In this document: positions 1-64,000 of the stretch, piece by piece
How positions within the stretch are numbered: the first letter of the stretch is position 1
Layout of the letters: the number at the start of each line of letters is the position of its first letter
DNA from: Rhizorhapis suberifaciens
Lineage (GTDB): Bacteria; Pseudomonadota; Alphaproteobacteria; Sphingomonadales; Sphingomonadaceae
Direction of reading: 5' to 3'
Assembly (NCBI RefSeq): GCF_014200045.1
Contig: NZ_JACHOV010000006.1
Coordinates: 1 to 64,000, forward strand
Length of the DNA stretch: 64,000 nt
Notes under the pieces: generated by a model
Database searches by the model: none
The model's input: the letters and a program-made list of their open reading frames with translations, nothing else
Told to the model about the DNA's origin: nothing
Made by a program: the position numbers and the translations under genes

Positions 1-846
1 TGTGCTTTGCCCATGATCCACCTCCAAAGAGAAGGAATCACAAATCTCACGCCAGGGGAATCCCCAGCGATTCACATTTCCAATCCGACGCTCTAAATAA
101 CGGCCGGACAGCGGATCGAACCGTCCAGATGCTAGATCGACCACAAGATCTTGCAGCTTTTTGCGAGCGGTCGCGCTGTCTTCTGGCGTGATGCTCTCGA
201 GCAGAGCGACAAGGGGTGCGGCATGTTCGCGAGCGTCGGGCGAACCTAGGGTCTGGTTCGACATATCGGTTAGGATCGTGCCGGGCTGGATGGCAAAGGC
301 ACGGATGGCGCTGCGTGTATGCTCGGCGTCAATGTGCTCGGTGAGGCGGATGAGGCTGGCCTTGGCGACGGCATAGGCTGAGGCGTTGGGTGCGACGAAG
401 GTTCCAGCCTGAGAAGCGATGTTGATAATGCGGCCATGATTTGCCGCTTCCATGCTCCGCAGCGCGCGCGTCGTGCTCAGCAGCGCACCGAGCAGATGAA
501 CAGTCTGGGCGCTCCACCAATCGGCGACATCGACATGACCTATCGGCCCGATCGGCCCCTGCACACCTGCATTATTCACCAAGATGCTGATGGGGCCAAG
601 CTCCTGTTCCGCGCGCGAAAAGGCCGCCTCGACGCTAGCGGCATCGGTAACATCACAGGTGACTTCAATAGCGCTGCCGCCGCGGCCTCGCAGGTCCGTA
701 GCGACTTTGACAATCTCGCCTTGCGATCGCGCAGCGACCGCCACGGCGGCTCCCGCATCAGACAGTGCCTCCGTAATAGCTTGGCCGAGCCCGCGGCCTC
801 CGCCAGTGATGAAGGCGACTTCGCCCACTAGTCTTTGTGTCGTCAT
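1..846 (-). CDS. Short-chain dehydrogenase/reductase (C-terminus beyond window)
   Basis: This frame is open from an ATG at 846 to the left edge without a stop, giving 282 codons. The N-terminus has the cofactor motif TGGGRGLG (T-G-x3-G-x-G), followed by the NNAG motif and the catalytic YAVAK (YxxxK), all in classical SDR order. It should be an NAD(P)-dependent oxidoreductase of the cytoplasm; the substrate cannot be read from sequence. The reading frame near the edge has the SGRY signature usual for the SDR C-terminus, so only a short tail is probably missing. AGGA lies about 9 nt before the start. It is divergent from the aldehyde dehydrogenase, which suggests linked alcohol and aldehyde oxidation. 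Confidence 0.85.
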   Translation of the reverse strand, partial: MTTQRLVGEVAFITGGGRGLGQAITEALSDAGAAVAVAARSQGEIVKVATDLRGRGGSAIEVTCDVTDAASVEAAFSRAEQELGPISILVNNAGVQGPIGPIGHVDVADWWSAQTVHLLGALLSTTRALRSMEAANHGRIINIASQAGTFVAPNASAYAVAKASLIRLTEHIDAEHTRSAIRAFAIQPGTILTDMSNQTLGSPDAREHAAPLVALLESITPEDSATARKKLQDLVVDLASGRFDPLSGRYLERRIGNVNRWGFPWREICDSFSLEVDHGQST

Positions 847-1058
847 GGGCGATGTCCTGTGGCGCCGTGCTCGTCCAGCACTGCATGGCGCCGCTCGCAT
901 GTCCAGGCCGCGGTCAGGGTGTCTCGCATTATCCTCTCCCGTTGGGATGTACCAATGCCGCTCGTTGTGGGACAGCATCATAACGAATGATATGAATACG
1001 CCATGCCGAGCCGTGACTGTCAAGAGGTCAGTAGGGCGTCATTGCGCTTGAAATAATA

Positions 1059-1072
1059 ATAACGGTCGTTAT
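1059..1072. promoter_or_regulatory. Inverted repeat ATAACG-GT-CGTTAT, likely operator
   Basis: The 259-bp divergent region between the SDR and the aldehyde dehydrogenase contains a perfect 6-bp inverted repeat around a GT centre, about 34 bp before the aldehyde dehydrogenase start. Short palindromes with TAACG/CGTTA arms are typical of TetR-family operators, but no TetR gene is in this window, so the regulator is inferred. A weaker TCATA-N8-TATGA repeat lies at 978-995. Confidence 0.5.
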
Positions 1073-1105
1073 GAATGTAGCTGGAATCGAGGAGAGGAAA
1101 CCAAG

Positions 1106-2575
1106 ATGATACCCAACGACATCCGCGTCGCGAACCCTGACAAGCTGTATATCGGCGGGCAATGGGTAGAGTCCGCAGGCGGAAAGTCGATTGAGATCGT
1201 CTCTCCCAATAGTGAGGAGTTGATTGCCCGCGTAGCCGAGGCGGTCGAGGCGGATATGGACCGGGCCGTCGCCGCTGCACGCGAGGCGTTCGATGAAGGG
1301 CCGTGGCCGACGCTCAGCCCTGCCGAGCGCGGCGCGATGGTGCGTCGGATGGGCGAGGAATTGCAAAAGCGCGAACCCGAACTGGCGCGAGCCTGGACTT
1401 TGCAGGTGGGCGGACTCGCGAGCTTCGCGCCAATCATGACCGGTGGCGCGACCGCCACCTTCATGCAGATTGCGTCCTTTGCCGACACTTTCAAGTTTGT
1501 GGAGCGACGACCGTCCTTTCAGGTGGATACGGCAATTGTCGCTTATGAACCAGCAGGCGTCGTGGTGGCCATCGCACCGTGGAACGCGCCCTATGGCATC
1601 ATGGCTAGCAAGGTCGCGTATGCGCTGGTCGCAGGCTGCACAGTAATCATGAAGCCATCACCCGAAACGCCGCTGGAAGCCTATATTATGGCTGAGGCGG
1701 CGCAGGCTGCGGGCATCCCTGCAGGTGTGGTCAATCTGGTCTGCGGCGAGCGCGATGCGTCCGACCATCTGGTCAATAACCCTGGCGTCGATAAGGTGAC
1801 GTTCACGGGCTCGACCGGTGCTGGCAAGCGCATTGGCGAAGTCTGCGCGGGCCGCGTCGCACGCTGCACGCTGGAGCTAGGCGGCAAGTCAGCTGCGATC
1901 GTGCGCGACGATTTTCCGATCGAGGTGGCGGCTGCCATTCTTGGCAATACCATCACGATCATGAGCGGCCAGGTCTGTGCGATGCTGAGCCGCGCGATCG
2001 TCCCCAAGAAGCGCCATGATGAATTGGCCGAGGCGATCAAGGCAGTCATGCGGGGCATCCGCATCGGCAATAGCGAGGATATCGAAACTCAGCTTGGTCC
2101 CCTCGCGATGAAGCGGCAGCTGGTGCGCGTCGAGGAATATATCGCGATCGGCAAGGAAAGCGCGGACCTCGTCACGGGCGGCGTGCGCCCCGCGCACCCT
2201 AACAAGGGTTTCTTCATGGAGCCCACCTTGTTCGCCAATGTCGATAATCAGAGCCGCATCGCGCAGGAGGAGATTTTTGGCCCCGTACTGTGCCTGATTC
2301 CGGCAGAAGATGAGGAAGACGCGATCCGTATTGCCAATGAGAGCAATTATGGCCTCAACGGATCGGTTCTGACCAATGATGTCGATGCTGCCTATCGGAT
2401 CGCGCGCCGGGTCCGCACGGGCGGTTTTGGGCAGAATGGCATGAAGCTGGAGTTCGGCCTGCCCTTTGGAGGATTCAAGCAATCCGGCATCGGTCGAGAG
2501 GGTGGAGTTGAGGGGCTTGCTGCCTATCTGGAGAGCAAATCGATCCTGCTGGATGGGATGCCAGCCGCAATTTAG
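1106..2575 (+). CDS. NAD(P)-dependent aldehyde dehydrogenase
   Basis: The product has 489 residues, normal for the ALDH superfamily, and should oxidise an aldehyde to a carboxylate in the cytoplasm. Visible signatures are APWNAP (oxyanion Asn), TFTGSTGAGK (cofactor loop), LELGGKS (general base Glu), and SGQVCAM, which carries the catalytic Cys. FGPVLC and the FGGFKQSGIGRE block complete the fold near the C-terminus. The ribosome site GAGGAGAGG stands before ATG 1106. It is divergent from an SDR, so the pair may oxidise one substrate in two steps. The nearest relatives are the broad aldehyde and betaine-aldehyde group; the exact substrate is unknown. Confidence 0.9.
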   Translation: MIPNDIRVANPDKLYIGGQWVESAGGKSIEIVSPNSEELIARVAEAVEADMDRAVAAAREAFDEGPWPTLSPAERGAMVRRMGEELQKREPELARAWTLQVGGLASFAPIMTGGATATFMQIASFADTFKFVERRPSFQVDTAIVAYEPAGVVVAIAPWNAPYGIMASKVAYALVAGCTVIMKPSPETPLEAYIMAEAAQAAGIPAGVVNLVCGERDASDHLVNNPGVDKVTFTGSTGAGKRIGEVCAGRVARCTLELGGKSAAIVRDDFPIEVAAAILGNTITIMSGQVCAMLSRAIVPKKRHDELAEAIKAVMRGIRIGNSEDIETQLGPLAMKRQLVRVEEYIAIGKESADLVTGGVRPAHPNKGFFMEPTLFANVDNQSRIAQEEIFGPVLCLIPAEDEEDAIRIANESNYGLNGSVLTNDVDAAYRIARRVRTGGFGQNGMKLEFGLPFGGFKQSGIGREGGVEGLAAYLESKSILLDGMPAAI

Positions 2576-2855
2576 GTGTCCTGCGGTGTAATGGGGCGCT
2601 TGCTCATTAGGAATGGCTGGGGGGAGTTATGAGCCAGGGTCTACATGGCAGCCCGGACGACTGAGGCAGTCCGTAAAGCTATACAGCGGAGTGGAGAGAG
2701 CGTGAGAGCGCTCGCCGGCCGGTCCGCAGGTTCACGGATGGTGGTTTCCCGCGCTCAGCTAGAGAACTCGGCCGCGCTTTTCGAGTAGCCTGCGTGAAGA
2801 CGTTGCAGCTAGATAGGCACATGGCTCACCGGCCAGGCCCCTGATCGAAGGGCTA
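2576..2855. other. Intergenic stretch, no gene seen
   Basis: These 280 bases separate the aldehyde dehydrogenase from the last gene of the siderophore locus, which are convergent. I see no credible coding frame and no strong hairpin followed by a T-run. It forms the left border of the siderophore cluster. Confidence 0.5.
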
Positions 2856-3794
2856 TCAATCTGCCCAAGGATCAGATGAGGCCAGTGCCACCACATCATC
2901 GATGGAGAGCAAGGTTGGCGGAGAGAGAGGGAATTCGCCCGCGGCCGTCAGGGAGAGCAAGGCACCGATGTGCTCTGCTATGGTAGTCGCAGAATAGGCC
3001 ATCGGGAACGCGTCGATGGTCTCCCGCGCGGTAGGTGGAAAATAGCGTGCCCGGAAGCCGGGCTTGAAAACGGAATCCCAAATATTGAGCGATTGGCCTC
3101 CAGTTTCCGACTTCCCGCTGAAGATGGCATAGCTCGGCAAGGCTTCGGGCCGGTCGACGAGGGCGCGATGCACGAACTCGTCGACCTTCTCCAGAACGAT
3201 GCTCTCGGCGCCCGCGTCACGGACTTGGCGGGCCGAAGCGAATAGCGCATACGCGCCGTCTAGTGATCCGCCGACCCGGCGGCCGTCACCTCCCTGCGGG
3301 GTGTAGCCCAAATGGGCCATGACCCGGAATCCTTCCCGCGTCAGCCGCTCGACAATGGCGATGACCGTTTCCGAATGGACCTCGAGCTTGACGACATCGG
3401 CGCCGGCACGACGCATCCGGTCGGCGCTGCGAACCGCGATTTCGCCGTTCACCACGGACCCGTCCGGCATGTCGCCAACGATGTAGGGAGCGTCGTCCGG
3501 AAAAAGCTGCTTCGCTCGGTGAGAGACCTCCTTGACCAGACCAGCCATGATTTCGAGGAACAGGGCTTGCTCCCCCTTCGCCAGCCGGGTGCTCTCACGC
3601 CCCAGATGCGTCATCAGATAGGAATCGGAAACCATGAGGCAATCCAGCCGGATGCCCATCTGGAGGAGGGGATTGTCCGTCATGGCCCTGGCCACAGCTT
3701 CGACCTCATAGTCGCGATAGAGGTTCAGCTTGATCGGGCGGCGGCTATCGTCTTTGGGATCGCGAGTGGGCGCGATAAGTTCGGACATCAGCAT
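2856..3794 (-). CDS. PanB-like ketopantoate hydroxymethyltransferase homologue in siderophore locus
   Basis: The 312-residue protein aligns by eye with PanB (3-methyl-2-oxobutanoate hydroxymethyltransferase), a Mg-dependent TIM barrel of the PEP/pyruvate superfamily. The PanB metal and catalytic residues are matched: D57 (VSDS), D108 (GDMPDGS), K136 and E138 (VKLEV), H161 (AHLGYTPQ) and E202 (LEKVDE). The region corresponding to the IGIGAG substrate loop is changed to AIFSGKSETGG, there is a roughly 12-residue insertion before D108, and the C-terminus is longer. It is the last gene of the NIS siderophore operon, 52 bp after the exporter, with AAGGAG before ATG 3794. In staphyloferrin B loci this slot holds SbnG, a citrate synthase built on a related barrel. 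I infer that this enzyme supplies a hydroxycarboxylate building block; a true pantothenate role is less likely in this context. Confidence 0.8.
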   Translation of the reverse strand: MLMSELIAPTRDPKDDSRRPIKLNLYRDYEVEAVARAMTDNPLLQMGIRLDCLMVSDSYLMTHLGRESTRLAKGEQALFLEIMAGLVKEVSHRAKQLFPDDAPYIVGDMPDGSVVNGEIAVRSADRMRRAGADVVKLEVHSETVIAIVERLTREGFRVMAHLGYTPQGGDGRRVGGSLDGAYALFASARQVRDAGAESIVLEKVDEFVHRALVDRPEALPSYAIFSGKSETGGQSLNIWDSVFKPGFRARYFPPTARETIDAFPMAYSATTIAEHIGALLSLTAAGEFPLSPPTLLSIDDVVALASSDPWAD

Positions 3795-3846
3795 CGGTGT
3801 TCTCCTTGCAAAAGTTGCGGCGCGTACTTTGGAATGCCGGTAGCCG

Positions 3847-5031
3847 TTATTTCAGGGCGGCAGACCGGGTGAACGCCGTCGACCCGCGAAGCAGCATGAT
3901 CATGGCGGTGGTCAGAACCCCGCACAGCGCGGCGGTGAAGAACAGGGGGCCGATCCCGCCGCTGGCCGCGATCATGCCTCCCCCCACGCTTGCGGCGATT
4001 GTCGCCAGTTTGGCGCCGCTGTCGAACCAGCCGAAAGTCCGGCCAGCGCTGGCGTCTTCTATCGTTTCGGTGATCAGGGCATTGAGCGCGACATAGCCGA
4101 GCGTCATGCCCGCCCCCAGCGCGACCCGCGCCATCGCAAAAACGAGCAGCGACGTGGTGAGCGCCTGCACCGCGAGCATCCCCCCTACGATCAGGCATCC
4201 AGCGGCGAACCAGGGGGCGGGATCGCGATCGCGCAAGTGCCGGCCGAGCGGCAGGCAGGCGAACAGATAGACGATATGGGGCAAGCCGAAGAGCCATCCG
4301 GCCGTGCCGGCGCCGATGCCGAACGCTTTCATGCTGTACGGCACGAGGAACGGGAATGTGGAAATCATGGCCAGCGTGAACCCCGTCTGGCCGGCCATGA
4401 TCGCGCCGCGCGAGAGCACTTGCCGGCCATGGGCACTCGGGGCCGCACCGTCCACGGCCGGAACAGTCCTGGGATCGCCTTTTGCCGGAAGGGGCAGCAG
4501 CATCAGGACGGCGATCATCGGCAGCAACGCCACGACGAGATAGACATTCTGTGGGACGATATGCCGATCGATCAGGAAGCCCACGGCCATCGGCGCCAGG
4601 ATGAGCGCGAGACGCGCGCTCGCCTGGGTCAGGTTCAGCGCTTGCGACAGTTCCTTGCGCGGCAAGGCTTCCGAGAGATAGGCGTTGCTGGCCGAGAAGG
4701 TGCCACCCAAGAGGCCTTGGAGGCAGAGCGCCACCACGAACAGCGGCAGCGATCCCGCGAGGCCGGCGATCAGGAAGCTGACGGCCAGCCCGATCTGCGC
4801 GCGCAGCAGCAGGGGCTTGCGGCCCCAGCGGTCGGCCAAACGGCCCCACAGCGGCGCGGAGATGGCAAGGCATGCGGTCGGCACGATATAGAGCCAGCCG
4901 ATCAGGCTCTCACTGGCATCGGGCGCAAGCCCGACGAGGATGAGGCCCAGAAAAGGCGGCAGGCCCATGGGACCAAACGCGCCCGCGAAATGGCACGCGA
5001 GAACAGTGGCCTTGATGCGGCCGGGGCTCAC
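3847..5031 (-). CDS. MFS transporter, probable siderophore exporter
   Basis: The 394-residue protein is almost entirely hydrophobic, with about 12 membrane segments. It has the MFS loop motif GRLADRWGRK near residue 65, as in the drug/H+ antiporter group. It starts with GTG at 5031, and its first bases overlap the stop of the upstream NIS synthetase (GTGA), so translation is coupled. Comparable genes (sbnD, pvsC) export the finished siderophore in NIS loci, and that is the most likely job here. Substrate specificity cannot be read from sequence. Confidence 0.85.
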   Translation of the reverse strand: MSPGRIKATVLACHFAGAFGPMGLPPFLGLILVGLAPDASESLIGWLYIVPTACLAISAPLWGRLADRWGRKPLLLRAQIGLAVSFLIAGLAGSLPLFVVALCLQGLLGGTFSASNAYLSEALPRKELSQALNLTQASARLALILAPMAVGFLIDRHIVPQNVYLVVALLPMIAVLMLLPLPAKGDPRTVPAVDGAAPSAHGRQVLSRGAIMAGQTGFTLAMISTFPFLVPYSMKAFGIGAGTAGWLFGLPHIVYLFACLPLGRHLRDRDPAPWFAAGCLIVGGMLAVQALTTSLLVFAMARVALGAGMTLGYVALNALITETIEDASAGRTFGWFDSGAKLATIAASVGGGMIAASGGIGPLFFTAALCGVLTTAMIMLLRGSTAFTRSAALK

Positions 5032-6827
5032 CGCCCAGCCTCGCCAAGGAGAAAGTTGGGCGCTGTATGCCCATAGGCCTTGTTGACGTCGGCAGCGCCG
5101 ATCGCCTCGCGGGGTTCCAGCGTTGCGGCGCGCAGGAGATGTTTGATCGGGAAAAGGCGCGCCTCCAGCAGCGCAGCGCGCAGCGGCCCGGACACGATGC
5201 CTTCGCCATCCATCCGGTCGAGTTGCCGCTCGACGGCCGCGCGCAACAGGTTTCGATAGGCGCCGGGCCTGCCCAGATGACGACCTAGCCCTTCGATGAC
5301 GGCGCCCAGATTGAGCTGGATCGTTATGGTGATCAGCATCTCAGCGATGGCTGCGGTATCGGTTTGGGTGATGCGCGCATCCTGCAGCCTGCCGATCCAG
5401 GCGTCCGCTCCGGGAAAAGCCGCAAGCAGGGCGGAAGCATCGATCCGGGGAGAATCGTTGTCCTTGAGCAGCAGCCGCAAGCCGCCCTCGTTCCGATCGA
5501 AGAGCACTACGGAATTCTGCTGATTGGCTTCGAGTTCGATGCCATAACGAGCCGCCAGGCGAAGGTGGACGCTCAGGAGCAGGTCGCAAAATTCGCCGAG
5601 GAACCGCTCAACGTCGCCCCGATAATACCGATCTGCCAGATGCAGCGCATAGGGACGGCCATCGGACATTGGCGCCATCATGGCCGCGACCGGCACCGGC
5701 TCGCAGCCGTCGAGTCCTTCGGGATAGCGGCGGACGATATAGGCGAGGAATCGCTCCCCGCGGTGATGCGCCCCGCCGCTTTCGTCAGTGAGGAGAAGCT
5801 TTGCCCGCAGCTCAGCGTCATCGGCCCGTATCGCCTCCAAGAGCGAATGGACGACATGGCCGTCGTTGATCGTGACCGGCTTGATTGCACGCAGGTTGAG
5901 ACGGCCGAGCGTGCTGATCGCGAGCGGAAGCTTGATATGGACACCAGGTTCTTCGACCACCGCCACGGCCCGCACCGAGAGCGTGGGAACGACTTCGAGA
6001 TAGTCCCGCGGCGCCATGTAGGCGCGATCGGCCATCCCCGCCTCGGCGAGGATCCGGGCCATTCTCTCGCCGCGCATGAACGGATGGACGGGCAGGAGCG
6101 CGTGCGTCTGCTCCAGCGCTGGATCGAGCCCCACATCGGCGAACGACGGCCAACGGGCAGGCACTTCACCTTGCACGGACAGACCGTCTCTGGGGAGGGC
6201 GAGCCAGGCTAGGCGGAACAACTGCTGATATTCCGGACCATAAGCGATGAGATCGTTGGCGGCAAAACCGTGCTTCGCCCGCGCTGTAGGATAGAATGGA
6301 TGATCGATGAAGGATGCCAACCTGTCGTTGGCAAGCATCTGCTTGTGCCATTCGGGATGGGCGGCCAGGCGTGTGGCGGCAAGCGGGGCGGTATCGCGGG
6401 CGGCGTCGCAGATGGCGCCCTGTTCGATAGCGGCCTGGCACTCGTCGAGAAAGGCGGAAATATTGCCGCTGTCCTCGCCTTCGAGCCCGGCCTTGATGAT
6501 CTCGAGGAACTCAGTGACGCTGTCGATGAGGCGCGCACCCTGCCGCGATACATGAACGAATGGCGGTGCGCAGACACGCCACGTCTGCATGAACCCGTCA
6601 GGCTCGACCGGCATGAAAAGCGTGCCGCCATCCGCGGCCTCATAGGCGAGATAGTGATCCGTCGGCGCGATCAGCCTGTCGAAGGGCGCGCTCTCGGCTC
6701 GAATGACCGTGCCGAGCGCGATTTCCCGATAGTTTTCCCGCACGAGGCAATCTGCCACGCGCCTCAGGATATAACGGCTGTGATCACGGACCGACGGCGC
6801 AGGTTTGACGGCGGTGGCGATGTTCAT
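5028..6827 (-). CDS. IucA/IucC-family NIS siderophore synthetase (first of two)
   Basis: The 599-residue protein has the IucA/IucC family layout: HPFYPTARAKHGF near residue 175 (ATP site), LLPVHPF near 240, KLPLAISTLGR near 300, and the FerR-like C-terminal half with EANQQNS and KDND. These enzymes adenylate a carboxylate such as citrate and condense it with an amine or alcohol in the cytoplasm. AGGAGAAAACGC precedes ATG 6827, 34 bp after the receptor gene. It overlaps the exporter by 4 bp. A second, only distantly similar synthetase lies at 10364-12064, so the product probably has two amide linkages made by separate enzymes. Which one acts first cannot be told. Confidence 0.92.
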   Translation of the reverse strand: MNIATAVKPAPSVRDHSRYILRRVADCLVRENYREIALGTVIRAESAPFDRLIAPTDHYLAYEAADGGTLFMPVEPDGFMQTWRVCAPPFVHVSRQGARLIDSVTEFLEIIKAGLEGEDSGNISAFLDECQAAIEQGAICDAARDTAPLAATRLAAHPEWHKQMLANDRLASFIDHPFYPTARAKHGFAANDLIAYGPEYQQLFRLAWLALPRDGLSVQGEVPARWPSFADVGLDPALEQTHALLPVHPFMRGERMARILAEAGMADRAYMAPRDYLEVVPTLSVRAVAVVEEPGVHIKLPLAISTLGRLNLRAIKPVTINDGHVVHSLLEAIRADDAELRAKLLLTDESGGAHHRGERFLAYIVRRYPEGLDGCEPVPVAAMMAPMSDGRPYALHLADRYYRGDVERFLGEFCDLLLSVHLRLAARYGIELEANQQNSVVLFDRNEGGLRLLLKDNDSPRIDASALLAAFPGADAWIGRLQDARITQTDTAAIAEMLITITIQLNLGAVIEGLGRHLGRPGAYRNLLRAAVERQLDRMDGEGIVSGPLRAALLEARLFPIKHLLRAATLEPREAIGAADVNKAYGHTAPNFLLGEAGR

Positions 6828-6861
6828 GCGTTTTCTCCTGAGGACGAGTGGCTGGAAGCGG

Positions 6862-9024
6862 CTAGTCGATCGCGTATCGCAACGTGAGCATCACGGACCG
6901 CGGAGCGCCGGGCATGTTGAGGTTTCCGACGGTGCCGTGGGCCGATACGATGTAGTCGCGGTCGAAGATGTTACGGATGTTGACCTGCGCCTTGAACTTA
7001 CCCAGACGCGCCCATGCCATGGCATCGGCGGTCACATATTCGGGCAGAACGACGGTGTTCGCGAGATTGGCCTGACGATCGCCGACATAGTTGACGCCGC
7101 CGCCTAGGCCAAAGCGGTCTCCGAAATTCCGCATTAGCCAGAGGCTCGCACTGTGGGTTGGTGTCAGCGTGGGCCGATTGCCCTGAATGGGAACACCGGA
7201 ATCCAGTGCTGGGGATTTGGTGATGCGGGCATCGAGGTAAGCATAGCTGGCGATGGCCTGCCATCCTTGCGCCAGTTCCAGTTGCGCCGATGCTTCGATA
7301 CCGCGCGTGCGCTGTACGCCAACCGGCACGACCCTGAGCAGAACCGGATCAGTCGCCTTGATGTCCGAGCGCTTGAGGTTGAAGGCCGAGACCGTCGCCG
7401 AAAGCTTGCCATCGAACAGGTCGAACTTGGCCCCGATCTCGCGGTTGATCGTCTTTTCCGGTGCGATGTCCGCGCTGCTCGTCGAGAGAGCGAAAGTCTC
7501 GCCCGAAGGCTGGTAGGATTTATTCCAGGAGGCGTAGTAAGATTGGGTCGGCGTCGGTTGCCAGACAAGTCCGACGCGCGGGCTCCAGAAATTGTCTGTC
7601 CGCGCGAGGTCGGGCTGTCCCGCTATGCGCTGGTGGACTTCCTGGCGGAAGCGGTCATGCCGCAGGCCAGCAAGCACCTTCCACTGCTCGCCCAGCGAGA
7701 TCATGTCCTGGGCATAGAAACCGATAGTTTTGTAGACGCCCGTCCGGTGCGTGCTCGGATTGCCGGAGACTTCCAATGGCAGGACGGGCAGAACCGGGTT
7801 GAACAGATCGACCGCTAAGAGCGTTCCATCAGGAGCCCGTACAGCCGCATCGATCCGTCGCTCAAATTTGGACTGCCGGCCCGCTTCGAAACCCAGCAGC
7901 AGCTTGTGTTCCAGCGGCCCGGTGGAAAATTGTCCGGATAGTTCGAGCTGATTGAACCAGCCATGCTCGGTGCGATCGGTACTTTGGCGATTGAGCGTCA
8001 CCGTCCGCGCAGCTTCGTTGACGATATTCGGAATCGTATTCTGACGGTCGAGCGTATAGTCATAATAGCGGAATGCGTTGTGCAGCTTGAGCGTATCGCT
8101 GAACTCGTGGTCGAGCGTCGCGGTTGTCGACCACACTTCCGACTGGCTGAAGTCCACGTCCTTCCCGTTGGCCGCGCCATAATAGGTCGAGGCCGGCACA
8201 TCGACCGGGCGTCCCTGGAAGGCCGGGATGCCGTTATCGGTCAAACGGCGGTCGCGCAGATAGTCGGCTTGGAGCAGGATCCGGGTGCGGTCGCTTGGCG
8301 CGAAGAGCACCGACGGCGCGATGGCTTCGCGCTTGAGAAAACCCTGATCGCGATAGCTGTCCGACCGCTCGATGGCGCCCGTCAGACGGACCGCCACATC
8401 GTTGCCGGCGAAGACATGGCCAAGGTCGATCTCGCCGCGCTTGTCATCCCAACTGCCATAGCTGACGACGATTTCGCCGCCTTCCGTGCCCGGCTTCTTG
8501 GAAACACGGTTGATGAGACCGCCGGAGGAGCCGCGTCCGTAGAGAACGGAAGCCGGCCCTTTGAGAATCTCGATCCGCTCGATGTTCGACAGGTCGCGGA
8601 AATAGAGAGCGTCATCGCGCACGCCGTCGATGAAGAGATCGCCATAGGCGATATTGCCGCGGATCACGAACTGGTCGCGCTGACCGTCGCCGGTCGCCAT
8701 GCCGATGCCGGCCACGTTCTTGATCGCATCCTGCAACGACAAGGCACGCTGATCGCGCATCACCTGACTGGGGATGACGTCAATCGTCTGCGGGATGTCC
8801 CGCAGCGGCGCGTCGATTTTCAACGCCGTGGTGTCGGGGGTGCGATATTCAGGATTCGTGGCCGTCACCACGATGTCGTCGCGCCCCGAACCGGTTGCCG
8901 CTGCTTCGCCGTCCGCGCTCTCCGCGCCAATGGCCGGTGATGACGCCATCACCGCAAGCAAAGTCAGTATCGAGACGGTGCCGTATTTCCGAACGACACA
9001 GGTATTCATAGAAGTCGCAAGCAT
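6862..9024 (-). CDS. TonB-dependent siderophore receptor
   Basis: The outer-membrane receptor has 720 residues from ATG 9024. A signal peptide ending in SSPAIGA is followed by a TonB box (DDIVVTA) and a plug with LRDIPQTIDVIP and the GRGSSGGLINRVSK strand, as in FhuA/FpvA-type receptors. A 22-strand barrel follows, ending LRYAID with a terminal acidic residue. An in-frame upstream ATG at 9219 would add a stretch unlike a signal peptide and would run past the Fur-like box, so 9024 is preferred; 9009 is a further candidate. It lies inside the siderophore operon and should import the ferric form of the product. A Fur-like inverted repeat lies 24-40 bp upstream, so it probably has its own iron-repressed promoter. 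Confidence 0.93.
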   Translation of the reverse strand: MLATSMNTCVVRKYGTVSILTLLAVMASSPAIGAESADGEAAATGSGRDDIVVTATNPEYRTPDTTALKIDAPLRDIPQTIDVIPSQVMRDQRALSLQDAIKNVAGIGMATGDGQRDQFVIRGNIAYGDLFIDGVRDDALYFRDLSNIERIEILKGPASVLYGRGSSGGLINRVSKKPGTEGGEIVVSYGSWDDKRGEIDLGHVFAGNDVAVRLTGAIERSDSYRDQGFLKREAIAPSVLFAPSDRTRILLQADYLRDRRLTDNGIPAFQGRPVDVPASTYYGAANGKDVDFSQSEVWSTTATLDHEFSDTLKLHNAFRYYDYTLDRQNTIPNIVNEAARTVTLNRQSTDRTEHGWFNQLELSGQFSTGPLEHKLLLGFEAGRQSKFERRIDAAVRAPDGTLLAVDLFNPVLPVLPLEVSGNPSTHRTGVYKTIGFYAQDMISLGEQWKVLAGLRHDRFRQEVHQRIAGQPDLARTDNFWSPRVGLVWQPTPTQSYYASWNKSYQPSGETFALSTSSADIAPEKTINREIGAKFDLFDGKLSATVSAFNLKRSDIKATDPVLLRVVPVGVQRTRGIEASAQLELAQGWQAIASYAYLDARITKSPALDSGVPIQGNRPTLTPTHSASLWLMRNFGDRFGLGGGVNYVGDRQANLANTVVLPEYVTADAMAWARLGKFKAQVNIRNIFDRDYIVSAHGTVGNLNMPGAPRSVMLTLRYAID

Positions 9025-9047
9025 GTGCTGCCCCCCAATATATGCTA

Positions 9048-9064
9048 ATGCGAATCTTTCGCAT
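9048..9064 (-). promoter_or_regulatory. Fur-box-like inverted repeat upstream of receptor
   Basis: ATGCGAA and TTCGCAT form a perfect 7-bp inverted repeat around TCT. It sits directly before the TonB receptor start, in the 147-bp gap after the decarboxylase gene. Position and the GCGAA/TTCGC core fit an iron-responsive operator; Fur binding is inferred. Confidence 0.55.
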
Positions 9065-9170
9065 ATCTGGGCTGTTAGGGTAGCATTGCGATCGAAGTCA
9101 AGGACGGCGGCGAGGCCGCGCCGCATTTTGTGTCCGCCAAATAATTGAAAAGGTGAGCGGATTGCCGTGC

Positions 9171-10367
9171 TCATGCCCCTGCGTCGTCCAGATAGAGGCG
9201 CTCGGGGTGGGCGTGGCACAGGAAATCATGATGAGAGATGTCCCAGCCATAGGCGCCCGCCATGAGGAAGCAGACGAGATCGCCGATCCGTGCCCGCGCG
9301 ACGGGCACATCGCGGGCCAACACATCCTTGGGGGTGCATAGCTCGCCCGCGAGCGTCAGGTTGGTGTCGGTGCATTCGGGCCGAGGCCAGGGATGAGGCC
9401 AGGCATCGCGGGGCAGAATCACGAAAGGATGATTGTGCGCCCAGGAACTCGGCAGCCGGAAATGATGGGTGCCGCCACGCAACAAGGCGAAGGCACGTCC
9501 ATGGACGGCCTTGATGTCGAGAATCTCGCAGACATAGACGGCATGATAGGCAGCGAGAATCCGGCCGCATTCGAACTGCAGGTTCAGATCTCCTGCCACA
9601 TGTGGCGCGAGCGCTCGGGTGAAGCTTTCAACGTCGAACCGCCAGTCCGGGTCGCCATAATCGACGCCCCAGCCGCCGCCGAGATTGACTACCGCCAAGT
9701 CCAGACCATGTTCGTTCGCCCAGGACCGGGCGAGTTCCAGCTCCATCACGCAGAGCGCGGCATGTCCGGCGGCGTCGCGGTTGTTGGAGACCGTGTGGAA
9801 ATGGAATCCCTCGAACCGAAGCGCTGGGCAATGCGCCAGTAGCTTCAGGGCTTCGGGGATGTCGGATTGCGCGATGCCGAACTGGGTGGCCGCTCCTCCC
9901 ATCGTGAGAGTTGCTCCCGGCACCGGACCGGCAAGGTTCACGCGCAGCAATATGGGCAGCACCGCTCCCGCATCTGCCGCAACGGCGTTCGCAAGGCGTA
10001 ATGTATGCAGGCTTTCGACATGAAGCCGTTCGACACCCTGCGCCAGGATCAACTCAATATCCTGGCGCGTGCGCGCGGGCCCACCCATGATGATCCGGGC
10101 GTCGGCACCGACCGCATCGCGCACTTTCAGGATTTCGCCCGAGGAGGCGACTTCGAACCCGGCGACATGCGGGGCGAGCGTCTGCAATATCCGGGGGTCG
10201 TTGTTAGCCTTGACGGCGTAGAACAGTTCCGCCCGGCGCGGCAGCGATCGCGCGATGTCAAGCGCGTGACGGCGCAGGGCATCGAGATCATGCACGAAGG
10301 CGCAGATCGGCCCTTCATCGTCCACCACGGCGAAGACTTGTGCGACGCGCGGTCTCAGCAGCGTCAT
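9171..10367 (-). CDS. PLP-dependent decarboxylase, SbnH/PvsE type (diaminopimelate decarboxylase family)
   Basis: The product has 398 residues from ATG 10367. The alanine-racemase-fold barrel carries the PLP lysine K53 in FYAVKANND, then FHFHTVSNN and a GGGWGVDYGD glycine loop. The C-terminal beta domain has the ELCTPKDVL cysteine site and the AGAYGWDISH block. In staphyloferrin B synthesis the homologue decarboxylates a citryl-diaminopropionate intermediate, and in vibrioferrin synthesis it makes ethanolamine from serine. Because SbnA- and SbnB-like genes are present, I favour decarboxylation of a diaminopropionyl intermediate. The start overlaps the stop of the upstream synthetase (ATGA). 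Free diaminopimelate decarboxylase is unlikely in this context. Confidence 0.88.
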   Translation of the reverse strand: MTLLRPRVAQVFAVVDDEGPICAFVHDLDALRRHALDIARSLPRRAELFYAVKANNDPRILQTLAPHVAGFEVASSGEILKVRDAVGADARIIMGGPARTRQDIELILAQGVERLHVESLHTLRLANAVAADAGAVLPILLRVNLAGPVPGATLTMGGAATQFGIAQSDIPEALKLLAHCPALRFEGFHFHTVSNNRDAAGHAALCVMELELARSWANEHGLDLAVVNLGGGWGVDYGDPDWRFDVESFTRALAPHVAGDLNLQFECGRILAAYHAVYVCEILDIKAVHGRAFALLRGGTHHFRLPSSWAHNHPFVILPRDAWPHPWPRPECTDTNLTLAGELCTPKDVLARDVPVARARIGDLVCFLMAGAYGWDISHHDFLCHAHPERLYLDDAGA

Positions 10368-12064
10368 GACAGTGCCACCGTCCGTTGCGGCAGTGCATGT
10401 CCATCTCGGACGGCACGTCGGAGCGGATTGGGGATTTCGACATAATCGGGCCGTTCGCTCCGACGGGCGAAACAACTGGTGAAATTCGCTTTGGCGGGCA
10501 GGGTTTCCGCTTCGAGAAGCCACGTGATGAGGGTGGCCATCTCCCTGTCCTCGTTGGCCGTGGACAATGCTTCCGCAATGACCCCCCACAGGTCGCCTTC
10601 CGGCGCATCAGCCAGACGCGAGACTGCCGCGACCACATGGTTCAACTGATTGCTGACCAGGTAGTAGACTAGACGCTGGCGTGCTTCCGCAGCGGGGAAG
10701 AATACCGATGGGTCGAGTTCGAGATCGGGCGCAGCGTGCTCGAAGCGCTCGCGGTCGATGCTGACCCCTTCCAGGTCGCGCACGATCAGGCGAGCCGGAT
10801 TTCCCCGGTCCAGCGCCAAAAGGCTGTTCTGGCTGTGCGCTTCGAGGCTGACGCCGGTTCGGGCGAACAGCCGAAGCGGCGGGAGTGTGGCCGTCTGAAC
10901 GTAAGCACGTAGCCAGGCTTGCGCCGCGGCAGGATTGGAAAGATCGCAGCCCATCGCCGCCAGCATGGGGCGGCCATCGTGCGGCGACGGTTCGAGCAGG
11001 CCAGCCAGTACGAATGCATCTCGCGCCGGAGCCTCCCGGAGGACGACACCGGTGATCGCTTCGAGGCCAGGACGATCGATCCAGACAGCGCCGGGCTCAT
11101 CGAGCGTGTCGAGGCCGCAGGCGGTAACCTGTTCCGCAATCGCCGCAAGCGCCCGCCCAGCCGCCATGCTTCGCGCGATCTGGTCACGCGGGTTGGTGCG
11201 CGCGAAATTGGTGATCCGCGCTGCGATCGGCAGCTTGACGAAAATGTTCGCGCCTGGCGCGAACACCGTGCGGACCGACGAGGTCGGCTGCATCGTCGCG
11301 CCGTTGGGCAGGGTAAGGATCGCGCGTCCCCGCTCGACGAGATCAGCGAATGATGGATCGTTTTCCAGGCGGGCGGCCTGCCAGGGGTGGCTCGGAATCA
11401 GAAGGCGGCCCCCGATGGCCTTTTCCGGCAGGCCGGAAAGATCGGTGAGGATGCGGTTCACCCGCTCCTTGGCCTGCCCGTCGCGCCACAGCGCCGCCCC
11501 GACGTCGGCCTCGGCGATGATCCAGCGCAACTGGAAACCACGGGCGCGCTCCGGCGCATAACAGTCGATATCGTCCGCTGAAAAGCCATCTATGCTCTTG
11601 GCGAATGGATGGAATGGATGCCCGTGCCAGAGGCTCTGCTCCAGTCCCATGGGGGAAAGATCGACAGGACGCGCCGCGCAGGCCAACGCATGCTCTTCCG
11701 CGCCATTGAGAGCCTTGATGAGGCGTTCCCTTACCGCCGGCGAGACGGAGCCGTTCTCCTGGGCAAGCGCTTCCGTCATCAGGTTCGCAACCGGAATGGG
11801 GTCGTTGGCAACTGTTGCGGATCCATCTGCCCCTTCAATCAATACCGGCAGCCGCCAACGATGAAAGCCTCCCGGCGATGCCTGCAGGCACGAGGCGCGC
11901 AGCCTGTTCGCACCCACGTTCAAGGTGCAGGCTTCACCCTCGACCGGCACGGATTCGGTCATGCGTTCCCGCAGCCATGTATTGAGCAGGCGCTCCATTG
12001 CGATGCCGGCGCGGATGGCGGCGGCATCTTCGACTGTTCTCTCCACAGGCAGGGGCATCGTCAT
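10364..12064 (-). CDS. IucA/IucC-family NIS siderophore synthetase (second of two)
   Basis: The product has 566 residues from ATG 12064. Family marks are GHPFHPFAKSIDGF (ATP binding, near 155), LIPSHPWQ near 230, SVRTVFAPGANIFVKLPI near 265, and EAHSQNSLLALD with RDLEGV in the C-terminal half. It should adenylate a carboxylate and form an amide or ester with a diamine or amino acid. It is more compact than the synthetase at 5028-6827 and clearly from another subgroup. It couples by ATGA overlap to the decarboxylase, which suggests that its product feeds that enzyme. A later ATG at 12058 is possible; the earlier in-frame ATG at 12115 adds an unlikely leader. Confidence 0.92.
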   Translation of the reverse strand: MTMPLPVERTVEDAAAIRAGIAMERLLNTWLRERMTESVPVEGEACTLNVGANRLRASCLQASPGGFHRWRLPVLIEGADGSATVANDPIPVANLMTEALAQENGSVSPAVRERLIKALNGAEEHALACAARPVDLSPMGLEQSLWHGHPFHPFAKSIDGFSADDIDCYAPERARGFQLRWIIAEADVGAALWRDGQAKERVNRILTDLSGLPEKAIGGRLLIPSHPWQAARLENDPSFADLVERGRAILTLPNGATMQPTSSVRTVFAPGANIFVKLPIAARITNFARTNPRDQIARSMAAGRALAAIAEQVTACGLDTLDEPGAVWIDRPGLEAITGVVLREAPARDAFVLAGLLEPSPHDGRPMLAAMGCDLSNPAAAQAWLRAYVQTATLPPLRLFARTGVSLEAHSQNSLLALDRGNPARLIVRDLEGVSIDRERFEHAAPDLELDPSVFFPAAEARQRLVYYLVSNQLNHVVAAVSRLADAPEGDLWGVIAEALSTANEDREMATLITWLLEAETLPAKANFTSCFARRSERPDYVEIPNPLRRAVRDGHALPQRTVALS

Positions 12065-12122
12065 CAGACGGGTCTCTCGATGGGGGTGAAGAAAGGAAGG
12101 CGGCGGCCCGTGCATGCAGGCC

Positions 12123-12139
12123 GGCGACGAAGCGTCGCC
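12123..12139 (-). other. Small perfect hairpin between sbnB-like and synthetase genes
   Basis: GGCGACG and CGTCGCC pair perfectly around AAG just after the stop of the cyclodeaminase-like gene, in the only sizeable gap (75 bp) of the upstream part of the operon. There is no T-run, so it is more likely an mRNA-processing or stability element than a terminator. Confidence 0.35.
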
Positions 12140-13150
12140 CTAGAGGAGGGGCAAGACCGTGCCGATATTCCTGTCCTCAGCCCTGCCGAGGATCGCCTTT
12201 GCGCAGGCTATATCATCGATCGCCATGCCCATCGGATTGAGCAGGATGATTTCGTCATCCGTCTCACGGCCGGGCCTGGACCCGACGATGATCTCACCAA
12301 GCTCCGCGTGCAGTTGCTCGCGCGAGAACTCACCCGCTTCGACAAGCAAGTTGATGATCTTCTTCTCGCGGTTCGACTGGTCCCAGTCATCGACAACAAC
12401 CTTGTCGACCTTAAGGAACACGTCGCGTTCCACGTCCATGATCGAGACGTTGGCTAGGAATGTGCCCCTACTGAGCCAGTCGAAGGCTAGATAGGGGCTA
12501 TCGGTCACCGTGCAGGTGATCACAACCGGGCAGTCGCGAACCGCTGCTTCGGCGCTATTCGCAACGATAACGATGGGGTCGCCAAAGCGCTGCCGTAGCC
12601 GCGCGGCAAGCGCGTTCGCCGCATCTTCGCGCAGATCGAACAGCCGCAGTGCCTTCACGTCCGCGAATTGCTCGAGCAGCATCTGGGCCTGTCGCTCGGC
12701 GATCGGCCCGCAGCCGATAATGGCGGCTTCATCAAAGCCTTTCCGCGCCAGATGCCGAGTGGCGACGCCGGTGACGGCGGCGGTCCGCATCGCGCTCAGG
12801 AGTCCGCCTTCCATGATCGCCATGGGATAGTTGGTCTCCGGATCGTTGAGCACGATGACGGCACTCGCCCGCTCCATCCCTCTTCTGGCCGGGTTGTCGT
12901 GCTTGGAGCCAATCCATTTGAGCCCGGCAACGGGTTGCTCGCCGCCGATCCAAGCCGGCATGGCGATAATCCGATCCGCAATATGTTGCGTGCGGGGGCT
13001 ACGCAGATAGGGTTTGAGGGGCTGCACGAAGTCGCCGGCGGCATGGCTGCGGAAGCCCGCCTCGATCGCGCTCATATAGAGGTCCGAATGGTCCCCGCCG
13101 AGCGCGGCGACATCCGAACGGGACAGATATCGCAGAGTAGCCGTGTTCAT
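12140..13150 (-). CDS. sbnB: SbnB-like dehydrogenase (ornithine cyclodeaminase family)
   Basis: The 336-residue protein belongs to the ornithine cyclodeaminase/mu-crystallin family. Marks include LMIEGG-like AIMEGGLLSAMRTAA, the Rossmann loop AIIGCGPIAERQ, and CTVTDSPYL. In Staphylococcus the homologue SbnB, of the same length, oxidises the SbnA product N-(1-amino-1-carboxyl-2-ethyl)-glutamate with NAD+ to L-2,3-diaminopropionate and 2-oxoglutarate. The ATG at 13150 overlaps the stop of the SbnA-like gene (ATGA), exactly the sbnAB pairing. An upstream in-frame ATG at 13384 lies inside that gene and is rejected. Function as diaminopropionate synthase is inferred with good confidence from this pairing. 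Confidence 0.88.
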   Translation of the reverse strand: MNTATLRYLSRSDVAALGGDHSDLYMSAIEAGFRSHAAGDFVQPLKPYLRSPRTQHIADRIIAMPAWIGGEQPVAGLKWIGSKHDNPARRGMERASAVIVLNDPETNYPMAIMEGGLLSAMRTAAVTGVATRHLARKGFDEAAIIGCGPIAERQAQMLLEQFADVKALRLFDLREDAANALAARLRQRFGDPIVIVANSAEAAVRDCPVVITCTVTDSPYLAFDWLSRGTFLANVSIMDVERDVFLKVDKVVVDDWDQSNREKKIINLLVEAGEFSREQLHAELGEIIVGSRPGRETDDEIILLNPMGMAIDDIACAKAILGRAEDRNIGTVLPLL

Positions 13151-14241
13151 AGCGCTGCACCCTCCGACTGGGAATTGGCCGACAAGACATGAGCCTCCGG
13201 CATCCATGAAGACGCCGCGGCGGTGGGGCGCCGAGATTGCCACGCCAACGCGGGCCGTTCGCCCAGCCGGCGGAACGACGCCGCGAAGGGTCTGGTCTGG
13301 CGACGTTCCTCGGCCGGCCAGGCGGGATCGTAGACCGTATCGAGATAGCGTTCGCCGCGATCGGGCAGCAGGGTGACGATGCATGATCCCTTCCTAAGGT
13401 TCGGGATCAGCTTGGTGATCGCCGCCATCACCGAGCCCGAAGAGCCGCCCGCTAATATGCCCTGGCTCTCCGCGAGGCGGCGGCAGGCTAGCGTCGATTC
13501 CCAGTCCGTCGCATAGATGACGGCGTCCACCTCGGGCAGGGCGAGCTGCTCCGGCACGCGGCTCGCGCCGATACCCGGGATCTGCCTGTTGCCGCCCGCT
13601 CCCCCGAAGATAACGGACCCTTCCAGATCGACAGCCACGACCTCGATGTTCGGCCAGCGCTCGCGCAGGCGGCGCGCCAGACCCATTAATGTTCCGCAGG
13701 TCGAAACGGCCGCTACCACATGCGTGGGTTCCACCGGCATCTCGCGGACGATTTCCTCGCCGATCCCGTTATAATGGGCGCGCCAGTTATCCGGATTAGC
13801 ATATTGGTTGAGCCAGACCGCGCCTGGAATGGTGCGCACCAGTTCATCCACCCGCCGGATGCGAGTGTGCAGATAGCCGCCGCCCTCGTCCTTGTCGGTG
13901 ACGAGGTCGATATGGCCGCCGAACGCTTCAATGAGGCGGCTGTTGGCAGGAGCGAGGTTGGGATCGACGACCGCCGTGAAGGGGATGCCAACCCGCTTGG
14001 CAATAATCGCGAGCGCTATGGCGAGGTTGCCGGATGAACTCTCCACCAAGTGGCTTTCCGACGTGATCCTGCCCGTCGCCAGCGCCTGCGACACCATATA
14101 GTGCGCGGTGCGATCTTTCACGCTACCGCCGACATTCAGCATTTCCAGCTTTGCGAATACTGGAACCACCTCTGGTGGAAACATTCGGTCAAGGGCAACA
14201 AGAGGTGTGTTGCCGACAGACAGTTCTGCTGAAAATTGCAT
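13147..14241 (-). CDS. sbnA: SbnA-like PLP synthase (cysteine synthase family)
   Basis: The product has 364 residues from ATG 14241, which has a strong GGAAGGAG site. It shows the cysteine-synthase/SbnA fold: GNTPLV, the PLP lysine K42 in NVGGSVKDR, the ESSSGNLAIALA phosphate region, VSTCGTLMG and GGSSGSVMAA. SbnA joins O-phospho-L-serine and glutamate into the precursor of 2,3-diaminopropionate; the ESSSGN form resembles SbnA rather than housekeeping CysK. The last 40 residues after the core are arginine- and alanine-rich and look like an unstructured extension. It is the first gene of the leftward operon and is divergent from the ATP-grasp ligase. Confidence 0.88.
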   Translation of the reverse strand: MQFSAELSVGNTPLVALDRMFPPEVVPVFAKLEMLNVGGSVKDRTAHYMVSQALATGRITSESHLVESSSGNLAIALAIIAKRVGIPFTAVVDPNLAPANSRLIEAFGGHIDLVTDKDEGGGYLHTRIRRVDELVRTIPGAVWLNQYANPDNWRAHYNGIGEEIVREMPVEPTHVVAAVSTCGTLMGLARRLRERWPNIEVVAVDLEGSVIFGGAGGNRQIPGIGASRVPEQLALPEVDAVIYATDWESTLACRRLAESQGILAGGSSGSVMAAITKLIPNLRKGSCIVTLLPDRGERYLDTVYDPAWPAEERRQTRPFAASFRRLGERPALAWQSRRPTAAASSWMPEAHVLSANSQSEGAAL

Positions 14242-14345
14242 GACAGCTCCTTCCAATTGGATGGGCGTAGGGCGCGATGGCCGCTGCGGGAATTTAGGCC
14301 GGGTAGTGATTTTTCTGCCTGCTCCAATGACATAGAGCGATTCGC

Positions 14346-14366
14346 TATTGCGAGTCAAATGCAATA
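14346..14366. promoter_or_regulatory. Fur-box-like inverted repeat TATTGC-N9-GCAATA
   Basis: A perfect 6-bp inverted repeat with a 9-bp centre lies in the 186-bp divergent region between sbnA and the ATP-grasp gene. Together with the repeat before the receptor it suggests iron-dependent control of both arms of the locus. The two sites share TTGC/GCRA-like half sites but are not identical, so the regulator (Fur or another iron sensor) is inferred. Confidence 0.5.
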
Positions 14367-14427
14367 ATGGCAGATAGCTTGCCCACGGGCGACACTCGCA
14401 GAAACGCGGACCACGGAAGGATTGCCA

Positions 14428-15639
14428 ATGCCGACCCTGATTTTGCTAGCCCATGTGCCGACAGACGCGGTCAACGAAGGCTTTCTCCCGGCGGCGCGAC
14501 GTCTCGGCCTCAGTGTGACCCTGCTTACCGACCGCGCCGAAGCACATCGACATTACTTCTCAGCTGAGGATAGGCCCACCTATCCTGACAGAATCATCGA
14601 ATGTGACGTGTTCAATCCGGTCTCGGTCATCAACGAAATCAGTCGCCATGCCGAGCGACCCGCCGCCATCTTCTCGAACAGCGATCATCTCCAAACCAGC
14701 ACAGCGCTGTCGGCCGATTATTTCGGTCTGCCCGGCAAGGACTGGAAAGTCACCTACCGAGCCAAAAACAAAGCAGCGATGCGCGAATGCCTACAAGATC
14801 AGGGGATGGATCTGCTGTGGCACGCCGTGGTGACGAACGAAGACGAAATCGCTCGTCTTTCCACTGTTCCCTTTCCTTGTGTGCTCAAACCTCGCGAAGG
14901 CGTCGGTAGCCAACTCGTGCGGCTATGCGAGAATGAGCATGCGCTGGTCTCGCACGCCAAGCATGTCTGGAACCTGGACGCCAGCCGCGTCATGCTGATC
15001 GAGGAATATATCGCGGGGGACCTCTACACGCTCGAAACCTTGGGCGATGGAACAGACATTGTCGTTCTTGGAGGATTTCATGTCGCGCTGGGGCCGCCGC
15101 CAAATTTCGTCGAAATGGAGGGCCGCTGGGGTAACTGGCTCACGCCCTCCCAAGAGGCCGAAGTGCTACGTCAGATCGAAGCGGTTGGGGTCGGATTTGG
15201 ATCGTGCCACACCGAGTTCGTGCTGACGGAAAAGGGGCCACGGCTCATTGAAATCAACTACCGGACGGTCGGTGATCACATGGAGTTCATGCTGGAGCAC
15301 ACCCTCGACGTCGCGCTGTTCGAAAAAATTCTGCGCCTTCATCTCGGCGAGCAACTCGGTGCGATGCCGTTGGCAGGCAGGGCAGCCGCGATCCGATATT
15401 TCCCAGCTGACAGGTCGGGACGGATTGTCTCCGCGCCAGGGGGTTTTCTTCGCAGGGATAACGAATTGCGCGTCGAATATCGTTCGCTCCGAAGCCTTGG
15501 CGAACGTGTGGCCGTAACGAACTCCAACAAGGACTATCTGGGCGTTCTGAGCGTCAGTGCGCCTAACAACGCCATGCTGGAGAATGCGTTGAAGGAGGCG
15601 AGCGCCACGCTGGTTTGGGATATTGATTTGGAAGGTTAA
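14428..15639 (+). CDS. ATP-grasp carboxylate-amine ligase, PvsA-like
   Basis: The 403-residue protein has the ATP-grasp layout. An N-terminal Rossmann-like domain is followed by CVLKPREGVGSQLV (ATP-binding lysine and glycine loop, near 155), LIEEYIAGDLYTLE (near 190) and the metal-binding end PRLIEINYRTVGDHMEF near 275. Such enzymes join a carboxylate to an amine through an acyl phosphate. A ligase of this class (PvsA) occurs in vibrioferrin loci, and here it would add a third acyl or amino-acid linkage. ATG 14428 is preferred because GGAAGG lies 8 nt upstream; a TTG 6 bp earlier is in frame. It is transcribed away from the rest of the cluster. Confidence 0.82.
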   Translation: MPTLILLAHVPTDAVNEGFLPAARRLGLSVTLLTDRAEAHRHYFSAEDRPTYPDRIIECDVFNPVSVINEISRHAERPAAIFSNSDHLQTSTALSADYFGLPGKDWKVTYRAKNKAAMRECLQDQGMDLLWHAVVTNEDEIARLSTVPFPCVLKPREGVGSQLVRLCENEHALVSHAKHVWNLDASRVMLIEEYIAGDLYTLETLGDGTDIVVLGGFHVALGPPPNFVEMEGRWGNWLTPSQEAEVLRQIEAVGVGFGSCHTEFVLTEKGPRLIEINYRTVGDHMEFMLEHTLDVALFEKILRLHLGEQLGAMPLAGRAAAIRYFPADRSGRIVSAPGGFLRRDNELRVEYRSLRSLGERVAVTNSNKDYLGVLSVSAPNNAMLENALKEASATLVWDIDLEG

Positions 15640-15789
15640 CTCGGCATCGAAGCCGGACCAGCTGCGAGCACGAACATGGGGCGGGCGGACGGGCGCATGT
15701 TCAACCAGAAAGGCCTTGACCTCCGCACGGAAACTTTCCGCCTCGCCGGGGAGGGCGGTTGCGCGAAAGGCATGGTTGAACGCTGACAT
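15637..15789 (-). pseudogene. Truncated acyl-CoA dehydrogenase, N-terminus only
   Basis: The frame starting at ATG 15789 reads as the first 50 or so residues of an acyl-CoA dehydrogenase: FRATALPGEAESFRAEVKAF, then RARSWSGFDAEL. At about 15640 the similarity stops exactly at the TAA of the ATP-grasp gene, and the frame then runs on as antisense of that gene. The remaining 330 or so residues of the dehydrogenase are missing. The junction marks the right border of the siderophore cluster and shows that it replaced or was joined into an older acyl-CoA catabolic gene. Confidence 0.65.
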
Positions 15790-16091
15790 ATGGTTTCCAC
15801 TACTTCGGCCCGATTTAGAACAAACAACCCGAAATGCATGGTCTACCCATGAACGCAGCCTTTCCCTCCCAAGCACATTTTTGCACAATTTATAAATTAT
15901 CCCTGTCAAATCAGGGTATTAATGCTGACTTGCGCGTTTTCAGGCTTTCCCCAAATTGGCATGGCTCACGCAACCGGTGCTTGACCCGGTCGCCAATTCG
16001 TCGTTCGGTAGACGTTGCACAGGCTGGCATCTGCCGCGCTTAATCTCTGTTTGGTCAGGCGCGGGTGAGCGAATTGGGGAAGGAAAGTTCA
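15790..16091. other. Intergenic region before IclR gene
   Basis: The region between the dehydrogenase remnant and the regulator is AT-richer than its surroundings, notably around 15880-15930, which fits a promoter for one or both directions. I see no coding frame or clear operator. Confidence 0.4.
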
Positions 16092-16892
16092 GTGAATCGG
16101 GCGCCGGTTTCCACTCTTAAAAAGACTGTGGATCCACCCAAGCCCACGATCGTGAGCTCGACTTGCGCAATATTGCGGCTGCTTGCGGAGTCCAGCAGCG
16201 CCTTGGGCGTGAACGCCATCGCACGGAAATTGTCGATGCCGCCCAGCTCCTGCTTCAAGATTCTCAAGCAATTGCAGGCGCAGGATTTCGTCGATTGCGA
16301 TGAAATGGACAAATGCTATTCGCTGGGCACGGGCGTCATTCCGCTCGGCCGCCGGGCGCTGGACCCTGTCAACAGCTTCTCCAGACTGCGCTATCTCCTC
16401 GAAGATGCGGCTCATCGCCATTCGATTGCGATCGGTTTCTGGCGACTTCTCCCCAACCGACGCATGGTCCTTGCAGGGTTTGTCGAGGACAACAGGACCA
16501 TGCGTATTCACATGACCGTCGGCCAGCGGCTGCCTCGCCTCGTGGGCGGCGTCGGTCGCGCGATCGCTGCGGAATTGAACCTATCGAAGGAAGAGATGCA
16601 GAAGGAATTCGATCTGCTTAACTGGCGGACGCCCCTTTCCTTTGCGGAATATGAGAGGGAGGTAAATTTCGCTCGCCAAAACGGCTATGCCGTTGATATC
16701 GGCAATTTCGCGCATGGCGTCTGTACTGTCGCAACCACCATCAGTGATGATGAAGGGATCGTCCGGTTCGGTATTTCCGGTATCATGTTCAACGGGGAAT
16801 ATACGGACGATATGATTGCGCGCATCGGCAACGCCCTTGTGGAACTCGCTGATGCGGCAAAAGTCCATTTAGGCTGGCTACCCGGCTTGTGA
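16092..16892 (+). CDS. IclR-family transcriptional regulator
   Basis: The product has about 266 residues from GTG 16092, which has GGAAGGAAAG upstream; GTG 16065 would add 9 residues. The N-terminal winged helix (STCAILRLLAESSSALGVNA, then LSMPPSSCFKILKQL) is followed by the IclR effector domain with VGGVGRAIAAEL and GYAVDIGNFAHGVCTVATTI. IclR proteins are dimeric repressors or activators of catabolic operons and respond to small acids. It lies beside the CaiB/enoyl-CoA hydratase operon and is its most likely local regulator. Confidence 0.88.
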   Translation: MNRAPVSTLKKTVDPPKPTIVSSTCAILRLLAESSSALGVNAIARKLSMPPSSCFKILKQLQAQDFVDCDEMDKCYSLGTGVIPLGRRALDPVNSFSRLRYLLEDAAHRHSIAIGFWRLLPNRRMVLAGFVEDNRTMRIHMTVGQRLPRLVGGVGRAIAAELNLSKEEMQKEFDLLNWRTPLSFAEYEREVNFARQNGYAVDIGNFAHGVCTVATTISDDEGIVRFGISGIMFNGEYTDDMIARIGNALVELADAAKVHLGWLPGL

Positions 16893-17246
16893 GCGATCGA
16901 AACGGAAAAAATTGACGCCATGCCAAGAGATAGTCCCGGTTACCGATGCCGTAAGAGTACTGGTCTGCAAAACCATAGAAATATGCGATAAATCGGCTGG
17001 ACTGCCGTCGGCTAATCATGGGCGGGCGTGAAGCCGGCACTATGGCGATGGCACTGATCGACATGGACCTGCTGGACGATACGGCCATGGCTGTGGCAGC
17101 CACGTGCATTTAATGGCTGAGCGGTTCGGCTGAAGCTTTTCGCTCCTTCAGCCAAGCCGCCTAGCCAGAGCATATTTGCCTCTTGTTTCCCGCATTGTAC
17201 GAGCCATCAGGTGAACCACCTGACGTGAAAATGCTTCGGCGACACC
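16893..17246. other. Convergent intergenic region with a 7-bp palindrome
   Basis: This 354-bp gap separates the IclR gene from the end of the leftward CaiB gene and has no credible coding frame. At 17207-17223 TCAGGTG and CACCTGA pair perfectly around AAC, 24 bp after the CaiB stop. It lacks a T-run, so it may be a protein site or an mRNA 3' stem. Confidence 0.4.
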
Positions 17247-18341
17247 CTATTCCCTTGCCCATTCGCTAACCGCTTCATCGATATCTTCGCGGACCGGTGC
17301 CGGTGCCCAGCGTATGGCACTCGGCGTCGCCGAGAAGCGCGGCGCAGGTGTGGGCTGCCGTACGCCATCGACGGTCACGAACATACCGCGCGCAACATTG
17401 TGCGGATGATCGGGCGCTTCGGTCATGCTTAGCACCGGCGCGAAGCAGATGTCGGTATATTCCATGATTTTGCACCATTCTTGCCGAGTCCTGGTTAGGA
17501 ATATCGCCTTGAGACGCGCTTTCATCTCAGGCCATTTCGCTTGGTCCATCTGATCAGACGCAGCCAGATCTTCCGCCCCGGTCTTTTCCAGCAATAGGGC
17601 ATAGAATTGCGGCTCAATCGACCCGATTGATATCCATTCACCATCGGCGCAACGATAGGTGTCGTAGAAGTGCGCAGCGCCATCGAGCAGATTCGAACTG
17701 CGCTTGTCTGTCCACGTCCCAGCCTCCAGCATGCCGTAGAAGAGCGACATGAGATAGGTGCTCCCGTCGCAGATGGCGGTGTCGACGACTTGCCCTTTAC
17801 CGCTCGCGCGGGCCTGGATCAGCGCGGCCAGGAGTCCTGCAACCAGCAGCATGCCACCGCCGCCATAATCGGCCACCAGGTTTAGCGGGGGAACAGGCTT
17901 GTCGGCCGTTCCAATGGCGTGGAGCGCGCCCGTAATGGCCAGATAGTTGATGTCATGCCCTGCCATCGGCGCGTAGGGACCCGTCTGGCCCCATCCGGTC
18001 ATTCGACCATAGACCAGCGCTCCATTGCGGGCCAGCATCACATCGGGGCCCAGACCAAGGCGTTCCATGACGCCGGGACGAAAACCTTCGAAGACGATTT
18101 CGGCAGATTCGCAGATTTCCAGGCATTTTGCGATATCGGCAGGGCTTTTGAGGTCGAGCGCAATGGTCAGGCGGCCACGCGCATCGATACGCGTCGCGGG
18201 CGGATCGCCCGCCCCCTTTCGATCAATGCGCAATATGTCCGCGCCCATGTCCGACAGCATCGTACCAGCGAAGGGCCCCGGTCCCAGCCCGCCGAATTCC
18301 ACGACCTTGACGCCTGCGAGCGGCCCTGTTGCGTTTGTCAT
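17247..18341 (-). CDS. CaiB/BaiF family III CoA-transferase or 2-methylacyl-CoA racemase
   Basis: The 364-residue protein starts at ATG 18341 with CGGAG upstream. Family III marks are VKVVEFGGLGPGPFAG at the N-terminus, the DMGADILRIDR and ALDLKSP segments, VYGRMTGWGQTGP near 135 and GHDINYLA, which carries the aspartate expected in the active site. The GHDINYLAITGALHAIG run is typical of 2-methylacyl-CoA racemases (AMACR), so racemisation of a branched acyl-CoA is as likely as CoA transfer. It is 28 bp after an enoyl-CoA hydratase gene and should act on the same pathway. Confidence 0.87.
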   Translation of the reverse strand: MTNATGPLAGVKVVEFGGLGPGPFAGTMLSDMGADILRIDRKGAGDPPATRIDARGRLTIALDLKSPADIAKCLEICESAEIVFEGFRPGVMERLGLGPDVMLARNGALVYGRMTGWGQTGPYAPMAGHDINYLAITGALHAIGTADKPVPPLNLVADYGGGGMLLVAGLLAALIQARASGKGQVVDTAICDGSTYLMSLFYGMLEAGTWTDKRSSNLLDGAAHFYDTYRCADGEWISIGSIEPQFYALLLEKTGAEDLAASDQMDQAKWPEMKARLKAIFLTRTRQEWCKIMEYTDICFAPVLSMTEAPDHPHNVARGMFVTVDGVRQPTPAPRFSATPSAIRWAPAPVREDIDEAVSEWARE

Positions 18342-18369
18342 CTTGCACTCCGTTCTATATGATCTGCTG

Positions 18370-19164
18370 TCATGCGCCGGTGAAGCGCGGCTGCCGCTTT
18401 TCCCGAAAGGCGGCGACGCCCTCGGCAAAATCCACGCTGTTCCCAGCCATACGCTGAGCGTTGCGTTCCATCTGGAGCGCCTGGGTCAGCGGCTGTGCCA
18501 ATGCCTGCTGGACGCCATGGCGGATCAGTGCATAGGCGCGCGTTGGCCCGGCCGCGAGCTTGGTCGCGATCGCATCGACGCGCGCATCCAGTTCGTCATC
18601 CTCCGTCATCTCGGAAATCATGCCCCATTCCAGCGCCCTGACCGCCGGAACGCGCTCACCGGTCATCATCATGTGCAGGGCGCGCGAACGACCGATCAGG
18701 CGTGGTAACAGCCACATGCTGCCGGCATCCGGAACCAGGGCGACATTGATGAACGCCTGCATGAAATAGGCAGAGCGCGAAGCGACGACGATATCGGCCG
18801 CCAGTGCCAGCAGGCATCCCGCGCCCACGGCGGGGCCCTGGATCGACGAGATTACGGGCAGTGGCAGCGCGAACAGGCGCTCCATGAGCGGGTTGTAATA
18901 TTGTTCGAGCACCTCGCCCGCATCGAAACCGGTACTGCCGACGGGTGAAGCGCCACCCGACAGATCGGCACCGCTCGAAAAAGCCTTGCCTTCCCCGCTC
19001 AGCACCAGCACCCGCCCGCCACTGTCGTCCCTCACCCGGTCGAGCGCGGAGGTGACTTCCCTTAAAAGCGGTCGACTGAGCGCGTTCAGCGTGGCCGGGC
19101 GGCTTAAGCGCAGCCGTGCAATGCCTTCCCCGACGGTCAAACTAATATGTTGGTAGGCGTCCAT
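18370..19164 (-). CDS. Enoyl-CoA hydratase/isomerase family protein
   Basis: This is a full-length crotonase-fold protein of 264 residues. It has the oxyanion-hole segments GKAFSSGADLSGG near 65 and IQGPAVGAGCLLALAADI near 115, and ends with VAAFREKRQPRFTG, the usual C-terminus. The catalytic Glu positions of a classical hydratase are not obvious (ALVPDAGSMWLLPRL), so isomerase or another crotonase reaction is possible. It is first in a two-gene leftward operon with the CaiB-type enzyme and is divergent from the large ferredoxin oxidoreductase. Confidence 0.88.
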   Translation of the reverse strand: MDAYQHISLTVGEGIARLRLSRPATLNALSRPLLREVTSALDRVRDDSGGRVLVLSGEGKAFSSGADLSGGASPVGSTGFDAGEVLEQYYNPLMERLFALPLPVISSIQGPAVGAGCLLALAADIVVASRSAYFMQAFINVALVPDAGSMWLLPRLIGRSRALHMMMTGERVPAVRALEWGMISEMTEDDELDARVDAIATKLAAGPTRAYALIRHGVQQALAQPLTQALQMERNAQRMAGNSVDFAEGVAAFREKRQPRFTGA

Positions 19165-19382
19165 GCCAAACCTTGCCTTTCGGTCATGCGGGGTGAAATC
19201 GGCTGCGACCTAGCCGCAGCGCGGTCCGCTTGTCGCGCTACGAAACACTGTTCCAGGAGCATGAACAAAAGTCAGATCATCGACGGACAAGAAGTTGCCC
19301 CATCCCTCTGCTATCTGTGACGCCAATCTCCGCGCCTGATCGCGCCGACAACCGAGACTTTCCTAAAGAAGGCAAGCGCCCG

Positions 19383-22300
19383 ATGACAAAGACCGCAACG
19401 ACGCTGGATGACAAATATCTGCAGGAAACCGGCAGGGTCCTTCTGTCGTCCAATCAGGCCCTGGTGCGCCTGCCGCTCGACCAGTCCCGGCGCGACGCCG
19501 CAAGGGGCATGAAGACCGCTGGCTACATATCGGGATATCGAGGCTCGCCGCTCGGCGTGTACGACGCCGCCCTGTGGGCCGCCCAGAAACATCTCGACGC
19601 GCACGCCATCATGTTCGAGCCTGGCCTCAACGAGGAACTGGCCGCCACCGCCATTCGCGGAACCCAGCAACTCGCCTGGTTTGGAAAATCCGATTATGAG
19701 GGTATTTTCGGCCTCTGGTACGGCAAGGGGCTGGGGTTGGATCGCGCGAACGAGGCGCTCAAGCTCGGCAATATGGAAGGGTCCTCGGCCACCGGCGGGT
19801 TCCTCGTGGTTGCCGGCGACGATCATGGCGGCAAGTCCTCTGCCACTGCGCATCAGTCGGAACATGCGCTGATCGCCAGCTTGATCCCCACCCTCTATCC
19901 GGCAACCACGGGCGAGATGCTGGAATATGGCATGTTCGGCTGGGAAATGTCGCGCTGCAGCGGTGCCTATGTCGGCCTGAAATGCATTACAGACACGCTA
20001 GACCTGACCGCATCGGTCGAATTGCCGGACATTCACCGCGTTTACTCCAAGCCGGATGACATGACGATGCCGCCCGACGGCCTCAATCTCATCAAGGGCA
20101 TGACGCCCCTGCGCATGGAAGAGATGCTGGTCAATTATCGCCTGCCTGCGGCAGAGGCGTTCGCGCGGGTCAACCGCATCGACCGGACCCCGATCGACGG
20201 CGAACGTCGCGTCCTGGGCCTGGTCGCCGCTGGCAAGGCCTATCTCGACCTGCGCCAGGCAATGGTTGACCTGGGCCTCAGCGAAGAAAAGTGCCGCGCG
20301 CTCGGCATTCGTCTCTACAAGCCGGGCCTCATCTGGCCGATGGAGCGCGAAGGCGCGCTGGCGTTCGCGTCGGGTCATCGCGCGCTGCTGGTCGTCGAGG
20401 AAAAGCGGCCAGTGATGGAAGACCAGCTAGCCCGCTATTTCTATGCGCTCGATGCTGATCGCCGCCCCGCGATCCTGGGCAAGCAGGACCTGGCCGGAAA
20501 GCCGATGCTGCCCGCAATCGGCGAACTCAATCCGCAGCTGGTGCGCAGGGCGCTGCGCGATGCGCTGGTCCAGATCGGCATCGAGGATGAGGATGTCGAG
20601 AAGCGTTTCGCCTATTTCCACGACCTGGAAGGGCAGGCCATATTGATCGGCGGCGGCGGCAAATATCGTCCCGCCTTTTATTGCTCGGGCTGCCCGCACA
20701 ACACGTCGACCAAGATTCCCGATGGCAGCATCGCTATCGCGGCGGTAGGCTGTCAGGGTCTGGCTGCCTATGTGATGCCCGAACGTCGCACGATGCTGCC
20801 TGTTGGCATGGGTTCCGATGGCATGCCGTGGGTATCGGTCGGGAAATTCGTGGAAATGCCACACGTTTTCCAGAATATGGGCGACGGCACCTATTCCCAT
20901 TCCGGTATCCTGGCGATCCGCGCCGCTGTCGCCGCCAAGGCGAACATGACCTTCAAGATCCTGTTCAACGATGCGGTGGCGATGACGGGTGGCCAGCCGG
21001 TCGAGATGCATATCTCGCCCATCGACATGCTGAACCAGCTGGTGTCGGAGCAGGTCTCGCCGGTGCTGCTGGTGTCGGACGATCCGGAAAAATATGCGCG
21101 GTCCAAACTGCCCGAAGGCGTCGAAGTCTTCGATCGCGACATGATGGATATGCTCCAGCGCCGCCTGCGGACACAGAAGGGCGTCTCTGCTATCGTGTAT
21201 GAGCAGACCTGCGCCACGGAGAAGCGCCGCCGCCGCAAGCGCGGGTCCTATCCCGATCCCGACAAGCGCGTGTTCATCAACCAGGATGTCTGCGAAGGCT
21301 GCGGCGATTGCTCGGTCAAGTCGAACTGCGTCAGCATCACGCCGCTGGAAACCGAATTTGGTCGCAAGCGCGCGATCGACCAGTCGACCTGCAACAAGGA
21401 TTTCAGTTGCGTGAAGGGCTTCTGCCCGTCCTTCGTGACGGTACAGGGCGCCAAGATCGCGACCCATGTGTCAGGCGATGCAGCGCGCATCGACGCCATG
21501 ATCGCGGCGCTTCCCACGCCGGAAATCCATGTGCTGGGTGAAGAATGCTATAACATCCTTGTCGGCGGGATCGGCGGCACCGGGGTGCTGACTGTCGGCG
21601 CGATTCTGGGCATGGCGGCCCATCTGGAGGGCAAGGGCTGTAGCGTCCTCGACCTCACTGGCATGGCGCAGAAGGGCGGGGCGGTGACAAGCCACATCCG
21701 CATCGGCCATTCGCCTGAGACTATCTACGCCGCGCGCCTGGGCATCGGTGCGACCGACGTGATTCTCGCTTGCGACATGATCGTCGGATCGGGCGCCGAC
21801 GTGCTCAAGAGCATCCGGCCTGGCCATACCGCCGCTGTCGTCAACCAGGACGTCACGCCTACCGGCGAGTTCCAGACCAACCGAAATCTCGACCTGGGCG
21901 AAGAGGCGATGGAGGCCACGATCCTCAAGGCGCTGCGGGGCGGGGCCTATCTGCCCTTCCACGCCTCCCGCCTGGCGACTGACCTGATCGGCGACAGCAT
22001 CGCGACCAACATCATGATGGTGGGCTATGCCGCGCAAAAGGGCCTGCTCCCGGTCAGTGTCGCTTCCATCGAGGAAGCGATCAAGCTGAACGGAACATTC
22101 GTGAAGGGCAATCTGCGCACCTTCGCGCTCGGTCGCCTCGCCGCGTACGATCCAGGGGGGCTCGCCCGCGAAATCGGCGCTGCAACGGAACTACCGAGGC
22201 TCGACACTGTCGATGCGGTCCTAGAAAGCCGTGGCCACCTGCTCGCCGACTATCAGAACCAGGCATATGCCGACGGCTACGCCAGCTTCGTGCGGGACAT

Positions 22301-22883
22301 GGAGCGGCGGATCGCGGCGAGGGGGCTGGAAGGCGGCGACCTGCTGGTGCGTGACATCGCCCTGACGCTCGGTCGCATCATGGCCTATAAGGACGAATAT
22401 GAAGTCGCCCGCCTGCACAGCGATCCCAAGTTCTGGGACCGTCTGAACCGTCAGTTCAACGGCGATTTCAAGGTGACTTTCCACCTCGCCCCGCCGATGC
22501 TGCCCGGTAAGGATCAGGACGGAAAGCCGCGCAAGCGCGAATTCGGCGGCTGGATGCTCCCGGTGTTCCGCGCGCTCGCGCGGCTGAAGGGTCTGCGCGG
22601 CACGGCGTTCGATCCGTTCGGCTACACCGCCGAACGCCGTTTCGAGCGCAAGCTGATCGAGGATTATCGCGCGTTGATGGCCGATGTCATCGACCGGGTC
22701 GATCAGCGGACGTTGCCGGTAGCGCTCGAACTGGCGAGCGCGGCCTATGACATCCGTGGCTATGGCCATGTGAAGGAAGAGTCGATCGCGGAATATGAAA
22801 AGCGGATCGGCGAACTTCGCGCGGCATTTTGCGCTCCGCCGGAGATCGCGGCCGCCGACCCGGTGCCAACCCTGGTCGGCTGA
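19383..22883 (+). CDS. Indolepyruvate ferredoxin oxidoreductase, fused alpha/beta subunits
   Basis: The 1166-residue protein combines the IorA-like thiamine-pyrophosphate half (GYRGSPLGVYD near residue 45; YCSGCPHNTSTK and GMGSDGMPW in the C-terminal TPP domain), a ferredoxin-type cluster motif CEGCGDCSVKSNC near 637, and the IorB-like gamma domain with NILVGGIGGTGVLTVG near 723. A C-terminal domain of about 250 residues follows, as in the long aerobic forms. The reaction is oxidative decarboxylation of an aryl- or alkyl-2-oxo acid to an acyl-CoA with ferredoxin reduction. The start at 19383 is preferred over ATG 19230, whose first 51 residues are not conserved-looking. It is flanked by CoA-ester enzymes that could use its product. 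Confidence 0.9.
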   Translation: MTKTATTLDDKYLQETGRVLLSSNQALVRLPLDQSRRDAARGMKTAGYISGYRGSPLGVYDAALWAAQKHLDAHAIMFEPGLNEELAATAIRGTQQLAWFGKSDYEGIFGLWYGKGLGLDRANEALKLGNMEGSSATGGFLVVAGDDHGGKSSATAHQSEHALIASLIPTLYPATTGEMLEYGMFGWEMSRCSGAYVGLKCITDTLDLTASVELPDIHRVYSKPDDMTMPPDGLNLIKGMTPLRMEEMLVNYRLPAAEAFARVNRIDRTPIDGERRVLGLVAAGKAYLDLRQAMVDLGLSEEKCRALGIRLYKPGLIWPMEREGALAFASGHRALLVVEEKRPVMEDQLARYFYALDADRRPAILGKQDLAGKPMLPAIGELNPQLVRRALRDALVQIGIEDEDVEKRFAYFHDLEGQAILIGGGGKYRPAFYCSGCPHNTSTKIPDGSIAIAAVGCQGLAAYVMPERRTMLPVGMGSDGMPWVSVGKFVEMPHVFQNMGDGTYSHSGILAIRAAVAAKANMTFKILFNDAVAMTGGQPVEMHISPIDMLNQLVSEQVSPVLLVSDDPEKYARSKLPEGVEVFDRDMMDMLQRRLRTQKGVSAIVYEQTCATEKRRRRKRGSYPDPDKRVFINQDVCEGCGDCSVKSNCVSITPLETEFGRKRAIDQSTCNKDFSCVKGFCPSFVTVQGAKIATHVSGDAARIDAMIAALPTPEIHVLGEECYNILVGGIGGTGVLTVGAILGMAAHLEGKGCSVLDLTGMAQKGGAVTSHIRIGHSPETIYAARLGIGATDVILACDMIVGSGADVLKSIRPGHTAAVVNQDVTPTGEFQTNRNLDLGEEAMEATILKALRGGAYLPFHASRLATDLIGDSIATNIMMVGYAAQKGLLPVSVASIEEAIKLNGTFVKGNLRTFALGRLAAYDPGGLAREIGAATELPRLDTVDAVLESRGHLLADYQNQAYADGYASFVRDMERRIAARGLEGGDLLVRDIALTLGRIMAYKDEYEVARLHSDPKFWDRLNRQFNGDFKVTFHLAPPMLPGKDQDGKPRKREFGGWMLPVFRALARLKGLRGTAFDPFGYTAERRFERKLIEDYRALMADVIDRVDQRTLPVALELASAAYDIRGYGHVKEESIAEYEKRIGELRAAFCAPPEIAAADPVPTLVG

Positions 22884-22913
22884 TCTGCCGGCCCGACGGA
22901 CCTGACAATAGGT

Positions 22914-22941
22914 CCGGTCGCAATGACCGGGCCCTTTTTTT
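22914..22941 (+). terminator. Rho-independent terminator
   Basis: CCGGTC and GACCGG pair around GCAAT and are followed by GCCC and seven T's, 31 bp after the oxidoreductase stop. An outer stem using GGACC/GGTCC lies just before it. It separates the rightward oxidoreductase gene from the convergent hydratase gene. Confidence 0.8.
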
Positions 22942-22963
22942 CGCGTGATTTCGAAAGCGCGTA

Positions 22964-23770
22964 TCAGCACCCGGTAAAGGCGGCGGGTCGCTTCTCCGTG
23001 AAGGCGGCGGTTGCTTCCTTATAGTCGTCTGTCATCGACGCAAGGATCTGCGATCGGTTCTCCAGTTCCAATGCCGCGCGAAAGCTGGGGGCGTCCAGAT
23101 TTTGCCAGAATATCTTCTTGGTATGCTTGATCCCGAAAGGGCTGTTGGCCAGGATCTGTCGTGCATAAGCCGTCGCTTCGGGCAAGAGCGCCGCGTCGTC
23201 AACCATGCGTATCGCCAGTCCGATCCGCTCGGCTTCTTCCGCTTCCACCGCGCGCCCGGTCAACAATATGTCGAACGCGCGCGCCGCCCCGATCAGCCGG
23301 GGCAGCATATAGCTCATCCCGGTCTCGCCGGCGGTCAGCCCCAGTCGGACCGAGGCATTCATGAACTTCGCGGACCGGGACACGATCCGCACGTCGGACG
23401 CCAGGGCGATCGCCATGCCCGCGCCCACGCACGGTCCGTTGACCGCCGCGATGACGATCTGCGGCATCAGGTGCAACCGTTCGACCATGCCGGCGAACCG
23501 CTCCTGCCAATACATCCGCTCGACCACCCGGCTCGGTGCCTCCCGGTTGCGCGCGTCTGCCGCCGCCACATCCTGCCCGGCGCAAAATCCCCGGCCACTG
23601 CCCGTCAGGATCACCGCGCGAACGTCGCTATCCGCCGCGATCATGTCCAGTTGCGCATTGAACATATCCACCATGTCGCGCGTCAGGGCGTTCAGGCGCT
23701 GGGGCTGGTGGAGCCTGACCACCAGAATCTGGCGGTCGATCTTTTCAACCAGAATCACTGCGTCGTCCAT
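22964..23770 (-). CDS. Enoyl-CoA hydratase/isomerase family protein
   Basis: The product has 268 residues from ATG 23770, which has GAGGAAG directly upstream; ATGs at 23782 and earlier belong to the tail of a broken SDR. Crotonase marks are GSGRGFCAGQDVAAAD near 60 and VNGPCVGAGMAIALASDV near 105, with LGLTAGETGMSYMLPRL following. The C-terminus EATAAFTEKRPAAFTG is complete. It resembles PaaG/PaaF-type proteins (ring-CoA isomerase or hydratase) but the substrate is unknown. It is convergent to the oxidoreductase and appears to have captured a position behind a degraded SDR. Confidence 0.87.
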   Translation of the reverse strand: MDDAVILVEKIDRQILVVRLHQPQRLNALTRDMVDMFNAQLDMIAADSDVRAVILTGSGRGFCAGQDVAAADARNREAPSRVVERMYWQERFAGMVERLHLMPQIVIAAVNGPCVGAGMAIALASDVRIVSRSAKFMNASVRLGLTAGETGMSYMLPRLIGAARAFDILLTGRAVEAEEAERIGLAIRMVDDAALLPEATAYARQILANSPFGIKHTKKIFWQNLDAPSFRAALELENRSQILASMTDDYKEATAAFTEKRPAAFTGC

Positions 23771-24292
23771 GATCTTCCTCATTTCCATAGGTATATTCGA
23801 GCGCGGCATAGCGGACCAGACAATCTACCGCCGCCTTGGCGCAGGCATAGCTGTAGACATGCTCCATCACATGCGTGCTGGCGAGCGAGGAAAGGAGGAT
23901 AATCGATCCTCCCGTCTCCATCGCCGCGGCCATGTGCTGGACGAAATGAACGCTGCCAAGATAGTTGACCTCCATGGACCGCATCGCGTCCTCAGGCGGG
24001 GTATTGGCGACTGTTCCGCCCAGGGGCATGGCCCCGGCGTTGACCGCGACGTCAAGGCGACCGAACCGTTCGATCGCGGTTTGCGTGAGCGCCGCGATAT
24101 CGATCTCGCTTGCCAGGTCGCAGGTCTGGGCAACCACCCGATGGACTCGACCAGGGCCTGAAGTGACGCCTCGCCCCGCGCGGCGACGATGACCTTGGCA
24201 CCCTCTTTAGCGGAGCGTTCGGCGATGGCCCAGCCCGTCCCGGCCTGCGCCGATGCACCGAGCACGGTGGCGACCTTGTCCTTTAGCTGCAT
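23745..24292 (-). pseudogene. Short-chain dehydrogenase, frameshifted and C-terminally truncated
   Basis: From ATG 24292 the frame gives an SDR N-terminus (LKDKVATVLGASAQAGTGWA, then VIVAARGEASLQALVESIG). Near 24135-24141 the SDR frame shifts, and a second frame continues VVAQTCDLASEIDIAALTQT, then RFGRLDVAVNAGAMPLGG, the catalytic YACAKAA and RYAALEY. The shift fits loss of one base in the run encoding ESIG/VVAQ. After RYAALEY the remaining 80 or so residues of an SDR are missing, and the sequence runs into the next hydratase gene. The gene cannot make a full enzyme. Confidence 0.8.
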
Positions 24293-24429
24293 TGTTTCTC
24301 TGCTTCATTGTTGGGTTAATGCAACCTGCATGGCCTTCGCGAACTGCACGCGCAAAGAACGCAGCGATCCGGCTAGCGCCGTGGGAAGGGCGCAGTCTCG
24401 CTTGCCCACCTCTAGCCGTGACTTCGCAT

Positions 24430-25242
24430 TCAGCGCTTCAGTAATGTCTCGACGGTCCGCCGCAGATTGGCACTCGCCATGGATTCCATCTCCAGCGAAA
24501 TTCCCAGTTCGAACGCCTCGTTCGCCCGCGCGCGGGTGAGCGCAGCGAAGGTACGGCGTGTGCCGTTGACGCCTTCTGCGGGCAGGTCGCGTATCTTCTC
24601 GGCTAGCGCGCGCGCCATAGGCAACACCTCTTCGGGGGTGTCCGCCAGATCACTGACGATACCCATGGCATGGGCCTGCTCGCCCGTCATGATGTCGCCG
24701 GTCAGCAGATAACGTTTGGCTCGGCTGATACCGATGGCCTGGGACCATGCGAGTACGCCGCCGTCGCCTGCCACCAGGCCGACATTGACATGGGTGTCGG
24801 CAATCTTGGCGCCCTTCCACGCGACCACCATATCGGCCAGAATCGCGATCGTCGCGCCCAGGCCGATGGCGGCACCCTGCACGGCGGAAATGATTGGAAC
24901 GGGGAAATCGATCAGCCCGTAAAGGACGTTACGCGCGTCCCGTGCCATCTGCGCACGGATGTCGGCGGATGCGTTCGCATCCAGCATCTCGTCGAAGTCG
25001 CCACCGGCGGAAAAGGCTCTGCCTTCGGCCGAAATCACGACTACGCGCAACGCCGCTCCCACCGCGGCAAGCTGGCGCAATGCGGCAACGAACTCGATAT
25101 GTGCCGGCGCATCAAAGCGATTGAGAAGATCTGGCCGGGCCAAACGGATTTCGGCGATGCCATCCACCAAACTGAGTTGAAGGCAGGCATATTCTTGCGT
25201 GGCGATGACGTATATCCTCGACAGGTATGTGAACCGCGACAT
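24430..25242 (-). CDS. Enoyl-CoA hydratase/isomerase family protein
   Basis: The product has about 270 residues. It shows GRAFSAGGDFDEMLD near 75 and VQGAAIGLGATIAILADMVV near 120, the two oxyanion-hole segments of the crotonase fold. The C-terminus is complete but lacks the common AFxEKRxPxFxG ending. The start is uncertain: ATG 25242 has no good ribosome site, and ATG 25314 is also in frame. Its family is the divergent PaaG-like group; the reaction is unknown. It is divergent from the amidohydrolase gene, with a 325-bp intergenic region that should hold promoters for both. Confidence 0.8.
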   Translation of the reverse strand: MSRFTYLSRIYVIATQEYACLQLSLVDGIAEIRLARPDLLNRFDAPAHIEFVAALRQLAAVGAALRVVVISAEGRAFSAGGDFDEMLDANASADIRAQMARDARNVLYGLIDFPVPIISAVQGAAIGLGATIAILADMVVAWKGAKIADTHVNVGLVAGDGGVLAWSQAIGISRAKRYLLTGDIMTGEQAHAMGIVSDLADTPEEVLPMARALAEKIRDLPAEGVNGTRRTFAALTRARANEAFELGISLEMESMASANLRRTVETLLKR

Positions 25243-25567
25243 TAGCCTGTTCGTTGATCCACACCTAGTCGCGCTATTGCCCCTGCCTGCAAAGGCTTGT
25301 GTATCCAAATGCATCGGCTGCTGCCGGTCCAGGCCAATTTTGCTATTTTTATGTGGGCAGCCCGCCTCTGATAATGAAGCCGCTTGTCGATGATAAGGAT
25401 TGGTGCGCCCTTAGGTGGCCGTCGCCGCGATTTATCTCCTGATCCTATGTCCCATGACCCATGGCACCATTTTTACGAACTGACTTTGAAGGGCAGATAT
25501 TCCCAGGCTAACGCCGCTCGCGGAAAGATCGATGTCCGTAAGATCAGAACATAGGAGAAGCGAGGCA
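25243..25567. promoter_or_regulatory. Divergent promoter region, hydratase and amidohydrolase
   Basis: The 325-bp region between two divergent genes has no credible coding frame. It includes the near-repeat CCCATGACCCATGG at 25450-25463. I see no clear operator or riboswitch. Confidence 0.35.
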
Positions 25568-26599
25568 ATGCAAACCCGCAAACAATGGCGCGACCAGATG
25601 ATCGAGAATGCTCTCGACCCCGATCTGCCGATCATCGATTCCCATCATCATCTTTGGATGTCATCCCCGGCCGAGCCGTGGGAGCCCTATACGCCGCAGG
25701 ACATGGCGAAGGATATCGAGACTTGCGGCCATAATGTCGTCGCGACGATCTACACGGATTCGCACGCCAATTACCGGACATCAGGACCCGATGTCCTCAA
25801 GGTCGTAGGCGAAACGGAATTTGCCGATTCCGTCGCCCGCCAGGCGCAAGCCGGCCATGAACTGCCGACAGGTATGTGCGCCGCCATCGTGGCCCATGCC
25901 GATCTGACCCTGGGCGCAGAGGCCGGCGAGGTGCTGGACGCCCATATTGCAGCATCGTCCCGCTTCCGCGGCATCCGTCACATGACCGCATTCGATGTCG
26001 ATCTGCCACCGGTCTACGGCGCCACCGAACCGGGGATCATGGCCAGCCCGGCGTTCCGCGCGGGCTTCGCCGAACTGGCCAAGCGCGGCCTGACATTCGA
26101 CGCCTGGGCATTCCAGCCGCAATTGCCTGAACTGGTCGATCTGTCCAACACATTTCCGGACGCGAACATTGTCGTCAATCATCTTGGCGGACCGCTGGCG
26201 ATCGGCCGCTTCGTCGGGCGGCGCGACGAAGCTTTCGCGCAATGGAAGCGGGACATGGCCCTGCTAGCCCGCAACACCAATGTCTCGCTAAAGCTGGGCG
26301 GCATCAACATGAGCCAGACCGGGATGGACGCCACCGATGCGCTTCGCCCGCACAGTTCGGCAGAGACGGCGCGGCTCCAGCGGGACCATATCCTCACTGC
26401 GATCGATCTGTTTGGCCCTTCGCGCTGTATGTTTGAGAGCAATTTCCCAGTGGACATGCGGTCCATTTCTTACACGCTGATCTGGAACGCGTTCAAGCGG
26501 ATCACAGCCGATCTGTCGTCGGAAGACAGGACCGCCCTGTTTGCAGGAACGGCGGCGCGCGTTTATCGCATGGGGAGCGTGGAGGGTGTCGGTGCTTAG
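25568..26599 (+). CDS. Amidohydrolase family 2 protein (TIM-barrel metal hydrolase or decarboxylase)
   Basis: The product has 343 residues from ATG 25568, which has AGGAGAAGCGAGG upstream. The N-terminal metal motif DSHHHLW (HxH) begins the barrel. NHLGGP near 208 carries the barrel histidine, and MFESNFPVD near 297 carries the C-terminal acid. This is the COG3618/PF04909 type, whose members include lactonases and decarboxylases of aromatic acids. The setting among acyl-CoA genes and the upstream position of an AraC regulator suggest a hydrolytic or decarboxylating step in the same catabolic pathway; the substrate cannot be named. Confidence 0.85.
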   Translation: MQTRKQWRDQMIENALDPDLPIIDSHHHLWMSSPAEPWEPYTPQDMAKDIETCGHNVVATIYTDSHANYRTSGPDVLKVVGETEFADSVARQAQAGHELPTGMCAAIVAHADLTLGAEAGEVLDAHIAASSRFRGIRHMTAFDVDLPPVYGATEPGIMASPAFRAGFAELAKRGLTFDAWAFQPQLPELVDLSNTFPDANIVVNHLGGPLAIGRFVGRRDEAFAQWKRDMALLARNTNVSLKLGGINMSQTGMDATDALRPHSSAETARLQRDHILTAIDLFGPSRCMFESNFPVDMRSISYTLIWNAFKRITADLSSEDRTALFAGTAARVYRMGSVEGVGA

Positions 26600-26843
26600 C
26601 GACATCCTCGTCAGCGGATCGCATTTCCAGAACGCAGATCAATCGCGTCTCGGCTCGTCGCACATGTGCGGCTGGACCAGCCACGCTGCTCCTGTGAGAG
26701 AGCATTTGACAATCCATTCCTCGGGGTGAATAACCATTCCTATAATCGGCAACGATCAGCCGGTGAGCCACTCGATGCAGGCGAAATGGCGTAAAATGCT
26801 TCGTACCGCCGGAATTTAGACGCGGGATGGGATGGAGGATAGG

Positions 26844-27869
26844 ATGCAACGGCTTTTTTGCACTAAGGGGCGGACTGCTCCTGAAGTGTCGGACTATTGG
26901 GCGGCTATTGCTGCGCGAGAGTTTTACGATGGTACGGTCGAGTTCGATGCACCGGGCACCCCGGACTTCTCGTTCGACAAGGCGCTAAGCTATCCCGTCT
27001 CCCTGACGAAGCTGTCATCGACATCGGGGATATCCTATCGCCGGACCCAGCAGGACATTCGCAAAAACAATGTGGGATTTCGCGTGATCTGGTTCGTCCG
27101 CCGCGGGTCCTTGCAGATCGTCCGGTCGCAAGGAACGTGCGACGTCGATGAAGGCTATGCCGCGATCGTGGATTCGGGCCCGCCGTTCTACAACAGGGTC
27201 ACGCCGGATTCGCAGGGTGTCCATGAATCATGCCAGTTGATCATACCTGCTTCCCTGTTTCTGACGCATCTGCAGGAGGCCGACAAGCTTGCTGCCCCCT
27301 TTTCGCTCAATACGCCAGAAGGGCAGGTCGTTCTGCACTTGCTCGACCTGCTCATTCGGGATGGCGAAAATCTGAGCCGTCGTACGGCGTTGCCGCTCAG
27401 CGAAAGCCTGCTGGAGGCAATCGCCGACTGCATGGGCTACAGGAGCGCGAGCCTGCCTCGCCGTCAGCGCCTGGTGGACAAGCGCCTGGCCGACATTGAG
27501 AACTATATCTTGATGAATCTTTCCGACCCCGATCTCTGTTACGATCGCGTGGCGGCCAGTTGCGGCATATCCCCACGCTATCTTTGCTATGTCCTCAAGG
27601 CGAACAACACATCCTTTTCCGAATTGCTCTGGAAGAACCGCCTGCCCAAGGCACGGGATCTGTTGGTGGCACCGGCAACCCGGGATTATCCGATCCATGA
27701 GATCGCGTTCATGTCGGGTTTCAAGAGCGCCGCGCATTTCAGCCGCATGTTCAAGGCCGCCTATGGCTGCCCGCCCCGCGAGTTCCGTATGGCAGGGGTT
27801 CAACCGAAATTAGCAGATTTCGGTCAAATCGGCGTCGACCTGCATATGCTAGAACGCATAGCCGCCTGA
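26844..27869 (+). CDS. AraC-family transcriptional regulator
   Basis: The product has 341 residues from ATG 26844, which has GGAGGATAGG directly upstream; ATG 26832 would place that site inside the gene. The N-terminal half is a cupin-like sensing domain of the AraC-binding-domain-like type (RVIWFVRRGSLQIVR, then DEGYAAIVDSGPPFYN). The C-terminal double helix-turn-helix is complete: VAASCGISPRYLCYVLKAN and IHEIAFMSGFKSAAHFSRMF, then YGCPPREFR. It probably controls the acyl-CoA dehydrogenase and hydratase genes downstream or the amidohydrolase upstream. Confidence 0.9.
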   Translation: MQRLFCTKGRTAPEVSDYWAAIAAREFYDGTVEFDAPGTPDFSFDKALSYPVSLTKLSSTSGISYRRTQQDIRKNNVGFRVIWFVRRGSLQIVRSQGTCDVDEGYAAIVDSGPPFYNRVTPDSQGVHESCQLIIPASLFLTHLQEADKLAAPFSLNTPEGQVVLHLLDLLIRDGENLSRRTALPLSESLLEAIADCMGYRSASLPRRQRLVDKRLADIENYILMNLSDPDLCYDRVAASCGISPRYLCYVLKANNTSFSELLWKNRLPKARDLLVAPATRDYPIHEIAFMSGFKSAAHFSRMFKAAYGCPPREFRMAGVQPKLADFGQIGVDLHMLERIAA

Positions 27870-28348
27870 AGTGCCGGTCGGCGCCGAGAGGGTGCGCGCC
27901 GGCAGGATGCAGGGAGGATCGAAGGCTGTCCAAACCTGATCGGTGTCGACTCTGAGATTGAAACCATAGTCTATGGCCTGGGATCAGGCGGCGGAGGGGC
28001 TCACGTCCGGGGAGCGACCGGCTGGTTCAAGCGGGATTCAAGCCTGATCATGTCTCGCTCTCTGCTGTGAATGTGATGCGTGGATGCGCGCTGCGGCAGA
28101 TCCCGCCCCGCTACCTGATCGCAACATTCTGTTTTTGCCGAACGCTTCTACACTTCGGCCGATGGATTTTGCCGACATTGGAATGGGACGGTCGGGCAGC
28201 ATGCGTGGCTGCGCAATGCCGCCTTTGTCTGTAGCCGAATTGGGTTTTGCGTCTGGTCTCCCCCCGCTTCTCCAAGCGATCAGTCGCGCTTATGCCCGCT
28301 GCTACGCTTCAAGTTGCCCGTCATGCCGGGCACACAAAGGGGGATTGA
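27870..28348. promoter_or_regulatory. Regulatory gap before acyl-CoA dehydrogenase operon
   Basis: This 479-bp gap has no credible gene. It contains a perfect palindrome CCATAG-T-CTATGG at 27964-27976, which could be a regulator site about 380 bp before the dehydrogenase start. A promoter for the operon beginning at 28349 is expected here. Confidence 0.4.
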
Positions 28349-29512
28349 GTGGCTGCTTTTGATTTGCCGAGACCTGCATTCATGGACAGCGACGAGTTGC
28401 GCATGCTGCGGGATGCCGCCGATCGCTTCCTCGACGAGCATGCGGGCGCCGCAGCTTCGGCCAAATGGCGGGACCAGGGCTTTGTCGATCGTGAGACCTG
28501 GACCGCCGCGGCGAATGTCGGCCTGCTCGGCGTTGGGATCCCGCAAGCCTATGGCGGTGCGGGCGCGGATTTTCGCTATGACGCCCTGCTGATCGAGCGA
28601 TTGGGCATCAAGCATGCGCTCAATTTTGCCCTGCCGCTGCACAATGCCGTCGTTGCGCCCTATCTAATTGACTATGCCAGCGAGGACCAGAAGCAACGCT
28701 GGCTGCCAGGCGCCGTCACGGGCGAGAATATCCTGGCGGTGGCCATGAGCGAGCCGGGCGCCGGATCGGACCTGCAGGCGATGCGCACGACGGCCATCCA
28801 CGACGGTGACAGCTACGTCATCAGCGGCCAGAAGACATTCATTTCCAACGGCTATCACGCCAATATCATCATCATAGCGGCGAAGACGGACGTCAGCGTC
28901 GGAGCCAAGGGTATTTCACTGTTCGTTGTCGAGACCGACAAGGTGGAAGGTTTCGAGCGCGGTCGCCTGCTCGACAAATTGGGGCAGGAGGGTCGCGATA
29001 CCGCCGAACTCTTCTTTTCGGACATGCGCGTGCCGGCCGAAAATCTACTGGGCGGCGTCGAGGGTCAGGGCTTCAAGATGCTAATGACCAAGCTGCCCCA
29101 GGAGCGGCTGGTGATCGCCTGGCAGGCCATGGGTATGATCGAAGCCGCGCTGGCGCTCACGGTGGATTATGTCAAGCAGCGTCAGGCCTTTGGTAAAACA
29201 TTGTTCGACCTCCAGAATACGCAGTTCAAGCTCGCCGAGTGCAAGACGCAGGCTACGATCGCCAAGACGTTTCTCTACTATTGCACCGAAAAGCTGCTGG
29301 AGGGACAGCTCGATGCTGCAACAGCATCGATGGCCAAATATTGGATCACCGAAGCACAGGGCAAGATCATCGATGAATGCCTCCAACTGTTCGGCGGCTA
29401 TGGCTATATTCTCGAATATCCGATTGCCGAAATGTACAAGGATGCCCGCGCCTTTCGCATTTACGGCGGCGCCAACGAAATCATGAAACTGCTGATTGCG
29501 CGATCGCTTTAA
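28349..29512 (+). CDS. Acyl-CoA dehydrogenase
   Basis: The 387-residue protein starts with GTG at 28349 behind AAAGGGGGAT. It has the full ACAD fold: an alpha domain to about residue 120, the flavin motif LAVAMSEPGAGSDLQ near 128, SGQKTFISNGYHANI near 157, and the C-terminal bundle with RQAFGKTLFDLQNTQFKLAE and LQLFGGYGYILEYPIAEMYKDARAFRIYGG split over the last 60 residues. The catalytic Glu is expected in the YGGANEIMK segment. It oxidises an acyl-CoA to the 2-enoyl-CoA using FAD and electron-transfer flavoprotein. It heads an operon with hydratase, thiolase and SDR genes. Confidence 0.92.
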   Translation: MAAFDLPRPAFMDSDELRMLRDAADRFLDEHAGAAASAKWRDQGFVDRETWTAAANVGLLGVGIPQAYGGAGADFRYDALLIERLGIKHALNFALPLHNAVVAPYLIDYASEDQKQRWLPGAVTGENILAVAMSEPGAGSDLQAMRTTAIHDGDSYVISGQKTFISNGYHANIIIIAAKTDVSVGAKGISLFVVETDKVEGFERGRLLDKLGQEGRDTAELFFSDMRVPAENLLGGVEGQGFKMLMTKLPQERLVIAWQAMGMIEAALALTVDYVKQRQAFGKTLFDLQNTQFKLAECKTQATIAKTFLYYCTEKLLEGQLDAATASMAKYWITEAQGKIIDECLQLFGGYGYILEYPIAEMYKDARAFRIYGGANEIMKLLIARSL

Positions 29513-29543
29513 CCGCGTTCGATCTACCTGGGGATGAACTCAC

Positions 29544-30302
29544 ATGGCCGTGGACTTCGACATCACTGGCGGCATCGCCGTCATTACGATCAACCGCCCC
29601 GAGGCGCGCAATGCGGTCGATCGGGAAACGGCCCTGGCGGTGGAAGCTGCGGTCAAGCGGATCGATGGCGAAAAGGACATCCGCGTCGGCGTCATAACCG
29701 GTGCCGGCGGCAATTTCTGCGCGGGCATGGACCTCAAGGCCTTTCTGCGTGGAGAAGTTGTGCGTCTGCCGGGAACGGGCTTCGCCGGTGTTACCCAGGG
29801 CTATTGTTCCAAGCCCCTGATCGCGGCGGTCGAGGGCTATGCGCTGGCCGGCGGCTTCGAGATCGCGCTGGCATGCGACATGGTCGTGGCCGCCGAAGAT
29901 GCGCGCTTCGGCCTGACGGAGGCGAAGCGGGGGCTGGTGGCCAATGCCGGCGGCCTGGTGCGCCTGCCGCGCCAGTTGCCGATCAAGATCGCGACCGAAC
30001 TGGTGCTGGTCGGCGATCTGCATCCCGCCTCGCTGCTCGCCACGCATGGGCTGATCAACAAGGTGACAGGGAATGGCGGTGCGCTGGACGGCGCGCTGGA
30101 ACTGGCACGCCAGATCGCGGCGAACGGCCCGCTGGCGGTGGCGATCAGCCGACAGGTGATGAGCGAGAGCCTCGAATGGCCTGTCGATGAACTGTTCGAC
30201 CGCCAGAACGCGATCACAGCGGCGGTCTTTGCATCCCAAGACGCCAAGGAGGGGGCGCGCGCTTTCGCGGAGAAGCGCGCACCCGTCTGGCGCGGCGAAT
30301 AA
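29544..30302 (+). CDS. Enoyl-CoA hydratase
   Basis: This is a full crotonase-fold protein of 252 residues. It has NRPEARNAVDR at the N-terminus, GAGGNFCAGMDLKAFLRG near 52, and VEGYALAGGFEIALACD near 95, followed by FGLTEAKRGLVANAGGLVRL, where an acidic residue sits at the usual catalytic position. The end GARAFAEKRAPVWRG is complete. It should hydrate the enoyl-CoA made by the dehydrogenase 31 bp upstream, in a cytoplasmic beta-oxidation-like pathway. Confidence 0.9.
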   Translation: MAVDFDITGGIAVITINRPEARNAVDRETALAVEAAVKRIDGEKDIRVGVITGAGGNFCAGMDLKAFLRGEVVRLPGTGFAGVTQGYCSKPLIAAVEGYALAGGFEIALACDMVVAAEDARFGLTEAKRGLVANAGGLVRLPRQLPIKIATELVLVGDLHPASLLATHGLINKVTGNGGALDGALELARQIAANGPLAVAISRQVMSESLEWPVDELFDRQNAITAAVFASQDAKEGARAFAEKRAPVWRGE

Positions 30303-30441
30303 ACTGGCCTCTTTTGATGGGCGGGCGCTGGCAACAAGGTGCTCAAAAGAGAATTGCGGGATCGCTTCATGGCAGTTGGCCTGGAGTAGGTCGGCATTCG
30401 CCGCGAAAGCAAATTCAGGACCAGATGGTGTCCGGTCACGA

Positions 30442-30711
30442 TCGCGCGATTGCCTGTTCGAAAAGGTGACGGGGCGCCACTCCATGGCGGTCGGTGGCGT
30501 CGGTATCAATCAAGGGGTCTACGACAGTGGCAGCGCGACCAAGGCTGTGGAGAATGTCGAACCGTTGCTGAACCGCTTTGATGCTGGCGAATTCGATTTG
30601 GTAGCGGTCGGGCGCGCCATGCTGGGCGATGCGCAATGGGCGCGCAAGACGCGGGTCGGGGAACCGATCCACGCCTATGATGCTGGGCTTCACCTGCCCA
30701 GCCTGCTTTGA
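30442..30711 (+). pseudogene. C-terminal fragment of an Old Yellow Enzyme-type NADH:flavin oxidoreductase
   Basis: The frame ending at 30711 reads VTGRHSMAVGGVGI, then GEFDLVAVGRAMLGDAQWARK, the FMN phosphate-binding end of the OYE / 2,4-dienoyl-CoA reductase barrel. Only the last 85 or so residues exist; nothing upstream of about 30442 resembles the missing 280. The fragment has a proper stop but no plausible start of its own. 2,4-dienoyl-CoA reductases often accompany such operons, so this is probably a lost member of the pathway. Confidence 0.7.
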
Positions 30712-30850
30712 GTGCATTGGGGTCATTTGACCCTGCTTGCAGCGATATTTATCTGGTCGCCAAAAACCCGCGCGGTTGCGACTGCGCCGGGTTATGGCAC
30801 TCGCCATCGTAACCGCTGATGCCGGTCAGAAGCCCGAAAGGTGTCCCATA

Positions 30851-32035
30851 GTGCAGAATATCCCAGTAATCGTGGACATCGTCCGCTCCCCTATCGGACG
30901 GGGCAAGGCCGAAGTCGGCGCGCTGTCGGGTACGCATCCCGTCGACCTGTTGAGCCAGGTCCTTACCCGGTTGGTGGACCGCAACAAGCTTGACCCGGGC
31001 ACGGTGGACGACCTGATCGTCGGCTGTGTCAGTCAGGTGGCCGAGCAAGCCGTAACGCCGGGGCGCACGGCGTGGCTCGCGGCGGGCTATCCCGTCCATG
31101 TTCCCTCCACCGTGGTCGATCGCCGCTGCGGGTCCAGCCAGCAGGCCGTGCATTTTGCCGCCCATGGCATTGCGGCTGGCGCTTATGACATCGTGATCGC
31201 CGGTGGCGTGGAATCGATGAGCCGCGTGCCGATGTTCACCGCTCGCCAAGGCGCCGAGCCGAACGGCTCCATCTTCAACGCGCGTTTCCCCGAAGGGCTG
31301 GTCAATCAGGGCATTTCGGCCGAACTGATCGCCGCGAAATGGGGGATCAGCCGACAGGAGATGGACGCCTTCTCCGCCCAGTCGCATCAGCGCGCCGCAG
31401 CCGCTTGGGCCGCTGGTCATTATGACAATGAGGTCGTGCCAATCAAGACCGCGAACGGCCTGTTCGAGAGGGACGAAACGATCCGGGCCAGTACGACGGC
31501 GGAATCGCTCGCGGCGCTAAAGACGTCCTTCAATAGTGACTCGATGAGCGCGCGCTTCCCCCAGATCAACTGGAGCATCACGGCAGGCAACAGTTCGCAG
31601 ATATCCGACGGCGCGTCGTTGGCGCTGATGATGAGCGAAGCCACCGCCAACCGGCTGGGCCTCAGGCCACGCGCGCGCTTCGTCGCGTTCGACGTGGTCG
31701 CTGATGATCCGCTGCTGATGCTGACCGCGCCGCTTCCGGCGACCCACCGCGTCCTCAAGAAGGCCGGCCTGACCGCCGACCAGATCGACCATTTCGAGGT
31801 CAACGAGGCATTCGCGCCGGTGCCGCTCGCCTGGTTGCGCGAGCACAAGGTCGACCCGGCCAAGCTCAATCCGGCAGGCGGCGCGATCGCGACCGGGCAT
31901 CCTCTGGGCGGATCGGGCACGAAGCTGATGGCGACCATGCTGAATGCACTGGAGCGCACGGGCGGGCGCTACGGGCTCCAGACAATGTGCGAAGCGGGCG
32001 GCATGGCCAATGCCACGATCATTGAACGTCTTTGA
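30851..32035 (+). CDS. Thiolase (acetyl-CoA acyltransferase)
   Basis: The product has 394 residues from GTG 30851 (AAAGGTG upstream); ATG 30737 adds an unlikely leader. Active-site features are C93 in VVDRRCGSSQQA, EVNEAFAP near 315, the histidine in GGAIATGHPLGGSG near 345 and the second cysteine in TMCEAGGMANA near 377. It cleaves a 3-oxoacyl-CoA with CoA to a shortened acyl-CoA and acetyl- or propionyl-CoA. It stands directly before a 3-hydroxyacyl-CoA-type SDR, so the operon encodes all four beta-oxidation activities. Confidence 0.92.
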   Translation: MQNIPVIVDIVRSPIGRGKAEVGALSGTHPVDLLSQVLTRLVDRNKLDPGTVDDLIVGCVSQVAEQAVTPGRTAWLAAGYPVHVPSTVVDRRCGSSQQAVHFAAHGIAAGAYDIVIAGGVESMSRVPMFTARQGAEPNGSIFNARFPEGLVNQGISAELIAAKWGISRQEMDAFSAQSHQRAAAAWAAGHYDNEVVPIKTANGLFERDETIRASTTAESLAALKTSFNSDSMSARFPQINWSITAGNSSQISDGASLALMMSEATANRLGLRPRARFVAFDVVADDPLLMLTAPLPATHRVLKKAGLTADQIDHFEVNEAFAPVPLAWLREHKVDPAKLNPAGGAIATGHPLGGSGTKLMATMLNALERTGGRYGLQTMCEAGGMANATIIERL

Positions 32036-32054
32036 TTAACAAGGGGATAGAGTT

Positions 32055-32816
32055 GTGAAAATTGATGGCAACTTGGTGGCCGTCGTCACCGGTGGTGCGT
32101 CGGGCCTGGGCCGGGCGTCAGCCGAGAAGCTGTTGGCCGGTGGCGCCAAAGTCGTCATCGCCGACCTTTCTTCCTCGGACGGAGAGGCCGTGGCACGCGA
32201 AATCGGCGCGACGTTCGTGCCGGCCGACGTCACCAGCGAAGAGCAGATGAATGCGGTTTTCGATACGGCCGACGCTTTGGGACCATTGCGTGCCGTGATC
32301 CATTGTGCGGGGCGCGGCGGCCCGATCCGGGTCGTCGACAAGCATGGCAATCCCGGCTCGCTCGAAACCTATGAAATGGTCGTCCGCATCAATCTGATCG
32401 GCAGTTTCAACGTGCTGCGTCTGGGCGCGGCGCGTATGGCCAAGGCGGATCTGGTCGATGGCGAACGCGGTGTCGTCATCATGACCGCATCGGTCGCGGC
32501 CTTTGAGGGGCAGATCGGCCAGATTCCCTATGCCTCGGCAAAGGCTGGAATCGTCGGCATGACCATCGTCGCCGCGCGCGATCTGGCCGGCCGCGCGATC
32601 CGCGTCTGCACCATCGCCCCCGGCACGTTCGATACCCCCATCCTCGCGCGCTTGAGCGAGGATGTGCGCGAAAGCCTCGCCAAGGCCGTGCCGCATCCCT
32701 CACGCCTTGGCCAGCCGTCCGAGTTCGCCATGCTGGCGGCTTCCATCATCGAAAATCCCATGCTGAACGGCGAAACGATCCGTCTGGACGGTGCCATCAG
32801 GATGCCGCCGCGATGA
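32055..32816 (+). CDS. SDR, 3-hydroxyacyl-CoA dehydrogenase type 2-like
   Basis: The 253-residue protein starts with GTG 32055 behind AAGGGGATAG. It has [25 protein letters not shown] in place of NNAG, and the catalytic YASAKAG. The segment [19 protein letters not shown] and the end [20 protein letters not shown], then [12 protein letters not shown] match the HSD17B10 / 3-hydroxy-2-methylbutyryl-CoA dehydrogenase group. It should oxidise a 3-hydroxyacyl-CoA with NAD+. It follows the thiolase by 19 bp and overlaps a degraded hydratase by ATGA. Confidence 0.88.
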
Positions 32817-33010
32817 CCGGCGCCCTGCGGCGAAGCGAGGTCGATGGCATATTGACCCTGACGCTGAACAAGCCCGAACTGCGCAATCCGATATCGGACA
32901 AGGACGTTCTGGCGGCGGTGGTGCAGGCCATCTGTCATGCGACGGCGGACCACGAGGAAGCGGTCAACGCCTTCCTGGAAAAACGCGCGCCGTCATTCAC
33001 GGCCGCCTGA
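32813..33010 (+). pseudogene. Enoyl-CoA hydratase with large in-frame internal deletion
   Basis: This 65-codon frame begins like a crotonase (SEVDGILTLTLNKPELRNPI, then SDKDVLAAVVQAI) and after about residue 40 jumps directly to the typical C-terminus (TADHEEAVNAFLEKRAPSFT). The central 190 or so residues, with both oxyanion-hole segments, are missing while the frame is kept. The ATGA overlap with the SDR stop and the original stop codon are preserved. The short product cannot be catalytic. Confidence 0.75.
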
Positions 33011-33027
33011 GGCGAAGGGTTGCTCGG

Positions 33028-34209
33028 ATGAGTAGGGATCAGGAACTGGAATCGTTCCGCAGCGAAGTGCGCGACTGGCTGGCGACCAACGTGCCTGCGG
33101 ACTGGCGAACCCGGCAGGCCGGGGACAATATCGAGGGTTTTCTCGCGTCGCAGCGTGAATGGCTGAAGCGTCTGGCATCCGCTGGCTATGCGACGCCGCA
33201 TTGGCCCGCAGGCTGGCCGGGTGGCGGGCGCTCGCTCGCCGAGCAGGTTGCGCTGTTCGAGGAGATCGCCCGCGCGGGCGCGCCGCGCATGAGCCTGTTC
33301 TTCGTCTCGCTCTATCATGCCGCGATGACTCTGGTCGAATGCGGCACCAAGGCGCAGCAGGACAAATATCTTCCCGGCATCCAGAATGGAGATATCTGGG
33401 CACAGGGGTTTTCTGAACCTGGCGCCGGTTCCGACCTTGCAAGCCTCAAGACCCGCGCTCAACTCAAGGGCGATCATTATGTGGTGAACGGCCAGAAAAT
33501 CTGGTCGACCCTGGGGCAGTTCGCTGATTACTGCATGCTGCTGGTCCGCACCGATCCGACGGCCAGGAAGCAGGCCGGCATCACCTTCCTGCTGATGGAC
33601 ATGAAGGCCAAGGGCGTCACCGTCCGCCCGATCCGTCAGGCGACTGGTGACGAGGAATTTGCCGAAATATTCCTCGATGACGTGGAAATTCCGATAGAGA
33701 ACCGCGTCGGTGCGGAAAATGAGGGATGGGGGGTGGCGCAGGTCACGCTGTCATCCGAGCGGGGCCTGACCCTGGTAGAACTGACCGAGCGCATGTATCG
33801 TTCACTGTGGCTGGTGGTGGATGCCGCCGATGGCCGCGAAGGCGGGATCGATGGCGAGACCCGCCGCCGGATTGTCGATCTCGCGACCCGGATCGAAGCC
33901 GTGCGCGCGATGATCGCGGAGTTCATGACCCGCCGCATGGCCGGCAACGAGCAGTTTGGCGACGCGTCGATCATCAAGTTGGCTTATGCGCGGACAGCGC
34001 GGGAATTTACCGCTCTTGGCCTGCGGCTTCGCGGCATCGATGGCACGCGCTTCACGCCCTATGTGCTGGGTGCGGGGTATGAAACGGGCAACTGGACGTT
34101 CGATTTCCTGAATAGCTACCAGTATAATATTGCGGGTGGCAGCAACGAAATTCAGCGCAACATTCTGGCCGAGCGTGTGCTGATGCTACCCAGGGAGAAG
34201 GTGGCATGA
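33028..34209 (+). CDS. Acyl-CoA dehydrogenase, large partner of a pair
   Basis: The product has 393 residues from ATG 33028. It shows HWPAGWPGGGRSLAEQ near 55, the flavin loop QGFSEPGAGSDLASLK near 128, NGQKIWSTLGQFADYCMLLV near 155, and an end YQYNIAGGSNEIQRNILAER. This HWPxxxGG type commonly forms a heteromer with a second, smaller ACAD, as in steroid side-chain and CoA-ester pathways. The gene overlaps the next ACAD gene by 4 bp (ATGA), supporting a two-subunit enzyme. The substrate is unknown but probably cyclic or branched. Confidence 0.92.
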   Translation: MSRDQELESFRSEVRDWLATNVPADWRTRQAGDNIEGFLASQREWLKRLASAGYATPHWPAGWPGGGRSLAEQVALFEEIARAGAPRMSLFFVSLYHAAMTLVECGTKAQQDKYLPGIQNGDIWAQGFSEPGAGSDLASLKTRAQLKGDHYVVNGQKIWSTLGQFADYCMLLVRTDPTARKQAGITFLLMDMKAKGVTVRPIRQATGDEEFAEIFLDDVEIPIENRVGAENEGWGVAQVTLSSERGLTLVELTERMYRSLWLVVDAADGREGGIDGETRRRIVDLATRIEAVRAMIAEFMTRRMAGNEQFGDASIIKLAYARTAREFTALGLRLRGIDGTRFTPYVLGAGYETGNWTFDFLNSYQYNIAGGSNEIQRNILAERVLMLPREKVA

Positions 34210-35306
34210 GCGAAGTGTTTGTGGACGATCCGGTCATCGATCCGGAGGAAATGCGCGATGCGGCCAAGCGCCTGCTCGCCGATCGGGTCGATATCCGTGC
34301 GACATATGCCGAGCCGTCGAGGGATGAAGCGGACCCGCTATTCAGCGCGATGACCGAACTGGGCTGGACGTTGCTCACCGTGCCTGCGGACATGGAAGGG
34401 TTGGGGCAATCCTTCGCGGCACTGGCACCCATCTATGAGGAAATGGGCCGGGTGACGGCACCCGTGGCGCTGTTCCCTTCGCTGGCGAGCCTGGAATTGC
34501 TGACGCTGGCGGATGCGGGGGATCAGGCGCACAAGCTGGCCGGACAGGTCGCGATTGGTGTAGCGCAAGTGGCGGTTGGCCTTGTGCCGCCGGGCGTATT
34601 GACCGTCAAAGGCGGAACATTGACCGGCGAGCTTGGGTCCGTCCCGGCGGATTCACGCACGACCCATCTGCTGGTGCTGATCGAGGACGAAAGCCCGTCA
34701 GCCTGGTTGGTCGATTTTGCGAGTGCTGGCGTGACGATGCAGCAGACCGAAATGTGGGACCGCAGCCGGCGCGTGATCGACATCTCACTCGATTGCGTGA
34801 GCGCCTCGGGCTTGCTGGAAAGCAGCGTGGCGGATGTGCTTGGGCGCGTGCGAGCTCATATCGACCTGGCGATTGCATGGGATTCGCTTGGCGGCGCGAA
34901 GCGATCCCTGGAGGAAACGGTCGCCTACATGCTCACGCGTCAGCAGTTCGGTCGCCAGATTGGCTCGTTCCAGGCGCTCAAGCACCGGGCGGCCGACCAT
35001 AAAGTCGCGATCGAGATCGCAGCCGCGCTGGTGCGCCATGCGACCGGAGCCTTCGCGGCCGGCCATGCCGGGGCGGAGATTCTTGCCGGTCAGGCACGGC
35101 TGATCGCCAATGACGCCTATCATGCGATGGCCGAGGATTCGGTCCAGCTGCACGGCGGGATCGGATTCACCTGGGAGCACGACTGTCATTTGTTCCTCAA
35201 GCGCGCGCTGCTCAATGAGATGCTCTACGAGACGCCGGATCAGCGCAGGGACCGGCTCGCGCCTTCAGTGATAGAGCATGCGATGGCGGATCGAGCCTGC
35301 ACGTGA
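34206..35306 (+). CDS. Acyl-CoA dehydrogenase, small partner of a pair
   Basis: The 366-residue ACAD homologue lacks the clear SEPGAGSD flavin loop of its neighbour and has instead a divergent centre. It keeps the C-terminal bundle (RQQFGRQIGSFQALKHRAAD near 242 and QLHGGIGFTWEHDCHLFLKR near 317). This pattern fits the partner subunit of a heteromeric alpha2beta2-type ACAD. It is coupled by ATGA overlap to the upstream ACAD gene. It ends the intact part of the operon. Confidence 0.88.
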   Translation: MSEVFVDDPVIDPEEMRDAAKRLLADRVDIRATYAEPSRDEADPLFSAMTELGWTLLTVPADMEGLGQSFAALAPIYEEMGRVTAPVALFPSLASLELLTLADAGDQAHKLAGQVAIGVAQVAVGLVPPGVLTVKGGTLTGELGSVPADSRTTHLLVLIEDESPSAWLVDFASAGVTMQQTEMWDRSRRVIDISLDCVSASGLLESSVADVLGRVRAHIDLAIAWDSLGGAKRSLEETVAYMLTRQQFGRQIGSFQALKHRAADHKVAIEIAAALVRHATGAFAAGHAGAEILAGQARLIANDAYHAMAEDSVQLHGGIGFTWEHDCHLFLKRALLNEMLYETPDQRRDRLAPSVIEHAMADRACT

Positions 35307-35668
35307 TCCCGACGATCTTCACCGGCGAGGATGACTGTGTTGCCGTCATCGCGCATCCCCATGCCGTGCATGTCGACGAACTGGACCACGCTTTGGTACA
35401 GGCGGTCGCTGACGCGCATATTCGCGCCATCGTATAGGCCGGGACCGGGATCATTTTCGACCGGCCACGAATGGCCGGTCAGGATTCACCCGGCCTGGCG
35501 CAGTTCCGGCTTGCCCCACCGCAGCCATGCGACAACCTCTATTATATGGACTGGGTTGCGCGACACGGGCTGCGGCAGGTCGAAGGCGACCATCCGGGCT
35601 GGTCGTGGCGCATAGACCCGGCGCTTTGGCAAAATCCGGAATGGCATGACAAATGGGACGCCAAATGA
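35303..35668 (+). pseudogene. Possible alpha/beta-hydrolase remnants
   Basis: A GTG frame at 35303-35437 reads VIPTIFTGEDDCVAVIAHPH, then AVHVDEL, which resembles the acid-loop end of an alpha/beta hydrolase. A second frame at 35471-35668 reads DNLYYMDWVARHGLR, then DHPGWSWRIDPALWQ, which resembles an internal part of such hydrolases. The two are in the opposite of the normal order and neither has a nucleophile elbow. I regard them as rearranged remains, but a short hypothetical protein at 35471 cannot be ruled out. Confidence 0.35.
35459..35480. other. Perfect 9-bp hairpin, possible 3' stem of the operon
   Basis: GACCGGCCA and TGGCCGGTC pair perfectly around CGAA, 150 bp after the last acyl-CoA dehydrogenase. 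TTTT precedes it on the plus strand and no T-run follows, so it would serve as a terminator only on the minus strand, weakly, or as an mRNA stability stem. Confidence 0.45.
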
Positions 35669-35972
35669 CGAAGGCGCGATCCGTTCGCGATCTTGCGGGG
35701 CGGAGCATCCAGGACCGACACACCGGACCAGTTTGCATCGGTCATGGCATTGCGGTGTCAGTTGCAAAAGTGATCGGCTGCGAGCAAGTTTGGCGGATCG
35801 CGCGGCCAGGCCAATGTTCCAAGCGCGCGTTTTGGTACACAGCAGCACTGAAATTTGTTTGCGCATGCAATCTTCATGAACGCTGATGCAAAACCTGCGT
35901 GGTGCAATATGTTCAGACTGACTGGGTGAGCTTCCATGGCTCGCTGAAGCGCGTAGTCTGAGGAGAGGCGCA

Positions 35973-37058
35973 ATGGCTGTCACGACGGCCTTCATCAACG
36001 CACATATTTTTGACGGCAAGGGTAGCTCGCAGGCCGGGCAGACCCTGTTGGTCGAAAACGGTCGCATCGCCGGCATCGGTTCGGGCGACGCACCCAGCCA
36101 TGCCGAAGTTATTGACCTTGACGGTCGCACGGTGATGCCGGGCATGACGGTCGGTCACTGGCATGGCGAGTTTGTGGACATTGGGCCGCCACTGTTCAGC
36201 GCCGGCCGCGGCGGCGTTTTCCTGGGCACGGAAGAACCGCCGGCCGTTCTGGCGCTTTGTGCCGCGAGTTCGCTCCAGACGGCGCTGATGTCGGGCGTAA
36301 CACGGATCGTCTCCGGTAGCTGCAGCAACGATCTGGACTGGCAGATGAAGGTTGCCATCCAGCGTGGCCTCTTTGAGGGGCCTCATCTGACCCCTTGCAG
36401 CCGTCATGTCGTGACTACCGGCGATTATGAAGATCGCGGTCACTGGTGGAAAAACGACGACGACAAGAAATATGACGGTGTGCGCCGGATCGGCGGCAAT
36501 GTGTTCGCCGATGGTCCCGAGCAGATATCCAAGGCAGTCCGTCAGGAGATCCTGCGTGGTGCCGAGGTTATCAAGGTACTTCCGACCGGCGGCCATGGGT
36601 TCGCTCTCCTGCCCGGCTACCGCGGGCTTTCCATTCCGGAACTCGAAGCCGTGGTGCGTACCGCGCATGAACGGGGCGCGCGGGTTCGTGCGCATGTCGC
36701 CAGTGCATCGGCAATTCTGGAATGTCTGGAAATCGGCGTCGACATCATCGATCATGCCGACGAGATGGACGACGCCTGTATCGAATCCATGGTCAAGCAT
36801 GGCGCTACGCTGGTGCCAAGCATGTTGTTTTCCAAACTGCTCAGCTATGGCGGCGTCGGTGAACCGAAGCCTGGCGGTCAGATGGACGAAGCCTGGGATA
36901 ATATGAAGGTGATGCTCGCCAGGGCCAATGCGGCTGGCGTGAATATCGTGCCGGGCGACGATTTCGGCGCGCAGGGCATGGCGCATGCGCTTGGTGTCTA
37001 TGCCCGCGAACTGCTCGTCTACACCGATGACATGGGCATTCCGCCCGCCGACACATAG
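35973..37058 (+). CDS. Amidohydrolase (metal-dependent hydrolase), C-terminally truncated
   Basis: The 361-residue protein starts at ATG 35973 with GAGGAGAGG upstream. It begins like imidazolonepropionase-type amidohydrolases (NAHIFDGKGS, then DLDGRTVMPGMTVGHWHGE, in which the metal HxH is HWH). It continues with VIKVLPTGG, RAHVASASAI, IDHADEMD and the metal aspartate region PGDDFGAQGMAH. Family members continue about 60 residues beyond VYTDDMGIPPADT with the GTIEAGKxADL strand; here the frame stops at 37058 at a junction with another broken gene. The metal site is complete but the small beta-sandwich domain lacks its last strands, so activity is doubtful. Confidence 0.75.
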   Translation: MAVTTAFINAHIFDGKGSSQAGQTLLVENGRIAGIGSGDAPSHAEVIDLDGRTVMPGMTVGHWHGEFVDIGPPLFSAGRGGVFLGTEEPPAVLALCAASSLQTALMSGVTRIVSGSCSNDLDWQMKVAIQRGLFEGPHLTPCSRHVVTTGDYEDRGHWWKNDDDKKYDGVRRIGGNVFADGPEQISKAVRQEILRGAEVIKVLPTGGHGFALLPGYRGLSIPELEAVVRTAHERGARVRAHVASASAILECLEIGVDIIDHADEMDDACIESMVKHGATLVPSMLFSKLLSYGGVGEPKPGGQMDEAWDNMKVMLARANAAGVNIVPGDDFGAQGMAHALGVYARELLVYTDDMGIPPADT

Positions 37059-37243
37059 GTGTCGGTCGCGCCGGCCGACTGTCCCGCAGGGGATGTCAAC
37101 AGGCCGTCAATGTCGCGGGGGCCGATACCCCAACTGCCCAGCGCGCCTTTCAGCACGGCACGAAACATATCGAATGGATCGAGGTCGGGATAGCGGCCCG
37201 GCACCAGCTCATAGGTGGCAGCAATCGCGACAGCCATGTTCAA
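37019..37243 (-). pseudogene. N-terminal fragment of a thiolase-like (lipid-transfer/SCP2-type) protein
   Basis: From ATG 37243 the frame reads VAIAATYELVPGRYPDLD, then GIGPRDIDGLLTSPAG and GATDTYV, the N-terminal part of SCP2-type thiolases in which GxxxxDIDG is the usual signature. At about 37057 it runs into the end of the amidohydrolase read antisense, so only the first 60 or so residues are genuine. The remaining 320 are missing. Confidence 0.65.
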
Positions 37244-37419
37244 TCAGCCTTCCACACCATCATTCCCAACCCTCATGATGCAGACTGTCGTTCCCGCATA
37301 GCGCCGATCGAACCAATGCAGGCAGGGCAATCTTCCAGAACCGGTAGAGGCAATTCGCGCAGTGGACAATGACCGTCCGATGGCGCCAGTCGATGTCACC
37401 CGAAGGCCATTTTTCCAGA
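37244..37419 (-). other. Degraded stretch, possible DUF35 zinc-ribbon relic
   Basis: On the minus strand, in two different frames, this stretch shows HCANC and CPACIGS, a pattern like the zinc ribbon of the DUF35 proteins that usually accompany SCP2-type thiolases. No single open frame remains. The call is weak. Confidence 0.2.
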
Positions 37420-37602
37420 TCAGAAGGAAAGGGCGATCTTGCCGAAATAGGTCTTTCCGGCTTGATAGGTAAAGGCCTCGCGGATATCCTCCAGGCCAAA
37501 GATGCGATCGACCACAGGCTTGAGGTCCAAGGTCCCGATCACGCGGTCGCCTGCTGCAAAGCGCGTCACGCCCTCTTTGTGGAAAAGCGTTGTATCTCAG
37601 CC
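37420..37602 (-). pseudogene. MDR-family alcohol dehydrogenase/quinone reductase with internal deletion
   Basis: One minus-strand frame reads KEGVTRFAAGDRVIGT, which is the N-terminal GroES-like motif, and passes at once to LKPVVDRIFGLEDIREAF, then GKTYFGKIALSF and a stop at 37420, which is the C-terminal end of the same family. About 200 residues between them, including the Rossmann domain, are missing without loss of frame. The upstream start is also missing (a stop precedes the fragment). Confidence 0.65.
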
Positions 37603-37641
37603 ATTACGCGTCCCCTTTTCTGTGAACTCCTTTCGCGTTCC

Positions 37642-39627
37642 TCAAGGTGTCTCAAGCTGTTCGACAGCTCCTGGATTGGGGACACCGATCCACTCGCGCT
37701 CACGCGACATCGGAATGATCGGCAGCTCCACAAACGATGCTCGGCCGGCATCATGGAAGATAGTTTGGGACGCAACCACGAGATCGGCGTCGGTCGCGGT
37801 CGAAATGTCGATGAAGGCATTCGGATTCCGCTCAGCATAGGGGAAGTTGCTACTCGTAATGTCGATGCGGATACGATGCCCCTTCTTGAATACGTTGCTC
37901 GTGGCCCAGAGGTCGATCTTGTATTTCTCGACCTTGCCTGGCGTCAGCGGCTGCGGGTCGTCCCTCGAGATGCGATAGCGCGCTCTCGCAACGCCTTGAG
38001 CCAATATCCGGGCTTCGCCGTTTTCATCTACATCGACCAATTTCACCCACCAGTCGGTGTCTTCGACCGAGCTGGCGGCGAAAAGCGTGGCACTGATTTC
38101 ACCCGTGACTTCGACATCCTCATCCAAGGGAGGTGTCGTATAGACCAGCACGTCGGCGCGTTGTTCGGCGGGGTTCTGTATCGCGCGACTGCCGGTCAGG
38201 CCGGGTCCGCCAAGCGTCGGCGCGGGATTTCGCGGATCATAAGTGTAGCGGTCCGCAGGTTCCGATCCGGGCAGCGTCGTGCTCAGCCCTCCATCGCCAG
38301 CGGCCGAATTGGCGGCCCCGTCGCTATGCAGGTAATAGCGGGTGCGTTCGGTGCCCGGCAGCGGCCAGTCGGCCTCCGCGCGCCAGCGGTTTTCGCCCAT
38401 CACATAAATCACGACGCGATGGTCGAAAAAGTCGTTGCGCTTGCCCTTGAACCACTGATCCATCCAGGCGAGCTGCATCTCCTCGGCGTTGATCGCGCTG
38501 TTCGCCGGGCAGCCGATACAGGTGCCATGCGACCAGGGGCCCATTATGAGACGCTGGTTCTGCCGCGTCAGCGGCGTCGCCCCTTCGGCTGCGATCGCCT
38601 TGAAATGTGAATAGCTGTTGCGCTGAAAAAGATCGTACCACCCCCCGAGATGCAGGATCGGTATGTCAATCCTATCGAAGCGATCGGCCATTTCATTGAT
38701 CTTGAAATATTTGCGATTGTCCCGGTTCTGCAGCCATTTGCTCCACCACGGGGCACGCCGGACGACCGGCATGTCGGCCAGCGGCAACATCGCCAGCATC
38801 TTGACGTTGGCTTCCAGAGGTGACGCGGCGCCCTCCACCGGGCCCAGCATCTCATAGTCGGCCCTGAGCAAATCCTGATCGTCCTTGGAGCCGCGCGCGA
38901 CTTCAGCGCTGACCATGGCCGACGTCCACACCGCGCTGGTCATTGCGAGGACATCGTCCCGGTAGACCCACTCATTGGAAAACTGATCGGTGGCAGCGAC
39001 CTGCGAGAACGCGGTGACAAGCCCGGGAGGCTGTTCTGCCGCGAGCAACATTTGAACACCGCCGAGATAGGAGCCCCCATAAGTGCCGACGCGGCCATCG
39101 GACCATGGTTGGGCATTCAGCCAGGCGACAGTATCAACTCCATCGGCATTCTCGTTGCGCATCGGTTCGAACTTGCCTTCCGAACCGAACGTCCCCCGGA
39201 CATCCTGCATTACGACAACATATCCGCGGCTGTTCGCAACGGCGGGGCGCATCGAAGCGAGCGCGGCGCCGCTCGTCTCCGGCGGCGCCTCGAACAACCG
39301 GCTCGCCTTACCGTAAGGAGTGCGCACCAATAGGACGGGATAGCGGCCGGGCGCAGGATTCACGCCATCGCCGCTGGGCAAATAGACGTCGGCCGCCAGT
39401 TTCGTACCATCGCGCATCGGCACCATAACGTCGTGCATGATGACGGATTTTGCCGCGGCAGGAACAGCCACAGTGGCAGGCGCGGCAACCGTCGAGGCTC
39501 TGCCTGTCTCCGCAACAGAATCGGCGGCGGCTGCCGGGTTGCCAATACAAAATGTGATCGCCGTTCCCAGCGCCAGAATTGACAGGCTCCGCACATGTGC
39601 ACCTACGGCGTTGCTTGAACGAATCAT
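37642..39627 (-). CDS. CocE/NonD-family hydrolase, secreted
   Basis: The 661-residue protein from ATG 39627 begins with a signal peptide ending in NPAAAADS, so it acts in the periplasm. The alpha/beta-hydrolase domain has VMVPMRDGTKLAADVYLP near 70, QDVRGTFGSEG near 140 and the serine elbow GTYGGSYLGG near 180. HLGGWYDLF near 325 gives the acid and GPWSHG near 367 the histidine. The C-terminal jelly-roll (PPLDEDVEVTGEISATLFAA) is complete. Relatives include cocaine esterase, alpha-amino-acid ester hydrolases and glutaryl acylases. A GTG at 39651 is the alternative start. It is divergent from a LuxR-type regulator. Confidence 0.9.
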   Translation of the reverse strand: MIRSSNAVGAHVRSLSILALGTAITFCIGNPAAAADSVAETGRASTVAAPATVAVPAAAKSVIMHDVMVPMRDGTKLAADVYLPSGDGVNPAPGRYPVLLVRTPYGKASRLFEAPPETSGAALASMRPAVANSRGYVVVMQDVRGTFGSEGKFEPMRNENADGVDTVAWLNAQPWSDGRVGTYGGSYLGGVQMLLAAEQPPGLVTAFSQVAATDQFSNEWVYRDDVLAMTSAVWTSAMVSAEVARGSKDDQDLLRADYEMLGPVEGAASPLEANVKMLAMLPLADMPVVRRAPWWSKWLQNRDNRKYFKINEMADRFDRIDIPILHLGGWYDLFQRNSYSHFKAIAAEGATPLTRQNQRLIMGPWSHGTCIGCPANSAINAEEMQLAWMDQWFKGKRNDFFDHRVVIYVMGENRWRAEADWPLPGTERTRYYLHSDGAANSAAGDGGLSTTLPGSEPADRYTYDPRNPAPTLGGPGLTGSRAIQNPAEQRADVLVYTTPPLDEDVEVTGEISATLFAASSVEDTDWWVKLVDVDENGEARILAQGVARARYRISRDDPQPLTPGKVEKYKIDLWATSNVFKKGHRIRIDITSSNFPYAERNPNAFIDISTATDADLVVASQTIFHDAGRASFVELPIIPMSREREWIGVPNPGAVEQLETP

Positions 39628-39680
39628 AACTGTCCCCAATGTCAGGCTCACCTGCCGATAGCGCGACGCGCGGACACCGT

Positions 39681-39701
39681 CTGTCCCCCGTCGGGTGACA
39701 G
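39681..39701. promoter_or_regulatory. 21-bp palindromic operator between hydrolase and LuxR genes
   Basis: CTGTC-C-CCCG-T-CGGG-T-GACAG is symmetric except for one mismatched pair and the central base. It lies 54 bp before the hydrolase start and 91 bp before the regulator start. Its length and symmetry fit a dimeric LuxR-type regulator binding between divergent genes. Confidence 0.55.
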
Positions 39702-39791
39702 CCTCAACGCATGGTTTGCAGTCGAGCCTTGACGGTGTACTTTCTCGGGTGGATCAGGCCCAGAGGCGTGGCCATTCAGGGGAGCGGGAAA

Positions 39792-40682
39792 ATGCAATCT
39801 GGTTGTATCGAGACGATTGACATGACCGTCTCACGCCCCAAGCCTCAGACATCCTATCATTCGGGGCTGCTGCCTGCGGTAATCGACAGTGTAGGTACCG
39901 AGAGTTTCGCACCCAATTTGCTGAAATACCTCGATCAGGCGTTGGGCGGCGTTGACCATTGCGCGCTCTATCGCCTCGATGGCGAACGCCCAACCAAGCT
40001 TGGTGCTGCTTCGCTAACCGGCTCGGACAATTGCGACGGCGCCGTCGATGTTTACTTGTCCGGCCATTGGCACGGTGACCCACTTATGCAGAAAATCCGC
40101 GACATGCCCTTCCATCGGCAGCCCGCGCTTACCCGAATGGATCTTGACTGCCTTCCGCCTTCCGGGCTTCGGGACCTGGTCTTTCGCAGGCTCGACGGGA
40201 AGGATCGGCTGATGCTTTCGAGTAGCCGCGGGCACCGGCGGATCGGTTGTTCGATGGTGCGCTCCGACCCACGCGGTATGATGCCCGACGATCGAGTGGA
40301 TGCTGTTGTCGAAACCGCCGACCTAGTCGTTACAATGGTTGCAAAGCATGCCGAACTGTCGACGCGGCGCGAGGCTTTCGAGGAAGCACTGGCTTCAACA
40401 GCGGAAATCGCGGCTACAATGTCTAAGGCTCGTGTGAAACTGACGAACCGCGAAGTCGAGGTGTGCGCACGCACGCTTTTCGGACTTTCATCACATAGTA
40501 CCGGCCTCGAACTCGGAATCGGAGAGGAAAGTGTAAAGACGTATCGAAAGCGAGCTTACCAACGAATAGGAATTTCATCGGCGCGTGAACTGTTGGTTTG
40601 GTATCTGGGGATCTCTCAGCAGAGGCAGATTCCAAGACCAGATTTCATAGAAGACGACGTACTTTCATGGCCGGCGGTATAG
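39792..40682 (+). CDS. LuxR-type helix-turn-helix regulator
   Basis: The product has 296 residues from ATG 39792, which has GGGGAGCGGGAAA upstream; ATG 39822 is a second choice. The N-terminal 200 residues have no family I can name but have a GAF/autoinducer-domain-like length. The C-terminal HTH is clear: KLTNREVEVCARTLFGLSSH, then LGIGEESVKTYRKRAYQRIG and ISSARELLVWYL. The gene is divergent from the CocE-type hydrolase and likely controls it through the palindrome between them. Without the conserved autoinducer-binding residues it is probably not a quorum sensor. Confidence 0.85.
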   Translation: MQSGCIETIDMTVSRPKPQTSYHSGLLPAVIDSVGTESFAPNLLKYLDQALGGVDHCALYRLDGERPTKLGAASLTGSDNCDGAVDVYLSGHWHGDPLMQKIRDMPFHRQPALTRMDLDCLPPSGLRDLVFRRLDGKDRLMLSSSRGHRRIGCSMVRSDPRGMMPDDRVDAVVETADLVVTMVAKHAELSTRREAFEEALASTAEIAATMSKARVKLTNREVEVCARTLFGLSSHSTGLELGIGEESVKTYRKRAYQRIGISSARELLVWYLGISQQRQIPRPDFIEDDVLSWPAV

Positions 40683-40808
40683 CAGACGCGGAGCCATTTG
40701 CCGGTAAACTGTTAGCTGTCCCGAAAAAGGATTCTCCATTTCATTTCATTGCCACGGATATTTCAAACCGTCCTCATTAGTGTCAATTAGGCGCTGCGAG
40801 GCTAGATG

Positions 40809-40822
40809 GTTGCAAACGCAAC
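40809..40822. promoter_or_regulatory. Operator GTTGC-AAAC-GCAAC, shared with 42282-42297
   Basis: A perfect 5-bp inverted repeat with a 4-bp centre precedes the SDR gene. The same half sites and spacing recur in the divergent promoter at 42282-42297, and a MarR-type regulator is encoded at the end of the same cluster. The site overlaps an upstream in-frame ATG (40806), which argues for the SDR start at 40896. Confidence 0.55.
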
Positions 40823-40895
40823 TCTTGCTGATATGTTCAATGATAGAACTCCGCTCCGTCGAGTTGACGGCGGCATATCAAAAAAGGGTGCTCGC

Positions 40896-41714
40896 ATGAA
40901 GTATGTTGTAGGCCGGCAGGGTATCGCGGTCGTCACGGGTGGCGCCTCGGGCATCGGCCTGGCGCTCGCCAAAGCGTTGCGGGATAGCGGAATGACCGTA
41001 GTCATCGCCGATATCGACGCTGAGCGGCTCGACGCAGCCGGTCACGCACTCGGTCTGCCCACCTGCGTGGTGGATGTGGGCAACCGCGCATCGGTCGAGG
41101 CGCTCCGGGACCAAGTCATCGGCCGCTTCGGGACGGTGCACCTGCTCTGCAACAACGCCGGCGTCGGAAAATATGCGTCCTTCCTCGATCTCAGCGATGA
41201 AGATCGGCGCTGGATCATGGACATCAACTTCTGGGGCACGATCTATGGGATCGACGCATTCCTGCCGGTCCTTCGGGCGAATGCGGAAGGCGGCCACCTC
41301 ATCAACACAATTTCGATGATGGGATTTTCAGGGCAGGTCGGCGCGAGCGCTTACGCGGCATCCAAGTTCGCCGCGCTGGGCGCGACCGAATCTTTGCAGG
41401 CCGAGCTGGTCGCGGCCGACAGCAATGTGCGCTGCGTCGCGTTCTGCCCGGGCCCGGTGGAGAGCGACATCGGTGACAGCGAGCGCCGCCGCGCCGCGAG
41501 GCTTGGGAAGCCGACGCAACCCCAGGTATCGTCCGCATCGGATGACGTGAAGGCGCGACTTGCCTATCCCCGGATGAACGCGGACGTGGCGGCCCAAATA
41601 GCACTCCGCGCCTATCGCGAGGGCCGATTCTGGGCAATCACGCACCCGGAGCTGATGAAGGACTATATGCAGCGCCACGACGCGATCCTCGCGTCGCTCG
41701 ATCGGACCGCCTGA
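40896..41714 (+). CDS. Short-chain dehydrogenase/reductase
   Basis: The product has 272 residues from ATG 40896. It has VTGGASGIG, VADI-like VIADID for the cofactor ribose, CNNAGVG, a serine at ISMMGFSG, and the catalytic YAASKFA. It is a complete classical SDR with an extended C-terminus (GRFWAITHPELMKDYM) of the kind seen in sphingomonad and mycobacterial SDRs of hydrophobic substrates. ATG 40806 is also in frame but overlaps the probable MarR operator. It is convergent with the SnoaL-like gene. Confidence 0.87.
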   Translation: MKYVVGRQGIAVVTGGASGIGLALAKALRDSGMTVVIADIDAERLDAAGHALGLPTCVVDVGNRASVEALRDQVIGRFGTVHLLCNNAGVGKYASFLDLSDEDRRWIMDINFWGTIYGIDAFLPVLRANAEGGHLINTISMMGFSGQVGASAYAASKFAALGATESLQAELVAADSNVRCVAFCPGPVESDIGDSERRRAARLGKPTQPQVSSASDDVKARLAYPRMNADVAAQIALRAYREGRFWAITHPELMKDYMQRHDAILASLDRTA

Positions 41715-41753
41715 CGAGTGGATCGCGATGTCGAGGCCTTGATGCGTGCGTGG

Positions 41754-42209
41754 TTAGTGCGCGCCGTGCCAAGGCCCGTGCTGCTCCGTCCGCCACGAAA
41801 GGCGCCGTTCGCGGATGCGCCAGCCATCGTCGCACTGTGTCAGCGTGTCGCGCGAATGGCCGATAGAAAAAATCTCTTTCCTGTTTTCCGCGAAGCTCCA
41901 CTTCACGACCATCCAGTAGGATTCGACAATGATGTCGGCGCCGATCCGTTCGGCGAAGAGCGGGGTGACGATGTGCTGACGTCCGCGGAAATCCGGATCG
42001 CCGACCAGCCCCTCCAGCATCGCGCGAATCTGCGCGGGCCCGGAATGTATATTGCCGCGCGTATCCACGAAACGGCAATCGGGCGTCGCGAGCGTGGCGA
42101 ATACTCCGTCAAGATCCCCGCGATCGAGCGCCGACAGGTACCGGCCCAGGCAATCCTGCACGGCAAATCGGTCCGCAGGGTCGATGGTCATGTGGTCCTC
42201 GCGCGGCAT
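41754..42209 (-). CDS. SnoaL-like (NTF2-fold) protein
   Basis: The 151-residue protein has the NTF2-like pattern: an N-terminal helix DPADRFAVQDCLGRYLSALD, then RGDLDGVFATLATPDCRFVD, then IRAMLEG and a C-terminal strand GWRIRERRLSWR. Members of this fold are lyases, isomerases, hydratases or binding proteins for aromatic and polyketide-like molecules. CAGGAGAG precedes ATG 42209. It is divergent from the NAD(P)-binding protein with the shared GTTGC operator between them, so both belong to one regulon. Confidence 0.8.
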   Translation of the reverse strand: MPREDHMTIDPADRFAVQDCLGRYLSALDRGDLDGVFATLATPDCRFVDTRGNIHSGPAQIRAMLEGLVGDPDFRGRQHIVTPLFAERIGADIIVESYWMVVKWSFAENRKEIFSIGHSRDTLTQCDDGWRIRERRLSWRTEQHGPWHGAH

Positions 42210-42281
42210 AGCGTACTCTCCTGACAGGTCATGGCCACGCTGGACATGCCCGGCCTTCGATAGTTGACGATAACGGATAGA

Positions 42282-42297
42282 TGTTGCATAAGCAACA
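42282..42297. promoter_or_regulatory. Operator TGTTGC-ATAA-GCAACA in divergent promoter
   Basis: A perfect 6-bp inverted repeat with a 4-bp centre lies between the divergent SnoaL-like and NAD(P)-binding genes. It shares GTTGC-N4-GCAAC with the site at 40809-40822. MarR dimers bind palindromes of this size, and a marR gene ends the cluster. Confidence 0.6.
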
Positions 42298-42339
42298 CAG
42301 AGTCACGCTTTTGCTGAGGCGGTCAATGGGAGATCCAAT

Positions 42340-42978
42340 ATGAAGGCAGCACTGCTCGGAGCCACTGGGCCGGTAGGGAAGCGGCTGCTCCAAGAGATGC
42401 TGGACCGTGGACATGCGGTGACCGCGATCGTCCGCAATCCCGGCAACGTGCCTCCTCACCCCAACGTGACCGCGCAGGCAGGTGACATCGACAAGCCGGA
42501 CGAACTCGTCCCCCTGCTCCGCGGGCACGATGCGGTGATCGTCTCAATCCGCTTCCTGAAGATGGATGCCAGCAAGATCTTGGGCGCGGTGCGGCGGGCG
42601 GGCGTGCCGCGGTATCTGATGGTCGGCGGAGCGGCGAGCCTGTACTTGCCGGGCACGCGCACAAAGGTGATCGATAGCGGCCAGATCCCCGCCGAATTCA
42701 TGGCCGAGCCAACCGCGGGCATCGCCTTTTTCAGTGAATTGAAGCAGGCGGACGATCTCGACTGGACCTTCCTGTCGCCCCCCATGATGTTTTCGAATGA
42801 CGAACTCTACGGCACCGAGCCAGGCGGCAGGACCGGTGTCTTCCGCACCGGGCTGGACGAGCTGATCACTCGGCCGGACGGATCGAGCGCGATCTCCTAC
42901 GAAGACTATGCCGTGGCCATGGTCGACGAACTGGAAAACCCTGTCCATAGCCGTCGTCGTTTCACGGTCGGCTATTGA
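42340..42978 (+). CDS. NAD(P)-binding (atypical SDR, NmrA/BLVRB-like) protein
   Basis: The 212-residue protein starts with the nucleotide loop ALLGATGPVGKRLLQEML and has the GDIDKPDEL and HDAVIVSI segments of the NAD(P)H-binding atypical SDR family (PF13460). The VGGAASLYLP segment and FLSPPMMF with the acidic and aromatic substrate loop follow. Such proteins are reductases or redox sensors. It is first in a rightward run with a second SnoaL-like protein, an MFS transporter and a MarR regulator, under the TGTTGC operator. Confidence 0.82.
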   Translation: MKAALLGATGPVGKRLLQEMLDRGHAVTAIVRNPGNVPPHPNVTAQAGDIDKPDELVPLLRGHDAVIVSIRFLKMDASKILGAVRRAGVPRYLMVGGAASLYLPGTRTKVIDSGQIPAEFMAEPTAGIAFFSELKQADDLDWTFLSPPMMFSNDELYGTEPGGRTGVFRTGLDELITRPDGSSAISYEDYAVAMVDELENPVHSRRRFTVGY

Positions 42979-43024
42979 TGCGGCTGTCCCTCGCCATCCC
43001 GGCCCACTCGAAGCAGCCGGCGCC

Positions 43025-43489
43025 ATGATAGACGCGATCGAACAACTGTTGATCGAGCGCGATTGCCAACGCCTCATCCTGTCCTACGCAACGCTTGTGG
43101 ACGGAGGCCAGATCGATCGCGCACTTGATCTGTTTATTGATGAAGCCGTGCTTATCGGTCCGCGGAATAATGAGCGGCTGGAAGGGATCGATGCGATCCG
43201 CTCCGCTTATTCCTCCATGCCGCCCAGAGCGCTGCGACATTTCTACACCAACATCGTTGTGGATGTGATCGCTCCGGATCGCGCCCGCGCCACGGCGAAC
43301 GTACTTCTGTACACCGGCAGCGTTGCCAAAAGCGGCAGTCTTCCACGTCGCGACCCCGATGTTGGGATCGGCACCATGGTTGACGATGTGGTACGGACCG
43401 AGGCAGGCTGGCGCTTTCAGCGACGGCAAGGAGCGCTTTGCTTCGCTCCTACCAATCCCGATGACGCGTTCGGACTGGCCGATGGCTAG
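43025..43489 (+). CDS. SnoaL-like (NTF2-fold) protein, second copy
   Basis: The product has 154 residues from ATG 43025. DCQRLILSYATLVDGGQIDR, then ALDLFIDEAVLIGP and GIDAIRSAY show the NTF2-like fold, ending in a strand with GWRFQRRQGAL. It is only distantly similar to the SnoaL-like protein at 41754-42209, so the cluster has two members of this fold and not a recent duplication. A role as lyase, isomerase or hydratase on the cluster's substrate is possible; no catalytic residues can be assigned. Confidence 0.75.
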   Translation: MIDAIEQLLIERDCQRLILSYATLVDGGQIDRALDLFIDEAVLIGPRNNERLEGIDAIRSAYSSMPPRALRHFYTNIVVDVIAPDRARATANVLLYTGSVAKSGSLPRRDPDVGIGTMVDDVVRTEAGWRFQRRQGALCFAPTNPDDAFGLADG

Positions 43490-43513
43490 CTTTCGCTCAG
43501 CGCGACGGTCTCC

Positions 43514-44716
43514 ATGAAGGCTGGAAGCTGGCCATCCATCCTTGTCATCTATTTGTTCGGCGTCGTGGCGGCGTCGGCGGTGACGCGGATCATCCCGCTT
43601 GGCTCCGACATCATGGCGCGGTTTGTGATCGACAATCGCCAGTTCGGCTGGTTGATTTCGCTGATCGCCATCCCAGCGGTGCTACTCGCGATTCCCAGCA
43701 GCCTGGCGGTCGCCCGTTTCGGGCCGCGAGCCGTGCTGATCGGTTCAGCGGTGATGGCGGCAATCGCCAACATGCTCGATTTGATTGCTGATCATTTCTC
43801 GATCCTGCAGATTTCTCGACTGATCGAAGGTATCGCCGTAGTTCACATCTATACGGCCGCTCCGGCGTTTCTGATGGCGACGGTGACTGGGCCACGCCGA
43901 ACGCACGCGCTGACGCTATGGGCGACCTATGCGCCGGTCGGTACCGCATTGGGACTGGGGCTGGGCGGCTTGGGCGCGGGATCGCCCGGCTGGCGTCTGC
44001 CGTTTGCGTTGTTCTGCGGGATCGCGGCTGGCGTCGCGATGCTCGGCTGCCTGCTGCCGCGGGTGCGATCATTGCCTGAAGGTGCGTCTGCCACTCCTAC
44101 GCTCGGCCAGCAGGTCAGGAACCTAGCGGCGGCATGCACCAGCCCGCGTCTGCTCGCGCTCGGCCTTGCCGCCCTCGTGGTGATCAGCTTGGGATTTGGT
44201 GCAAACATCAGCTTGCCGGACTGGTTAGTTCGGAACCATCACATTCCCCCGGCTGAAGCGGCCGGCATACTGTCGTTGCTGACATTGCTCATGCTGCCCG
44301 GATCGTTCGGTGCAGGCACGTTGATGAGCGGCGCCGGACTGTCGCCGCCACGGCTGTTCCTGATCTTGGCTCCGCTGGGGTTCGCGGCAGGCGCGCTCGC
44401 TTTCAAGCCGGAAATGACGCTTGTTACGCGCTATGTGGCGGTGGGAGGCTGGTTCCTATGTTCCGGTGCAGCGTTGGCGATCGTCATGGCGGCGCTACCG
44501 CTGGCGGCGCAGCCTGCGCATCATGGCGCCGCAGCGGCGCTCGTCAACCAGGCGGGAGCGCTCGCGACCTTCATCAATCCGCCATTCTGGCAGTCGATGC
44601 TTGCGAGTGGTATCTGGAGCCCGTTCGCGCTGACTTTGGCCATAGGATGGATTATATCCGCAGGCGCCATGCTATTCCTGACGAACCGTTTCGCATATGA
44701 TACCCAGCAAGGGTGA
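43514..44716 (+). CDS. MFS transporter
   Basis: The 400-residue protein has 12 hydrophobic segments and a short charged loop after the second (AVARFGPRAVLIG). This weak form of the MFS loop motif places it in the cyanate/CynX-like or drug-resistance groups. It may import the cluster's substrate or export a toxic product. Its end overlaps the marR gene by 20 bp, a common arrangement for MarR-controlled transporters. Confidence 0.85.
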   Translation: MKAGSWPSILVIYLFGVVAASAVTRIIPLGSDIMARFVIDNRQFGWLISLIAIPAVLLAIPSSLAVARFGPRAVLIGSAVMAAIANMLDLIADHFSILQISRLIEGIAVVHIYTAAPAFLMATVTGPRRTHALTLWATYAPVGTALGLGLGGLGAGSPGWRLPFALFCGIAAGVAMLGCLLPRVRSLPEGASATPTLGQQVRNLAAACTSPRLLALGLAALVVISLGFGANISLPDWLVRNHHIPPAEAAGILSLLTLLMLPGSFGAGTLMSGAGLSPPRLFLILAPLGFAAGALAFKPEMTLVTRYVAVGGWFLCSGAALAIVMAALPLAAQPAHHGAAAALVNQAGALATFINPPFWQSMLASGIWSPFALTLAIGWIISAGAMLFLTNRFAYDTQQG

Positions 44717-45224
44717 CGAGCCCTCGGTGATGGCGGCGGCGCCAGTGTTCGACGCAGAAACCGCGGCGGACCTTTCACTGAGCTTCAGCTTCCTGTCGGC
44801 GGCTAACCGCCTCACCTTGCTGGCCGCTCGCGGCGTGAAGGAGGCGGCCGATCTGACCTTGACCGAATGGCGTGTCCTCACCGTCCTGTCGATCGAGCCG
44901 GGAACGATTGCCTCAAAGGTAGTCAGGATGGTGATGGTAGACAAGTCGGTTGCCAGCCGCGCTCTCCGTCACCTGGAAAACGGCGGACTGATCACGATCG
45001 AAGCCGACCCCAACAACCGCAGCCAAAACCGGCTGTGGTTGACCAGTGGCGGCGAAGCGCTCTACCGTCGCGTGCTTCCGCGGATCAGGGAGACGGAAGA
45101 GCAGGCTTGGGCCTCGCTTAGCGCGGGCGAGCGGATGATCCTCCGCGAGATTATCGCCAAGCTTTCGAATTCATGGATTAATGAACAAGTTGCCTCCGTT
45201 GCGCCGGACCGATCCCCAGTGTAG
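44697..45224 (+). CDS. MarR-family transcriptional regulator
   Basis: The 175-residue protein has the winged helix LTLTEWRVLTVLSIEPGTIA, then VVRMVMVDKSVASRALRHLE and the wing NNRSQNRLWLTSGGEALYRR. MarR proteins are dimeric repressors relieved by phenolic or other small ligands. The gene overlaps the MFS gene and closes the cluster. The GTTGC-N4-GCAAC sites at 40809 and 42282 are its probable targets. Confidence 0.9.
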   Translation: MIPSKGDEPSVMAAAPVFDAETAADLSLSFSFLSAANRLTLLAARGVKEAADLTLTEWRVLTVLSIEPGTIASKVVRMVMVDKSVASRALRHLENGGLITIEADPNNRSQNRLWLTSGGEALYRRVLPRIRETEEQAWASLSAGERMILREIIAKLSNSWINEQVASVAPDRSPV

Positions 45225-45278
45225 CGGTCAACCTGTCGGCAGAGAGCCCATCGCGGGCCACCGTTGTGGCTAGCAGTA

Positions 45279-45390
45279 TTCCCGAACGGTAAAAATCTCA
45301 GCCGCGCATAGCTCTGCGCACTTAAATTTACCGATCGGGAATATTGTTGTTGCATTGGGGCGAAAAGGCTCATAATGTCCCGATCGGGAA
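45279..45390. promoter_or_regulatory. Three hipB operators spaced exactly 49 bp
   Basis: TTCCCGAACGGTAA (45279), TTACCGATCGGGAA (45328) and GTCCCGATCGGGAA (45377) are copies of one 14-bp palindrome, with the third containing a perfect TCCCGATCGGGA. Their starts are 49 bp apart in both intervals. They fill the promoter of the hipBA genes, the last one ending 7 bp before the hipB start, so autorepression is the likely function. Confidence 0.75.
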
Positions 45391-45397
45391 AACCGTA

Positions 45398-45604
45398 ATG
45401 TTCGACACCAACGCCATAGGAAAAATCGTCCGCGAGGAACGCAAGGCGCTGGGACTGCGTCAGGCAGAGCTTGCTGCTGCCAGCGGCGTTGGAGTGCGCT
45501 TCCTTGTGGACTTGGAACGAGGCAAGCCAACTGTCCAGCTTGGACGGGTTCTGGCGGTGCTCGCGGCGCTGGGGTGCTCGCTTGATATTCGGCGACCGCA
45601 ATGA
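45398..45604 (+). CDS. hipB: HipB-like Xre antitoxin
   Basis: The product has 68 residues from ATG 45398; an earlier ATG-like start at 45344 would place an operator inside the gene. The helix-turn-helix is IGKIVREERKALGLRQAELA, then ASGVGVRFLVDLERGKPTVQ. The protein should bind the three palindromes upstream and neutralise HipA. Its stop overlaps the hipA start (ATGA), giving coupled translation. Confidence 0.87.
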   Translation: MFDTNAIGKIVREERKALGLRQAELAAASGVGVRFLVDLERGKPTVQLGRVLAVLAALGCSLDIRRPQ

Positions 45605-46875
45605 GCGGGCCGATCCTCGACAGCCTGAGCGTCTGGTGGGGACAGCGTATTGCCGGGACGCTTTCGATCGATCGCGGCGGCGCGATGCACTTCGCCTATG
45701 CACCCGATTGGCTGACCGATACCGCCGCCCCGGACTTGTCGCGGGCGATGCCCAAGCGCGAAGCCGAATATGATGATGCCATCTGCAAGGCGGTCTTCGG
45801 CGGTCTGCTTCCCGAAGAAGGGCAGCGCACCGCGATTGCCCGCGCACTGGGTGTTTCGCCAGATAACCCCATTCGATTGCTGGCAGCCTTGGGCGGTGAT
45901 GTCGCGGGCGCGCTCGCGTTCCTGCCCACAAGCGAAGATACGCCACAGGCGGTGACGGGCGACCCGGAGCCCTTGGACGATACGGCGCTTAGCGAGTTAA
46001 TCAGCCGATTGCCGCGCGTGCCCATGCTTGCCGGGGAAGGGCGCGCGCGCCTCAGTCTCGCCGGTGCGCAGTCCAAGCTGCCGGTCGTGCTTGTCGGTGG
46101 CGAGATCGCCGTTCCGTTACCCGGCCAGCCTTCAACCCATCTGATAAAGCCCGAACCGGACCGCTTTCCCGCTCTTGCTGCGAATGAGGCATTTTGTCTT
46201 GCCCTCGCGCGCACCGTTGGTCTTGATGCCGTCGATGCGGAATGGAGGCAGGTCAACGGGCGGCCCTATCTGCTTGTGACCCGCTACGATCGTGTGGCAG
46301 CGGATGGCGAAGTCCGGCGGTTGCATCAGGAGGATTTTGCGCAGGCGCTTGGCGTTCCATCGAACCGCAAATATGCGGCTGAAGGCGGGCCGGTGTTTCG
46401 GGACTGCTTCGCGCTGCTGCGCGAGGCGGCAGCACGTCCGGCGCTTGAGGTGTTGAAGCTGGTCGATGCCGCCATCTTCAACGTCATCATCGGCAACGCC
46501 GACGCCCATGCGAAGAACTTCAGCCTGCTGCGACAGGAAGACGGCGGGGGGCCTACTGTCCTCGCTCCGCTCTATGATTTGGTCGGCACGGTGGTCTGGC
46601 CCGAGCTGTCTCCGCGCTTCGCAATGACGTTCGGCGGGGCCGGGACATTGGAGCAGTTGGAGGCCAAGCATTTCGATCGGTTCGCAGCCGATGCAGGCGT
46701 CGCAGCGCCCTTCGTGCGGCGTCGGGCATCGCAATTGGCGGAAGCCGTGGCCGATGCAATCGGGTGCGACTTGGCCGTTCCGGGTCTTGATGATCGGGAA
46801 CCCATAGTGGCACAGGCGAACATTATTCGGGATCGTGCGCAGCGTTTCGCGCTCAAGGGCAAGGAGCGGCGCTGA
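45601..46875 (+). CDS. hipA: HipA-family serine/threonine kinase toxin
   Basis: The 424-residue protein has the Couple_hipA N-terminal domain, then LSLAGAQSKLPVVLV near 150 (the loop carrying the autophosphorylated serine in E. coli), THLIKPEPDRF near 180, VTRYDRV near 225 and the kinase site NVIIGNADAHAKNFSLL near 300, followed by APLYDLVGT. E. coli HipA phosphorylates glutamyl-tRNA synthetase and causes persistence; other HipA types use other tRNA synthetases. This copy is shorter in the middle and clearly different from the one at 55652-56977. Confidence 0.9.
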   Translation: MSGPILDSLSVWWGQRIAGTLSIDRGGAMHFAYAPDWLTDTAAPDLSRAMPKREAEYDDAICKAVFGGLLPEEGQRTAIARALGVSPDNPIRLLAALGGDVAGALAFLPTSEDTPQAVTGDPEPLDDTALSELISRLPRVPMLAGEGRARLSLAGAQSKLPVVLVGGEIAVPLPGQPSTHLIKPEPDRFPALAANEAFCLALARTVGLDAVDAEWRQVNGRPYLLVTRYDRVAADGEVRRLHQEDFAQALGVPSNRKYAAEGGPVFRDCFALLREAAARPALEVLKLVDAAIFNVIIGNADAHAKNFSLLRQEDGGGPTVLAPLYDLVGTVVWPELSPRFAMTFGGAGTLEQLEAKHFDRFAADAGVAAPFVRRRASQLAEAVADAIGCDLAVPGLDDREPIVAQANIIRDRAQRFALKGKERR

Positions 46876-46975
46876 TCGTCTTCGAGCGGCTGTTCCCACA
46901 TACCCAAGATTAACGGGGATGTTGACGTAGATTGTCTCCCGGACGCCCAAAATGCAAATAGCTTATGGTGCTTGA

Positions 46976-47001
46976 TGACGAGAGGGCGACGCGCCTCGTC
47001 A
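46976..47001. terminator. Hairpin between convergent hipA and MATE genes
   Basis: TGACGAG and CTCGTCA pair around a 12-nt loop in the 141-bp convergent gap. There is no strong T-run on either side, so a bidirectional terminator is plausible but not certain. Confidence 0.4.
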
Positions 47002-47016
47002 TTACAGCCAAAGGTT

Positions 47017-48375
47017 CTAAACGTCGGCAAGCGCCGGTAGACCATGTTTGCTTGCCCATGCAATCCGGCACAAGTGGAGCGTCAGCGCAAAGGCAGCTCC
47101 CGATCCCAAACCCATCGCCAGGCCTGCGACACCAAAGCCGTTGCTGACGAAGGCATATCCCGTGGAGATGGTGACGATCACCGCTAGAGAGTTATTCACG
47201 CTCGCGGTGATCTGGTTGCCAGTCGCCAAAAGCACCGATCCGAACACCGCCTGAAGACCGCCGGCCAAAAAATAGGGCGTGATTGCTTCTAGCGCGGAAG
47301 CGGCCAACGGGATTATTGTGGCGTCTTCGGAAAAAGCAGCGGCGATTTTTCGGGATGCGGCGAAGCATAAGAGGGCAATGATCGACCCGCTCAAGCAGCA
47401 AATCCCAGCCGCCAGCCGCGCGCGATACCAAAGCATCTCGGTATCCCGCGCGCCATAGGCTAAGCCTACCCTCACCCCTGTCGCGACCGCTAAGCCGATG
47501 AACACCACCGAAAAAAGGGCTTGTACGGATAAAATGATTTGAAACGCGGCTGCGGAATATGAGCCAAGCCGGGTGGAAAAGGAGGTGAGATAGGTCACCC
47601 CGGCCAGTTGCAGCGCGGCCGCCAAAGCCGGCGGCAGTCCAAAGCGGGCGAGCCGACCTATTTCCGCCGACCATGGTTTCATGCCAGTCACCAAGCCACC
47701 CTTCCGCGGGGGCACTGCCCGCCAAGCTAGAAATACAAGGATCGCGGCGCCCATCCAAATGCTGACAGAAGTCGCGGCTGCTACGCCAACTGGCCCGGCC
47801 CCGGGTAAACCGGGAATTCCTCCTGACCATTTCCACGCGAGCCACGTGTTGACGGGAAGTAGTGCGAGATTGACAATGGTAATTCGGACGGGGCGACCCG
47901 TCGCTTCCAAGACCATGCTTGCCGTGCTCGCAATCATGAGAGCGGGCAGGCCGATCGCCATCGACACGACGACAGACGTCGACGCGACCACCAGATCGGG
48001 TGAAATACCAAGTAGAGACAGCAGCATGGCGGGAAAGAAAATCAGCAAGCCTGACCCCGCGCAACCGACGATGACCGACAGTGTCAGTCCCGATCGGAAG
48101 CAGGATGATACCCCAGATTCGTCCCGCGCGCCAAATGCGTACGAAGTGTATGGGGAGACGCCAGATATCGCGGAAATTCCGATGACGATGGCTAGAAAGA
48201 AAAGGGTCCGTGCTCCTCCTAGTACACCCAGTTCATCAGCCCCAAGGTGCCCCAGTATGCTGACGTCTATCGCCTGCATAATTGCCCAAGAAAGATTGGT
48301 AATAATTGCGGGCCACGCAAGCCCTAGAAGGAGGCGAACCTCTTCCATAAGTCGGATGGGCGAAGCTCGCGCCAT
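47017..48375 (-). CDS. MATE-family efflux transporter
   Basis: The 452-residue protein has 12 hydrophobic segments and the MATE pattern, with LLGLAWPAIITNLSW at the first helix, ILGHLGADELGVLGGA and the SYAFGARDE loop; the second half repeats the fold (ALAAALQLAGVTYL, then GVRVGLAYGARD). MATE proteins export cations, drugs or flippable lipid-linked compounds with Na+ or H+. It is the last gene of a leftward operon with a membrane glycosyltransferase, so export of the operon's product is the likely role. Confidence 0.88.
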   Translation of the reverse strand: MARASPIRLMEEVRLLLGLAWPAIITNLSWAIMQAIDVSILGHLGADELGVLGGARTLFFLAIVIGISAISGVSPYTSYAFGARDESGVSSCFRSGLTLSVIVGCAGSGLLIFFPAMLLSLLGISPDLVVASTSVVVSMAIGLPALMIASTASMVLEATGRPVRITIVNLALLPVNTWLAWKWSGGIPGLPGAGPVGVAAATSVSIWMGAAILVFLAWRAVPPRKGGLVTGMKPWSAEIGRLARFGLPPALAAALQLAGVTYLTSFSTRLGSYSAAAFQIILSVQALFSVVFIGLAVATGVRVGLAYGARDTEMLWYRARLAAGICCLSGSIIALLCFAASRKIAAAFSEDATIIPLAASALEAITPYFLAGGLQAVFGSVLLATGNQITASVNNSLAVIVTISTGYAFVSNGFGVAGLAMGLGSGAAFALTLHLCRIAWASKHGLPALADV

Positions 48376-48419
48376 GTTTATGAAGGATTCCGAATCACAG
48401 GTCCGGCCATGCCCTCATC

Positions 48420-50243
48420 CTATTGAAGCAGGGCCAAATCTTTCACCGTCCTTCTTGCCTCACGCGCGCCAGTGATCTCGGATGTCACGGATACGAAGAG
48501 CGTCGTGCACAAAGTGATTCCAAGCCAAAGACCTTGCAAAGCCGCATAGGTACCGAGCGAGAATTCATGACGGCACGACCAGGCCAAAACGCCAGAAATG
48601 CCTAAAAATGCAAAGCCTAGAATAGTCTCCGGTAACGCATTCGCGACGCCTTTAGCTATGGATCCCTTGTGCGGAAATTTAGGCGTTCGGCGCCAACGCA
48701 TCCGCCTGCCGGTTAGGGCGACCAACGTGGCCTGGACCTTCGTGAATTGGAGGGCCGATGCGACCGCGATACTGAAGAGAAAATCGATGATTGACACACT
48801 GCCCATAGCTCGAACCGAGATCAGGCGTTCGCCAAAGAGCCACAATCGGTAAGCGGACCATAACACGAGAAGGCCAATCGGCAGGGGGAAGCTGCTTCCT
48901 TGCGTTTCAAGATAGTACGCAATTCCCAACCATAGGGATACGCCGAAAGGGCGGATGGCGATCACGACATAATTAAGGTGATTGCGGAGCACCAAGATCA
49001 ACTTTGTAATGTCCCGACCGCGAGACTCGAGCCCGCGCATGAAGTAATATTTGCGATAGGCGACAAGTTGCTCGATAGGCCCGGCCGACCAGCGGAATAT
49101 CTGCTTTTTGACATCGCCGAAATTGCCGGGAAGAAGACCTCGGCCGACTGTATCGGCCACCGCAAAACCCCGATACCCAAGGGCCGAAAGCCTGATTGCT
49201 ATCTCGGAGTCCTCCGTGAGGCACCAGTCCGCCCATCCGCCCGCGCGTTCAACCGCCTTCCGGTCGAGCAGAACCATTGTGCCCACTGGAAATACGACGT
49301 CAGCTTCGTTCAATCCAGCCATGGAAAGCTTGTGAAAACGGGTGTACTCATAATAACATCCTCTCAAAAAGATGTTATTGTCCCATGACATGTAATCATG
49401 ACTAGCCTGCACGAACGCAACATCGTCTTTCAAAAGCGGTATAAGCACAGAGAATATGTCAGATTGGGCGACATAATCAGCATCAACCAAGCATAATATA
49501 GTTGATCTCTTGTCGAGATGGCGGTGAGCAAAATTTAGAGCGCCAGCCTTCGCTCCATCCAAAGGGTCTATATGAAAAAAACGGAATTTATCTCCCAGAT
49601 GTTTGCAGGCATGTTCTACAGGTTTCCATAGCATCTGATCCTTCGTATTATTATCCACGACAATAACTTCGTATTTGCTATATTTAACGTTGGCGAGTGC
49701 ATTTATGGTGCGGATAACGACTTCGGGCGGCTCGGAATAGCATGGGACGATGATAGAAACGAATGGCTCATTGTTCGACCGATGAGCCAAAGCGCGTTTC
49801 AAACGCCTAAAATGTAGGTTCAAACCCGGATTTTCTATAAGTGGTGCGAAGAAAAAGTGTCCCGAAACCAAGAGCAGCAAGAGAGAGATGATGATTAAGC
49901 TAACCCATTCGGGGCCTGTTACCGGATCGGCCGATATCATGTGGTCGATCATTGTCGACACGCTCAGGCCGCTGATGAATAAATATATATATCCTTGCAC
50001 GCGCAGAGAAAGGTTCAATGACCATGCGAACAGCGCTGCGATCATAATTCCAACGGCAAGAAGGGCGGGGAAATCGCTCCAATTGTCCCACGCCGCATCG
50101 GTCGGTAGCACAAAAGCAGCGATTGTCGCGGCGGCGCCTATTGCGGCCCCGAGCACGCGAAACCGCACGGTCGAGAGCCGAACAGAGGAAAGGGCCAATA
50201 TCATGGCCGACAAGAAAATGAGTGAATCGGATATGTCAGGCAT
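48420..50243 (-). CDS. Membrane GT2 glycosyltransferase, cellulose-synthase-like
   Basis: The 607-residue protein has four or five N-terminal membrane helices, a cytoplasmic GT-A domain from about 155 to 400 and several C-terminal helices. GT2 signatures are SIIVPCYSEPPEVV, VVDNNTKD, LCLVDADY (DxD), TEDSEIAIRL (TED) and QIFRW (QxxRW), all present as in processive beta-glycosyltransferases. It should polymerise or transfer a nucleotide sugar across the inner membrane. Its bases are visibly AT-richer around 49.4-50 kb than the flanks, a sign of transfer. The gene overlaps the methyltransferase-like gene by 8 bp. No PilZ domain is seen. Confidence 0.88.
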   Translation of the reverse strand: MPDISDSLIFLSAMILALSSVRLSTVRFRVLGAAIGAAATIAAFVLPTDAAWDNWSDFPALLAVGIMIAALFAWSLNLSLRVQGYIYLFISGLSVSTMIDHMISADPVTGPEWVSLIIISLLLLLVSGHFFFAPLIENPGLNLHFRRLKRALAHRSNNEPFVSIIVPCYSEPPEVVIRTINALANVKYSKYEVIVVDNNTKDQMLWKPVEHACKHLGDKFRFFHIDPLDGAKAGALNFAHRHLDKRSTILCLVDADYVAQSDIFSVLIPLLKDDVAFVQASHDYMSWDNNIFLRGCYYEYTRFHKLSMAGLNEADVVFPVGTMVLLDRKAVERAGGWADWCLTEDSEIAIRLSALGYRGFAVADTVGRGLLPGNFGDVKKQIFRWSAGPIEQLVAYRKYYFMRGLESRGRDITKLILVLRNHLNYVVIAIRPFGVSLWLGIAYYLETQGSSFPLPIGLLVLWSAYRLWLFGERLISVRAMGSVSIIDFLFSIAVASALQFTKVQATLVALTGRRMRWRRTPKFPHKGSIAKGVANALPETILGFAFLGISGVLAWSCRHEFSLGTYAALQGLWLGITLCTTLFVSVTSEITGAREARRTVKDLALLQ

Positions 50244-50907
50244 GGCCGGGCCTCGTTAAAATTGCCTTTGGCACGACCGTGGCTTTCTGGCACGACACAG
50301 TCGCGCAAAAATCATCAACGGCCTTGAGAACGGCTGGCCATTCTTCGATATAATCATCGGCTACCATGGCACCGCCATTTCGGACCAGATTCCAGTACAT
50401 CGTTAGATCATCATAAACCGAGCGATAATCATGGGCCGCATCGATATGGATAACATCGGCGGAAACGCCCAGCTGGCCCAATATCGTTGCCGCGTTCGTC
50501 GATGTCTGCCGCAAGGGAATAACGTAGTCCTGCAATCCGCTATGAACCACGTTGCTGAGGAACTGCCAATATAGGCGAGGCGAACCCCTATGGAAAATCA
50601 GGTCCGTGCGGAAATCGCCATGGGGTCCTGGCAACCAATGTTCCGGGCTCCCTAGGAACGTGTCGATAGCGATGACGAATCCAGGTGTGCCCGCGTCCCG
50701 CATACGCTGCGCCATGGCGATAGTTGAACCGCCTTTCCATACCCCTACATCAAACGCGATCATCGGACGGGTTGTTTCCGAGAGGATGTCGAACGCCTTA
50801 CAATCGCTGTTCCATCCCTGAAGGTCGACATCGAACTCTGGCACGAAACCATCGAAAATATCGCCGACCCCAAGTAAATTCCTCATCTTCGCGACTGACA
50901 TATCCAT
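50236..50907 (-). CDS. Class I SAM methyltransferase-like protein (CmcI/Methyltransf_24 group)
   Basis: The 223-residue protein has MIAFDVGVWKGGSTIAMAQR near 50 (motif I of class I methyltransferases), VIAIDTFLGSPEHW for motif II, and DVIHIDAAHDYRSVYDDLTM near 150, the HIDxxHxYxxVxxDL pattern of the cephalosporin-hydroxylase and sugar methyltransferase group. A metal-dependent O-methyltransferase of sugars or polyols is a reasonable guess. It is 35 bp after the HAD phosphatase gene and overlaps the glycosyltransferase gene. Confidence 0.78.
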   Translation of the reverse strand: MDMSVAKMRNLLGVGDIFDGFVPEFDVDLQGWNSDCKAFDILSETTRPMIAFDVGVWKGGSTIAMAQRMRDAGTPGFVIAIDTFLGSPEHWLPGPHGDFRTDLIFHRGSPRLYWQFLSNVVHSGLQDYVIPLRQTSTNAATILGQLGVSADVIHIDAAHDYRSVYDDLTMYWNLVRNGGAMVADDYIEEWPAVLKAVDDFCATVSCQKATVVPKAILTRPGHA

Positions 50908-50942
50908 TCCTTACAATACAGAGCAAATAGGTAAGTGGGTCT

Positions 50943-51683
50943 TCAGACGTGGGAGCGGTATTCATCCGGGTAGGGACAAAGCAGAGTGCGCAGTTCGCGA
51001 TGATTCTGAACGATCAGGGGTGCGCCAGCTTCCCTCAAAAGTTGTCCGTGGCCAGAACCGCAATGCGATCCCCCGATGAAACCGATCGGCAGCATGCCTG
51101 CCGCGTTGGCAGCCTCGATCCCGGCAACGCTGTCCTCCACGACTATCGTGGTAGCCGTGGGACACCCCATTTCTCGGGCCGCGAACAGAAAAAGATCGGG
51201 AGCAGGCTTGCCTCGGGACACCATTGAGGCGGAGTAGACATGCGGCCCGAAAAAACGATCAAGCTTGGTTGCCGCTAAGCTCATTTCCAGCCGGTTCGGG
51301 GCACTGCTGGAGGCGACGCAGGATGCGACATTGATGTCTTCGAGCAGCTTCTCGACATCCTGGACAGGGCTCAGACGATTAATCCTCCGTATAAAATTTT
51401 CGTTCAGGCGATCGGCAAAATCTGGCGGCAGCATGATGCCCAGGCGACTTTCGACGCTGCGGCGCATCGTCTCGACGGACATGCCCAGAAATTGAGTTTG
51501 CACATCAACTGCGGATATCCGGCATCCCGAAAGGGTGAGCAGATCGGCCGTAACCGCGCAACTGGTCGGCTCACTGTCCACCAGCACTCCATCACAGTCG
51601 AAAATAACGAGGCTTGGTTTGTCGAAACCGAGACTGACAAGAGATTCGCTCAAGGAAGAGTCAGGTATGGTCGTTCGCATCAC
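50943..51683 (-). CDS. HAD-superfamily sugar/polyol phosphatase
   Basis: The 246-residue protein shows all HAD motifs: FDCDGVLVDSEP (I), SSSAPNR (II), KPAPDLFLFAAREMG (III) and VVEDSVAGIEAANAAGM (IV), with a small alpha-helical cap as in beta-phosphoglucomutase and polyol phosphatases. It overlaps the polyol dehydrogenase gene by 4 bp (ATGA). In Acinetobacter one protein fuses a HAD phosphatase to mannitol-1-phosphate dehydrogenase and makes mannitol from fructose 6-phosphate; the same pair stands here as two coupled genes. Hydrolysis of the dehydrogenase's polyol phosphate is inferred. Confidence 0.85.
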   Translation of the reverse strand: MMRTTIPDSSLSESLVSLGFDKPSLVIFDCDGVLVDSEPTSCAVTADLLTLSGCRISAVDVQTQFLGMSVETMRRSVESRLGIMLPPDFADRLNENFIRRINRLSPVQDVEKLLEDINVASCVASSSAPNRLEMSLAATKLDRFFGPHVYSASMVSRGKPAPDLFLFAAREMGCPTATTIVVEDSVAGIEAANAAGMLPIGFIGGSHCGSGHGQLLREAGAPLIVQNHRELRTLLCPYPDEYRSHV

Positions 51684-52834
51684 GCGATATCCGTGATCGG
51701 ACGCCCAAGGGAGGCTTGGAAATCGAGCAGCAAGCCCCCTTTGTTTTCAATCGGTTTCATATCGTCGTTGATGGATGAAAGCAGGGAAACATCACGGCGG
51801 GTTCCGCCGTTTCTAAGAAACGCGTCCATTGGTATGCCCATCTTGAAATAGGAATCGCGTGCGAAGGACGTGGGGCTTGACCACATCTTCCGCAGTATCC
51901 GCGAGGTAAAATCTGGTTGACGCGATAGTTGGGTTGCCGTTCGGTTTAGAAGCAATTTCAGCAGCGGCCGGAGACGGTCCGTAAACCGTGGAGAGATCAT
52001 GATGCCAATCTCCTTCACCAGATTATGGAGATATACTGTACCTTTCGACGTACGCGCGTAATAGTGCAGATCATTCCACCCATTTCGAGCAGCTATTAGC
52101 GCGAATGCCAAGTGCAGGCAGTTAACAGTCCAAAGTTTCATGCACCATAACATTTCAGTATTATTGACGAATCGCGTTCTTACGGCCGTCGCTGACGAAA
52201 GAATGGATTCCAATTCGGGCGAGGGGCCTTTTTGAATTAGCCAGGTTGCATGATCCGAGGCGGTCACGACGGTCCGATCCTCGACGATCTCGATTTTCGT
52301 ACAAGTCCGATCGATGACACATGGCAGAAACACGGCCGGAAGCGGACGACCAAGTCGCCGCTGCTCGGCAAGTTCGGGAGACAGTTGCTCGACGCGCGTC
52401 CTAAGCCAGAGAGATGTGATGGTATTTTCACATGCAACTATATAGATAGGAGCCGTAATGCCTGTACGCATCCGCTCGACGAGTGCTACCGCTAGGGCAT
52501 TGGCAACGCGCTCATCCTGAAGGCCATCGCCGATTGATGTGGTCAACAATCTTGCATCAGGACGCTTTATGGCCGACGTAAAATCCGGATGCGGGGCTCC
52601 CTGTGCATCATAAAGCTGGACTAAGTTGTCGGCGGCGTAGTCGAAATCGCCAGATGGTGTGTGGACCCGCACCATTCCCGTTCGTGCTATATGGTCTGAC
52701 AAGGCGACAGATTTCGTCCCAATTATAGATGATCGAACAAATAGCGATGTCCGCATATTAGCCGAGGCGACCGCTGGAACTACCAAACCCAATCCCAATC
52801 GACTGGTGCCGCCGATATGAATATGATTTATCAA
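51680..52834 (-). CDS. Polyol-specific long-chain dehydrogenase (mannitol-1-phosphate dehydrogenase-like)
   Basis: The 384-residue protein begins with a nucleotide loop GGTSRLGLGLVVPA, has ACENTITS near 155 and PCVIDRTC near 193, as in mannitol(-phosphate) dehydrogenases. It carries the family's catalytic motif KxxxxNxxH as KLWTVNCLH near 253. It should interconvert a ketose phosphate and a polyol phosphate with NAD(H). It is the first gene of the operon and is followed by a phosphatase, so net polyol synthesis is more likely than breakdown. The substrate need not be mannitol. Confidence 0.8.
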   Translation of the reverse strand: MINHIHIGGTSRLGLGLVVPAVASANMRTSLFVRSSIIGTKSVALSDHIARTGMVRVHTPSGDFDYAADNLVQLYDAQGAPHPDFTSAIKRPDARLLTTSIGDGLQDERVANALAVALVERMRTGITAPIYIVACENTITSLWLRTRVEQLSPELAEQRRLGRPLPAVFLPCVIDRTCTKIEIVEDRTVVTASDHATWLIQKGPSPELESILSSATAVRTRFVNNTEMLWCMKLWTVNCLHLAFALIAARNGWNDLHYYARTSKGTVYLHNLVKEIGIMISPRFTDRLRPLLKLLLNRTATQLSRQPDFTSRILRKMWSSPTSFARDSYFKMGIPMDAFLRNGGTRRDVSLLSSINDDMKPIENKGGLLLDFQASLGRPITDIA

Positions 52835-53091
52835 TCAGACGATCTCCAAAGGCGGTAGCTCAAAAACGAACTCGTTGTTGAACTCATCGGCTCCATTAAA
52901 GAGCAGCGATTAGCATGACCTTCAGAAATCCCAATTCCTATCTGCCATTATTTGAGAAATATGCCATTATGTCTAGCAACTCAGCCTCAGACAGCGGGCG
53001 TCTTTCAATAATTTTTAGTTGAACTGTGCGCGAGGCACGTTGAAGCGTCATGGTTTCTTGCCTGTAATGAGCGCGCAGAGTCAATTCAAAA
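52835..53091. promoter_or_regulatory. AT-rich promoter region of the polyol operon
   Basis: The 257 bp upstream of the dehydrogenase are AT-richer than average and contain no credible gene. A promoter for the leftward operon is expected here; no clear operator is visible. To the right the island debris begins. Confidence 0.4.
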
Positions 53092-53271
53092 TTATTTCGT
53101 TAAGTAACAGTGTCTTGCGATTCGTCCGACGAGCAGTTGATCCGAGGCAGCGATCAGCCACGCTGCTGTGGCGATGATTTGCTCGAAGTGTTTGGCGAGG
53201 CGGCGGTTGCGGTGGGGCCGGGCGAGCGTGCGCTTGACAGCAAGCCCGCCGTCGCGGTGCTGTCGGCGGTT
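53092..53271 (-). pseudogene. IS5-type transposase C-terminal remnant
   Basis: The minus-strand frame reads RQHRDGGLAVKRTLARPHRN, then RRLAKHFEQIIATAAWLIAA and LLVGRIAR, which matches the end of IS5/IS4-type transposases (VERTFAWLxRxRRLxxDxE pattern, with the catalytic Glu region already altered). Only the last 60 residues exist. No inverted-repeat ends could be recognised. Confidence 0.6.
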
Positions 53272-53296
53272 ATAGGCAATATGGTGAGACCCGGCT

Positions 53297-53446
53297 GACG
53301 AACCCGCCAGCGTTCTGCTGGACCGCATCCAGGCAGAGCGCGCCGCCGCAAAAGTGCGGCCGGAGAAAGACGGCGTGAAATGGGTATTCCACAACATTAT
53401 GGCCCAGAGGCTCCCGGCCATTGCCAGAAATCACGTAATTACATGA
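53297..53446 (+). pseudogene. Possible hsdS (type I restriction specificity subunit) C-terminal remnant
   Basis: A plus-strand frame reads DEPASVLLDRIQAERAAAKV, which is the usual C-terminal signature of HsdS proteins, then a divergent tail ending at TGA 53446 inside the first 95-bp repeat. The two DNA-recognition domains are missing. A type I restriction locus was probably present here before the island rearranged. Confidence 0.5.
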
Positions 53447-53526
53447 CTCTGAAAATCAAGAAACAGTGTCGCGGAAGATGGTGCGTGCAACCACCTGGGC
53501 TTTCGGTCCATTCGACCCCCCGGTCA
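53432..53526 (+). repeat. 95-bp direct repeat, copy 1 of 3
   Basis: This stretch, from CACGTAATTACATGA to CCCCCCGGTCA, aligns without gaps with 57330-57424 and more loosely with 59951-60045. It ends 123 bp before the first integrase gene, and copy 2 ends 124 bp before the second. It may be the distal part of the integrase control region or an attachment arm. Confidence 0.7.
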
Positions 53527-53634
53527 ACTGAACTATAGGCATTGTTGCATTCTGCGTCAGGATGAACTTTTCCGCATCATGCTGTCCACGGCAGATTATT
53601 TCTTTGAGAAATACAGAAATCGGTGATTATTAGG

Positions 53635-53655
53635 TTGCCATCGAAAGGATGGCGA
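53635..53655 (+). promoter_or_regulatory. Inverted repeat at integrase start with GAAAGG in loop, copy 1
   Basis: TTGCCAT and ATGGCGA pair (7 bp, one G-T) around CGAAAGG, and the start ATG is part of the right arm. Copies at 57527-57546 and 61452-61478 have different arms that also pair, around the same GAAAGG. Confidence 0.65.
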
Positions 53656-54803
53656 CGGTGCGACGAGTGTTATCGAACAGGTTCTTGGAGACGGCGAAGG
53701 CAGGCGTGAAGCGGGTCGATATCCGTGATGCGAGTTTCCCCGGCTTTGGCGTGAGGATCACGACACGGGGACGAAAGACCTTCGTCTACAACTATCGCTG
53801 GGGCCTCGAACAGCGCCGCGAAGTCCTCGGCACCTTCCCCGCAACGCCACTGGCGAAGGCCCGCGAGAAGGCGATGGATATCCTGCGGCTGATCGAGGAG
53901 GGCGTTGACCCGACCCAACAGCGCCGACGGCCGATCACCAGCGTTGACGAGGCGGTCGCGGATTTCATTCGCAGCTATGCCAAGCCCCGCAACAAGAGCT
54001 GGCGCGAGGCCGAACGCATCCTGAACCGCGAACTGGTCACCGTCCTTGGCCAGCGTGATATCCGGTCGATCACGAAGACCGACATATTGGGGATTGTCGA
54101 TGCCGCCAGCGAACGCGGCGCGCTCTATCAGGCGAACCGCATCCTTGCCCATACGCGCAAGTTCCTCAACTGGAGCGCTCAGAGGAACATGATCGATGCC
54201 AATCCGATCCTCGGCATCAGCGCACCAAGCCGCGAGCGTGCCCGCGATCGGGTCTTGTCGGATGATGAGATCGCGCGCATCGTGAAGGCATCGAAGGCGG
54301 AACCGTTTCCTTTCGGCCCGTTCGTTCTGCTCCTGCTTGCCACCGCACAACGACGCGGCGAACTTGCGGAAATGCGCTGGAGCCACATCGATCGCGAGAC
54401 GGCGATCTGGGAGATGCCGGCTGAATATTCGAAGAACGGCAAGGCGAACACGGTGCCGCTGACGCCCTTCGCCATGCGCGGGCTCGAAGCGGTGCCGATG
54501 TTCGATGGGTGCGACCTTGTGTTCAGTACCAACCGCCGCACGCCCGTCAGCGGCTTTTCGAAGATGCTGCGGCGCATTTCGGAAGCGTCAGGCACATCGG
54601 ACTGGCGGCTGCATGATCTTCGCCGCACGGCGGCCTCTGGCATGGCGCGGGCGGGCGTTGCGCCGCACATCGTCGAGAAGGTGCTGAACCACATCAGCGG
54701 CGAAATTTCCGGGGTGGCTGCGGTGTATAACCGCTATGGCTATACGGATGAGAAGCGCGCGGCGCTGGAGAAATGGGGGAGCTTTCTCGATGGCCTCGAC
54801 TAA
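53649..54803 (+). CDS. P4-type tyrosine integrase (first of three)
   Basis: The 384-residue protein has the DUF4102 N-terminal arm-binding domain (FPGFGVRITTRGRKTFVYNY, then LGTFPATPLAKAREKAMDIL), a core-binding domain to about 195 and the catalytic domain. Catalytic residues are Arg in LLATAQRRGELAEMRW, HxxR in WRLHDLRRTAASGMA, His in VEKVLNHISG and the nucleophile Tyr in YNRYGY, so it should be active. These enzymes insert islands, usually at tRNA 3' ends. It is closely related to the integrases at 57548 and 61477, including the untranslated leader. Confidence 0.93.
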   Translation: MATVRRVLSNRFLETAKAGVKRVDIRDASFPGFGVRITTRGRKTFVYNYRWGLEQRREVLGTFPATPLAKAREKAMDILRLIEEGVDPTQQRRRPITSVDEAVADFIRSYAKPRNKSWREAERILNRELVTVLGQRDIRSITKTDILGIVDAASERGALYQANRILAHTRKFLNWSAQRNMIDANPILGISAPSRERARDRVLSDDEIARIVKASKAEPFPFGPFVLLLLATAQRRGELAEMRWSHIDRETAIWEMPAEYSKNGKANTVPLTPFAMRGLEAVPMFDGCDLVFSTNRRTPVSGFSKMLRRISEASGTSDWRLHDLRRTAASGMARAGVAPHIVEKVLNHISGEISGVAAVYNRYGYTDEKRAALEKWGSFLDGLD

Positions 54804-55437
54804 CGAACGACCCGACGACGCGTTGACCGTTCGCGAGGCGATGAATCGCATCGGTCTGATGATGTTTGCCGATCAGTGGCCCGGGAAGGAATATCTCGAC
54901 CACTGGCGGCTGGGCCTGAATCCGTGGCCAACAACCAAGCTTCGCGGCATGGAGGCGGTTCGCGAGTTGCTCAAGCTCGTGTGGGACGAACGTGTGATCG
55001 TCGAGGTCGAGATAGAGCCGGAAAAATATGAACCGCCGCCAGCATCCCAATGGCCGCACCGAATATACCGACAACGTCCGCATGATCCGGGGACGGCCGA
55101 CGCGGGTGCAGGATGCCACCGAGTTCATCGACGCGGCGGAGAAGGCATTTGTGCGGACCGCCCCGGCCATCGACCGGCGCATGGCGGAGCTGCGTGGCTG
55201 ACCGCGACACGCTGGCCAAGCGCGTCGCCGCCGCGCTGGACCATCCCGCCCGGTATGTCAGGGTCCATCCCGCGCCATCGAATATGTATTCAGCCTGTGA
55301 TTGCTTTGCGGCGCTCAAATGCCTTGATCAATCGATCGGTTGGGGCGGGGGAGGTGTCGACTGCCTGCAAGAATGCCTCAGTGTCTCGCCGGTCAAGCTT
55401 CATGCATTCGCGGCTCGTTTCGCGCGACTGCGGTTGA
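54790..55437 (+). CDS. Small hypothetical protein; only first half looks coding
   Basis: ATG 54790 overlaps the integrase end by 14 bp. The first 80 residues (DALTVREAMNRIGLMMFADQ, then LDHWRLGLNPWP and AVRELLKLVWDERV) look like a genuine soluble protein of unknown family. After about 55030 the frame becomes arginine-rich and unlike a protein, while a better frame begins at 55028. A frameshift that destroyed the original stop is one explanation. Overlapping genes of this kind follow all three integrases. Confidence 0.45.
   Translation: MASTNERPDDALTVREAMNRIGLMMFADQWPGKEYLDHWRLGLNPWPTTKLRGMEAVRELLKLVWDERVIVEVEIEPEKYEPPPASQWPHRIYRQRPHDPGTADAGAGCHRVHRRGGEGICADRPGHRPAHGGAAWLTATRWPSASPPRWTIPPGMSGSIPRHRICIQPVIALRRSNALINRSVGAGEVSTACKNASVSRRSSFMHSRLVSRDCG
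55028..55201 (+). CDS. Small hypothetical protein, 57 residues
   Basis: ATG 55028 gives MNRRQHPNGRTEYTDNVRMI, then RPTRVQDATEFIDAAEKAF and ends AIDRRMAELRG. The composition is protein-like and charged, with a helical second half. A further GTG frame at 55194-55445 overlaps its end and begins VADRDTLAKRVAAALDHPAR; its second half is antisense to the DUF1778 remnant, so I do not list it separately. Function unknown. Confidence 0.4.
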   Translation: MNRRQHPNGRTEYTDNVRMIRGRPTRVQDATEFIDAAEKAFVRTAPAIDRRMAELRG

Positions 55438-55478
55438 TCGGGTGAATCGATGGCCACCATAGTTTCCTTCGCAGCCAA
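55290..55478 (-). pseudogene. DUF1778/TacA-type antitoxin remnant
   Basis: The minus-strand frame reads MKLDRRDTEAFLQAVDTSPA, then PTDRLIKAFERRKAI, which resembles the toxin-binding C-terminal half of DUF1778 antitoxins (LSxRDxxAFLxALxxPPxPxxxLxxA). The ribbon-helix-helix N-terminus is not recognisable, and no GNAT toxin gene follows. It is likely a dead leftover of a TacAT-type module. Confidence 0.5.
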
Positions 55479-55651
55479 TCGGTTGGTCGAGCAAATACCA
55501 TATCGATTGAGGCGGCCTCTGTCAGGAGAATCTCGTTGCTGTCACAGCGCGGCCGCCGTTGGTAACGCTTGGATGACTATCGGAAAGCGCAAGTCACGAA
55601 GTCGTTACCAGGCGTGGGGAGGATATGGCATGGCAGGAATTCCTACCGCCT

Positions 55652-56977
55652 TTATCGTTTCAATTCCGCATCTGCGGTGTCGAGCTGCCGAATCCGGTCC
55701 CTTGCGCTTGCCACTACGGATGCATGGATCGCTTCGGGGAAATGGGCGGGAAGCTGGTGCGCTACGTCGCTGAATGCACGGTCGAAACTTGCTCTGATCT
55801 CGTCGATGGCCTGTCCGATGAGTTGAATTGAAAGCCCCGCAGCACGACCGGTTTCGACGAAATGTCGTCCGTGGATGTCGAAGATCCGATAGCGGTGAGA
55901 GTTGCCGATCGCCATCGCTAGCTTGAATTGGTTACGGCGGATTTTATGGGTGTCGAGGCTGGGTTGGGCCGTCAGTATGTCGTATAGCGGCGTCAGCCGA
56001 TAACGGCTGCGCGGTGCCAGGAAGATGCTGAAGTTCTTCGCATGGCCGTCGGTCGCACCGATCAACCAGAACAGAATTTGCGCCTTGAAAAAGGCCAGTT
56101 GGTCCGTTTGCGAATTGTCGCTGCCCATCAACAGCTTCGCGATCGAGGCGATCCCGGGGCCACCCTCATTCTCATATTTGTTGGTGGGAGCGACCGAAAG
56201 AGCCTGACAGCTATCCTCCTGCGGTAGCCGCAGCAGCCGGCCGTCATTGGTCCAGCGCCGATCAAACCGGGTGATGACGAGAACCTTGCTGTCGCCAAAT
56301 GTCGCAATCTCGGCCTCGTTTGTCAGAAGGCCGAACGCACCGATGAGCTTCAGGCAGTAGAATTCATTCTCTACGCTGTTCGATAGGTCGATGCCATTCG
56401 GCAGTGTGCCGATTTGCGGTTTCAGAATATGCGTTGTCGGGGTCGTGCCGTGAGGACGCAGCCATTTGCCCTCATGGCGAAGCAGCGCCGTCTTCTCCTG
56501 TGCGCCTGCAATCGAGATGCGGAAATCGTCATCATCACCGAGGCCAAGTGGCGCGCGGGCCAAGTTCGAGATCATGGCCGCAATCTCGTCCTCACCTATC
56601 GGCGTTCCTTCTACCTTCGTTGCGGGCGGCGGAATGTCGTCAACGGGCATGAACTGGAGTGCGCCCACACAATCGCGACCGATCTTGCTCAAGAGGCTGA
56701 AGGCGTCGGTTCCCTTCGCGCCCACACGTTCGGCGACCCGCGTTCGGATCGGTCTGGAGTCCGGCAGGAGGTTCTCGAATACCGCCGCAACCGGGTCGCC
56801 TAGATAGCGGCTCTTCCGAAGCGGCAAGGAGAGTGAAACGGGAATGGCATGCTCCCATTCCAGCCAGCTATCGTCATAGGTAAAGTCGATCGCACCGCTC
56901 GATTGCCGGGTCAGGCGACCGACATGACGATTGTTCAGGAAGACATTGAGCGGCGTGCGAACGCTTCGGCGCGCCAT
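55652..56977 (-). CDS. hipA: HipA kinase toxin, close to the E. coli type
   Basis: The 441-residue protein follows E. coli HipA along its length: NNRHVGRLTRQSSGAIDFTY, IPVSLSLPLR, FENLLPDS, the phosphorylation loop SIAGAQEKTALLRHEGKW near 155, TPTTHILKPQIG, RFDRRW, RLPQEDSCQAL, NEGGPGIA, the catalytic GATDGHAKNFSIF near 310 and LTPLYDILTAQP. E. coli HipA phosphorylates glutamyl-tRNA synthetase. The true start is ATG 56977, whose A is shared with the hipB stop (TGATG). Every catalytic element is present. Confidence 0.93.
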   Translation of the reverse strand: MARRSVRTPLNVFLNNRHVGRLTRQSSGAIDFTYDDSWLEWEHAIPVSLSLPLRKSRYLGDPVAAVFENLLPDSRPIRTRVAERVGAKGTDAFSLLSKIGRDCVGALQFMPVDDIPPPATKVEGTPIGEDEIAAMISNLARAPLGLGDDDDFRISIAGAQEKTALLRHEGKWLRPHGTTPTTHILKPQIGTLPNGIDLSNSVENEFYCLKLIGAFGLLTNEAEIATFGDSKVLVITRFDRRWTNDGRLLRLPQEDSCQALSVAPTNKYENEGGPGIASIAKLLMGSDNSQTDQLAFFKAQILFWLIGATDGHAKNFSIFLAPRSRYRLTPLYDILTAQPSLDTHKIRRNQFKLAMAIGNSHRYRIFDIHGRHFVETGRAAGLSIQLIGQAIDEIRASFDRAFSDVAHQLPAHFPEAIHASVVASARDRIRQLDTADAELKR

Positions 56978-57228
56978 CAAAAGATATCCTCAATGTCCTG
57001 GGATGAACCTTTTGAACGCGAGGCGACCGTCAGTTCAAGGTCAAGCGCTGCGAGCAGAGCGCAGATGGTCTCGACCTTGGTCGCGTCATGGCCGTTTTCG
57101 ATCTGTGAAATGGTAGCTTGGCGGAGCCCTGCCTTGGCCGCGACTTGTGATTGGCTGAGGCCAATATGTGTGCGATGACGCCGCAGAGCGTTGCCGAGCT
57201 GCTTGGGTGTTCGAGCAATCTGGGCCAT
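56977..57228 (-). CDS. hipB: HipB Xre antitoxin, E. coli type
   Basis: The product has 83 residues from ATG 57228, which has GGAGAATGTC upstream; ATG 57240 is in frame but poorly placed. The helix-turn-helix is LRRHRTHIGLSQSQVAAKAG, then LRQATISQIENGHDATKVET. It ends in an acidic tail, SSQDIEDIF, similar to the disordered HipB tail whose loss frees HipA. It should bind the three 18-bp operators directly upstream and repress its own operon. Confidence 0.92.
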   Translation of the reverse strand: MAQIARTPKQLGNALRRHRTHIGLSQSQVAAKAGLRQATISQIENGHDATKVETICALLAALDLELTVASRSKGSSQDIEDIF

Positions 57229-57248
57229 GACATTCTCCATGTCCCGCA

Positions 57249-57320
57249 TATACGCTAACTCGGATAATTGTGCAATATACGAAATGGCGTATATTTTCAG
57301 TATATACGCTCAACCGTATA
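57249..57320. promoter_or_regulatory. Three hipB operators TATACG-N6-CGTATA spaced exactly 27 bp
   Basis: Sites at 57249-57266 (right arm CGGATA), 57276-57293 and 57303-57320 share TATACG-N6-CGTATA. They have the same 18-bp length as the E. coli HipB operator TATCC-N8-GGATA; the first site even ends in GGATA. Starts are 27 bp apart in both intervals. They cover the promoter of this leftward hipBA pair. Confidence 0.85.
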
Positions 57321-57329
57321 TTGCCTCGA

Positions 57330-57424
57330 CACGTAATCACGTGAGACTGAAAAACCGGAATCAGCGTCGCGCCATCTGGTTCGAATATCGACGCGGAGCC
57401 TCGGTCCAAAGCACCCCCCGGTCA
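57330..57424 (+). repeat. 95-bp direct repeat, copy 2 of 3
   Basis: From CACGTAATCACGTGA to CCCCCCGGTCA, this aligns without gaps with copy 1. It ends 124 bp before the second integrase gene. Together with copy 1 it brackets the hipBA-carrying segment of 3.9 kb. Confidence 0.7.
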
Positions 57425-57526
57425 CGGGCGGCATGGTCAGATCGCATCGCACTGCACTTTCCCGACGCAGGCCGTTCGGAGACTGGGAATTTCTTTGAGA
57501 TTGGGTGATTTCCATGATTATTGAAG

Positions 57527-57546
57527 TGTCATTCGAAAGGATGACA
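57527..57546 (+). promoter_or_regulatory. Inverted repeat at integrase start with GAAAGG in loop, copy 2
   Basis: TGTCAT and ATGACA pair perfectly around TCGAAAGG, ending one base before the start ATG at 57548. The arms differ completely from copies 1 and 3 while pairing and loop are kept. Confidence 0.65.
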
Positions 57547-57547
57547 T

Positions 57548-58615
57548 ATGCCGGTAAAGGCCCTGACCAACAAGACGCTCGAAGCTCTGAAACCGAATGC
57601 GAAGCGCTATGAGGTCCATGACCTCTTATGCCCCGGCATGAGCGTTCGGGTTTCGGCGCAGGGGCAAAAGGTCTTCTCCGTCAAGTTTCGATATGGCCTT
57701 AACCAGAAGCGCATGAAGCTCGGCGTCTATCCCCGCATTACGTTGGCCACAGCGCGCGAGAAGGCGATGGATATCTTGCGGCAGGTCGATGAAGGCATCG
57801 ATCCGACCAAGCGCCGCCGCACGCCCAATATGAAGGTCGAAGCCGTATGCGGCGAATTCATCCGCCTTCACGCGCAGGCCCGCAACAAAAGCTGGCGCGA
57901 GGCCGAGCGCATCTTGGAACGGGAGTTGGTCGGAACCTTCGGGCAGCGCGATATTCGTGAGATCAAACGGTTCGATGTGCTGGAAATCATGGACGCCACC
58001 GTCGCGCGCGGATCGACCTATCAGGCCAACCGCATCCTTTCGAACATCCGTAAGCTGTTCAATTGGTGTGTGGAGCGCGGGATTGTCGAGACCAGCCCAA
58101 TCACCGGATTGAAGGCACCGACCAAGGAGGAATCTCGCGACCGGGTGTTGGAGGATGACGAAATCGTCCGGCTGCTGCGCGCGTGCCGTAATGATGTCTA
58201 TCCCTTTCGCCAGTTCGTGCCGATCCTGCTGGCGACCGCGCAGCGCCGGGGAGAGCTGGCCGAAATGCGCTGGAGCGAGGTTGATCTTGACGCCAAGCAG
58301 TGGGTCATTCCCGCCGATCGATCCAAGAACGGCAAGCCGCATGTCGTGCCGCTCAGCCCCTATGCACTCGACGCCTTGAACGAGGTGCCGCGCTTTCTCG
58401 ACTGCGATTATGTGTTCAGCCATGACGACATTCTGCATACGGACCGCTGGAATCCATACGCGGAAATGCTCGCCACCCTGAACGATCAGGAGCGCGGGGA
58501 ACTGCGCCAGACGGCGGTAGCCAGCATGTGCGAACTGATGCGCGATTGCGACGACTTCGAGGTTCGCGCCGAAGCCTACGACATTCTCACTCAACTGAAG
58601 GTGATACGACGATGA
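57548..58615 (+). CDS. P4-type integrase with replaced C-terminus, probably inactive
   Basis: The first 290 or so of 355 residues are a normal P4-type integrase (CPGMSVRVSAQGQKVFSVKF, then LGVYPRITLATAREKAM and LLATAQRRGELAEMRWSEVD with the catalytic Arg). After FLDCDYVFS the sequence changes to an unrelated tail (HDDILHTDRWNPYAEML, then CELMRDCDDFEVRAEAYDIL). The HxxR, the second His and the nucleophile Tyr are therefore all missing. A recombination with another gene, still in frame, is the simplest explanation. The tail itself has no family I recognise. The stop overlaps the next small gene (ATGA). Confidence 0.88.
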   Translation: MPVKALTNKTLEALKPNAKRYEVHDLLCPGMSVRVSAQGQKVFSVKFRYGLNQKRMKLGVYPRITLATAREKAMDILRQVDEGIDPTKRRRTPNMKVEAVCGEFIRLHAQARNKSWREAERILERELVGTFGQRDIREIKRFDVLEIMDATVARGSTYQANRILSNIRKLFNWCVERGIVETSPITGLKAPTKEESRDRVLEDDEIVRLLRACRNDVYPFRQFVPILLATAQRRGELAEMRWSEVDLDAKQWVIPADRSKNGKPHVVPLSPYALDALNEVPRFLDCDYVFSHDDILHTDRWNPYAEMLATLNDQERGELRQTAVASMCELMRDCDDFEVRAEAYDILTQLKVIRR

Positions 58616-58809
58616 CTGATACGAACGAGTCCCTGAAGGCCGCTGACCCCGGTTCGCATCCCAAGGCAGAGAAGTATGGAATGCCCATCGAATATGCCGA
58701 CCGGATCGTGCAGCGGCACTTCGGCGTGACGGACGATAACGCCGCACTCGCAGGCGGACACATCGCCGCTGACATTGAGGTGAGCAAGGCGCTCGCCAAG
58801 AAGAGCTAA
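58612..58809 (+). CDS. Small hypothetical protein, 65 residues
   Basis: ATG 58612 overlaps the stop of the chimeric integrase (ATGA). The protein is acidic at the start (TDTNESLKAADPGSH) and has a helical second half (IEYADRIVQRHFGVTDDNAA, then HIAADIEVSKALAKKS). The coupling suggests it came together with the integrase tail from another element. I do not recognise a family. Confidence 0.6.
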   Translation: MTDTNESLKAADPGSHPKAEKYGMPIEYADRIVQRHFGVTDDNAALAGGHIAADIEVSKALAKKS

Positions 58810-58815
58810 TCGCGC

Positions 58816-59004
58816 ATGTCGCTCCGCACCCTTCAACGGCGTGTCGCCAAGATTGAGAAGGGTCGGAAGCCACGACCATCGCCATTCGTGATCCTCTGCG
58901 GCTCGTTCGAGGAGTTCGCGGACGCTACTTATGCCGAGGTCGTGGCGGGCACGCTTGACCGCCAGTTTCTGTATATCCTCGATCACCTGGGCGCTGGCGT
59001 ATAG
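58816..59004 (+). CDS. Small hypothetical protein, 62 residues
   Basis: ATG 58816 starts 7 bp after the previous stop. The basic N-terminus (SLRTLQRRVAKIEKGRKPRP) with a helical character is followed by FVILCGSFEEFADATYAEVV and a hydrophobic end. Short proteins with the SLRTLxRRVxxLE start are common in sphingomonad islands and phages, but their function is unknown to me. Confidence 0.6.
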   Translation: MSLRTLQRRVAKIEKGRKPRPSPFVILCGSFEEFADATYAEVVAGTLDRQFLYILDHLGAGV

Positions 59005-59152
59005 CCGCTGACGGTGCCTGCCGGTGCCAGCGTAGGGGTTGCGTGGGGCTTGGTTGCCTTCACCCACGCCGAGGATCAGCGGACGGTCCCTCGTTAATCG
59101 AACATCCGCAGCAGCGGGGATAGGCGACACTCCTTCCGTCCTGACGTTGCCG

Positions 59153-59180
59153 GCACCCTGCGCCTTCGGGCGCGGGGTGC
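59153..59180 (+). terminator. Strong 12-bp hairpin with TTCG loop, possible terminator
   Basis: GCACCCTGCGCC and GGCGCGGGGTGC pair over 12 bp (one G-T) around the stable TTCG tetraloop, 150 bp after the small genes. Only a short T-run follows, so termination is likely but efficiency is unclear. Confidence 0.55.
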
Positions 59181-59226
59181 TGCTTTGAAGCTCGTCAACC
59201 GCCGACGCCGACGTTACGATGGTGTC

Positions 59227-59652
59227 ATGTGGACCGCCCTCATATCCGCCCTCGCTGCAATAATTGCATCTGCCGGTGCAATCTATCTGACCAAGCAGAA
59301 GGAACGCGAAGCAGAATGGCGCTCAAAGAAGCTCGCATACTATGAGGAGTTCTTCGGCGCAGCCAGCGGCATCGTTGGCGACACTGCACCGCCAGGCGCA
59401 AAGATCAGGTTTGCAACGGCAGTGAACAACCTTCATCTGATCGCCTCCGGCGCAGTTATCAAAGCTCTGCACGCATTCACCGACGAGATTGCCGAGTCGA
59501 ACGCTGCTACCTTCACCAAGGATCGGCATGACGAACTCTGGTCACGGCTTGTGTGGGAGATTCGTGCAGACCTTGACGACCCGCCGACAAAGCAGCCTTC
59601 TGCATTTCAAGCGCGGCTCTGGGCGTCTGGCGTAGGACGCAACGTGCCGTAG
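59227..59652 (+). CDS. Small membrane-anchored hypothetical protein
   Basis: The product has 141 residues from ATG 59227; a TTG start at 59185 would add 14 basic residues. An N-terminal membrane helix (ALISALAAIIASAGAIYL) is followed by a charged cytoplasmic segment (KQKEREAEWRSKKLAYYEEF) and a soluble helical domain. The layout resembles small proteins that sit next to defence or toxin modules, but no family is recognised. It stands alone between the hairpin and the tRNA fragment. Confidence 0.6.
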   Translation: MWTALISALAAIIASAGAIYLTKQKEREAEWRSKKLAYYEEFFGAASGIVGDTAPPGAKIRFATAVNNLHLIASGAVIKALHAFTDEIAESNAATFTKDRHDELWSRLVWEIRADLDDPPTKQPSAFQARLWASGVGRNVP

Positions 59653-59745
59653 TGGTGCGCTCTTACACTGCTCTTATACGGCGCTCGGGGCAGCTTGTAA
59701 GACCTATCCCCGAAGGGAGTAAGTGGCTGTAAATGCTAGAAAATT

Positions 59746-59790
59746 TGGTGGACGCACTAGGGCTCGAACCTAGGACCCGCTGATTAAGAG
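59746..59790 (-). other. tRNA-Lys(CTT) 3' fragment, probable attachment-site scar
   Basis: Read on the minus strand, the segment runs from the anticodon loop CTCTTAA through the variable loop and a perfect T arm (CTAGG/CCTAG around TTCGAGC) to the acceptor strand TGCGTCC, discriminator A and encoded CCA. The matching 5' half (acceptor GGACGCA, D arm) is absent upstream. A tRNA 3' end of about 45 bp is the usual att core of P4-type integrases, so this is most likely an attL/attR copy. Confidence 0.8.
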
Positions 59791-59950
59791 CGCGGCTTAA
59801 GCTCTTGATATACCTAATCAAATCTCTTCATTTTGACCCATATTCGCCGGAAATCAGCGGGTCCGAGGTCTTCAGATCGATTCACGCTCTCGCAGGTCCA
59901 TTCATGCAAATGGAGGCGTCTGATACCCGTGTGGGACCCACAGGGTAGAC

Positions 59951-60045
59951 ATGCATTTGATTGAGACTTTGATTTCTGGAAAATGTCGCGCGGCACTTGG
60001 TGCGACGCTGGACGGCGGAGTTCGGTCTAAACGACCCGCCGGTCA
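59951..60045 (+). repeat. 95-bp direct repeat, copy 3 of 3 (diverged)
   Basis: TGAGAC, TGTCGCG, TTCGGTC and CCGGTCA line up with copies 1 and 2 at nearly the same spacing, matching best from the right end. Here the next gene is fic, not an integrase, so an integrase gene may have been lost or displaced. Confidence 0.55.
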
Positions 60046-60094
60046 TTACCGTTCATAACGGGTGGGATGTCGCGTGTCAGGCAAAATCCTGATG

Positions 60095-60151
60095 TGTCGA
60101 TGCTATCGACATATCGATTGAATGTGTCGATTTTTTCGATAAACATCGACA
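60095..60151. promoter_or_regulatory. fic operators built from TGTCGAT/ATCGACA
   Basis: TGTCGAT-GCT-ATCGACA at 60095-60111 is a perfect 7-3-7 inverted repeat. The same arms recur with a 13-bp centre at 60125-60151, ending one base before the fic start. The sites overlap the expected promoter, and the Fic protein's own C-terminal winged helix is a candidate repressor. Confidence 0.65.
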
Positions 60152-60152
60152 C

Positions 60153-61244
60153 ATGAAGTTTGACCCAGCTACGCCGCATAATCAGTTGCCGCTACTTCCG
60201 CCGAAGGATGCGCTTGAGACAGCGGCGGTGTTGAAAGCGTGCATCGGCGCGCGCGCTGCCTTAGCCGACCTGAAGGCAATCGGCCACATCATCCCTAACC
60301 AATCGATCCTGATCAATTCGATTCCGCTGCTGGAAGCGCAAGCCAGTTCGGAAATCGAGAACATCGTCACGACGGGCGACCGCCTTTTTCAATTTGCGAA
60401 CACGCCATCGGGAACGGGCGTGGATGCAGCCACGAAAGAGACGCTCCGGTATCGCACGGCTCTCGCCAATGGCTTTGCAAGCCTAAACGAGCGGCCACTG
60501 ACGACACGCACGGCTGTCGAGATATGCAGCGCGATCAAGGGCGTCGATATGGACATTCGGGTTACGCCGGGGACCACATTGGCGAACGATCGCACCGGGG
60601 AAATCATCTTCACGCCGCCGACAGGGGAGCGGCTGCTCCGGGACTTGCTCGCCAACTGGGAACGCTACATCCACGACCACGGGGACGTTGACCCGTTAAT
60701 CGCGCTTGCCGTCCAGCATTATCAGTTCGAAGCGATCCATCCGTTCACCGATGGTAACGGGCGCACGGGAAGGGTGTTGAACCTGCTCTTTCTTGTGCAG
60801 CACGGCCTGCTCGACATTCCCGTCCTGTATCTGAGCCGGGCGATTATCCGGGCGAAGAATGATTATTACCGGCTGCTGCTCGATGTAACGGCAAAGGGCG
60901 AATGGGAGCCTTGGCTGCTCTTCGTGATTGAGGCTGTTCGGAACACGGCAGACTGGACGGGCCGCAAGGTCAGAGCGATCCGCGCGCTTCTGGATGAGAC
61001 CGCACAGGCGATGCGGGACAAAGCGCCGCGCATCTACAGCAGGGAACTGGCCGAACTGATATTCTCGCAGCCCTATTGCCGCATCGGTAATGTGGTTGAT
61101 GCTGGATTGGCTAAGCGTCAGGCCGCGTCAACATACCTCAAAACGCTGGCATTGATCGGATTGCTCGAAGAGCGAAAAGCCGGACGGGAAGCCCTGTTCG
61201 TCAATCCGGCGCTTTTGACGCTCCTAATGCGTGACGACGGCTGA
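60153..61244 (+). CDS. Fic-domain AMP-transferase, class II with winged-helix C-terminus
   Basis: The 363-residue protein has an N-terminal helical domain with the inhibitory motif (S/T)xxxE(G/N) as SSEIEN near residue 70, the Fic core HPFTDGNGRTGR near 195 and a C-terminal winged-helix-like region (YSRELAELIFSQPYCRIG, then AKRQAASTYLKTLALIGLLE). Fic enzymes transfer AMP from ATP to a target protein; the intact inhibitory helix keeps the enzyme off until relieved. This DUF4172-less, SoFic-like architecture is common on islands. Inverted repeats directly before the gene suggest autoregulation. Confidence 0.92.
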   Translation: MKFDPATPHNQLPLLPPKDALETAAVLKACIGARAALADLKAIGHIIPNQSILINSIPLLEAQASSEIENIVTTGDRLFQFANTPSGTGVDAATKETLRYRTALANGFASLNERPLTTRTAVEICSAIKGVDMDIRVTPGTTLANDRTGEIIFTPPTGERLLRDLLANWERYIHDHGDVDPLIALAVQHYQFEAIHPFTDGNGRTGRVLNLLFLVQHGLLDIPVLYLSRAIIRAKNDYYRLLLDVTAKGEWEPWLLFVIEAVRNTADWTGRKVRAIRALLDETAQAMRDKAPRIYSRELAELIFSQPYCRIGNVVDAGLAKRQAASTYLKTLALIGLLEERKAGREALFVNPALLTLLMRDDG

Positions 61245-61476
61245 CTCTAGGCGTCCATAGGACGGGGCGTTAATAACGATCACGTGACTAGCGGGCCGAC
61301 TAAGTAACGATCTCGTTACTAACTCGGAGGCGGGCGGAGACCCCAAGTTCTGCTATTCATCTATGCAGACTCATGCAGGCTGAACTTTCCTGTCTCACGC
61401 TATCCACGACCTGGGATTTTCTTTGAGATCGCTGGAAATCCATGATTATTGATGTGCCGTTGAAAGGAAACGGCAC
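61245..61476. other. Leader region of third integrase with palindrome
   Basis: The 232-bp region has no gene. AGTAACGA-TC-TCGTTACT at 61303-61320 is a perfect 8-bp inverted repeat. TTTTCTTTGAGATCG and CATGATTATTGATGTG near 61424-61456 match the leaders of the other two integrases. Confidence 0.5.
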
Positions 61477-61478
61477 AT
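61452..61478 (+). promoter_or_regulatory. Inverted repeat at integrase start with GAAAGG in loop, copy 3
   Basis: ATGTGCCGTT and AACGGCACAT pair perfectly over 10 bp around GAAAGGA, and the start ATG at 61477 forms the end of the right arm. This is the longest of the three copies. Confidence 0.7.
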
Positions 61479-62643
61479 GCGCAAGGCGCTCTCTGACAAG
61501 ACGATATTGGCGCTCAAGCCAAAGCCGAAACGCTATGAGGTGTTCGATGCCTTGTGCCCGGGCCTCGGTATCCGCGTAACTCCGCACGGACGCAGAACCT
61601 TTTCGGTCAAATATTACTACGGAACCAAGCAGCGCCGATTGCGCCTTGGCCACTACCCGATCATCTCGCTTTCAAAGGCGCGGGAAAAGGCAATGGACGC
61701 GCTTCGACAAGTGGGAGACGGGATTGATCCCGCAAGTCGTCGCCGTCAGCCCGGCATGTTCGTTGCGGCGATCTGTGCGGATTTCATCCGGCAATATGCC
61801 AAGCCGCGCAATCGGAACTGGCGCGAAACCGAACGGGTTCTGAACCGCGAATTTGTAAGCATCCACGGGCAGCGTGATATCCGCCAGATCAAACGTGCCG
61901 ACATTCTGGAAATCATGGATGGTGCCGTTGAGCGCGGTGCAGGATATCAGGCCAACCGTATCCTCGCGACCGTGCGCAAGCTGTTCAACTGGTGCCTTGA
62001 ACGCGGGATTATCGAGACATCGCCAATCGGCGGGCTGAAAGCACCCACAAAGGAAGTTTCGCGCGACCGGGTTCTGGATGATGATGAAATCGTCCGCGTC
62101 CTGAGAGCGTGCCGCAATGACGAATATCCGTTTCGCCAGTTCGTGCCGCTGCTACTCGCCACCGCGCAACGACGCGGCGAGCTTGCCAACATGCGGTGGA
62201 GCGAAATCGATCTTGAAGCGCGGACGTGGGTCATTCCCGCCGAACGCTCGAAAAACGGTAAACCGCACGTCGTGCCGCTCGGCGACTATGCGCTCGAATT
62301 GCTGTCCGAGGCGCCCCGGTTTCTCGATTGCGATTATGTGTTCACGACCACGCGCCGGTCCGCCGTGAGCGGCTTCAGCAAGGCTCTGCGGCGTATTCAC
62401 GAACGATCCGAAACCGCCGATTGGCACATGCATGACCTGCGCCGAACCGCTGCATCCGGCATGGCCCGCGCGAAGGTGCCGCCCTATGTTGTCGAGAAGG
62501 TGTTGAACCACATTTCCGGCACGATTTCGGGTGTCGCCGCCGTCTACAACCGATATGCATATGACGAGGAAAAGAAGGAGGCGCTCGACAAATGGGGGGA
62601 TGTTCTTGAGCAGTTTTCTGGAAGAAGCTCAGGCCCTGTTTGA
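61477..62643 (+). CDS. P4-type tyrosine integrase (third of three)
   Basis: The 388-residue protein is complete: DUF4102 arm domain (CPGLGIRVTPHGRRTFSVKY, then LGHYPIISLSKAREKAMDAL), core-binding domain, and catalytic Arg (LLATAQRRGELANMRW), HxxR (WHMHDLRRTAASGMA), His (VEKVLNHISG) and Tyr (YNRYAY). It should be active and is the probable integrase of the element that continues to the right with AlpA and primase genes. It is closer to the broken integrase at 57548 than to the first, for example sharing IVETSPI/IIETSPI. Confidence 0.94.
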   Translation: MRKALSDKTILALKPKPKRYEVFDALCPGLGIRVTPHGRRTFSVKYYYGTKQRRLRLGHYPIISLSKAREKAMDALRQVGDGIDPASRRRQPGMFVAAICADFIRQYAKPRNRNWRETERVLNREFVSIHGQRDIRQIKRADILEIMDGAVERGAGYQANRILATVRKLFNWCLERGIIETSPIGGLKAPTKEVSRDRVLDDDEIVRVLRACRNDEYPFRQFVPLLLATAQRRGELANMRWSEIDLEARTWVIPAERSKNGKPHVVPLGDYALELLSEAPRFLDCDYVFTTTRRSAVSGFSKALRRIHERSETADWHMHDLRRTAASGMARAKVPPYVVEKVLNHISGTISGVAAVYNRYAYDEEKKEALDKWGDVLEQFSGRSSGPV

Positions 62644-63244
62644 TGAGGCCATAATGGCCGAACTTACAGCAATGCTCAGCGTTTCAAACGGCGCGGCCGC
62701 AAGCGCGTTTCAGGCTGACCTCATCGACTTGTGCGCACATTATCGTGCGATCATCACGACGCTGCCGTGCGATCTTCCAGATGCGCCATTCAATCTGTCT
62801 CTGACAAAGCGCGCCGAGTGGCTCGAAACGAACGTCATCAAGCCCAGCGAGCGGCTGCTCACGGCCATCGACGATGAGAAACGGGCGATGTTTTCAACGT
62901 GGCCCTATCCACTGACAGTGCCGGAGTTTCGGAACAACGCTACCCTTGGGAGCGAACTTGAAGCGCTGCGCGATTCCGCAATTCAGTTGCTCGATTCGCT
63001 CCGCGCACAGCAGTCTGACGATGCCGGTCACAGTCAGGAATTGAGGGCCGAGGTGTTCGCTTCGATTGCCAGAGCCTTGCGCAAGCACTCTGAAGTGCAG
63101 CCAAGCCGAGGTGTCTATGATCCCGAGCTACGCTATCGCGTCGGCAATTACGTCGATGCCATAAGATTGATTTTCAAGAAGATAACCGGAGCCTCGGACA
63201 ATCTGGACAGGCTTATTCGGGCAGAAATCGCGCTGCCCTCATAG
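62600..63244 (+). CDS. Hypothetical protein, 214 residues
   Basis: ATG 62600 stands behind a run of six G's and overlaps the integrase end by 44 bp. The protein is soluble and largely helical (FLEEAQALFDEAIMAELTAM, then RAEWLETNVIKPSERLLTAI and ASIARALRKHSEVQ) without membrane segments or motifs I know. Helical cargo proteins of this size often follow P4-type integrases. A function cannot be proposed. Confidence 0.65.
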   Translation: MFLSSFLEEAQALFDEAIMAELTAMLSVSNGAAASAFQADLIDLCAHYRAIITTLPCDLPDAPFNLSLTKRAEWLETNVIKPSERLLTAIDDEKRAMFSTWPYPLTVPEFRNNATLGSELEALRDSAIQLLDSLRAQQSDDAGHSQELRAEVFASIARALRKHSEVQPSRGVYDPELRYRVGNYVDAIRLIFKKITGASDNLDRLIRAEIALPS

Positions 63245-63360
63245 CCCGCTTGCACATTGGGACGGAAACGCAGTTCCAAGGTGCCATTGCCTCTGTAGCA
63301 TCTCTTCGCCGTCTGAGAATATTTCATTGCCGTCAATCACGACAATGAAAGGCCAAGACG

Positions 63361-63573
63361 ATGACGGCGATGATGAATACCAAGATATTACTGACGCGCG
63401 ACGATCTGCCGCGCCTCGGCATTCGGATATCGAACTCCACCATGTTGCGGCTCGAGGCCGCAGGAAAGTTCCCTAAACGGCTGCGGATCGGCGACCATTC
63501 GGTCGCGTGGCTGGCTTCCGAAATTCACGCCCATATTGAAGCGCTCGCTCTCGCGCGGGGAGAGGCTGCATGA
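63361..63573 (+). CDS. AlpA-like excisionase/regulator
   Basis: The 70-residue protein has the AlpA/MerR-like helix-turn-helix (LLTRDDLPRLGIRISNSTML, then RLEAAGKFPKRLRIGDHSVA), ending WLASEIHAHIEAL. In P4-like elements AlpA regulates integrase expression and excision. AAAGGCCAAG precedes ATG 63361. Its stop overlaps the primase start (ATGA). Confidence 0.87.
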   Translation: MTAMMNTKILLTRDDLPRLGIRISNSTMLRLEAAGKFPKRLRIGDHSVAWLASEIHAHIEALALARGEAA

Positions 63574-64000
63574 CTGGGAACAAGGATGACGATGCTCGTC
63601 AAATCAAATCCGAAAGCGAGGCTGCGGACCTGTTTCGCGACGAATGCGGGCATCTCGTTCGTTATGTAACGGAGCGGGAAGCGTGGATCGTCAAGGTCGG
63701 AAAGCAGTGGGAGTTCGACACGTCGTTGCGGGTCGATGACATGATCAGAAACTTGCTGGGAAGTCGGAACGACATTGATCCGAAGTGGAAAGGGTCGCTG
63801 GCGGTCGTCCGCAATGTAAAGGGCTTTGCCATGCGCGATCCAGCGCTGCACCTGTCCGTGAGCGAGATCGATGCGGACCCGATGCTACTTGGGACCAAAA
63901 CAGGTGTCTATTCCTTCGAATTGCACCGCCCCATTTCGCCGCCGAAAAACGCTTACATCGTCAATCGAACATCGGTTGATCCCGACTTCGGCAGGGTTTG
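63570..64000 (+). CDS. P4/D5-type phage primase-helicase, N-terminal part (runs off window)
   Basis: The frame from ATG 63570 is open to the right edge (143 codons). The segment MLLGTKTGVYSFEL, then PPKNAYIVNRTSVDP resembles the D5 N-terminal region (LNxxNGxxDLxTG, then DYITxxTxVxY) of phage and island primases. It is coupled by ATGA to the alpA gene, the usual order in P4-like satellites and integrative elements. The ATPase domain would lie outside the window, so the assignment is moderate. Confidence 0.65.
   Translation, partial: MTGNKDDDARQIKSESEAADLFRDECGHLVRYVTEREAWIVKVGKQWEFDTSLRVDDMIRNLLGSRNDIDPKWKGSLAVVRNVKGFAMRDPALHLSVSEIDADPMLLGTKTGVYSFELHRPISPPKNAYIVNRTSVDPDFGRV

Follow-up and report, generated by a model that had tools for sequence, protein, structure and literature searches.

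A PanB-like aldolase presumably in place of SbnG in a mosaic siderophore locus of Rhizorhapis suberifaciens: a candidate citrate-forming enzyme

The window, the whole stretch of 64,000 nucleotides from the alphaproteobacterium Rhizorhapis suberifaciens that was analyzed, carries near its start a siderophore locus of nine genes (Table 1). Eight of these lie on the minus strand and follow each other in the direction of transcription as SbnA, SbnB, NIS synthetase 1 (NIS1), PLP decarboxylase, TonB-dependent receptor, NIS synthetase 2 (NIS2), MFS exporter and a PanB-like aldolase, here called PanBl. Their spacing suggests that the run from SbnA to PanBl forms one transcript; the gap between the MFS gene and PanBl amounts to 52 bp, and the gene beyond PanBl (1106-2575) is encoded on the opposite strand. 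The open reading frame of PanBl coincides exactly with the interval given in Table 1, it starts with ATG and encodes 312 amino acids, and the ribosome-binding-like motif AAGGAG is located just 5' of the start codon. A scan for promoters and terminators around PanBl gave matches at chance level. The initial annotation correctly placed PanBl at the end of an operon for NIS synthetases, exporter and receptor, while it omitted SbnA, SbnB, the SbnH-type decarboxylase and the ATP-grasp ligase. Sphingomonas pokkalii has all nine genes in an identical arrangement, with the ATP-grasp gene at the same place. A block around the palindrome between sbnA and the ATP-grasp gene (ATGACATA...GATTCGCTATTGCGAGTCAA) is common to both species when compared by eye, with the final bases of the palindrome differing in S. 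pokkalii, and this palindrome is a possible candidate for an iron-regulator site, that is, an iron-responsive operator.

Table 1. Genes and sequence features of the siderophore locus in the window.
Feature	Position	Strand	Assignment and evidence
PanB-like aldolase (PanBl)	2856-3794	-	Last gene of the putative operon; PF02548 86.2 bits; below the TIGR00222 and NF001452 cut-offs
MFS exporter, PvsC type	3847-5031	-	PF07690; 41% to C. necator pHG1 (tblastn/blastp)
NIS synthetase 2 (NIS2), PvsB type	5028-6827	-	PF04183 and PF06276; 42% to C. necator pHG1
TonB-dependent siderophore receptor	6862-9219 (ORF as listed; start probably downstream)	-	TIGR01783 over cut-off; 57% to pHG1 receptor
PLP decarboxylase, SbnH type	9171-10415 (ORF open to 10589, start uncertain)	-	Best PDB match 6knh, 372 bits; 59-61% to Agrobacterium/Methylocystis sbn decarboxylases
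NIS synthetase 1 (NIS1), SbnE/AcsD type	10364-12115	-	Among the proteins compared, closest to that of gene five (SbnE slot) in the Agrobacterium sbn locus; best PDB matches AcsD, IucA
SbnB (2,3-diaminopropionate and 2-oxoglutarate synthesis)	12140-13150	-	TIGR03944 398 bits, cut-off 326.9 (searched as ORF 12140-13384)
SbnA (2,3-diaminopropionate synthesis)	13147-14241	-	TIGR03945 418 bits, cut-off 350 (searched as ORF 13147-14364)
Imperfect palindrome TTGC-N9-GCAA, 17 bp	14348-14364		Promoter region between the divergent sbnA and ATP-grasp genes; conserved in part in S. pokkalii
ATP-grasp ligase, PvsA type	14422-15639	+	Divergent from sbnA; 55% to C. necator pHG1

Judged by sequence similarity, the locus is mosaic: staphyloferrin-B genes (sbnA, sbnB, sbnE-like, sbnH-like) stand alongside vibrioferrin-type (Pvs) genes, and SbnG is absent. 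SbnA, SbnB, NIS1 and the decarboxylase are nearest to sbn proteins of Agrobacterium or Methylocystis (61, 63, 41, and 59-61%, respectively), while the ATP-grasp ligase, NIS2, the MFS protein and the receptor are, YR710 (see below) aside, nearest to the Pvs-type proteins of plasmid pHG1 of C. necator (55, 42, 41, and 57%); nearest here means among the proteins compared, which came from one Agrobacterium locus in full and from parts of the Methylocystis, C. necator and Sphingomonas sp. YR710 loci. The staphyloferrin-B-like loci on alphaproteobacterial plasmids (Agrobacterium, Rhizobium, Methylocystis) share with the window SbnA, SbnB, an SbnE-type NIS synthetase and an SbnH-type decarboxylase; the window differs from them by having two NIS synthetases instead of three and no SbnG-type aldolase, and by carrying PvsA-, PvsB-, and PvsC-type genes together with PanBl in their stead. 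The third NIS synthetase and SbnG were missing in that only two IucA/IucC matches were found genome-wide, as also in the other two sphingomonad genomes that carry PanBl, and no SbnG-like tblastn match occurred in the first 20 kb of the window. In the excerpts of the sources considered here, 6knh is SbnH (PMC7139808), and a staphyloferrin-B-like locus is also described for Methylobacterium aquaticum 22A (PMC9301485). Compared with the Pvs loci, the window adds sbnA and sbnB and shows another arrangement. Elsewhere in the window an ORF of 1217 amino acids (19230-22883), by eye a fused indolepyruvate-type ferredoxin oxidoreductase-like protein, adjoins CoA-transferase-like and enoyl-CoA hydratase-like genes, and the stretch 48000-54000 has a G+C content of 0.51-0.55 in 2-kb windows compared to 0.57-0.65 elsewhere and is possibly acquired.

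The sole Pfam match of PanBl is PF02548 (ketopantoate hydroxymethyltransferase, KPHMT), which spans residues 49-241, and since its score of 86.2 bits stands against a cut-off of 28.7, the resemblance to PanB is not due to chance. The NCBIfam models of PanB, TIGR00222 (60.3, cut-off 207.55) and NF001452 (79.4, cut-off 272), are missed by far. The solved structures nearest to PanBl by sequence are KPHMTs, and a Foldseek search with a weak AlphaFold2 model calculated from three sequences (mean pLDDT 58.6, C-terminal third unusable) placed KPHMT chains at the top with TM-scores of approximately 0.5-0.6, followed by the PEP mutase/isocitrate lyase superfamily. SbnG and PanBl both reside on metal-using 2-oxoacid aldolase-type barrels, but SbnG belongs to the HpcH/HpaI family (PF03328) and PanBl to PF02548, which is another protein family; PF03328 gave no Pfam match in PanBl, and BLAST of PanBl against SbnG-like proteins returned no usable similarity (best E-value 0.11). 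The dN/dS ratio of PanBl and the S. pokkalii copy is 0.12 (NG86).

The genome of R. suberifaciens (G000) encodes a canonical panB elsewhere (G000:C5:189570-190343; PF02548 345 bits), which passes both PanB models (TIGR00222 305.8, NF001452 357.3) and which is 28.3% identical to PanBl. For a wider comparison, 94 loci with a PanB-level ORF were collected, of which 18 were omitted from alignment and tree (10 holding PanBl, 8 duplicates) and 76 were kept; these 76 PanBs are canonical by exclusion, with model scores taken for the copy of the own genome alone, and some of them are near-identical and some have long branches. PanBl is approximately 28% identical to these 76 proteins. In a maximum-likelihood tree of 81 proteins, comprising the 76 PanB-level proteins and the five members of the PanBl group found in this work, the PanBl group is split off by a branch with 100/100 support, and the panB of the own genome (L001) lies deep among the other PanBs. 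In line with the initial annotation, PanBl is therefore not nested inside housekeeping PanB: a canonical panB elsewhere, model scores below the cut-offs and a separate clade led to rejection of PanBl as the housekeeping enzyme and support that it is a paralogue distinct from it. Genome G032, taken as Sphingomonas sp. YR710, likewise contains a second match that is PanB-level by profile score. Two further matches were rejected as PanBl: the one in G047:C9, a PanB-level gene that precedes a gene resembling panC by eye, groups with other PanBs (L005), and so does the one in G028 (L006).

The residues D57, D108, K136, E138, H161, and E202, which we take to be the metal-binding and catalytic residues of PanB, are identical in all five PanBl members and in all 76 other PanB-level proteins, in agreement with the initial annotation, which was also right in stating that PanBl differs from PanB elsewhere. 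Six positions are invariant in the five members of the group and occupied differently in the others: N24 (T in 72/76), L86 (H in 74, L in one), D111 (aromatic in 76/76), F225 (G in 76/76), S235 (V or I in 76/76), and N237 (V in 76/76). PanBl I224, S235, and N237 align with I202, I212, and V214 of Escherichia coli KPHMT (1m3u), so that from this hydrophobic active-site set only I224, one of three, is kept. According to the part of PMC7610986 drawn on here, I202A and I212A in the E. coli enzyme enlarge the active site and widen the nucleophile scope, V214G suits the reaction of 2-oxoisovalerate with erythrose, and the enzyme can also work without folate, namely as a class II aldolase that depends on metal and accepts several 2-oxoacids and aldehydes. 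By its sequence, PanBl keeps the machinery for metal-bound 2-oxoacid chemistry, with two active-site positions turned polar, which fits a more polar substrate without naming it. PanBl thus resembles KPHMT in PF02548 membership, in its six catalytic residues and in its nearest structures by sequence and fold, and it differs in identity, in model scores, in its separate clade, in the changed active-site positions and C-terminus, in its siderophore context, and in that the genome holds a second copy.

The gene order of related loci is informative on the role of PanBl. In Sphingomonas sp. YR710 the order is receptor, ATP-grasp ligase, NIS2, MFS protein, a different NIS synthetase, a different decarboxylase, and PanBl, and SbnA and SbnB were not found in the stretch read. 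The first six of these genes are collinear with those of C. necator pHG1 (receptor 55, ATP-grasp 45, NISa 45, MFS 45, NISb 39, and decarboxylase 52% identity), while the seventh slot is occupied by an SbnG-type aldolase in pHG1 and by PanBl in YR710; in both loci the decarboxylase gene and the seventh gene overlap, by 14 bp in pHG1 and, with the start codon chosen, by 20 bp in YR710. The best PDB match of the pHG1 aldolase is 4tv5/4tv6 with 226 bits, the next protein scoring 150, and in an excerpt of PMC7139808 4tv5 is the Staphylococcus aureus enzyme SbnG, which forms citrate from oxaloacetate and acetyl-CoA for staphyloferrin B. In this pathway, as far as covered by the excerpts of PMC9301485 and PMC7139808, SbnA and SbnB provide diaminopropionate and 2-oxoglutarate, SbnG provides citrate, and SbnE, SbnF, and SbnC catalyze the condensations. 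The initial annotation had compared PanBl with SbnG by analogy only, and the comparison holds literally, as related loci carry an SbnG-type aldolase, once in the very same slot; the gene arrangement of the window itself differs from that of pHG1.

Across Pvs-type loci (including C. necator pHG1, Pantoea soli, Vibrio, and Piscirickettsia), ATP-grasp, NISa and MFS genes occur in the same order as in the sphingomonad loci, extended in YR710 to NISb and the decarboxylase; the PvsD-type NIS synthetase and PvsE-type decarboxylase are of Pvs type in YR710, whereas the corresponding enzymes of the window more closely resemble the SbnE and SbnH types. The Pvs loci have an SbnG-type aldolase or none, and the sphingomonad loci have PanBl instead. 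Our sample comprised 11 plasmid loci with a PvsA-type ATP-grasp ligase, taken from the top 12 of 276 records (H82 repeats the plasmid of H81). ATP-grasp, NISa, NISb, and decarboxylase genes stand in one order in all 11, with the MFS gene between both NIS genes in seven. An SbnG homologue is present in four (C. necator pHG1, Pantoea soli, and two Rhodococcus loci) and was not detected in the stretch fetched for the other seven. It follows the decarboxylase in pHG1 and in the two Rhodococcus loci, while in Pantoea soli it is the first gene, before the ATP-grasp gene, and not the last. The sbn-type sample consisted of four loci from the 15 best of 1752 records. The Agrobacterium, Methylocystis, and Rhizobium plasmid loci read sbnA-sbnB-NIS-MFS-NIS-NIS-aldolase-decarboxylase, with the SbnG homologue between the third NIS gene and the decarboxylase in these three of the four, and the Agrobacterium aldolase has 4tv5 as best PDB match; in the Bacillus badius locus the stretch covered shows no SbnG homologue, which indicates that a dedicated citrate synthase is optional. 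PanBl was found in none of the 11 Pvs-type and none of the four sbn-type loci, compared to all three sphingomonad loci, in which SbnG-like tblastn matches were absent (0/3). Because the samples are small and contain near relatives, the argument draws its strength from the identical slot rather than from statistics.

Some of these plasmid loci deserve mention in their own right. On pHG1 of C. necator H16 five integrase/recombinase genes lie upstream of a complete vibrioferrin-type locus (L121:6690-17054), the last gene of which encodes the SbnG-type citrate synthase homologue, and the sbn-type locus of Bacillus badius pPM400 (L135:5957-15608) ends in a ParB-N-domain gene, presumably SbnI-like. 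Streptomyces, Embleya, and Nonomuraea carry actinobacterial Pvs-type loci (L126-L129) with an ATP-grasp ligase, two NIS synthetases and a decarboxylase on large plasmid records without gene tables, and an SbnG homologue was not detected in the stretch covered.

Five members of the PanBl group were found, three in sphingomonad siderophore loci and two in alphaproteobacterial sensor operons. Besides the protein of the window, the former are those of S. pokkalii (L052, 83% identity) and Sphingomonas sp. YR710 (L053, 74%), and the latter those of the genomes G544 (46%) and G694 (41%). With the own genome included where drawn, PanBl was counted in 2/98 genomes of relatives, 2/396 of the order, 3/385 of the class, and 1/398 of the phylum; further samples gave 0/321 in another class and 1/340 when the own class was sampled again, and the small orders around G544 and G694 (1/2 and 1/7) returned the same two members again. 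The larger samples overlap in part and five to seven first-look candidates were scored per genome, and genomes counted without PanBl are therefore soft negatives. Members are clearly set apart by score, with at least 247 bits compared to at most 63 for the rest using a three-sequence profile, and with at least 514 compared to at most 79 using a five-sequence profile built from the members themselves. A scan of genome contigs with two N-terminal peptide patterns yielded two PanBl loci, and since only these patterns were used, divergent relatives may have been missed. Viral contigs contained no member, and plasmids yielded PanB-level matches only (at most 37% among the matches listed). In the sampled, partly overlapping genomes the PanBl group is thus rare and patchy. 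Titles and abstract starts of the open-access literature among the matches listed describe no PanB homologue in siderophore synthesis, which is no proof of absence.

In G544 and G694 the PanBl relative is encoded between a PF04392 substrate-binding protein and a SpoIIE phosphatase, and the PF04392 gene is preceded by that of an MFS protein that has an additional N-terminal portion (HAMP in G544). A Cache domain is found within the SpoIIE protein in G544 and in a separate upstream protein in G694. The operons (L092:3606-10497 and L093:3102-10007) look like a signaling module with an enzyme inside, and an RsbW-like kinase is seen by eye near the one in G544. None of the other genes of the siderophore set of the window was found around these relatives (10.7 and 20 kb), which carry the same active-site residue changes as the siderophore members. 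The group is consequently not defined by siderophores, and the occurrence of PanB homologues beside IucA/IucC genes, as implied by the initial annotation, applies to the three sphingomonad loci but is not exclusive. Members in both contexts have an MFS transporter nearby, and one might speculate that this fits a secreted carboxylate.

The context supports well that PanBl, as a member of a distinct group derived from PanB, is an aldolase dedicated to a siderophore building block and sits in the slot of SbnG. Beyond this, we slightly favor the reading that PanBl is a PanB-barrel, metal-dependent aldolase that replaces SbnG and would supply the citrate unit for a siderophore of hybrid staphyloferrin-B/vibrioferrin type. 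Given its sbn/Pvs mosaic, the locus probably yields a citrate siderophore intermediate between staphyloferrin B and vibrioferrin, and the slot equivalence with an SbnG homologue as well as the accompanying AcsD/SbnE-like synthetase favor ordinary citrate, which is the most likely product of PanBl at about an even chance. AcsD and IucA, the best PDB matches of NIS1, act on citrate. Mechanistically, a metal held by D57 and D108 would chelate the carboxylate and keto group of oxaloacetate, which would be polarized by K136 and H161; E202 may serve as base on acetyl-CoA, and the acetyl enolate would add to C2 to give citryl-CoA, the hydrolysis of which would release citrate. NIS1 would then join citrate to diaminopropionate supplied by SbnA and SbnB, the SbnH-type decarboxylase would trim the citrate-diaminopropionate product, and the ATP-grasp ligase and NIS2 would add the remaining arms, e.g., an amino acid and 2-oxoglutarate, the ATP-grasp ligase presumably doing the work of the missing third synthetase. 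The MFS protein would export the siderophore and the TonB receptor would recover the iron complex. Sequence shows the family, the conserved catalytic residues, the active-site changes, the separate clade and the slot equivalence with an SbnG homologue, while we infer the substrates, the citrate product, the mechanism, the part played by each residue and the sequence of assembly steps. A dedicated citrate enzyme would uncouple siderophore supply from the TCA cycle. An additional citrate source may exist: among ten HpcH/HpaI matches elsewhere in the three sphingomonad genomes, four of them in the own genome, eight genes were compared and L113 alone, located in the own genome approximately 120 kb from the operon (C6:136284), resembles the pHG1 SbnG homologue (31%).

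Several observations limit the citrate reading and define the alternatives. The new invariant residue D111 close to D108 seems not obviously suited to tricarboxylate binding and would count against citrate. PanBl could instead make another carboxylate, such as a hydroxymethyl or aldol product of a 2-oxoacid (2-oxoglutarate, oxaloacetate, or pyruvate) that replaces citrate or 2-oxoglutarate and represents a new siderophore unit. The intact set of PanB-type metal and catalytic residues, the two positions turned polar and the range of 2-oxoacids and aldehydes that, in the part of PMC7610986 consulted, the E. coli enzyme takes without folate would all suit such an activity, but the slot is that of the SbnG-type homologue in the collinear locus, related sbn loci carry an SbnG-type gene, and neither NIS1 (AcsD/SbnE-like) nor NIS2 (PvsB-like) departs from the ordinary type, and we therefore regard this as unlikely, though worth keeping in view. 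The initial annotation had gone further by proposing a recruited building-block enzyme for a backbone not seen before; recruitment agrees with a paralogue at this position, and its place in a siderophore locus makes PanBl a likely building-block enzyme, whereas the slot and the AcsD/SbnE-like synthetase point to ordinary citrate, so that a new siderophore backbone is possible but less likely than citrate.

The SbnG slot need not be filled, given that seven of 11 Pvs-type and one of four sbn-type loci are without a detected SbnG homologue, and a new gene at this place could act otherwise. PanBl may thus make no building block at all but be a degradative, regulatory or sensing aldolase carried along with the operon, a view to which the Pvs-type loci without SbnG and the two of five members in SpoIIE phosphatase/MFS/PF04392/Cache operons lend some weight. 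That PanBl stands last in three siderophore loci, which come in two arrangements, together with its low dN/dS and its intact catalytic residues, speaks against this view and renders it improbable. The sensor-operon context is nevertheless the main point that the siderophore reading leaves without explanation, and as these relatives share the active-site changes the ancestral activity of the group may differ. Least probable is an iron-regulated second ketopantoate hydroxymethyltransferase for pantothenate and CoA, which PF02548 membership and the conserved catalytic residues would permit: the canonical panB scores 305.8 in TIGR00222 (cut-off 207.55) against 60.3 for PanBl, and the separate clade and the positions changed in all five members oppose it.

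Returning to the citrate reading, citrate synthases are of several origins, the GltA type, the Re type and SbnG. That PanBl is a PanB-fold citrate synthase of independent origin, providing citrate outside the TCA cycle, and that the relatives in the sensor operons perform the same chemistry for a secreted or sensed carboxylate, is a tentative proposal to which we give somewhat less than an even chance. Family models label PanBl-type proteins as a pantothenate enzyme, and genome mining would accordingly misread both the gene and its pathway. If PanBl makes citrate, it would represent a non-orthologous displacement of the dedicated siderophore citrate synthase in the same slot and a further scaffold for citrate synthesis; if it makes another product, the siderophore itself would be new.
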